DNA of 26,506 bases, from positions 1 through 26,506 of the forward strand of contig CADADE010000037.1 of the NCBI GenBank assembly GCA_902786615.1, in the 5' to 3' direction. This DNA is from Oscillospiraceae bacterium. Lineage in GTDB: Bacteria > Bacillota_A > Clostridia > Oscillospirales > Oscillospiraceae. Within the stretch, counting starts at the first letter, position 1, and each line of letters opens with the position of its first letter. The translations under genes and the position numbers were made by a program. Positions 1 to 26,506 of this stretch are shown piece by piece. The notes under the pieces were generated by a model. It was not told where the DNA came from, searched no databases, and saw nothing but the letters and a program-made list of their open reading frames with translations.

Positions 1-667
1 GCAGGAGGCGGCGGTGTTGTCGGTGGGGATGTAGAGCACGTCGCACTCGCCCACGGCGCTGGTCGTGACGGCGGCGACGTCGTTGGAGTCGGAGAACTCG
101 AAGTTCTTCACCGTGTAGCCGAAGGCCTCCAGCAGCGGGGTGATGGTCTCGACCTGGAAGCGGGAGTTGGCCTCGGCGTTGCAGTAGAGGATGCCCACGG
201 TCTTGGCGTCGGGGAAGAAGTCGTGCAGCATGGCGGCCTGCTCGTCGAGCGGCGCGAGATCGGAGGTGCCGGAGACGTTCTTCGCAACGCTGCGGCCTTC
301 CCACTCGTCGATCTCAAAGGCGGCGGCGTAGGCCGTGATCGAGGTGCCGAGGATGGGGATCTCGTTCGTGGCGCCGGCCGCGGCGATCAGCGCGGGCGTG
401 GCGTTGGCCATGATGAGGTCGACCTCGTCGGAGACGAACTGGCTTGCGATGACGGCGCAGCTCCAGCAGCTCGCTGAGCTTGTCGCAAAAGCCCTGGGTG
501 GCCAGGTCAAGCGCGGGGTGCTGCACCAGCTGGCAGACGCCGACGTTGAAGACCTTGTCGCTCTGCGCCGCGGCCGGCGCGGCGGAAGAGGCGGGTGCGC
601 TCTGGCCGCAGGCGGCAAGCGTGAAGAGCAGGCACAGCGCGCAGATAAGAGAAAGGATCTTTTTCAT
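1..667 (-). pseudogene. TrpX-like ABC importer substrate-binding lipoprotein, frame-broken and cut by the window edge
   Basis: The start is taken as the ATG at 667, eight bases after GGAGG (676-680); another ATG at 673 is too close to it. The product begins with a lipoprotein signal peptide (MKKILSLICALCLLFTLAAC) whose LAAC lipobox marks lipidation and anchoring outside the membrane. The next part, FNVGVCQLVQHPALDLATQGF, is typical of the PF04392 (ABC_sub_bind, TrpX/YtrI-type) family, which feeds amino-acid-type ABC importers. After LSELLE the frame goes out near 455-465. The family pattern resumes in another frame (SCAVIASQFVSDEVDLIM, then GTSITAY, FFPDAKTVGILYCNAEANS) and stays open to base 1. 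About 14 residues expected between the two halves are missing, so this looks like a deletion of roughly 40 bases rather than a single-base error. The permease and ATPase genes would lie beyond the left edge. An assembly error is the main alternative. Confidence 0.75.
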
Positions 668-701
668 TTTCATTTCCTCCAAACTGATTTCTTCCCCCGG
701 G

Positions 702-733
702 AAAAAAGAGAGCCGCACAGTCATCTGTGCGGC
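702..733 (-). terminator. Attenuator terminator in the transporter leader
   Basis: On the minus strand the 9-bp stem GCCGCACAG/CTGTGCGGC (725-733 with 712-720) closes a four-base loop and is followed by TCTCTTTTTT (702-711). This is a strong intrinsic terminator placed after the leader peptide and about 35 bases before the lipoprotein start, the position expected of an attenuator. Confidence 0.85.
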
Positions 734-828
734 CCCTGTCAGCTTTCTTTGTGATCAGCGACGTTCCCTTTGCAGCACAAACAACCCCTATTTCCTGTTG
801 AAATAGCGGTAATAGCGGTATGCAAAAG
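712..828 (-). promoter_or_regulatory. Ribosome-mediated attenuator: alternative RNA pairings
   Basis: Three pairings compete in the minus-strand leader RNA. Segment 1 (821-828, CTTTTGCA), inside the leader ORF just before the Tyr codons, can pair with segment 2 (767-774, TGCAAAGG). Segment 2 extended (772-780, TTGTGCTGC) can instead pair with the 5' arm of the terminator (725-733, GCCGCACAG), with one mismatch and one G-U pair. A ribosome stalled at the Tyr codons would cover segment 1, free segment 2 and prevent the terminator. This matches the trp/his attenuator logic. The pairings are seen in the sequence; the mechanism is inferred. Confidence 0.7.
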
Positions 829-847
829 AAAAGCGAACGAGCTTCAT
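788..847 (-). CDS. 19-aa tyrosine-rich leader peptide (attenuation)
   Basis: The ATG at 847 follows GGAGGG (855-860) at seven bases and the frame ends in TAG at 788. The peptide reads MKLVRFSFAYRYYRYFNRK. Four of the six residues 10-15 are Tyr (codons TAC, TAT, TAC, TAT), interrupted by two Arg CGC codons and followed by Phe. A short ORF with a good ribosome site, a run of one amino acid, and a terminator downstream with an alternative pairing is the signature of a ribosome-stalling leader. The codon run suggests charged tRNA-Tyr as the signal, with Arg or Phe as weaker possibilities. It would control the TrpX-like importer gene downstream, which suits an aromatic amino-acid transporter. The ORF can be extended upstream to 970, but no ribosome site supports that, and it would start before the promoter. 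Confidence 0.75.
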   Translation of the reverse strand: MKLVRFSFAYRYYRYFNRK

Positions 848-875
848 CGCAAAACCCTCCGTGGAAGATGGCCCT

Positions 876-901
876 ACTTTAGCACTATGTGGTGCTAAAG
901 T
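876..901. promoter_or_regulatory. Perfect palindrome over the promoter, probable operator
   Basis: ACTTTAGCAC (876-885) and GTGCTAAAGT (892-901) form a perfect 10-bp inverted repeat with a 6-bp spacer. It fills the space between the -35 and -10 boxes and overlaps both. A dimeric repressor bound here would block RNA polymerase. The regulator is not identified. Confidence 0.55.
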
Positions 902-904
902 CAA
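876..904 (-). promoter_or_regulatory. Sigma-A-type promoter of the transporter operon
   Basis: Minus strand: -35 TTGACT (904-899), 17-bp spacer, -10 TAAAGT (881-876). Transcription would start near 869, about 20 bases before the leader-peptide ATG. Confidence 0.6.
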
Positions 905-924
905 CGCCTTTTTGTTTTTTTGTG

Positions 925-963
925 AAAAAGAGGGAAAGCAGCCGTTGCTTTCCCTCTTTTTTT
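925..963. terminator. Bidirectional terminator after the GLUG-protein gene
   Basis: A perfect 16-bp stem, AAAAAGAGGGAAAGCA (925-940) with TGCTTTCCCTCTTTTT (946-961), with T runs on either strand. On the minus strand it ends the 5915-967 operon, just before the promoter of the next transcription unit. Confidence 0.85.
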
Positions 964-966
964 CGG

Positions 967-3630
967 TCACTTTGTTTCTTCCGGCGCGTCTGCTTCGCTG
1001 TCCGCGGCAGTTCGGCGGCGGTTTTTATGCCGCCGACTCAGCGCGCGCGCCGATAAAAGCAGCGCCAGCAGCGCCGCGCCGCCCAGCGCGGCATACAGGA
1101 GGCTGTCCGGTCGCCGGCTTTCCGGCACCGTAAGGAAGGATCCGCCGTTTTTCAGCGCAAAGACCAGATAGCGGCCGTCCCATTCCGTGTCCGTCCCGGC
1201 AAAGCCGCCGTCGGCGCTCCGGATGCAGATCCTCGCCCCGTCCTCGCTGCGCATACGGACCGTCAGCGTTCCCTCAAAGCCGTCCACGCTGAGGGTATAT
1301 CCCTCCCGCTCGACACCGTCCAGCTCTGCGGCGAAGGGCTGCACGTCCAGACTCTGGCCCTCGTAGAATTCGCCCTCCACCAGGAAGAGCGGAAATACCT
1401 CGCTGGAGGAGAGGGTACGCTCCGGGGCCAGATAGCGGCCGGTCACGTCGGTGTCGGCGTAGATATGAGCGCGGTCGAAGGGATCCCAGACCCAGTAGGC
1501 ACTGCCGCTGTTTTCCACCTCCGGCAGCGTCTTGACCTCTCCTCCGAAGGGAAGCGTCAGGGTTTTCACCGTCTCGTCCTCCACCAGGAAGCGCACGGTC
1601 ACGCTCTCAAAGTCCTCCGGCGCTCCCTCCAGCGCCAGCAGCTCTTCAAGGCTGACCGGCTCGGCCTGTGCAAGGCGGCTGATGCCGTCCACGCCGTCGG
1701 GCCGGGTGTCGGCATACAGGTTGCCGCTCACCTCTCCTTCCGCCCAGCCGGCCACCGCGCCGCAGTATTCCGCGCCGCGGGAAATATGCGTCCAGGCGCG
1801 GCAGTCCGTCAGGGTTTTGCCGCTGCCCGCGATGCCGCCGACATACTTGCCGCCCTCCAGTTCGCTGCGTGCCCAGCAGCGCGCGACGGAGCCCTGGCTG
1901 ACGCCGGCGATGCCGCCCACATAATCGCCGCTTTGAGACGCGGCCGAGGCCGCGCTGACGCAGTCCACGATCGCGCCGATATCCATGCGGCCCGCGATGC
2001 CGCCGGCGCAGCTGCCGCGGCTGCGGACCGCGCCGCGGTTTTCACAGCCGCGCACGACGGCGAACAGGAGCTGTTCGGCGCGCGTCGGCAGATAGTTCGA
2101 CGCGCCGAGGGTGTCCTCGCTGTCGAAGGACAGCTCGAAGGCCACCGTCCCGACCACGCCGCCCACGTTGGCCTCGCCGCGGACACTGCCGCGGTTTTCA
2201 CTTCGCGCGACGGCGCCCTCGTCATGGTCGTAGGCTTCCTCCAGGGACAGATCCCGCGAGGAGATCAGATCTCCCTGGCCCACCTCTCCCATCAGGGCGT
2301 TAACCAGGTTGAAGATATAGCTCATCTGGCCGAAGATTCCCTTGAGATCCTCCGCCGTGCCGCCCACGACGCCGTCCATAGCGCCGCTCAGCGCGGCGGA
2401 CTGGGCAAAGAGGCTGTTCAGCGACGCTGTCAGCGCCGAGGTGTCGGCGGCGGCGTAGTTCGCGCTCGGCAGCGTGATGGCGCCGCTCTCCGGATCCACG
2501 GAGACGCCCTCGAGATAGTGGGCCGTCTGTCCGGCGGCAGCATTGAGCAGCGTTGTGATCGCGCCCATGGCCTGGGTGCTGGATCCGCTCATGGCCTGCA
2601 GCGAGCTCCGGACGCTCTCGCTGGCGCCGCTGAGCTTCTGCGAGGCGGCGTAGAGCATCCCGTTCATGGCCGTGATCGCCCGGGAGAGCTCCTGCAGCTT
2701 GCCCTCCGACAGCTCCCACGCGGCGTAGGGGACGCTCTGCCCCACGATGCCGCCCACGTCGCGCCGTCCCTCGACGGCGCCGCTAAAGCGGCAGTTGTCC
2801 ACAAAGCCGCTGTTTTTCCCCGCGATGCCGCCCACATTGTAGCCGGTATAGGAATAGCCGACGCCGCCCGAGGAGCGGCAGAAGCGGACCGTGCCGGTGT
2901 TTTCGCCCGCGATGCCGCCGATGTTGCCGATGTCCACGAAATCCTCCTGGGAGAAGGAGGAGAGATCAAAACGGCGCTCGCCGCTGGGCGTGATCGCCAC
3001 GGTGTTGACGTCGCCTTCGTTTTCACAGTTGAATACGACACCCGCGTTCGTCCCCGCAATGCCGCCGACCTGGTGCTCGCCGGCGACGGAGCCTTCAAAG
3101 CGGCAGCTTGTCACCGTGCCGGTGTTTTTCCCGGTCACGCCGCCGACGTCCTGCACGCCGCGCAGCTCGCCGGCAAAGCTGCAGCTGCGGATCGTGCCCT
3201 CGTTAAAGCCGGCAAGGCCGCCGATCTCGCCCTGGGTGCCGGTGGGCAGCACGCTGCCCGCAACGTTCAGATCGTGTACGCTGCCCTCCGGCCCGATTTG
3301 TCGGAACAGGCCGAGTCGCGAGCCCGTCGCCGTGATCGCGAGGCCGCGGATCGTATGACCGCCGCCGTCGAATTCCCCGACGAAATAGCCCGCGCTTTCG
3401 ATCTCGACGCCGCTTTCGGAAAGGTCGATGTCGGTCGTGAGGACAAAGCGCACGCCGCGCGAATAGCTCTCGCGCGAGCAGGAGCGTGTGAAATGGGCAA
3501 GCTGGCGGGCGGTAGATATCGTCTTTTCCTTGATTTCCGCTTCCCCCGCCGTCTCCTCCGCAGCCAGGGCCGCGGGCGAGAGCGGGAAGAGCAGCAGCAT
3601 GGATAACAGCACGCAGAGTATCCGTTTCAT
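967..3630 (-). CDS. Secreted GLUG-repeat surface protein with C-terminal membrane anchor
   Basis: This 887-residue protein starts at the ATG at 3630, which overlaps the upstream TGA as ATGA and follows GGAGG inside the upstream gene. Residues 1-24 are a signal peptide (MKRILCVLLSMLLLFPLSPA). From about residue 110 there are around ten GG(I/V/L)xG units with a Cys about ten residues later, the pattern of GLUG repeats (PF07581), which form beta-helical cell-surface modules. The repeats are split by a helical Ala/Ser/Leu-rich block of about 130 residues (from ELSRAITAMNG to NALMGEV) that may form a coiled coil. A hydrophobic helix (LLYAALGGAALLALLLSARA) and a basic tail (RRHKNRRR) at the C-terminus should hold it in the membrane with the repeats outside. 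Translational coupling to the MMPL gene suggests the two act together in the envelope. The ligand or function is unknown. Confidence 0.8.
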   Translation of the reverse strand: MKRILCVLLSMLLLFPLSPAALAAEETAGEAEIKEKTISTARQLAHFTRSCSRESYSRGVRFVLTTDIDLSESGVEIESAGYFVGEFDGGGHTIRGLAITATGSRLGLFRQIGPEGSVHDLNVAGSVLPTGTQGEIGGLAGFNEGTIRSCSFAGELRGVQDVGGVTGKNTGTVTSCRFEGSVAGEHQVGGIAGTNAGVVFNCENEGDVNTVAITPSGERRFDLSSFSQEDFVDIGNIGGIAGENTGTVRFCRSSGGVGYSYTGYNVGGIAGKNSGFVDNCRFSGAVEGRRDVGGIVGQSVPYAAWELSEGKLQELSRAITAMNGMLYAASQKLSGASESVRSSLQAMSGSSTQAMGAITTLLNAAAGQTAHYLEGVSVDPESGAITLPSANYAAADTSALTASLNSLFAQSAALSGAMDGVVGGTAEDLKGIFGQMSYIFNLVNALMGEVGQGDLISSRDLSLEEAYDHDEGAVARSENRGSVRGEANVGGVVGTVAFELSFDSEDTLGASNYLPTRAEQLLFAVVRGCENRGAVRSRGSCAGGIAGRMDIGAIVDCVSAASAASQSGDYVGGIAGVSQGSVARCWARSELEGGKYVGGIAGSGKTLTDCRAWTHISRGAEYCGAVAGWAEGEVSGNLYADTRPDGVDGISRLAQAEPVSLEELLALEGAPEDFESVTVRFLVEDETVKTLTLPFGGEVKTLPEVENSGSAYWVWDPFDRAHIYADTDVTGRYLAPERTLSSSEVFPLFLVEGEFYEGQSLDVQPFAAELDGVEREGYTLSVDGFEGTLTVRMRSEDGARICIRSADGGFAGTDTEWDGRYLVFALKNGGSFLTVPESRRPDSLLYAALGGAALLALLLSARALSRRHKNRRRTAADSEADAPEETK

Positions 3631-5915
3631 GTTTCTTCCTCCTGCAGGCTCAGGCGAAAACGCGTTTTTTCCACCGCCCTGTCCAGCAGCACCAGCAGCT
3701 GAGGCAGCACGCTCAGCACCAGGATCACCGAGCAGAACGCCCCGCGCCCGACGGCAAGCCCGATGTGGCTGACATACACGTCGCTGACGCGCACGCCGAT
3801 GAGCACGCCCGCGATCGTCATGATCGACCCGGAGGTCAGCACGGTGGCAAAGCTCTCCTTCACAGCGCGCGCCATCGCCTCGCGGATCGGCAGACCGGCG
3901 CGCAGGGACTGATAGCGGTTCATCAGCACAATGGCGTAGTCGATCGTGGCGCCCATCTGGATGGCCGATACGATCATGTTTGTCACGAACGAGGGGCTGA
4001 CATGCTGGAGATAGGGGAAGGAGAAGTTGATCCAGATGCTGCCCTGGATGACGAAAACCAGGATCATCGCCCCGACCACCGTGCGGAAGGTGACAAGCAG
4101 GATCACGAACACAAAGCCGATGGTCAGCAGACTGATCAGCAGCGAGTCGCCGGTATAGGAGTCGCCCAGATCCCGGGCGCTGGTGATGTCGCCGACGATC
4201 AGCACCTCGCCGCCGGGATAGTACGGCGCGGCGATGGCGCGCAGCGTTTCGACAAAGGCGCGGCTCTCTTCGCCCTCCACCGGCAGGTCCACGGAGAGGA
4301 GCAGGCGGTTATAGTCCTTGCCCCGCAGCTGATCCTGGGCAAAGGCGAGCATGCCCCGCAGCTCGTCGAGCTCCCCGGCCTGCCCGGCATCCGGCGTGAA
4401 CACGCCGTGGTCGATCAGTTCAAACAGGAAGTCCGCCAGGTCCACAAGCGGCACGCGGTAGCTCTCGCGGCTGCCGAAGAGGGCCTGGTATTCCTCATGC
4501 CGCACGCCGTAGGCCTGGAAGAGCAGGTCGGCCTCCTCCTGGCCCAGATCCATCAGCTCGGCAAACTCACGGGAGGAAAACCGGTCGCCCAGCACGCGGC
4601 CGTCACCGACGGCGATATTGGCAAGGCCCATGGCGCTTTTGACCGGCGGGAGCGCCTCGACCTCGCGCAGGATGGCTTTTTCCGCCTCCAGATCCTCCGC
4701 CGGGAGGAGCAGGACCACGCTGGTGGAGCGGGCGAAGGTGCTCTCGATCTTGCGCATGGCCGCGCGGGATTCGGAATAGACCAGCTCCGTCACCGAGCTG
4801 TCGGCAAAGGCGTAGTTCACATGCCGCGCGCCGTAAAAGGCCGCGGGCAGCAGCAGCAGAAAGATCCAGACGAAGCAGTACCCCGAGCGCATGAGAAAGC
4901 GGCCCCAAGGCGTGATATCCGGGATCAGGCTGCGGTGGGCCGTGCGGCGGATCGCCTTCGGGAACAGCATTATCAGCCCCGGCATCAGCAAAAACACCGT
5001 CAGCAGGCTGCAGACGATGCTCTTGGCCAGCACCACGCCCAGATCGTAGCCCAGCCGGAACTCCATCAGCATCAACGCAACAAGGCCCGAGATCGTCGTC
5101 AGGCTCGAGGAGCTGATCTCCACGATGGACTTGGCGAGGGCCTCGGTCAGCGCGGCTTTTGCGCTCTCGAAGCGCTCGCACTCGTCCTGATAGCGGTGGG
5201 AGAAGATGATGGCATAGTCGATCGCCAGCGCCAGCTGCAGGATGATGGCAATGGAATGGGTGATCATTGAGATCTCCCCCAGCCAGAAGTTGGTGCCCAT
5301 GTTCAGCAGCGCGGCGAACACAAACACGATCAGGAAGATCACGACCTCGAAATAGCTGCGCGAGGTGAAGAGCAAAATCACCACGATCACCGCCGCGGCA
5401 ATCGCGATAACGCCCACCATCTCGCCGGCAAGCTGCCTGGAATAGTTCTTGATGTCCATCGAATAGGTATAGCTGTCATAGGGCGCGAGCAGCATGCGGA
5501 TCTGCTCCTTGGCCGCGTCCACGCCGCCGTCCCCGTCGACGCCGTCAAAGGCGATGGAAAGGAGCGCGGCGGAGCTGGTATAGTGCGCCTCGGTGCCGTC
5601 GAAGCTCACGGAAAAAACGTGGTCAAAGCCGCGGATGGTCTCCGCAAGTTCCTCCGCCCGCTCATAGGTCAGGTTGGCCACCATCACGTCCTCGGAGGCG
5701 TAGGTGACAAAATTGTCCTCCATGATCGTGATGCCGCGGCGGGTCTCGGTATCGCCGGAGAGAAAAAAGGTCAGATCCGAATTGACCCGCACACGGCCGA
5801 GAGACAGCGCGCAGTAGACCGCGGCGACAAGAAACAGCAGCATGAAAAGCCCCCGCCATTTCACAATGGCCGCGGCAACGTCATGCATGATATCCCGTCT
5901 GTTCGTGTCTCTCAC
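3627..5915 (-). CDS. MMPL/RND-superfamily membrane transporter
   Basis: The protein has two equivalent halves. Each consists of a membrane segment, an extracellular domain and a group of membrane helices. The half-signatures ALAIDYAIIFSHRYQ and GATIDYAIVLMNRYQ are typical of MMPL/YdfJ-type exporters, proton-driven pumps for lipids or drugs. The length of about 762 residues suits the family. The start chosen is GTG at 5915, seven bases after AAAGGG. The ATG at 5951 is only a few bases after the predicted transcription start and has no ribosome site. The gene is divergent from a TetR regulator and overlaps the GLUG gene by four bases (ATGA), so the three form one locus. The TetR protein probably represses it. 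The substrate cannot be read from the sequence; lipid, cell-wall precursor or toxic amphiphile are the usual options. Confidence 0.85.
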   Translation of the reverse strand: MRDTNRRDIMHDVAAAIVKWRGLFMLLFLVAAVYCALSLGRVRVNSDLTFFLSGDTETRRGITIMEDNFVTYASEDVMVANLTYERAEELAETIRGFDHVFSVSFDGTEAHYTSSAALLSIAFDGVDGDGGVDAAKEQIRMLLAPYDSYTYSMDIKNYSRQLAGEMVGVIAIAAAVIVVILLFTSRSYFEVVIFLIVFVFAALLNMGTNFWLGEISMITHSIAIILQLALAIDYAIIFSHRYQDECERFESAKAALTEALAKSIVEISSSSLTTISGLVALMLMEFRLGYDLGVVLAKSIVCSLLTVFLLMPGLIMLFPKAIRRTAHRSLIPDITPWGRFLMRSGYCFVWIFLLLLPAAFYGARHVNYAFADSSVTELVYSESRAAMRKIESTFARSTSVVLLLPAEDLEAEKAILREVEALPPVKSAMGLANIAVGDGRVLGDRFSSREFAELMDLGQEEADLLFQAYGVRHEEYQALFGSRESYRVPLVDLADFLFELIDHGVFTPDAGQAGELDELRGMLAFAQDQLRGKDYNRLLLSVDLPVEGEESRAFVETLRAIAAPYYPGGEVLIVGDITSARDLGDSYTGDSLLISLLTIGFVFVILLVTFRTVVGAMILVFVIQGSIWINFSFPYLQHVSPSFVTNMIVSAIQMGATIDYAIVLMNRYQSLRAGLPIREAMARAVKESFATVLTSGSIMTIAGVLIGVRVSDVYVSHIGLAVGRGAFCSVILVLSVLPQLLVLLDRAVEKTRFRLSLQEEET

Positions 5916-5961
5916 GCCTTCGCCCTTTCTTGACAAGTGTTGAAAATTCATTTATAGTTCA

Positions 5962-5989
5962 ATTATAATCTCCGCTTCGCCCCTGTCAA
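5962..5989 (-). promoter_or_regulatory. Promoter of the MMPL-GLUG operon
   Basis: Minus strand: consensus -35 TTGACA (5989-5984) and consensus -10 TATAAT (5967-5962), 16 bp apart. Transcription would begin near 5955. A 9-bp palindrome CTTGACAAG (5929-5937) lies in the early transcribed region and could be a repressor site. Confidence 0.75.
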
Positions 5990-6027
5990 CCGATGATTCC
6001 GGCGAATGTGACGAACAATCAACAATT

Positions 6028-6046
6028 CTTTGAAAACTGTTCAAAG
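6028..6046. promoter_or_regulatory. Inverted repeat over the tetR ribosome site, possible operator
   Basis: CTTTGAA (6028-6034) and TTCAAAG (6040-6046) are perfect 7-bp arms around AACTG, overlapping the AAAGGAGG ribosome site of the TetR gene. Size and position suit a TetR-family operator for autoregulation. It could also act as an RNA hairpin. Confidence 0.4.
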
Positions 6047-6058
6047 GAGGCGCGGCGC

Positions 6059-6661
6059 ATGAACAAATCCGGGCAGGAAAACCGCAGCGTCCGCAACACC
6101 AAGCGCCGCCTGCGCGAGGGGCTGCTGCGGCTGATGGAGGAAAAGCCGATCAACGAGATCTCGGTCAAGGAGCTGACCGATCTGGTGGACGTCAACCGCG
6201 GCACCTTCTATTTTCATTATCAGGACATCTACGACCTGCTGCGCGCCATGGAGGACGAATTCTTCGTCCAGTTTGACCGCACGCTGACCGAGCGCAAGCC
6301 CTTTTCGGACTCTGAGCCCCTTACGGGCAGGGGCACGGCGGTCTCGCCCTACCTGCACGCGATCTTCACCTTTCTCGATGAAAACCGCAGCTTCTGCCGC
6401 ATCATGCTCTCCCCCCACGGCGACATGCAGTTTGTCGACCGGGTCAAGGAGCGCGTGGACAGCCAGTGCCGCCTGTTCTGGCAGATCATCGCCCCCGGCG
6501 CGGACGAGCTGCGCTACGGCATATATAACGCCTTTATCATCAACGGCTGCATCGGGCTGATTCAGGAATGGGTCAACGACAGGCGCGATCTGACCGTGGA
6601 GAGCGTCTCCGAGCTGACGGCGACCCTGATCCTGGCAAGCGTCGGGCCGTATCTGACCTGA
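6059..6661 (+). CDS. TetR/AcrR-family transcriptional regulator
   Basis: The start is the ATG at 6059, eight bases after AAAGGAGG; the upstream extension to 5993 has no ribosome site. The 200-residue protein carries an N-terminal TetR helix-turn-helix of the usual form. The helix NTKRRLREGLLRLMEEK is followed by INEISVKELTDLVDVNRGTF and the signature FYFHYQDIYDLLRAMEDEF. The C-terminal ligand domain (FLDENRSFCRIMLSPHGD, then YNAFIINGCIGLIQEWV) resembles the TetR_C_7/DhaS-like type common in Firmicutes. It is divergent from the MMPL-GLUG operon, with about 144 bases between the starts, so it is the likely local repressor responding to the exported compound. Confidence 0.85.
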   Translation: MNKSGQENRSVRNTKRRLREGLLRLMEEKPINEISVKELTDLVDVNRGTFYFHYQDIYDLLRAMEDEFFVQFDRTLTERKPFSDSEPLTGRGTAVSPYLHAIFTFLDENRSFCRIMLSPHGDMQFVDRVKERVDSQCRLFWQIIAPGADELRYGIYNAFIINGCIGLIQEWVNDRRDLTVESVSELTATLILASVGPYLT

Positions 6662-6687
6662 GTCGCGCCTTTTCCCGCGCCTCGCGG

Positions 6688-6716
6688 TTGCTTTTCCCCG
6701 CACGAAGGAATATACT
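6688..6716 (+). promoter_or_regulatory. Promoter of the zinc-ribbon protein gene
   Basis: -35 TTGCTT (6688-6693), 17-bp spacer, -10 TATACT (6711-6716), shortly before the AAGGAGG site of the gene at 6753. Confidence 0.6.
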
Positions 6717-6752
6717 GGCAGCAGAAATCTCTTCCCGCAAGGAGGATGTGAT

Positions 6753-7715
6753 ATGGCAAACTACTGTGAACATTGCGGATCGGAGCTCACGCCGGGCAGC
6801 TTTTACTGCCAGAACTGCGGCGCGCCCGTCCCCCAGGGCGGCGCGGCCGCGCAGGCAGAGCCGGAGCCGTCCGCCCGGCGTCGCGTGCAGACGCCGCGAA
6901 CCATCGACGAGCTGACGGCCTTCTGCGAGCGGCACGAGCTGCCGCTGGCGAAGATGCGCTTTTTCATCGGTCTGGACTATCCGGGGGCAAAGGCCTTCGG
7001 CATCTTTCAGGACAGCGACGGCAACTTCGTCGTCTATAAAAACAAGGCCGACGGCAGCCGCTCCGTGCGCTACCGCGGCCCGGACGAGGCCTACGCCGTA
7101 AACGAGATCTTCCAGAAGCTCAAGGAGGAGGCCACGAACCAGCGCAGCCGCGTCGCAAACGCGCGCAGATCGGGCTATCCCGGCAGCGAGGCCCAGACGC
7201 GCAATCCCTACAACAGTGCCGATGGCTTTGACGCGCAGCGCAAGGAGAAGAAAAAGCGCGCGATCCTCGGCGTGATCATCGGCGTCGCGGCGGCGATCAC
7301 GATCGCCCGCGCGGCAGTGGCTCACGTTGCGCTCCCGCACCATCACCGCCCCGCCAACGGCTATTACAACTACGGCGGGAACACCTATTACAGTCAGAAC
7401 AGCGACTGGTATCTCTATGACGACGACGGCTGGTATCCCATCAGTGTCTCGGACGAGCTGCTGGACAACGCGGAGGACTACTATGCCTCCTATTCCTATT
7501 CGGATGACTACGGCGTCAGCGACTTTACCGAGAGTGATTATTACTATTACAACGACGACTATGACAGCTCCGACTCCGACTATGATTATGACGACGACTG
7601 GGATTCCTCCAGCAGCTGGGACTGGGACGATGACGACGACTGGGATTCCGGCAGCGACTGGGATTGGGACAGCGACTGGGACAGCGGCTCGACCGACTGG
7701 GACAGCGACTGGTAA
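6753..7715 (+). CDS. Zinc-ribbon membrane protein with Asp/Trp/Ser-rich tail
   Basis: Start ATG at 6753 after AAGGAGG; 320 residues. Residues 5-26 hold two CxxC pairs (CEHC and CQNC), a zinc-ribbon of the kind that opens many Firmicute membrane proteins. A folded part (about 45-135, with TIDELTAFCERHELPLAKMR and FFIGLDYPGAKAFGIFQD) follows. Then come a basic stretch KEKKKR and one transmembrane helix (ILGVIIGVAAAITIARAAVA, about 170-190). The last 120 residues are extremely acidic and aromatic: first Tyr/Asp/Ser-rich, then a run of WD, DW and DSDWDSG units ending at the stop. By the positive-inside rule the tail should be outside, with the zinc ribbon in the cytoplasm. The function is unknown. 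The tail is low complexity and could bind metal ions or cell-wall material. Confidence 0.75.
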   Translation: MANYCEHCGSELTPGSFYCQNCGAPVPQGGAAAQAEPEPSARRRVQTPRTIDELTAFCERHELPLAKMRFFIGLDYPGAKAFGIFQDSDGNFVVYKNKADGSRSVRYRGPDEAYAVNEIFQKLKEEATNQRSRVANARRSGYPGSEAQTRNPYNSADGFDAQRKEKKKRAILGVIIGVAAAITIARAAVAHVALPHHHRPANGYYNYGGNTYYSQNSDWYLYDDDGWYPISVSDELLDNAEDYYASYSYSDDYGVSDFTESDYYYYNDDYDSSDSDYDYDDDWDSSSSWDWDDDDDWDSGSDWDWDSDWDSGSTDWDSDW

Positions 7716-7720
7716 AAAAC

Positions 7721-7758
7721 CCGGGGCGGAAGGCTTACCCTTCCGCCCCGGTGTTTTA
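7721..7758. terminator. Bidirectional terminator between convergent genes
   Basis: A perfect 13-bp stem CCGGGGCGGAAGG (7721-7733) with its complement (7739-7751) around CTTAC. TGTTTTA follows on the plus strand, and GGTTTTTT follows on the minus strand. It serves the zinc-ribbon gene and the convergent flavoprotein gene. Confidence 0.85.
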
Positions 7759-7795
7759 TTATGATTTCTGAAAACGAGGCCCCGGACACTGAAAA

Positions 7796-8269
7796 CTAGG
7801 CGCGGCGCGCCTTGGCGCTGAGTGTTTCGGCTCTCAGGCGCAGCACGCACACGCTCCGGGCCATCTCGGGCGTGATCGAAAAGTCCTGCCCGGTCTGCGT
7901 TTTCATCAGGATTTTCAGCGCCTGCAGCTTCTCCTCGCCCTCGTCGAGGATCTCCGCGCGCGCCTCGCACATGACGCTGGCGTAGGCCGCGCCGTATTTG
8001 CAGGGAGTCTCGCCGCCGGAAACGAGCGCTTCGTCCGTGTCGATCTCCACGAAGGTGCGGTTGTCGCGCCGCAGCAGATCAAGCTTGCGGCCCTCTTTTG
8101 CCCCGTGGACATAGAAAACGGGCAGGCCGTCCGACCAGGCGAGGCCATAGTGCAGCGGAACGACATAGGGCCGCCCTCCGGCGTTGATGCCCAGATGCAG
8201 TACCCGCGCCCGCTCCAGGATCGCGCGGATCTCCTCGCGGTCCGTGATCTCCCGGTCTTTTCTTCTCAT
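7796..8269 (-). CDS. NimA-like / pyridoxamine-5'-phosphate-oxidase-fold flavoprotein
   Basis: The protein has 157 residues from the ATG at 8269, which follows AGGAG. A longer frame to 8326 would run into the -35 box, so it is not used. The pattern is that of the split-barrel FMN-binding family that includes NimA. The opening is REITDREEIRAILERARVLHL, then GRPYVVPLHYGLAW, then FYVHGAKEGRKLDLLRRDNR. A Cys and Tyr stretch (ETPCKYGAAYASVMCEARA) follows, and a C-terminal VLRLRAETLSAKAR. NimA proteins reduce nitroimidazoles, but most family members are uncharacterised flavin reductases, so no drug resistance should be assumed. It has its own promoter, divergent from the CoA-transferase gene. Confidence 0.8.
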   Translation of the reverse strand: MRRKDREITDREEIRAILERARVLHLGINAGGRPYVVPLHYGLAWSDGLPVFYVHGAKEGRKLDLLRRDNRTFVEIDTDEALVSGGETPCKYGAAYASVMCEARAEILDEGEEKLQALKILMKTQTGQDFSITPEMARSVCVLRLRAETLSAKARRA

Positions 8270-8297
8270 GGTCTCACGCTCCTTTTCTTCTTTTTTC

Positions 8298-8326
8298 ATC
8301 ATATCGCGCGACGGAACAGATGACAA
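8298..8326 (-). promoter_or_regulatory. Promoter of the NimA-like gene
   Basis: Minus strand: -35 TTGTCA (8326-8321), 17-bp spacer, -10 TATGAT (8303-8298). It rules out the upstream alternative start of the gene. Confidence 0.65.
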
Positions 8327-8357
8327 GGCTTTTCTTCTCCCGCGGCGCGCCGCGCGA

Positions 8358-8386
8358 TTTACAACGGCGGCCTTTTATGATAGAAT
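8358..8386 (+). promoter_or_regulatory. Promoter of the CoA-transferase operon
   Basis: -35 TTTACA (8358-8363), 17-bp spacer, -10 TAGAAT (8381-8386), about 48 bases before the gene start. It supports the ATG at 8434 rather than earlier starts. Confidence 0.65.
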
Positions 8387-8433
8387 ATGATTTCGCAAGG
8401 CAAATTTTAACAGGCGGAACGGAGGGACGCGCC

Positions 8434-9912
8434 ATGGAACGTGTCGCAGCCATCTATCGGGAAAAGATCCTGTCGCCGCAGCAGGCCGCGGAGAAGATCC
8501 GCAGCGGCATGACGCTTGCTATGAGCGGCTTTACGCTGGTGGGCTACCCCAAAGCCGTGCCGCTGGCTCTGGCCGAGAGCGGCCACGCGGACGATCTGAC
8601 GATCTGCGTCGGCGCCTCGGTGGGCGACGAGCTGGACGGCGCGCTGACCCGCGCGGGCCTGGTGCGGCGCCGCTTCGCTTATCAATCCAACCGGGATATG
8701 CGCGCCGCCATCAACGCCGGCACGATCGGCTACAGCGACATGCACATCTCCCACTTCCCGCGCCAGATCGCCGAGGGCGTCGGGCCGAAGATCGACTTTG
8801 CCATTGTCGAATGCAGCGCCGTGACCGAAGATGGCCTGATCCCGACAGCCTCTGTCGGCTGCATGGATGCGATCGTCCGGGCGGCGGACAAGGTGATCGT
8901 GGAGGTCAACGAGACGCTGCCGCTGGATCTCTTCGGCATGCACGACATTTTCGAGATCGGCCTGCCGCCCCGCGCGCGGGTGCTGAACATCCTCTCCCCG
9001 ACGGACCGGATCGGCACGTCCTTTCTCCCCTGCCCGCCGGAGAAGATCGCCGCCATCGTCCTGACGGACAGGCCGGACCAGCCCGCCAGCTTCAAGCCTC
9101 TCACGCCCGCCACCGCCCGGATCGGTCAAAACGTCGTGAACTTTTTGAAGGGTGAGGTCGACGCCGGGCGCCTGCCGGAGGGGCTGGGGCCCATCCAGTC
9201 CGGGGTCGGCAGCGTGGGCAACGCCGTGCTGCAGGCCCTCAACGAGGGGGGCTTTCGGGGTCTTGAGATGTACACCGAGGTCATGCAGGACGCCGCGCTG
9301 GGGCTGATGGACAGGGGCGTTTTTGCCAGCGTGTCGGCCAGCGCCGTCTCGCTGGAGGAGGCCACGCGCCGCCGCTTTTACGAAAACCTGCCGGACTATC
9401 ATGACCGGATCGTTATCCGCCCGCAGGAGATCTCCAACCACCCGGAGGTCATCCGGCGCCTCGGCGTGATCGCGCTGAACACCCCCATCGAGCTGGACAT
9501 CTACGGCAACGTCAATTCCACGCACATCATGGGCAGCTCGGTCATGAACGGCATCGGCGGCAGCGGTGACTTTACCCGCAACGCGCGGCTGAGCATTTTC
9601 GCCACCGAATCCGTGGCCAAGGGCGGCGCGATCTCCTGCATCGTGCCGATGGTGAGCCACGTGGACCACACCGAGCACGACGTGCACGTCATCGTGACGG
9701 AGCAGGGCGTGGCCGACCTGCGGTGGAAGACGCCGCGGGAGCGGGCTGAGCTTCTGATCGAGAACTGCGCCCACCCGGACTACCGCCCGCTGCTGCGGGA
9801 GTATTTTGAACACGCGCAGAAGGTTTCCAGGGGGCAGCACACGCCCCACGATCTGACGCAGGCGCTGTCCTGGCACCAGAGATTTCTGGAAACCGGAAGC
9901 ATGAAAGGATAA
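8434..9912 (+). CDS. Acetyl-CoA hydrolase/transferase family CoA-transferase (succinyl-CoA:acetate type)
   Basis: A 492-residue enzyme from the ATG at 8434, after GGAGGG. The two CoA-transferase family 1 domains follow in order, with the N-terminal GMTLAMSGFTLVGYPKAVPLAL and VGSVGNAVLQAL. The motif MYTEVMQDA contains Glu282, the expected catalytic glutamate that forms the glutamyl-CoA thioester. The later stretch NGIGGSGDFTRNARLSIFAT plus IVPMVSHVDHTEHDVHVIVT and EQGVADLRWKTPRERAE closely match Cat1/AarC succinyl-CoA:acetate CoA-transferases. It would move CoA between acetate and another acyl-CoA in the cytoplasm, a step in fermentation or acetate handling. Other acyl donors such as propionyl- or butyryl-CoA cannot be excluded. 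It is the first gene of a three-gene plus-strand operon. Confidence 0.88.
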   Translation: MERVAAIYREKILSPQQAAEKIRSGMTLAMSGFTLVGYPKAVPLALAESGHADDLTICVGASVGDELDGALTRAGLVRRRFAYQSNRDMRAAINAGTIGYSDMHISHFPRQIAEGVGPKIDFAIVECSAVTEDGLIPTASVGCMDAIVRAADKVIVEVNETLPLDLFGMHDIFEIGLPPRARVLNILSPTDRIGTSFLPCPPEKIAAIVLTDRPDQPASFKPLTPATARIGQNVVNFLKGEVDAGRLPEGLGPIQSGVGSVGNAVLQALNEGGFRGLEMYTEVMQDAALGLMDRGVFASVSASAVSLEEATRRRFYENLPDYHDRIVIRPQEISNHPEVIRRLGVIALNTPIELDIYGNVNSTHIMGSSVMNGIGGSGDFTRNARLSIFATESVAKGGAISCIVPMVSHVDHTEHDVHVIVTEQGVADLRWKTPRERAELLIENCAHPDYRPLLREYFEHAQKVSRGQHTPHDLTQALSWHQRFLETGSMKG

Positions 9913-9922
9913 GGAGAATAAA

Positions 9923-10228
9923 ATGGATATCGTACAGCTTTGTGAGATCGGCATGCTGGTGGCCTTCGGCTTTTCCTGGCCCTTCAACATCGCCAAATCC
10001 TGGCGCTCGCGCACGGCGAAGGGCAAGAGCGTCATGTTTGAGTTCATCGTGGTCTTCGGCTATCTCGTCGGGCTGCTGGGCAAGCTGATCACCTACAGCC
10101 GCACCGGCGTCTGGGCCTATTCGATCTGGTTCTACTTCGCAGACATCGCCATGGTCGCCATTGATATCGTGCTGTATTTCCGCAATGTCGCCCTCGACCG
10201 GCGCGGCGAGGAAGGACGCAAGCTATGA
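9923..10228 (+). CDS. Small PQ-loop-like (SemiSWEET-type) membrane protein
   Basis: A 101-residue protein starting 10 bases after the CoA-transferase stop, with AAGGAG upstream. There are about three transmembrane helices (around residues 5-22, 37-58 and 66-90). Helix 1 ends in SWPFNIAKSWRSRTAKGKSV, which resembles the PQ-loop motif PQxxKxxRTKSxxGLS but has Trp-Pro-Phe in place of Pro-Gln. The size and three-helix plan match bacterial SemiSWEET half-transporters, which work as dimers moving small solutes. The stop overlaps the next start as ATGA, so the two are translationally coupled. The family assignment is by resemblance only. Confidence 0.65.
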   Translation: MDIVQLCEIGMLVAFGFSWPFNIAKSWRSRTAKGKSVMFEFIVVFGYLVGLLGKLITYSRTGVWAYSIWFYFADIAMVAIDIVLYFRNVALDRRGEEGRKL

Positions 10229-11871
10229 TTTTATATTTCTCGGCGACGGGCAACTGTGCCTTTGCCGCCAAACGGATTGCCGGGCGCATCGGCGACGAGG
10301 CCGTGAGCCTGCTGGAAAAATTCCGCACCAACGACCACAGCCCCCTCTTTTCGGAAAAACCCTGGGTCATCGTCTCGCCGGTCTATGTGGCGGAGATGCC
10401 CCGGATCGTGCGCGACTGGCTGAAGGCCACGCCGCTGACGGGCAGCCGCGACATTTTCTTCGTCTTCACCGCCGCCAGCGAGATGAGCTGCTCGGGCTAT
10501 TTTGCCAAACGGCTCGTCGAGGAAAAGGGCATGGTCTATCACGGCAGCGCCAGCGTCCGGATGCCCACGAACTATCCCATTTTCTTCACCGTCAAGGAAG
10601 GCTATGCGTGCCGCAGGATCGTGGAGGACGCGATCCCGGTCATCGACAAGGCGGCGGAGATCATCTCCCTGAACGGGATCATCCCCGAGAAGCAGCCGGG
10701 CAAGGCAACCCTCGCCGCCACGGTGCCGGTCAACGAGCTGTATTATAAGTATTTCGTCAAGGCCGACGACTTTTATGCCACTGACGCGTGCATCGGCTGC
10801 GGCAAGTGTACGAAGGTCTGTCCCTATGCCAACATCACGCTCCGGGACGGCAAGCCCGTCTGGGGCGGGAAGTGCACGCACTGCATGGCCTGTCTCTCCT
10901 CCTGCCCGAAGGAGGCCATCGAATACGGCACCAAGACGGTCGGCAAGCGGCGCTACCACTTTCCGAAAAATCTTTCTGTCAAACACGCAGACGCGGCCGA
11001 GCCGCAGACGAAAGGAGCGAAAAAGATGAAAGTTGTATTGGCAGGCGCCTTCGGCCACCTTGGCAGCGACATTCTGCGCGAGCTGGTCCGCCAGGGTCAT
11101 GAGGTCGTTGCGACCGGACGCACGGTCCGCGAGGTGCCCGGCTGCACGGGCTATACCGCGATTACCTCGGACGCGCAGAAGCCGGAGACGCTCCGCGGCC
11201 TCTGTGACGGGGCGGACGTGGTGATCTCCACCGTCGGGCTGACAAAAGCCAGCGCCGAGCTCAGCTGCTATGACGTGGATTATCAGGGCAACATGAACCT
11301 TCTCGCCGAGGCCAAACGCGCCGGTGTGAAGCAGTTTGCCTATATCTCCGTCCTCAAGGCCGACGGCAACCCCGCCGTCCCGATGCTCGACGCCAAGGCA
11401 AAGTTTGAAGAGGAGCTGAAAAAGAGCGGCCTCGGCTGGGTCATCTTCCGTCCGAGCGGCTACTTCTACGACATCGCCAAGGTCTTTATGCCCATGATCG
11501 AAAAGGGCAAGGTCACGCTGCTGGGCAGCAAGGCTGTCCACTGCAACGTCGTCGACACGCCGGACTTCGCCGCCTTCATCGTCGAACACATGTGCGACAA
11601 CGGCAAGCTTTACAACGTGGGCGGCAAGGAGACCTGGAGCTATGAGGAGCTGGCGCGGATGTTCTTCGCCGCCGCCGGCAAGGAGCCCAACATCAGCCGC
11701 GCGCCGGTCTGGCTCTTCGACGTGCTGGCCTGGGTCAACAAGCAGAAGAAAAACGGCAAGGAGGCCATCATCCGCTTCTCCAAGTGGACACTGACCGAGG
11801 AAATGGTGGGCGACACGATCGTCGGCGACGCGAGCTTCGCGGAGTATATCAAGAGCTGCTATAAAAAATAA
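10225..11871 (+). CDS. EFR1-type flavodoxin-ferredoxin fused in frame to an NAD(P)-binding NmrA-like domain
   Basis: An uninterrupted 548-residue frame with two parts. Residues 1-265 are an EFR1-family ferrodoxin. A flavodoxin-like N-terminus (ILYFSATGN, FMN phosphate loop) is followed by two 4Fe-4S motifs, CIGCGKCTKVCP and CTHCMACLSSCP. From residue 268 comes an atypical short-chain dehydrogenase/NmrA domain with a Rossmann loop (VLAGAFGHLGSDILREL), the SVLKADGN stretch and FRPSGYFYDI. Exactly at the junction there is a ribosome site AAAGGAG (11011-11017) eight bases before an in-frame ATG (11026). The protein therefore looks like two former genes joined by loss of a stop codon, and the second half may still be made separately. 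The first part would pass electrons from ferredoxin or flavin; the substrate of the second is unknown. Confidence 0.8.
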   Translation: MILYFSATGNCAFAAKRIAGRIGDEAVSLLEKFRTNDHSPLFSEKPWVIVSPVYVAEMPRIVRDWLKATPLTGSRDIFFVFTAASEMSCSGYFAKRLVEEKGMVYHGSASVRMPTNYPIFFTVKEGYACRRIVEDAIPVIDKAAEIISLNGIIPEKQPGKATLAATVPVNELYYKYFVKADDFYATDACIGCGKCTKVCPYANITLRDGKPVWGGKCTHCMACLSSCPKEAIEYGTKTVGKRRYHFPKNLSVKHADAAEPQTKGAKKMKVVLAGAFGHLGSDILRELVRQGHEVVATGRTVREVPGCTGYTAITSDAQKPETLRGLCDGADVVISTVGLTKASAELSCYDVDYQGNMNLLAEAKRAGVKQFAYISVLKADGNPAVPMLDAKAKFEEELKKSGLGWVIFRPSGYFYDIAKVFMPMIEKGKVTLLGSKAVHCNVVDTPDFAAFIVEHMCDNGKLYNVGGKETWSYEELARMFFAAAGKEPNISRAPVWLFDVLAWVNKQKKNGKEAIIRFSKWTLTEEMVGDTIVGDASFAEYIKSCYKK

Positions 11872-11892
11872 GGCTGCGCCCGGAAAAGAGAT

Positions 11893-11935
11893 CCCCCGCA
11901 GATATCCGATTGGGTATCTGCGGGGGTTTTGTTTG
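11893..11935 (+). terminator. Terminator of the CoA-transferase operon
   Basis: A 15-bp stem (CCCCCGCAGATATCC, 11893-11907, with 11912-11926; one G-T pair), a four-base loop and TTTTGTTT. The core GCAGATAYCC...GGGTATCTGC recurs in the hairpin at 12059-12094. Confidence 0.85.
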
Positions 11936-12058
11936 ACGCGGGCAGATTCGAATCCCCTCCGGGGACTAGGCGCGATCAAGGAAGGGCTTCGCCCTTTTAT
12001 GCGCCGTCGCTGCTGCCTGCCTCCGGCAGAGCAGCCCTCGTCAGAGCCCGGCAGATGC
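11936..12058. other. Structured intergenic stretch with a tRNA-like scrap
   Basis: No ORF is supported here. GGCGC (11969-11973) and GCGCC (12001-12005) enclose AAGGGC-TTC-GCCCTT (11982-11996). GCTGC (12009-12013) and GCAGC (12031-12035) enclose TGCC-TCC-GGCA. At 11940-11952 stands GGGCAGATTCGAA, identical to the T-arm stretch of the intact tRNA at 26390-26402. It may be the debris of an earlier tRNA/terminator unit or a small structured RNA; neither is proven. Confidence 0.35.
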
Positions 12059-12094
12059 AAAAACGCAGATACCCGAATGGGTATCTGCGTTTTT
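12059..12094. terminator. Terminator of the original (now truncated) tRNA-Thr gene
   Basis: A perfect 16-bp stem AAAAACGCAGATACCC/GGGTATCTGCGTTTTT with loop GAAT, directly after the CCA end of the tRNA remnant on the minus strand. It is symmetrical and would work on both strands. Confidence 0.75.
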
Positions 12095-12138
12095 GGAGCT
12101 GCTGACCAGATTCGAACTGGTGACCTCATCCTTACCAA
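12094..12138 (-). repeat. Left attachment site: 3' half of tRNA-Thr
   Basis: 45 bases repeat 26380-26424 with four differences. It holds the anticodon loop, the 3' anticodon strand, the variable loop, T-arm, 3' acceptor strand and CCA of tRNA-Thr, but no 5' half. The last 17 bases (12122-12138) are identical to the right copy and mark the crossover core. The T-stem here is ACCAG/CTGGT instead of GGCAG/CTGCC at the right. Confidence 0.9.
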
Positions 12139-12148
12139 TGTTTGTTCG

Positions 12149-12228
12149 TACCAACTAATACCAAGAAATCGAGGCGCTACAATGATTTCGGAGATTTTCA
12201 ATTAACAGGATGTACCAACCTGTACCAA
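12149..12228 (+). repeat. TACCAA direct repeats, probable integrase/excisionase arm sites
   Basis: TACCAA occurs at 12149, 12159, 12213 and 12223, and also at 12133 inside the att core. The four form two pairs, each with a 10-bp period, and the pairs are 64 bp apart. Phased repeats next to an att core are typical arm-type binding sites. The 188 bases from 12139 to 12326 hold no gene. Confidence 0.5.
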
Positions 12229-12326
12229 GTGAAAACAGGTCATACCATGCAAACAAGAGACGTTTTGTGTGCAAAATGTTTGCAGTATCTTTTCCCGGAA
12301 GGGTGTACGAAAATAGGCCGTTGGTT

Positions 12327-13196
12327 TTATCTCGCTGTGTTGTCGGTCGTGTTCGCCTCGCCCGACAGACTTGGAAGAGCTATCTCAAGAGCTTCAAGAC
12401 TGCTCAGTTGTTTGACCGCAAGTTCTCTCATCCTAACCAAGCGCTCAGACTGTGTCAAGCCTTGTTCAATCAAAATTGCATTATAACTTTCCATGTTTGC
12501 CAATACCAAAAGCTGCTGGATTGTGGAATAGTCGCGGATGTTCCCGGTTTTCTCGGGATTTTCGTCTCTCCACTGCCTTGCCGTCTTACCATACAACGCC
12601 ACATTGAGCATGTCCGCCTCACTGGCATATGTATAAGAGATTTGCTGCGGCGTCAGCTCTGGCGGGATCAGGTTATCTTTGATTGCATCGGTGTGGATTC
12701 GATAGTTCAGCTTTGCAATCTCCCTGTTTAGGTTCCATCCAAGTGAGAGCCTGCTGTTTTCATCATATTTAAGTCGCTTATAATCCTTGATGATGTATAG
12801 CTTGAACTCCGCAGACACCCATGAGGCAAATTCAAACGCAATGTCTGAGTGTGCATAGGTGCCGCCATATCGACCAGCTTTTACGACAATCCCGGTAGCA
12901 TTTACTCCTTCGATCCATTTTGTCGGGGACATGGTAAATGCATTCAATCCTGCTTGGCTTCTAAACCCGTCGAATTCGACGGGTTTAAATTTTGGATTGT
13001 GCAATGACTCCCAAAGGCCAAGAAATTCCAAAGTGTCGCGGTTTCGCATCCAGTTTTTGATGACATCATTCGGAGCGTCACTTTTGTACCGGGCAATGTC
13101 TGTCAAGGAAATATACTCGTTTTCGAAGTCTTCGGTATAGATTCCGATTTCAAAGCCTTTGGCGTGAATGGTGTCTTTTTTTATTTGTTTAGGCAT
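12327..13196 (-). CDS. KilA-N domain protein
   Basis: A 289-residue protein from the ATG at 13196 with GGAGGT five bases upstream. The N-terminal two thirds match the KilA-N DNA-binding domain. YISLTDIARYKSDAPNDVIK is followed by WMRNRDTLEFLGLWE and then GLNAFTMSPTKWIEGVNATG. After these come AGRYGGTYAHSDIAFEFASW and FKLYIIKDYKRLK. The C-terminal part is helical (LNREIAKLNYRIHTDAIKDN, then YASEADMLNVALYGKTARQW). KilA-N proteins are common in phages and mobile elements and often sit beside restriction systems. The exact role is unknown: DNA binding with a regulatory or defence-accessory function is likely. It is the last gene of the res-to-KilA-N operon, 21 bases after the DUF6602 gene. Confidence 0.8.
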   Translation of the reverse strand: MPKQIKKDTIHAKGFEIGIYTEDFENEYISLTDIARYKSDAPNDVIKNWMRNRDTLEFLGLWESLHNPKFKPVEFDGFRSQAGLNAFTMSPTKWIEGVNATGIVVKAGRYGGTYAHSDIAFEFASWVSAEFKLYIIKDYKRLKYDENSRLSLGWNLNREIAKLNYRIHTDAIKDNLIPPELTPQQISYTYASEADMLNVALYGKTARQWRDENPEKTGNIRDYSTIQQLLVLANMESYNAILIEQGLTQSERLVRMRELAVKQLSSLEALEIALPSLSGEANTTDNTAR

Positions 13197-13217
13197 ACAG
13201 CACCTCCAAATGAGCGT

Positions 13218-14258
13218 TCACTCTACCTCAGCATTTTCGTCTCTCTGGTCAGATATTCCGGCGTTATCATTCGATTCAAATGACCGATTAATAATCGTCG
13301 ACACCTTTTTAACTATTTCTTCTAACTCTTCTGCTGTTTTCCCATATTTTTTGAAATCTGCAGTTGTAAATTGCCCAGTTGTAAGCTTGAAGAAGATCTC
13401 ATGAGTTTCTCCTAAGAATCGGAGTTCTTCTCCGGACAAATTTGTATTTCCCACCGGAACTGACAAATCATCTGGTATCATATCATGTGGTATTGAGACT
13501 TTCATATCATCAAAAGTGTGAGCCGCAGATGCATATTGAAAAAGATTTGGCGGGAAATTGACCGCAGTGCTCAAATGCTGTTGTAGTAGTAGATAAAAAA
13601 GATAGAGATTATTCTCTTTCTCTTTTTCGATTATCCCCCAAGTTGTGTCCTCAGACGGCAATGTTGTGATATTACGCATGTCGTTTTTGCTGACATTAAC
13701 AATGAGGCCTTTATCCAGTACGCAAATCATACTTGGCAGATATTCCTTTGCAGCATCTTTACACAGGTCGTACACATTTTGAGCAATCGTAGATAATGAA
13801 CTATCAGATGTATAAGAAAAAATACTTCCACAGATTTTGTTGTATTGGTTGGGAATAACTGGTGAGTTTATAAAAACTGAAAGCTCTAATTCCTTTACGC
13901 TTCTAATATTGTCGATACTTTTTTCCAACTCTGCCTTTGATAGACATGATTTAACTTCGATTGTCGCAAATATGCTTTCTACGGGTAGAACAACACTTCC
14001 TGAATCCACTTGCAGAAATGATGGTGAATTGAATGCATCGTATATAATGAAGTCTTGTTGTTTACTTTGCGTTCCTTTAACGTCAGTTATAATTCCGCTC
14101 CCGACAGCGTATTTCTGAGGCAAGAGCTGCTTGATGTATTCACGGAGGATATTCTCCCTTGCGCTGCCGCGCAGGCCCATATGATCAATATGGCTGGTAA
14201 CTTCCTGATAATCGATCTCCATCTTTTTTGCCATGGACTCGATATTATAGAGGAGCAA
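13218..14258 (-). CDS. DUF6602-like protein with PD-(D/E)XK nuclease-type core
   Basis: A 346-residue protein. The start is a TTG at 14258, seven bases after GGAGG located in the last codons of mod. The nearest ATG (14234) has no ribosome site, so translation is probably coupled to mod. The N-terminal segment HMGLRGSARENILREYIKQL, then LPQKYAVGSGIITDVKG, QQDFIIYD and FATIEVKSCLSKAEL, looks like DUF6602. The Asp of IIYD and the Glu and Lys of IEVKS suit a PD-(D/E)XK fold. The remaining two thirds are mixed helical and strand without a known motif. It is AT-rich compared with mod. A nuclease-like or DNA-binding accessory in defence is the best guess; activity is not shown by sequence alone. Confidence 0.65.
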   Translation of the reverse strand: MLLYNIESMAKKMEIDYQEVTSHIDHMGLRGSARENILREYIKQLLPQKYAVGSGIITDVKGTQSKQQDFIIYDAFNSPSFLQVDSGSVVLPVESIFATIEVKSCLSKAELEKSIDNIRSVKELELSVFINSPVIPNQYNKICGSIFSYTSDSSLSTIAQNVYDLCKDAAKEYLPSMICVLDKGLIVNVSKNDMRNITTLPSEDTTWGIIEKEKENNLYLFYLLLQQHLSTAVNFPPNLFQYASAAHTFDDMKVSIPHDMIPDDLSVPVGNTNLSGEELRFLGETHEIFFKLTTGQFTTADFKKYGKTAEELEEIVKKVSTIINRSFESNDNAGISDQRDENAEVE

Positions 14259-14261
14259 ACC

Positions 14262-16118
14262 TTACACCTCCCACACGGTTTCATCCCCACAAATGTTCCG
14301 AATCTTCATTCGCAGTGGTTTATTTTCACTAGTGATCGTTCCGTCCCAGAAATCCTTGGTCTTGGCACCGTTGCGGATGACATAGCCGAGCTTGTCGATC
14401 TTGATCTCGCTGTCGGAGTGCCATTCGCCCGTGGCAGCGGTGCAGTCCAGGCTCAGGTACTCGATCAGCTCCAGGCCTTCGTCGCTGATCTCGATGGCTT
14501 TGAAGCCCTTCTTGCCGGCGTTGAGCAGAGCCTTTTCGTTATACTCGTGGATCTTGGTCATGACCCGGTCACTGAGAAACTTGTCCACCGTGACGCGCCA
14601 GCCGCCGAAGAGATCCTCGTGCATCTCATCGGTGTGCCACTCGGCATAGTCCCCGATGACCACATCGTCCAACACCGCTTTCAGATCCCGCAGCTCGATC
14701 TCCACCGTGGTACTGTCGTCCTCCCGGATGAAGCGCCGGATCTCGTCCTCGTTGGTAATGTCGATGTAATAGACAATGACCTTCTTCACATTGCCGTCCA
14801 GTTCCGGGATCGCCTGGTGGATGATGCGGTTCATGGTGACCTCATCCAGCAACTTGGAGGAAGAATCCATCAGGTTCGGCACATAGACCGGAACCATGCC
14901 CAGCTTGCTGTCAGAGATCGCACCCTCCCAGAAGGAGTCCAGAGAGTCCTCATTCTTTAGTCCGGGAATGAGGGCTTTAATCTTGTCCATGGTCTGCACC
15001 GGATTGCGGAAGAGCTGAACGCCGTCCTTAATCTCCAGCACGTCGAAGACCGCGCCGTCCGCTTTCAGCCGGTCACGGGTGGTCTGAATAGAATTGAGGC
15101 CGATATCGCAATGGATGAAGCGTCGCCCCAGCTTGGAGGCGACAGCCGCCGTCACACCGCTGCCGCCGAAGAAGTCGGCCACGAGCATATCAACATTGGA
15201 CGAAATGTTGATGATTCTATCTAGAAGAGCCTGCGGCTTCATGGTTGCATAGTCAATCTCCGCTCGTTCTTTTGCCATCGGGTTTACAAGTGGGATATCC
15301 AACCATGTATCATCTATTGCTTTGTCTGTTTGATCATAATATATTAGTTCGCCGTTCTCATCTTTCTTTTGAACGGCTTTCTTTTGTACAGGATCCCATA
15401 CTCTTGCCGTTTGCTTTCGCTGTTTATCGACAGCAATACGGATTTTATTGAAAGTGTACTCTTCTGAATTTGTATAAAACAAAAGAGTATCATGATTCAT
15501 TGGAAGACCGGAAGATTTCCCAGCAAACTTATTATAATGCCATACTATTTCATTTTTGAATTGATCCTCGCCAAAGATCTCATCCATCAGGATCTTAACA
15601 TAGTGGACAACATGCCAATCCAAATGCACATAAATCGACGCTGTCTCACTCATGACACTCTTGATTGCCATGAGATTTTCATACATCCAGTTGAGATATT
15701 TCTCCTTATCCCAGACGTCGCCGTACATCTTTTCTTCAAAGGCTTTGAGTTCGTCAATGTCAAGCTCCTGCTCGGCCTGGGCGATGGCCCCTGCAACCTT
15801 CGGATTGCGGCGGATATAAACCTGCTTGGCATAGTCGGCCCCGCTGGCAAAGGGCGGGTCGATATAGACCAGATCGACCTGGACACCCTGCTCTTTGAGA
15901 TAGGCGCAGGCGGAGACACACTCGCCTCGGATAACCAGGTTGCCGTCGGTATTGTCGCCCACGGTCTCCTGCTTCTCCATCTCATACAGGGGCATGCCCC
16001 GCTGCAAGACCGTGGAAACATTATCTGCGCCCTTGTATTTCAGTATCCGGTTGAAGTTCCCCAGCACCGCCTGTCCCTCGACTGGCTCCGGGATAAAAGG
16101 TATGTATTTAATCGGCAT
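14262..16118 (-). CDS. mod: Type III restriction-modification DNA methyltransferase (Mod)
   Basis: A 618-residue protein from the ATG at 16118, nine bases after GGAGG, overlapping the upstream gene by 11 bases. The catalytic motif DPPF (residues 87-90, in VYIDPPFASG) precedes the S-adenosylmethionine motif FFGGSG (316-321). That is the beta-class order of type III Mod enzymes, which methylate adenine N6. The usual length is 600-700. The target recognition domain should lie between the motifs (about 150-300). The DNA for that part (about 15200-15680) is visibly AT-rich compared with both flanks, so the specificity domain may have been exchanged. The C-terminal part (from TMDKIKALIPGLKNEDSLDS) is the usual Mod tail for binding Res. 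Mod protects host DNA and provides the specificity of the whole complex. Confidence 0.9.
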   Translation of the reverse strand: MPIKYIPFIPEPVEGQAVLGNFNRILKYKGADNVSTVLQRGMPLYEMEKQETVGDNTDGNLVIRGECVSACAYLKEQGVQVDLVYIDPPFASGADYAKQVYIRRNPKVAGAIAQAEQELDIDELKAFEEKMYGDVWDKEKYLNWMYENLMAIKSVMSETASIYVHLDWHVVHYVKILMDEIFGEDQFKNEIVWHYNKFAGKSSGLPMNHDTLLFYTNSEEYTFNKIRIAVDKQRKQTARVWDPVQKKAVQKKDENGELIYYDQTDKAIDDTWLDIPLVNPMAKERAEIDYATMKPQALLDRIINISSNVDMLVADFFGGSGVTAAVASKLGRRFIHCDIGLNSIQTTRDRLKADGAVFDVLEIKDGVQLFRNPVQTMDKIKALIPGLKNEDSLDSFWEGAISDSKLGMVPVYVPNLMDSSSKLLDEVTMNRIIHQAIPELDGNVKKVIVYYIDITNEDEIRRFIREDDSTTVEIELRDLKAVLDDVVIGDYAEWHTDEMHEDLFGGWRVTVDKFLSDRVMTKIHEYNEKALLNAGKKGFKAIEISDEGLELIEYLSLDCTAATGEWHSDSEIKIDKLGYVIRNGAKTKDFWDGTITSENKPLRMKIRNICGDETVWEV

Positions 16119-16941
16119 TGGATGTTTCCTCCGCTTTCAAAGTAATCAATAGACGCATGATGTTGCCAGTCTGATACATGAGATACTCAAGAACTTTTTG
16201 CTCAGTTTTGTCATGATGCTTTGCATAGGCATTCATAAAATTAGTGTATGCAAGCAGTAGAGTTTCCAGATTGTTGCTGATCTCTGCCGGGACACCTTGT
16301 GCTTTCAGATAACGACCATACTCCGCCTTGTTGTTCTCGAGGGTTTTGTCATTGCCAAAGAATTCTTTGAAAAAGGTTTCGAGAGCCTTTCTGAACTTGT
16401 CTGCGATATCGCTTGCTTTGTCGGGTTTACACTCAGCATAGTCTCGGAGAGCTTTGCTCCACCCCTTTTCGGTGTTCGGGTAAGCAATAAGCCACTGCAA
16501 AGGTGCTGATACTAAAGCTGAATCAAACTCCTCAACCCCTTTAGGGAAGATATACTTTCCGTCCTCATCGTCAAATATTTCAAATTGAATTTTCAATTCT
16601 TTCATTGCCGTACAAAGGAAAGAAAACAAATCTTCATTAGGAGTATTTTTCCGCAAACGATTATAGCAATTACAAAATTCAATGTATATTGAAATCAGGT
16701 CTATTTCGTCTTTAGTATTATCAAGGAGTTCACGAACTTCTAACAATTCCTCGTAAAAATCTTCATCTATTCGCTCTCCTATAGACGTCATAAACATCAT
16801 TAAATCATTATATGTATATTCAAATCTTGATGAACGATTTAAGAAGTCAATAAAATTAGTAAGCTTGTTTTTTAAGGCTTCAAATCTTTGCTTATCATTA
16901 AACCCAATCCCCAATTTCTCCCTGTAGTCAATCCACTTCAT
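16108..16941 (-). CDS. Unknown helical protein inside the type III RM operon, possible degenerate HEPN/Abi_C
   Basis: A 277-residue, AT-rich gene between res and mod. It overlaps res by 14 bases and mod by 11, so it is surely co-expressed. I do not recognise a family with certainty. The protein is predicted to be mostly alpha-helical. Near the C-terminus, YTNFMNAYAKHHDKTEQKVL followed by EYLMYQTGNIMRLLITLK resembles the RN-x-x-x-x-H helix of HEPN/Abi_C abortive-infection proteins. The Arg is replaced by Met, so an RNase activity is doubtful. It could be a Mod-Res coupling subunit, a regulator, or an abortive-infection effector. Base composition differs clearly from res and mod, which suggests a separate origin. 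Confidence 0.55.
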   Translation of the reverse strand: MKWIDYREKLGIGFNDKQRFEALKNKLTNFIDFLNRSSRFEYTYNDLMMFMTSIGERIDEDFYEELLEVRELLDNTKDEIDLISIYIEFCNCYNRLRKNTPNEDLFSFLCTAMKELKIQFEIFDDEDGKYIFPKGVEEFDSALVSAPLQWLIAYPNTEKGWSKALRDYAECKPDKASDIADKFRKALETFFKEFFGNDKTLENNKAEYGRYLKAQGVPAEISNNLETLLLAYTNFMNAYAKHHDKTEQKVLEYLMYQTGNIMRLLITLKAEETSNAD

Positions 16942-19834
16942 CTATTTGCCCTCCAAAAAACTCGTTTATCTTCTCCTGCGCTTTCACAATCCGCTCATGC
17001 TCCGGCAATGTATCCTCCAGATACAGATACTCAAATCGTGCATAACCGAACGCCTTGTTATTCTGCCGCAGGAACTCCGTCTCTGTGAAGCGGCGCTTGT
17101 CCTTGAAAGTAGGATCGTTGGCATAGATTTCTCCCTTGGTCTCCACGATGATCGCCTTGTGGATCTTGCCGTCTTTGCGCTGCAGGATCAGGAAGTCCGG
17201 CGTGTAGATACCGATATACAGCCACCGGCTGCCGCTTTGCTTGTAGCACTTGATCCTGAACTCAGTCATTGACCCGTCGCCGTTATAATACACTTCCAGG
17301 CCAAGCTGTTCGAGCTGCGTAAAGGCCAGCACCTCACCCAGAAATACCTGCTCAAAACCGCTGTCGGTATGATAGGGCAGATAATGAAAACTGCGGTCTT
17401 TCTGTGGATGAGCACTGTTTTGCTTGCGCAGGGTGTCGGCAATCGCACGGTTGGCCGCGCTGGCGTCTGCTTCCAGTGCTGCAATTGCAGCGGCAATCTC
17501 CGGCTTCATTTTCAGCTTGCCCTGATCATCCAGAACGATATTCTCAACCGTTTTTTGGTCAGGATAGAAGTCCTTCGGCTTTTCGGTGTACAGCGTTTCG
17601 TGCTTGGCTGTCATGGTCAGAAGGCTTGCTTCCTGAGGTATTACTTCTTCTGACGTCCGGAAGCTGCGTTTCTCAGCAAAAGCCTTACGGATATTCGCCT
17701 CTACGATCGCACGGGTATAACGGGAACTAAAAGTTCGGCTTCCGTCTTTTTCATAGGTGATGGTATCAAACACGCGGCGCAGCAGTTCGCGGTACGGTTT
17801 CATCTCCATCATCGAAAGCGTACCGAAACTGCCCTTGACGATTCCGTACAGCCAGGCGTCGAAGCTGGCATATTCCGTGCCGCGCTCGGCAGTGTCTTCC
17901 TCGATGCCTGTTGTCTTCATGCTGAAGTCCGTTGTGTAGATAATGGCGCTGTCGGTTTTTGCGCCGTCTGCAGCCGCGGGAATATATTTCTCCGGCGCGA
18001 GTTCTTCTGTCTGCTCTTCCGTGTAGCGGACGGCCAGCTGATAGAAGTCGATCTTCGGCAGCTTCAGGTGATCCATACGGTTATAACGGTTGATCAGTGT
18101 TTTGCTGTGATCAGCCGCGGCAAACTCTTTCAGGGAAATGTGCTGTGTTTGCTGCAGCTCTTCGTTGAGCATCTCCGCGTTGCTGTCGTTGAGATAGATC
18201 AGCGCGGTTTCCGGAGCGCCTTTCACGACCTGACGCAGACAGCGGCAAGAGGTCTGCAGCACCATATTCTTCGGGCAGTCGCCCTCCTGGGAGAGAACAA
18301 TGCCTGTCAGGCTGTGGCAGTCCCAGCCTTCCTTGCCGATTTGGACGAGGAGGACGATCCGCTTTTGGGAAATCGCCTTGTCCAGAATATCAAACTCCAT
18401 CTGGCTGTCGGCCGGGGCTTTGTATTTCTTCGCATTGGGATCTTTGCTGCTGGATTCCCGATAGAAGCGCAGAATACTGTCCTCGTTCAAGCCATATTCT
18501 CTGGCAACGCGCAGAACAAGCGGATATACGATCTCTTCGAGCTTGGGAATGGTTCCGCAGTAGATGGCCAATTTCGCCGTTGTTCCGTCCGGGTAGACCG
18601 TATCCTGATAGGCATCCAGAAATGCACGCACACCGTTCTCAATGATACGCTCGGTACTTGCGTGGGCCTCAATTTTGACCACGGGGCGCTTGAGAAAATT
18701 GCCAACACCTTCGATTAGCGGGTAGTAGTAGACGATATTGGTGATCTCCGCTGTAGCAACGGACAGGCCCTTCACTACGTCCACTTTCTCTGCCTTCTCC
18801 AGATAAGGCGTGCCGGAGAAGCCGATGACAGAGTTGACTGTTCTCCCGGCTGCCCAACGGTTGACCACGGCGCGGAGCTTGATCTCATCGCTGACGGCGT
18901 GATGTACCTCATCAATGAAAATGGCAAGGGAGGGCAGTTTGCCAATGAGATTACGCAGCTCGTTGGCCTGGCGATCGGCTTCATCCGCGCTGTCCTCAAA
19001 GAGACTGACCTGGCCCTTCTTCTCTTGAATGCGGTCAAGAATGACCTTCTCGGCATTGGTGACTGCCACAAGCCCGAACAGCTCGTCCAGCGGCTGGTGA
19101 TTGGCGATCTTTTGTACATTGGGGTTTTTCGTTTTGTTGGACTTGCTGGCTGTCTTGCGCTGATCCAACACCTCAAAGATGAGTTGGCGCTTTATATCCG
19201 AAGCGGCAGGTTCCGGCAACACCCAGGCCGGATCAAAGTTCTGGATGGTACGCAGACTCGGCACCACGGATGACTTCAGGCCAGAAGGAGCGAAGATGAT
19301 GAAGTTGTGCGCAAAGGCTGGGTTTTGCGGCTCGTTGGAGGCAAAGTACAGATCGAGATAGATAAACGCCGCCATAAGGTAAGTCTTACCTGCGCCCATG
19401 GGAAGGCTAAACAGATAATCGGAGTACGAGACGCCGTAGAAGGCAGAGGTGAAAAACTGCTCATAATCAATACTGGCCGGATCTTTGGCAATCTGATCCT
19501 GCAGCTTTTTGGAAACCTGTTCGCCGCTGTCATTGGTTTGGCTTGCGTATTCATAGAGCGCAGCTGCGGCGGGATTCCGGCGCAGAAAGTCCTTTACGCT
19601 GTCCGGCAGGGAGAGTTCCCCAATGTCCAGAGAATTAAAGGTTCCGGCCGAAAACAGCTCATACAGTGGTTTGCAATCGCATGCTACTTTCAGAAACAGG
19701 TAGGTCTTGATGGCATCCACTTGTGCGTCACGCATCTGCCCGGCCTTGCTGATATAGTCCACCAGAGCCCGCACGGAGCAATCGTCCGACGCGAACCACT
19801 GATCTCTTTTTCGTTCGATCATTTTATAAAACAC
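16928..19834 (-). CDS. res: Type III restriction endonuclease subunit (Res)
   Basis: A 968-residue protein. The start is a GTG at 19834 behind GAGGGGG; the in-frame ATG at 19822 is 20 bases away from it. Superfamily 2 helicase motifs occur in order: Walker A PMGAGKT (145-151), DEVHH for motif II, SGTP for motif III and QTSCRCLRQ for motif VI. Near the C-terminus TPDFLIL and IIVETKGE (about 878-900) give the PD-x(n)-ExK nuclease centre. Res translocates or slides on DNA using ATP and cuts about 25-27 bp from Mod sites in the Res-Mod complex. Here res is first and mod third, the reverse of the common mod-res order, with an unknown gene between. A weak promoter may lie in 19835-19910, but no clear boxes were found. 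Confidence 0.88.
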   Translation of the reverse strand: MFYKMIERKRDQWFASDDCSVRALVDYISKAGQMRDAQVDAIKTYLFLKVACDCKPLYELFSAGTFNSLDIGELSLPDSVKDFLRRNPAAAALYEYASQTNDSGEQVSKKLQDQIAKDPASIDYEQFFTSAFYGVSYSDYLFSLPMGAGKTYLMAAFIYLDLYFASNEPQNPAFAHNFIIFAPSGLKSSVVPSLRTIQNFDPAWVLPEPAASDIKRQLIFEVLDQRKTASKSNKTKNPNVQKIANHQPLDELFGLVAVTNAEKVILDRIQEKKGQVSLFEDSADEADRQANELRNLIGKLPSLAIFIDEVHHAVSDEIKLRAVVNRWAAGRTVNSVIGFSGTPYLEKAEKVDVVKGLSVATAEITNIVYYYPLIEGVGNFLKRPVVKIEAHASTERIIENGVRAFLDAYQDTVYPDGTTAKLAIYCGTIPKLEEIVYPLVLRVAREYGLNEDSILRFYRESSSKDPNAKKYKAPADSQMEFDILDKAISQKRIVLLVQIGKEGWDCHSLTGIVLSQEGDCPKNMVLQTSCRCLRQVVKGAPETALIYLNDSNAEMLNEELQQTQHISLKEFAAADHSKTLINRYNRMDHLKLPKIDFYQLAVRYTEEQTEELAPEKYIPAAADGAKTDSAIIYTTDFSMKTTGIEEDTAERGTEYASFDAWLYGIVKGSFGTLSMMEMKPYRELLRRVFDTITYEKDGSRTFSSRYTRAIVEANIRKAFAEKRSFRTSEEVIPQEASLLTMTAKHETLYTEKPKDFYPDQKTVENIVLDDQGKLKMKPEIAAAIAALEADASAANRAIADTLRKQNSAHPQKDRSFHYLPYHTDSGFEQVFLGEVLAFTQLEQLGLEVYYNGDGSMTEFRIKCYKQSGSRWLYIGIYTPDFLILQRKDGKIHKAIIVETKGEIYANDPTFKDKRRFTETEFLRQNNKAFGYARFEYLYLEDTLPEHERIVKAQEKINEFFGGQIDEVD

Positions 19835-20009
19835 GGGATAGGCCCCCTCGTTTCATGCTATTTTTATTTTCTCATATTTCCCAGCTTTTTTCAACTCTTC
19901 AACCCCTGATGCCCACTTAGTTGATGCCTAAGAGCATTTAGTCTTCCAAGTAATCTTTTTCTGGAGAGTTCTCGTACGGTCCCTTTCTATCCTTTGAATA
20001 ATATTTTTC

Positions 20010-20050
20010 AAAAAGACGGTCTGCTCTAACATGGAGCAAGCCGTCTTTTT
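20010..20050 (-). terminator. Terminator after the SprT-like gene
   Basis: AAAAAGACGG (20010-20019) pairs with CCGTCTTTTT (20041-20050), extended by CTGCTC/GAGCAA. On the minus strand the T-rich 3' arm is followed by GAAAAATATT. It separates the SprT-like gene from the res operon. Confidence 0.8.
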
Positions 20051-20053
20051 GCT

Positions 20054-20701
20054 TTACACATATTTCATTTGTTTCCCGCAGTCCATACACATGAGACGCA
20101 GGCCGTCTCGCGTAGCCCGGACGGATGCCCCGCAGCATGGGCATTGGAGCTTGCGGCTGTTGCCTTTTGGAGAAGTCCCGGCCGTGCCGGTTACCGCTGG
20201 CCCCCTGCCACCCAGGCCGGTGGCCTGCCAGCCCTCCAGTCTGGACATCTTGATTTCTCCCCATCCCTGCTCAAGGATAAATTCAATCAAGCCGTCCCCC
20301 GGTTCTGTCACGCTCCAGCCTACCCGAGGATCATAGGAAAGGATGAGGTCACGCGCCTCGGCCTCCGCTTTGAATCGCTTGTTGTGGTACTGCCCGGCTC
20401 GGCTGCAATCCTGAACGCCCTGCTGGATGTTCCATAGGTGCACCATTTCATGCTGCATGGTCGCCACGACGTTTTCGATAGGACGGTCAAGCGTGCCCGC
20501 GCCGATGTTGAGCTCGTGGCGCGTCTCGCCGTCCTCCCGCGCCCAAGACTTCGCCACCGTCACATGGCCGTAGGCTTTGGGCGTGCTTTGAATCGTGATG
20601 ACCGGTTCCTCGAGCCGCCCGCCGTAGTAATGTTCGTTGAGTGCTCTGAATATTTTTTCGAGATACCCGGCTGTGCGGCTGGTTTTGACTGTCTGCTTCA
20701 T
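20054..20701 (-). CDS. SprT-like zinc metalloprotein
   Basis: A 215-residue protein from the ATG at 20701, with GGAGG ten bases upstream. The early motif HYYGGRLEEPVITIQSTP and the HExxH centre in MQHEMVHLWNI, with the later RAGQYHNKRFKAEAEA, are typical of the SprT-like domain. The two His and the Glu would hold zinc. The C-terminus has a zinc ribbon, CPCC at the start and CMDC at the end, as in several bacterial SprT-like proteins. In eukaryotes SprT/Spartan proteases degrade DNA-protein crosslinks; the bacterial role is little known. In an element with an HUH protein that links covalently to DNA, removal of the covalent Rep adduct is a tempting but unproven role. Confidence 0.85.
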   Translation of the reverse strand: MKQTVKTSRTAGYLEKIFRALNEHYYGGRLEEPVITIQSTPKAYGHVTVAKSWAREDGETRHELNIGAGTLDRPIENVVATMQHEMVHLWNIQQGVQDCSRAGQYHNKRFKAEAEARDLILSYDPRVGWSVTEPGDGLIEFILEQGWGEIKMSRLEGWQATGLGGRGPAVTGTAGTSPKGNSRKLQCPCCGASVRATRDGLRLMCMDCGKQMKYV

Positions 20702-20771
20702 GTCGATCGTTCCTCCTATAATTTGATAATGCGCAGCGCGCTTGCGCTTGCGCGTCTCTGGTTACAGAGGC

Positions 20772-20871
20772 AATCGAAAAGAAAGCCAGCGTCAAGGGGA
20801 TCATGGAATAAATCAGTTCACAAACTGTTTTATGCCGTGAAAGCCCCTTTACGCTGGCTTTTCGTTCGATT
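20772..20871. repeat. Long imperfect palindrome (about 100 bp), candidate single-strand origin or structured RNA
   Basis: The arms 20772-20799 and 20844-20871 are complementary at 24 of 28 positions (core AAAGCCAGCGT). Nested inside, 20802-20818 and 20823-20839 form a second stem of 17 positions with two mismatches and a four-base loop (CACA). The whole folds into one long hairpin. It lies in the 248-base gap between the SprT-like and XRE genes, which holds no ORF of its own. Confidence 0.7.
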
Positions 20872-20877
20872 AGCAGC

Positions 20878-20911
20878 CCAGGCTGGGATCGCTAACACGA
20901 TTCCAGCCTGG
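20878..20911. repeat. Second hairpin, 14-bp stem
   Basis: CCAGGCTGGGATCG (20878-20891) pairs with CGATTCCAGCCTGG (20898-20911), one G-T pair, loop CTAACA. There is no T run on the minus strand that would make it a terminator of the XRE gene. It directly adjoins the long palindrome. Confidence 0.65.
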
Positions 20912-20949
20912 TGGTTTAGGAGTTTTTGTTCGTTGCCTGTAAACAGTGT

Positions 20950-21576
20950 TTAGCCGTCAATCTCATTAAAGTCGCCGAAAAGAGTGTCCTCTTCACAATC
21001 TGAGCGGTAAAAGGTTTCACCATAGAAGGAGTGGAAGGTGTCAGCGTTAAATAGCTCTATATCTATCGGTTTTTTTGATTTTGATAATTCTTCTTGCTTC
21101 CGGCTCAAATACCTAATTCTAATCTCATCAGCCGAAGCTGGGTAGCGGTCAGGCTCAAAACTCCGGGCAGCTTCATATTTGTCCCCATAATCTACTACAT
21201 CACATAAGATGCTTTTGATATTTGAGTCAGGAAATACCAAATCACCACTACTTGTAATATTTCCACCAGTTTGTTTTAGCAAAATCATGATCAGTTTAAG
21301 ACACTCTCCCGCATTGAGTTTTTCTATGTCCTGTGCGTATTCTGTTCTGCCGCACAGATCGTCAAGTGAAACATTTAATGCATCTGCGATTGCTACAGCA
21401 GAAGTCAAAGATGGCACTCTTCCCTCCTTACTACTATTATATCGGTCTGTGTTGACTCCACTTAGGGTTTTAAGTTTGTTCCTTGTTATTCCCTTCGTCT
21501 GTAATAACTCATCCAATTTTTTAGAAAAAACGCTTCGTACCCTATCCTCGCGGACCTGTTTTTTTGATCGATTCAT
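20950..21576 (-). CDS. XRE/Cro-family repressor of the element
   Basis: A 208-residue protein. The start is the ATG at 21576, eight bases after GGAGG; the GTG at 21585 overlaps that ribosome site. Residues about 14-70 are a Cro/C1-type helix-turn-helix: KKLDELLQTKGITRNKLKTL, then SGVNTDRYNSSKEGRVPSLT and AVAIADALNVSLDDLCGR. The C-terminal part (about 80-208) is of unknown fold, without a Ser-Lys autocleavage motif I can see. It is divergent from the replication/transfer operon, and its promoter is bracketed by TGACAG sites also present at the opposite promoter. It is probably the master repressor that keeps the element quiet and regulates itself. Confidence 0.82.
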   Translation of the reverse strand: MNRSKKQVREDRVRSVFSKKLDELLQTKGITRNKLKTLSGVNTDRYNSSKEGRVPSLTSAVAIADALNVSLDDLCGRTEYAQDIEKLNAGECLKLIMILLKQTGGNITSSGDLVFPDSNIKSILCDVVDYGDKYEAARSFEPDRYPASADEIRIRYLSRKQEELSKSKKPIDIELFNADTFHSFYGETFYRSDCEEDTLFGDFNEIDG

Positions 21577-21689
21577 TTTTTGCACCTCCGAAGAAACTGC
21601 TATCTGTCAGTAGATTCTTGAAAAGTTCGGTTTTTACTGCTAATTCGCAGTGTCTCATTGTCCTACCATGCCACACTGCACCAAAATTC

Positions 21690-21729
21690 TGACAGAAGTA
21701 TAATACCAAAAAAGCATTACTTCTGTCAA
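21690..21729 (-). promoter_or_regulatory. XRE promoter bracketed by an 11-bp inverted repeat
   Basis: TGACAGAAGTA (21690-21700) and TACTTCTGTCA (21718-21728) are perfect arms 17 bp apart. On the minus strand the same bases form -35 TTGACA (21729-21724) and -10 TATTAT (21705-21700), 18 bp apart. Each operator half thus overlaps one promoter box, which fits autorepression. A further CTGTCA is at 21604-21609. Confidence 0.65.
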
Positions 21730-21760
21730 GTAGCTGAAGAAAATGTAGTTATCCCGCTTT

Positions 21761-21790
21761 TTGACAGATACACATAAGGCGTAGTACATT
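21761..21790 (+). promoter_or_regulatory. Promoter of the replication/transfer operon
   Basis: -35 TTGACA (21761-21766), 18-bp spacer, -10 TACATT (21785-21790). The -35 box is part of TTGACAGATA, sharing TGACAG with the operators of the divergent XRE promoter. Confidence 0.55.
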
Positions 21791-21820
21791 ATACTCACCC
21801 AAAGGAAAGGAGGTATGTCG

Positions 21821-22069
21821 ATGACTTTGATTGGTTATGCCCGCAGCGATTTCCACGTCAAGGACACTGACACAACCGTGACTGGCTACAACATCTACAT
21901 TGCCCAGCCCATCGCCCCTGAGCGTGGCCGTGGCAAGAGCGTAGAGCGTTACTACATCACCGATGCTAAGCTCGCAGCTTGTGGAGTTGACCTTGCCAGT
22001 GCATACGGCAAGGACGTGCACGTCTATTTTAATCGCTACGGCAAGATCGACAGTCTGGCCTTGGCCTAA
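21821..22069 (+). CDS. Small conserved-type protein, possible ssDNA-binding accessory of Rep
   Basis: An 82-residue protein. The start is set at the ATG at 21821, seven bases after AGGAGG; the ATG at 21815 is next to the ribosome site and too close. The sequence suggests a small beta-barrel: GYNIYIAQPIAPERGRGKS, then YYITDAKLAACGVDL and YGKDVHVYFNRYGKIDSLAL. It has basic and aromatic residues that could bind nucleic acid. Size, strand pattern and position directly before a rolling-circle Rep recall the gene-V-type ssDNA-binding proteins of filamentous phages, but there is no clear sequence identity. It is the first gene of the rep-ftsK-xis operon. Confidence 0.6.
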   Translation: MTLIGYARSDFHVKDTDTTVTGYNIYIAQPIAPERGRGKSVERYYITDAKLAACGVDLASAYGKDVHVYFNRYGKIDSLALA

Positions 22070-22085
22070 GGCTTGACCTGACTGG

Positions 22086-22115
22086 CGGGGTGGGAGTTCT
22101 AAAACTCCCACCCCG
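22086..22115. repeat. Perfect 13-bp hairpin before rep: candidate double-strand origin or oriT
   Basis: CGGGGTGGGAGTT (22086-22098) and AACTCCCACCCCG (22103-22115) with the loop CTAA. No T run follows on the plus strand (TGAAAAAAG), so it is not a standard terminator for the operon. HUH Rep proteins often nick in or beside such hairpins close to their own gene. Attenuation of rep expression is the alternative. Confidence 0.55.
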
Positions 22116-22165
22116 TGAAAAAAGCAAATGACTTGACAATGTAACAACTTAGTGGAGGTTTCGAT

Positions 22166-23212
22166 ATGGAATGCAAAATCCCAAACAACTGCTATCTTCA
22201 GCCCAAGGAAGTCGTAGTAGGAGATACCACGATGAGTGTTCTACAATGCGTACCCAATATGGATAGCGGAGTAATCAGCGTGAAACGTTTAGGCGGCATG
22301 ACGCAACTTACCTTGATGAAATCCAAGCTCGCAGAGGGCGTCAACACCCACGACATCCACGAATTCAACGTTATGAGCGGGGCTATACCGCCTGATGAAG
22401 AAACTGTTGAGGAGCGCCATGATGAATCTCAGCGAGTTTCTATTGTACGCGCAATCACGGCTATACGAGAATTGGTTGCCTGCAATGAATGGCGAGCCTT
22501 TGTCACGATTACACTTAGCCCGGAGAAGTGGAAAGACCGCTGCAATCCGGAATCGCTCCAATCGACGATAAAGAACCTTGCGATGAAATGGAAGCGAATG
22601 CAGCGCGACAAGACACGTCCCTACAAGGATTTTAAGTATCTCTTGATTCCCGAGCTGCACAAAAATGGAGCTGTTCACCTTCACGGCTTTGTCAACCTCA
22701 TTCCCCGTGAGTATTACATCCGTTACACAGAGGCGGACATAATGTCTGATCAGCCCCTTCCACAATACATCTGCGACGCCGTAAAGGCCGGACGGGAAAT
22801 AGCTCACTGCACGGCATGGGACGAATTGTTTGGCTACAACGTGATTGAGCCGATACAAGACCTGGATCGCGCCGCGAACTACGCGACCAAATATGTCACC
22901 AAAGACTTAGGCAAAACACCCTTCGCATGTCGCTATTGGTGCTCACGAGGCCTACAACGTGGGGCGACTGTTGGGGCGTTCCAGTGTCCGGTCGATCAAT
23001 CTGCCATCGCAGAATATGAGAACCTGATTACTCCTCATGCGGTGGTAACGCCAGCGGGAAAAACGATACACATGATATACCATAGACCGCCGCAGAGTCC
23101 AGAGGACAAAGATACCTTTGCCGGTATCAAAACGACGATTGACAAAGATTCCCTGTCAACCGAAGATACACTATCGCTACTGGATCAGCACTACCCTCGA
23201 TTTACTGGATAA
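22166..23212 (+). CDS. HUH-family replication initiator/relaxase
   Basis: A 348-residue protein from the ATG at 22166, seven bases after GGAGG. The HUH motif is seen as HLHGF (His171-Leu-His173), preceded by the conserved strand FVTITLSPEKW. The tyrosine motif is NYATKYVTK with Tyr239 and Tyr243. The YxxxY spacing is that of two-tyrosine (Y2) initiators, but Y-x-x-K also fits one-tyrosine plasmid Reps. The protein would nick one DNA strand at the element origin, stay linked to the 5' end and start rolling-circle replication or transfer. With FtsK-like, Xis and Int genes after it, it should act on the excised circle. It is separate from helicase-containing relaxases; no helicase domain is present. 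Confidence 0.8.
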   Translation: MECKIPNNCYLQPKEVVVGDTTMSVLQCVPNMDSGVISVKRLGGMTQLTLMKSKLAEGVNTHDIHEFNVMSGAIPPDEETVEERHDESQRVSIVRAITAIRELVACNEWRAFVTITLSPEKWKDRCNPESLQSTIKNLAMKWKRMQRDKTRPYKDFKYLLIPELHKNGAVHLHGFVNLIPREYYIRYTEADIMSDQPLPQYICDAVKAGREIAHCTAWDELFGYNVIEPIQDLDRAANYATKYVTKDLGKTPFACRYWCSRGLQRGATVGAFQCPVDQSAIAEYENLITPHAVVTPAGKTIHMIYHRPPQSPEDKDTFAGIKTTIDKDSLSTEDTLSLLDQHYPRFTG

Positions 23213-23304
23213 GGAACAAAACTATCAGAGTGCTGGTAGTGGAGATATAAAGAAGTTGAAAATCAATAATCAATTCTTCCACCACGAAAGGACGGGTGAT
23301 TTAC

Positions 23305-24576
23305 ATGGAAGAAAAGCAAAATCTCAATTTTGAGACTCGCCGGAGGTATATCCTCCACACGATCAAGCACGGTATCAGCGCCGTGGTCGACACGAAGGCC
23401 GCGAAGCTCAAGATGCTTGTGATCGTGCTGGCTTGGCACGGCATTTGCATGCTTTGGGCATGCGCATCTCCTGATTTAGTGCAGGGGCTGCTTCGCACCA
23501 GTCAATACTTGCTCACGCCTCTGGTAATCCTGGCTGCGCTTTATTGGGCTGGATATGTACCGGGGAGTTGGGAGATGTACCGCAACCTTTTGCGAATTGG
23601 GCTGGTCAACAGCGCAGGGGAAGCACCGTACCTGATCAGTCGGCGCGAGGTTGACGGGCAGACGGAGTACATATTCCAAAGCCGGGGTGTAACGAAAACG
23701 CGTTGGAAAGAATGCCTGGAGGAGATCGAGTCCGCGCTGAACCTGACGATCGGCAACATACAGCAATCAATAGACTTTCGCACGTTAACCGTTCGTGCCG
23801 TCCCGCCCAACATGGTTTTTGGCGAGACGATCATGTGGGACTCCGCCCTGATCAACTATGATGATGACACCGATTTCATCTTAGGGAAGACCGCAGCCGG
23901 GGAAATTGTCCATTGGAACTGTGAGACTATGCCTCATGTCCTGGTCGGCGGTGCCACCTCTTCGGGCAAGACACGGCTCTCCATGTTGATTCTCGAGCAA
24001 GCCTTGTTTCGCGGTGCCCAGGTCTTCATTGTTGATCTCAAAGGCTTAGACTATCGCCCGCTTGAGAAAATGGATGCTCAACTGGTGACCGATATGCAAA
24101 GCGCGGTCTCCCTTCTGAGCGAGACCGTTGATACGATGTACGCACGGCGTGATTTGCTGCGAAAAGCAGAGGCAGCAAATTTCCAAGCGTATAACCGAAT
24201 TGTCGGTCACAAACTGCATCGCATCTTTATCCTTATTGACGAGTGCAGTATGTTGACCAACTCCGGCACCAGCAAGGAAGCCAAGGCTACTTCTCAGGAG
24301 TGCATCGACAAGATGACTACTCTTGTTCGCCTCGGGCGCGCCGTGGGAATCCATCTTCTGATCGCTACCCAGGTGCCCGATGTTTCAAGTGTGCCGACTG
24401 CCATTCGCTCAAATCTCGACATGCGAATCTGCGGCAAGGCCGACAGTATTCTCTCTACGATGGTGCTGGGAGACGGCAGGGCAGATGAGCTGATCCCCAA
24501 GGACGCGCGCGGTCGCTTTGTCGTGGCAAACGGTGCTGAGTCCGTAGTCTTTCAGGCATTTTATTACGCTACGTGA
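23305..24576 (+). CDS. FtsK/SpoIIIE-type DNA translocase / coupling protein
   Basis: A 423-residue protein. The start is set at the ATG at 23305, with AAAGGA 12 bases upstream; a GTG at 23296 is possible. Two N-terminal transmembrane helices (around 30-50 and 65-85) are followed by a cytosolic region and the ATPase. Walker A is GGATSSGKT (215-223), Walker B ILIDE (Asp312, Glu313), and a later RNA-less FtsK segment reads ATQVPDVSSVPTAIRSNLDM. The plan matches TcpA/Tn916 Orf21 coupling proteins and, in role, the TraB translocases of actinobacterial AICEs. It would pump or hand over the element DNA through the membrane during conjugation. No gamma domain for sequence reading is visible. Confidence 0.85.
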   Translation: MEEKQNLNFETRRRYILHTIKHGISAVVDTKAAKLKMLVIVLAWHGICMLWACASPDLVQGLLRTSQYLLTPLVILAALYWAGYVPGSWEMYRNLLRIGLVNSAGEAPYLISRREVDGQTEYIFQSRGVTKTRWKECLEEIESALNLTIGNIQQSIDFRTLTVRAVPPNMVFGETIMWDSALINYDDDTDFILGKTAAGEIVHWNCETMPHVLVGGATSSGKTRLSMLILEQALFRGAQVFIVDLKGLDYRPLEKMDAQLVTDMQSAVSLLSETVDTMYARRDLLRKAEAANFQAYNRIVGHKLHRIFILIDECSMLTNSGTSKEAKATSQECIDKMTTLVRLGRAVGIHLLIATQVPDVSSVPTAIRSNLDMRICGKADSILSTMVLGDGRADELIPKDARGRFVVANGAESVVFQAFYYAT

Positions 24577-24592
24577 GAAAGGAGAGAGCAAA

Positions 24593-24790
24593 ATGGAAAT
24601 CTATATTACACTTGACGATGTGCCTTTGATGCTCACAGTTGAGGAGATGGCACAGCTGCTTCGCATCAGTCGTAATACCGCATACAAATATGCTAAGAGC
24701 GGCCGGATCAAGTCAATTACCATTTGCAAGCAGATTCGGATTCCCAAAAGCGAACTGCTGGAAATGATGGCCGGTCAGACACATAAATAG
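24593..24790 (+). CDS. xis: Excisionase-type helix-turn-helix protein (Xis)
   Basis: A 65-residue protein, with AAAGGAGA eight bases before the ATG at 24593 and 16 bases after the ftsK-like stop. The sequence LTVEEMAQLLRISRNTAYKY followed by AKSGRIKSI and IRIPKSELLEMM is a winged MerR-like excisionase helix-turn-helix (HTH_17). The position directly before int is the usual one. It should bind and bend the arm DNA and switch the integrase to excision. Confidence 0.88.
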   Translation: MEIYITLDDVPLMLTVEEMAQLLRISRNTAYKYAKSGRIKSITICKQIRIPKSELLEMMAGQTHK

Positions 24791-24896
24791 AACTTGCAAA
24801 CAAAGCTGCCCTCCTGTAGACTACACATGACGAATGAACACTGCTTGTGATGTCTTCAGGGGGGATTTCAATTACATCATCACAAGGAGAATAACC

Positions 24897-26261
24897 ATGA
24901 AAATCAATCAACATGGCAGCAAGTATCAGATCACATATCGCATTCCAGGATACACAAAAACCTTCACCGAGTCTTTTGCCACCGAAGCCGAAGCCAGGTT
25001 CCGTGCTGCCGAGGTCGAACTTGCCAAAGCGCAGGGGACGCTCAAGCCTCCTGCGAAGAGGGAAAAGGTGAATTGTCCGACGCTTTCCGAGTTTCTCGAC
25101 AAGTATGTTGAGGAATATGGCCTGTCTAAGTGGGGAGACAGCTACCTCTCGCTCTGTGAGCATCGGATTAATGATTATATCAAGCCCTATTTGGGTGACC
25201 GTCTGCTTCGAGACATTGATACGCAGGATTTGACGGAGTATTTCTCCATACTGCCATCGATGCCAGCCGTTGTCCTTCCCGGCCACAAGGACGAGAGCAA
25301 GACAATCTCGCTCCCGGTCATTGAAAAAATACATTCCCTGCTGCGCTCAGCGTTTAATCAGGCGATTGCCTGGGGCTACATCACCCATAACCCTGCTGAG
25401 AAGGCAATCTATCCAAAAATTGAGGCTAAAAAGCGCGACGTCTGGACAAAGGAAACCGCCCTTCATGCTATTTCTGTTTGTACAGTCCCTCTTCTCAAGC
25501 TCGCTATCATGCTGGCGGTGGCCTGCTCCATGCGGATCGGGGAAATTCTGGGGCTGTGTTGGGGCGATGTACACATCTCGGAAGAAAGCTTTCAAAACAA
25601 CACTTCTACGCTGGACGTCAAGCAGGAATTGAAGCGCTGCAGCAAAGACGCGCTCGAAAAGCTGCGGAATCGGAAACGCGAAAAAGTCTTTTTCGTATTC
25701 CCGGAGACAAAGCCCGATTGCAGGACGTCGATTGTCCTGAAAGAACCCAAGACGCAGTCCAGCATCCGCACGATTTATCTTCCAAACACTGTCGCGCGAG
25801 AGCTTCTCAAGCATAAGGAAGCACAGGAGCGGAGAAAAGCTGAGCTGCAGGGCTTGTACCAGGATTTCGACCTTGTTCTTGCTCAGCCCAACGGCCGCCC
25901 GACCGAAGAGCGCATCATGGATCGCGCCTTTGAAGAGTTCATCGAGGAAAACGGGCTTCCGAAGGTGGTCTTTCACTCGTTGCGGCATCTCAGCGCGTCC
26001 CAGAAGTTGAAGGTTTCTGGCGGGGACATCAAGGCGGTGCAGGGCGATACCGGTCACAGTCAGTCCAGCATGGTCACAGATGTTTACTGTCACATTTTCG
26101 ATGAAGACCGTAAGCGGATCGCATCTCTGATGGAGAAGTCGTTGTTTTCGCAGCCGAAGGCAGAGTCTTCACCGGGCTGGGAAGCAGCATTTCAGCAGCT
26201 TCAAAGCGCCTCGCCCGAAGTCAAACAGGCCATTCTCTCGATCATCGGTCTGATGCAATGA
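24897..26261 (+). CDS. int: Tyrosine recombinase (integrase)
   Basis: A 454-residue protein. The start is the ATG at 24897, after AAGGAGA; the longer frame to 24834 has no ribosome site. It has an N-terminal arm-binding region (KYQITYRIPGYTKTFTESFA), then a SAM-like core-binding domain (LSEFLDKYVEEYGLSKW). The catalytic domain follows with Arg213 (SMRIGE), His360 and Arg363 (HSLRH), His387 (GHSQ) and the nucleophile Tyr397 (DVYCH). All expected residues are present except the beta-hairpin Lys, which I could not place with certainty. It sits 119 bases from the att copy in the intact tRNA-Thr, so it should recombine the 17-bp core in the anticodon region. Confidence 0.92.
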   Translation: MKINQHGSKYQITYRIPGYTKTFTESFATEAEARFRAAEVELAKAQGTLKPPAKREKVNCPTLSEFLDKYVEEYGLSKWGDSYLSLCEHRINDYIKPYLGDRLLRDIDTQDLTEYFSILPSMPAVVLPGHKDESKTISLPVIEKIHSLLRSAFNQAIAWGYITHNPAEKAIYPKIEAKKRDVWTKETALHAISVCTVPLLKLAIMLAVACSMRIGEILGLCWGDVHISEESFQNNTSTLDVKQELKRCSKDALEKLRNRKREKVFFVFPETKPDCRTSIVLKEPKTQSSIRTIYLPNTVARELLKHKEAQERRKAELQGLYQDFDLVLAQPNGRPTEERIMDRAFEEFIEENGLPKVVFHSLRHLSASQKLKVSGGDIKAVQGDTGHSQSSMVTDVYCHIFDEDRKRIASLMEKSLFSQPKAESSPGWEAAFQQLQSASPEVKQAILSIIGLMQ

Positions 26262-26274
26262 ACATAGTTCACAC

Positions 26275-26293
26275 TGTTTGCAACGTGTTTGCA
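26275..26293 (+). repeat. TGTTTGCA pair, possible right-arm integrase sites
   Basis: TGTTTGCA occurs at 26275-26282 and 26286-26293, 11 bp apart, between int and attR, and once more near the left end at 12277-12284. The position suits arm sites, but the unit is short. Confidence 0.35.
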
Positions 26294-26342
26294 AATCAGC
26301 GTCCTAAGTCCGATTTCAAAAATAAAGCTGCTTAGAAAATGC

Positions 26343-26374
26343 AAAAAATCCCCGAAATCTTTCGATTTCGAGGA
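26343..26374 (-). terminator. Element-borne terminator for tRNA-Thr
   Basis: On the minus strand TCCTCGAAATC (26374-26364) pairs with GATTTCGGGGA (26359-26349), one G-U pair, followed by six T (26348-26343). It lies inside the element and replaces the terminator lost to the tRNA by integration. Confidence 0.85.
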
Positions 26375-26379
26375 CTTTC

Positions 26380-26455
<76 letters not shown>

Positions 26456-26461
26456 GAAAAG

Positions 26462-26488
26462 ACATGCCCCTTTTGGTAAGGGGCATGT
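26462..26488. other. Hairpin in the tRNA spacer
   Basis: An 11-bp perfect stem ACATGCCCCTT/AAGGGGCATGT with loop TTGGT between the two tRNA genes. On the minus strand only CTTTT follows, so it is a weak terminator or a processing structure. Confidence 0.5.
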
Positions 26489-26506
26489 GGCGACCAAGAA
26501 GGGACT
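26488..26506 (-). tRNA. 3' end of another tRNA, cut by the window edge (possibly tRNA-Asp)
   Basis: The minus strand reads AGTCCCTTCTTGGTCGCCA: end of the T loop, T-stem strand CCCTT, acceptor strand CTTGGTC, discriminator G and CCA. A G discriminator suits tRNA-Asp or tRNA-Asn. The anticodon is outside the window, so the identity is open. It shows a tRNA cluster on this strand. Confidence 0.65.

Follow-up and report, generated by a model that had tools for sequence, protein, structure and literature searches.

The DNA analysed here (the window, meaning the whole stretch of 26,506 nucleotides from an Oscillospiraceae bacterium) carries, in front of the gene for a TrpX-like binding protein, a short leader that is probably a classical ribosome-mediated transcription attenuator sensing charged tRNA-Tyr. 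Its basis in the sequence is observed directly: a leader open reading frame (ORF), alternative pairings, conservation, covariation, and an association with particular genes. The element appears to be of a known kind, classical attenuation, with a putative regulon of both uptake and synthesis genes. If this is true, tyrosine joins the amino acids that are sensed by leader-peptide attenuators, in a host class for which a T-box would be the expected sensor, and with the same kind of leader on uptake and synthesis genes. The parts of the leader and the gene behind it are as follows.

876..904, minus strand: sigma-70-type promoter TTGACT-17-TAAAGT, read directly, upstream of the Shine-Dalgarno sequence and the leader ORF
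901-892 and 885-876, minus strand: 10-bp dyad ACTTTAGCAC-N6-GTGCTAAAGT, overlapping the -35 and -10 elements
855..860, minus strand: Shine-Dalgarno sequence GGAGGG of the leader ORF, read directly
788..847, minus strand: leader ORF MKLVRFSFAYRYYRYFNRK, 19 codons from ATG (847-845) to UAG (790-788), read directly
820-818, 814-812, 811-809 and 805-803, minus strand: the Tyr codons within MKLVRFSFAYRYYRYFNRK
800..830, minus strand: segment 1, with an outer arm (830-821), a middle part (817-815 and 810-808) and an inner arm (806-800); a predicted fold, with similar folds in homologues
765..794, minus strand: segment 2, with an inner part (794-788, holding the stop codon), an antiterminator part (786-772) and an outer part (774-765); supported by folding and covariation
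719..733, minus strand: segment 3, partner of either 786-772 (antiterminator) or segment 4 (terminator); 2:3 covariation in 60 loci
735-725 and 720-710, minus strand: predicted 11-bp hairpin of an intrinsic terminator, followed directly by UCUUUUUU, with a U-rich tail at 709-702
1..667, minus strand: TrpX-like binding-protein gene, lacking 47 nt near 462 relative to locus L001 and therefore shifted in frame; it runs off the window

The first-pass annotation of this DNA had reported a 19-codon ORF with a ribosome site and Tyr codons, and all of its parts could be located: the ATG, the UAG, the GGAGGG sequence and four Tyr codons. A hallmark of attenuators, a short ORF behind a ribosome site in which the codon for the regulated amino acid occurs several times, is present, as is an intrinsic terminator between that ORF and the binding-protein gene. 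From 960 to 670, the window differs from its nearest genome (G001, locus L001) solely by T for C at 783, a change that keeps a G-U pair. Phage records searched with the leader gave no match.

Three pairings compete in the leader, and those of the complete 1:2 / 2:3 / 3:4 attenuator described in the first-pass annotation are correct, although an inner hairpin had been overlooked and two of the helices are longer than proposed. The protector (1:2) consists of an outer helix, 830-821 : 774-765, which extends the suggested lock of 767-774 by 821-828, followed by short middle helices and the overlooked inner helix, 806-800 : 794-788, which takes in the last Tyr codon together with the stop codon. 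The antiterminator (2:3) had been given as the capture of 725-733 by 772-780 and reaches from 786-772 to 733-719, with 14 of its 15 positions paired and a single mismatch at 774:731 (the paired view is taken from L031, a locus nearly identical to the window). The leader folds better than its dinucleotide shuffles (z -3.78), one in 200 of which is as good.

In computed position-dependent folds, 2:3 forms before segment 4 is made, whichever of the four Tyr codons occupies the A site of the ribosome. A ribosome that has reached the stop codon covers segment 2, and 3:4 forms; RNA free of ribosomes folds into 1:2 and 3:4 side by side. The terminator is the more stable structure at equilibrium even when the ribosome is stalled (-21.3 kcal/mol for 3:4 versus -18.9 kcal/mol for the 2:3 duplex), and the switch must therefore be kinetic. 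In the model proposed here, a shortage of Tyr-tRNA would stall the ribosome at the Tyr codons in segment 1 and so block 1:2. Segment 2, left free, would pair with the newly transcribed segment 3, 3:4 would not form, and the importer operon would be transcribed. If tyrosine were plentiful, the ribosome would reach the stop codon inside segment 2 and hide that segment, and 3:4 would terminate transcription; if there were no ribosome, 1:2 would form and 3:4 would again terminate. What we infer is that the leader is translated, that ribosomes stall on it, that transcription terminates or reads through, and that tyrosine is taken up.

The alignment of homologous upstream regions, which had been proposed beforehand as a check, bears out this arrangement: the Tyr codons are conserved, the pairings recur, and both 2:3 and the inner helix of 1:2 covary. 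A search of 101 genomes of the genus with the intact L001 binding protein gave a match in 74 genomes, at 75 places, and 73 importer loci had usable upstream DNA (G003 and G028 were dropped for lack of it). An ORF preceded by a Shine-Dalgarno sequence and containing at least three Tyr within 12 residues is found at 58 of these 73 homologous loci, which are related, so that the counts are not independent. The same test scored 0/73 on the reverse strand and 3/365 on dinucleotide shuffles. Homologues without Tyr codons or pairings had been named as a possible refutation; most loci keep both, but 15 of the 73 fall short of the Tyr threshold. These include three Phe-rich leaders with one or two Tyr (L095, L096 and L098, in G106, G110 and G019), leaders with two Tyr (G048 and G051), a Tyr-rich ORF lacking a recognised Shine-Dalgarno sequence (L093), and loci where no leader was found (for example L050, L055, L085, L088, L090 and L091); L042, which is cut by a contig edge, was scored as a miss. 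The leaders of L086, L087 and L093 are of a divergent type (MASRRFSYYYYRYFSTVS, MKRNTVSLHYYYRYYYDSSVYCR), with other pairing sequences and the same downstream gene.

The leader peptides of the genus range from MTGRRIAYAYSYYSYYRFR to MFRHFFAVAYYYYYYFFKKSNKSLCCN, and the residues between the conserved Tyr vary among homologues. This variation bears on a different reading, in which it is the growing peptide chain that halts the ribosome when free tyrosine or a drug is present. Arrest leader peptides exist, as in TnaC and the antibiotic leader peptides, and the peptide in question is similarly short and contains basic and aromatic residues. However, the sequences differ widely except in their Tyr, Phe and basic residues, which is ill suited to a specific arrest, and induction by free tyrosine would have the wrong sign for an importer. 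Such a mechanism is extremely improbable.

Covariation of the antiterminator was assessed in 60 loci chosen for a segment 2 core, a segment 3 core and a U-run. The 13 loci without this pattern were excluded, among them five that have a Tyr-rich ORF (L060, L061, L086, L087 and L093). At five flanking positions of 2:3, 238 of 300 cells are paired; when the segments were re-paired between species, the mean was 183 (sd 6.2), with a maximum of 207 in 2000 shuffles. Compensating changes can be seen in GAAGU versus ACUUC, GCGGU versus ACUGC, and GUCGU versus AUGAC. The leader thus has an antiterminator that excludes the terminator and that covaries. A mismatch at one position of 2:3, 774:731 in window numbering, is shared by all 60 loci, with U or C facing C or U; it may be held in place by the competing pairings 1:2 and 3:4.

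For the protector, 80.2% of cells are paired, compared to 75.5% after shuffling (58 distinct rows), 75 cells are changed on both sides (33.8 in shuffles), and the covariation score is 0.297 (0.220 in shuffles); none of 500 shuffles reaches any of these values. The number of pairs with two-sided change (12 versus 10.6; reached by 118/500) and of further pair types (36 versus 34.9; reached by 203/500) is not above that of shuffles. A protector hairpin over the control codons is nonetheless present, strong in its inner helix (9 of 10 pairs with two-sided change, 88.8% of cells paired) and weaker in its outer helix (3 of 10 pairs, 71.9% of cells), in figures that come from a structure derived from the same sequences, with a loosely aligned outer arm, and that kinship tends to inflate. 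Alignment A1 omits L031, L042 and L071, alignment A2 omits L031 and L042, and the terminators of homologues come from an alignment of 58 sequences selected for having one. Conserved in most homologues and covarying, the leader is more than a product of chance.

The inner helix, in which CUAUUAC faces GUAAUAG, raises the question of whether the Tyr codons are kept merely since UAUUAC must pair with GUAAUAG, with no sensing of tyrosine by translation. The helix is conserved, and 103 of the 222 Tyr codons in importer leaders lie within it. The remaining 119 lie outside it (some perhaps in the outer helix), and therefore this helix alone does not explain the Tyr codons; just 2 of 53 leaders have no Tyr codon outside. 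The reading frame and the Shine-Dalgarno sequence are also kept, and the associated genes are aromatic. It is thus very unlikely that pairing accounts for the Tyr codons by itself, and a translated, Tyr-sensing leader is the favoured reading.

The importer behind the leader is predicted to be a three-gene ABC importer, with a binding protein, a permease and an ATPase, that takes up tyrosine. In G001, a permease gene (PF02653) and then an ABC ATPase gene lie downstream of the binding-protein gene. The searches for protein families and related structures used the intact L001 homologue, not the frameshifted copy in the window, where the 47-nt gap may be a real deletion or an assembly error. The L001 protein belongs to PF04392 and scores 216.7 bits against the TrpX tryptophan-binding model NF041285, well under the cutoff of 390 bits. 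Its closest solved relative is CD0873 of Clostridioides difficile (6HNI), a tyrosine-binding protein in which the hydroxyl group of tyrosine is contacted by Glu263, while Tyr279 keeps tryptophan out (PMC6816091). At the aligned positions, E257 and Y273 of the L001 protein, 72 of 75 homologues have Glu and Tyr, and the other three are truncated there; the copy in the window ends at the window edge, before the equivalent positions. These CD0873-type residues support the tyrosine substrate suggested in the first-pass annotation for the TrpX-like importer, and would supply a predicted substrate for a generically annotated importer of mostly uncultured gut and rumen bacteria. Since they are also kept at leaderless loci, they do not test the leader. 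The words "T-box" and "operon" are absent from the main text of the CD0873 paper (PMC6816091). In keeping with the proposed reading, about 1.7 kb downstream of the importer, G001 has genes for the alpha and beta subunits of indolepyruvate ferredoxin oxidoreductase (L373, 3583-5915); at that place, G032 has ORFs with near-identical starts, with an alpha ORF of only 340 codons.

The dyad in the promoter is probably the operator of a dedicated regulator, to judge from its position and distribution. An exact match to CTTTARC-N10-GYTAAAG occurs once per genome in 19 of 61 genomes of the genus, every one at the importer promoter, while a control pattern is present in 8 of the 61. The dyad was also compared with the CIRCE element of HrcA and rejected as such; the half-sites are similar but the spacing is different. 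At the leaderless loci L085, L088 and L090-L092, the dyad is retained and lies upstream of a canonical promoter.

The element is not confined to the importer. In other Clostridia, it also precedes the gene for DAHP synthase (aroF). A covariance model built on importer leaders (R1) was run on 101 genomes of the genus, 245 of the order and 291 of the class. In the genus, 72 of 101 genomes have a match and 37 matches lie away from the importer, not counting four on the opposite strand over importer leaders. Of 36 such second sites examined (G035:C202, with an E value of 0.004, was left out), 35 precede a gene with DAHP synthase motifs; the other, at the end of a contig, resembles the importer leaders. 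At the thresholds used, matches occur in only 30 of 245 genomes of the order and 19 of 291 of the class, G001 included in both. Outside G001, DAHP synthase follows at 25 of the 29 sites examined in the order (of 32; three matches without a locus were left out) and at 16 of the 19 sites in the class. The 41 DAHP synthase loci from order and class span 19 families. All three proteins tested for DAHP synthase identity (TIGR01361 / NF006421) scored above the curated cutoff, and the other loci were assigned by sequence motifs. DAHP synthase is the first enzyme of aromatic amino-acid synthesis.

A leader ORF could be recognised at 75 of the 76 DAHP synthase loci, with at least three Tyr in 74. A separate aroF set, which may share genomes with the genus, order and class sets, has a Tyr-rich leader in 58 of the best 80 of 588 public loci, including Angelakisella massiliensis (L285) and Aminicella lysinilytica (L296); the reverse strand gave 1/80, and random windows of the same loci, some of which can overlap the leader, 17/240. 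The support for 2:3 is weaker in aroF leaders than in importer leaders: in 60 of them, the complementarity of segments 2 and 3 has a mean z of 1.9, exceeds 2 in 33, and is matched by 204 of 1200 shuffles. RNAalifold, applied to an alignment (A3) of 51 of the 60 DAHP synthase leaders, gave no consensus pair, and the resulting sequence-only model (R2) was not used; alignment A5 was set aside because it included fragments from the opposite strand.

A point against the proposed reading is that in the close clade of the window, aroF lacks a Tyr leader ORF in the six genomes inspected (G001, G138, G117, G026, G125 and G050). The first four have a short hairpin right behind the promoter, G125 has a degraded hairpin and G050 another one. 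An aroF search at threshold found none in G032, G018 and G115 and a truncated match in G005. At L347, L348, L350 and L351, a bare terminator-like hairpin upstream of aroF resembles the remnant of a lost attenuator, and the hairpin of L349 is degraded.

Leader composition bears on which amino acid is sensed. In 55 importer leaders picked by position (L042 and L099 were removed), there are on average 4.25 Tyr, 2.8 Phe and 2.6 Arg, with at least three Tyr in 50, three Phe in 31 and three Arg in 31, and Arg is absent from just one. Arg is frequent enough there that composition does not exclude it as the signal. It was rejected because the stretch from the first to the last Tyr contains no Arg in 25 of the 55 leaders, aroF leaders are low in Arg (0.7-1.3 on average), and the genes are aromatic. 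Phenylalanine is a stronger candidate, not in place of tyrosine but alongside it: the same attenuator could be a general aromatic sensor that responds to both. Phe is the second commonest residue of the importer leaders, predominates over the one or two Tyr in the leaders of G106, G110 and G019, and in aroF leaders is at least as common as Tyr (3.8 versus 3.7 in the genus, 5.0 versus 4.0 in the order, and 4.75 versus 4.7 in the class). In the window, however, two of the three Phe codons (6 and 8, the third being 16) precede the Tyr cluster, and the Tyr-type Glu is present in all 73 importer proteins that are readable at that position. Even G106, G110 and G019 keep Tyr-type residues in their binding proteins. 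A joint signal is rather unlikely, and tyrosine by itself is the more probable signal.

Amino-acid leader-peptide attenuators are classically those of the trp, his, leu and phe operons of Proteobacteria. The present element is like these in its leader ORF with tandem codons for the amino acid of the pathway, its alternative pairings and its intrinsic terminator, and differs in its putative tyrosine signal, its clostridial host, its targets (a Tyr-type ABC importer and DAHP synthase) and the absence of a match to an Rfam family. Actinobacteria have trp and ilv leader-peptide attenuators (PMC1262725). Until the 2010 survey that described His leaders of hisZ/hisS* in Bacilli, leader peptides of this kind were, by its own account, known just from these two phyla (PMC2965389). 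A leucine-rich attenuator precedes the ilv operon of Staphylococcus aureus (PMC5794164). Both are cases of leader attenuation in Firmicutes, as proposed here, with a different amino acid, different genes and a different class. The view that a ribosome-stalling Tyr leader is unusual in Firmicutes, where T-box or TRAP control is the norm, thus holds as regards that norm, but leader attenuation as such has precedents there. A search of literature, mostly without subscription papers, found no description of Tyr leaders in Clostridia.

Other comparisons concern the same targets. The uORFC-13-1 motif upstream of aroF comprises 24 sequences from Acholeplasma and the environment (PMC8632094). Compared by its description only, it shares an upstream ORF with one or more Phe codons and a terminator before DAHP synthase, whereas the leaders described here have both Tyr and Phe codons, occur in Clostridia, and have the importer as a second target. 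In Streptococcus suis, trpXYZ is under a Trp T-box (PMC9382623). The ABC importer is of a related type and attenuation again responds to an aromatic amino acid, but the sensor is a T-box in that case and a putative Tyr leader peptide in this one.

T-boxes also control some Tyr genes of other Firmicutes (PMC2494555), and a T-box or TRAP-type element would be the usual regulator of genes such as these. T-box matches occur in 41 of 41 genomes of the genus searched, over the cut-off in 36, and a shortage of T-boxes therefore does not account for the leader peptide. Rfam, including the T-box family RF00230, gave no match at gathering scores for the window leader and 15 leader or aroF loci. By eye, the part of the leader that lies upstream of the terminator has just two (G/U)AG triplets. 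The probability of a T-box or TRAP-type element here is close to negligible, and the leader peptide stands as the proposed sensor.

A broader history can be sketched tentatively, at somewhat less than an even chance. Gut and rumen Clostridia may have a tyrosine (aromatic) regulon under ribosome-mediated attenuation, in which an old Tyr/Phe leader of DAHP synthase, spread across many families, gave rise in one genus to a copy in front of a tyrosine ABC importer. Its later loss from DAHP synthase in the clade of the window would have shifted control from synthesis to uptake, with T-boxes kept elsewhere in the same genomes. Such a leader family would be a natural place to follow attenuators as they pass from gene to gene or disappear.

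Elsewhere in the window, the region from about 12100 to 26455 looks like an integrated element, with the following features.

14262-19834: DNA methylase and ResIII-type protein
24834-26261: phage-type integrase
26383-26455, minus strand: tRNA
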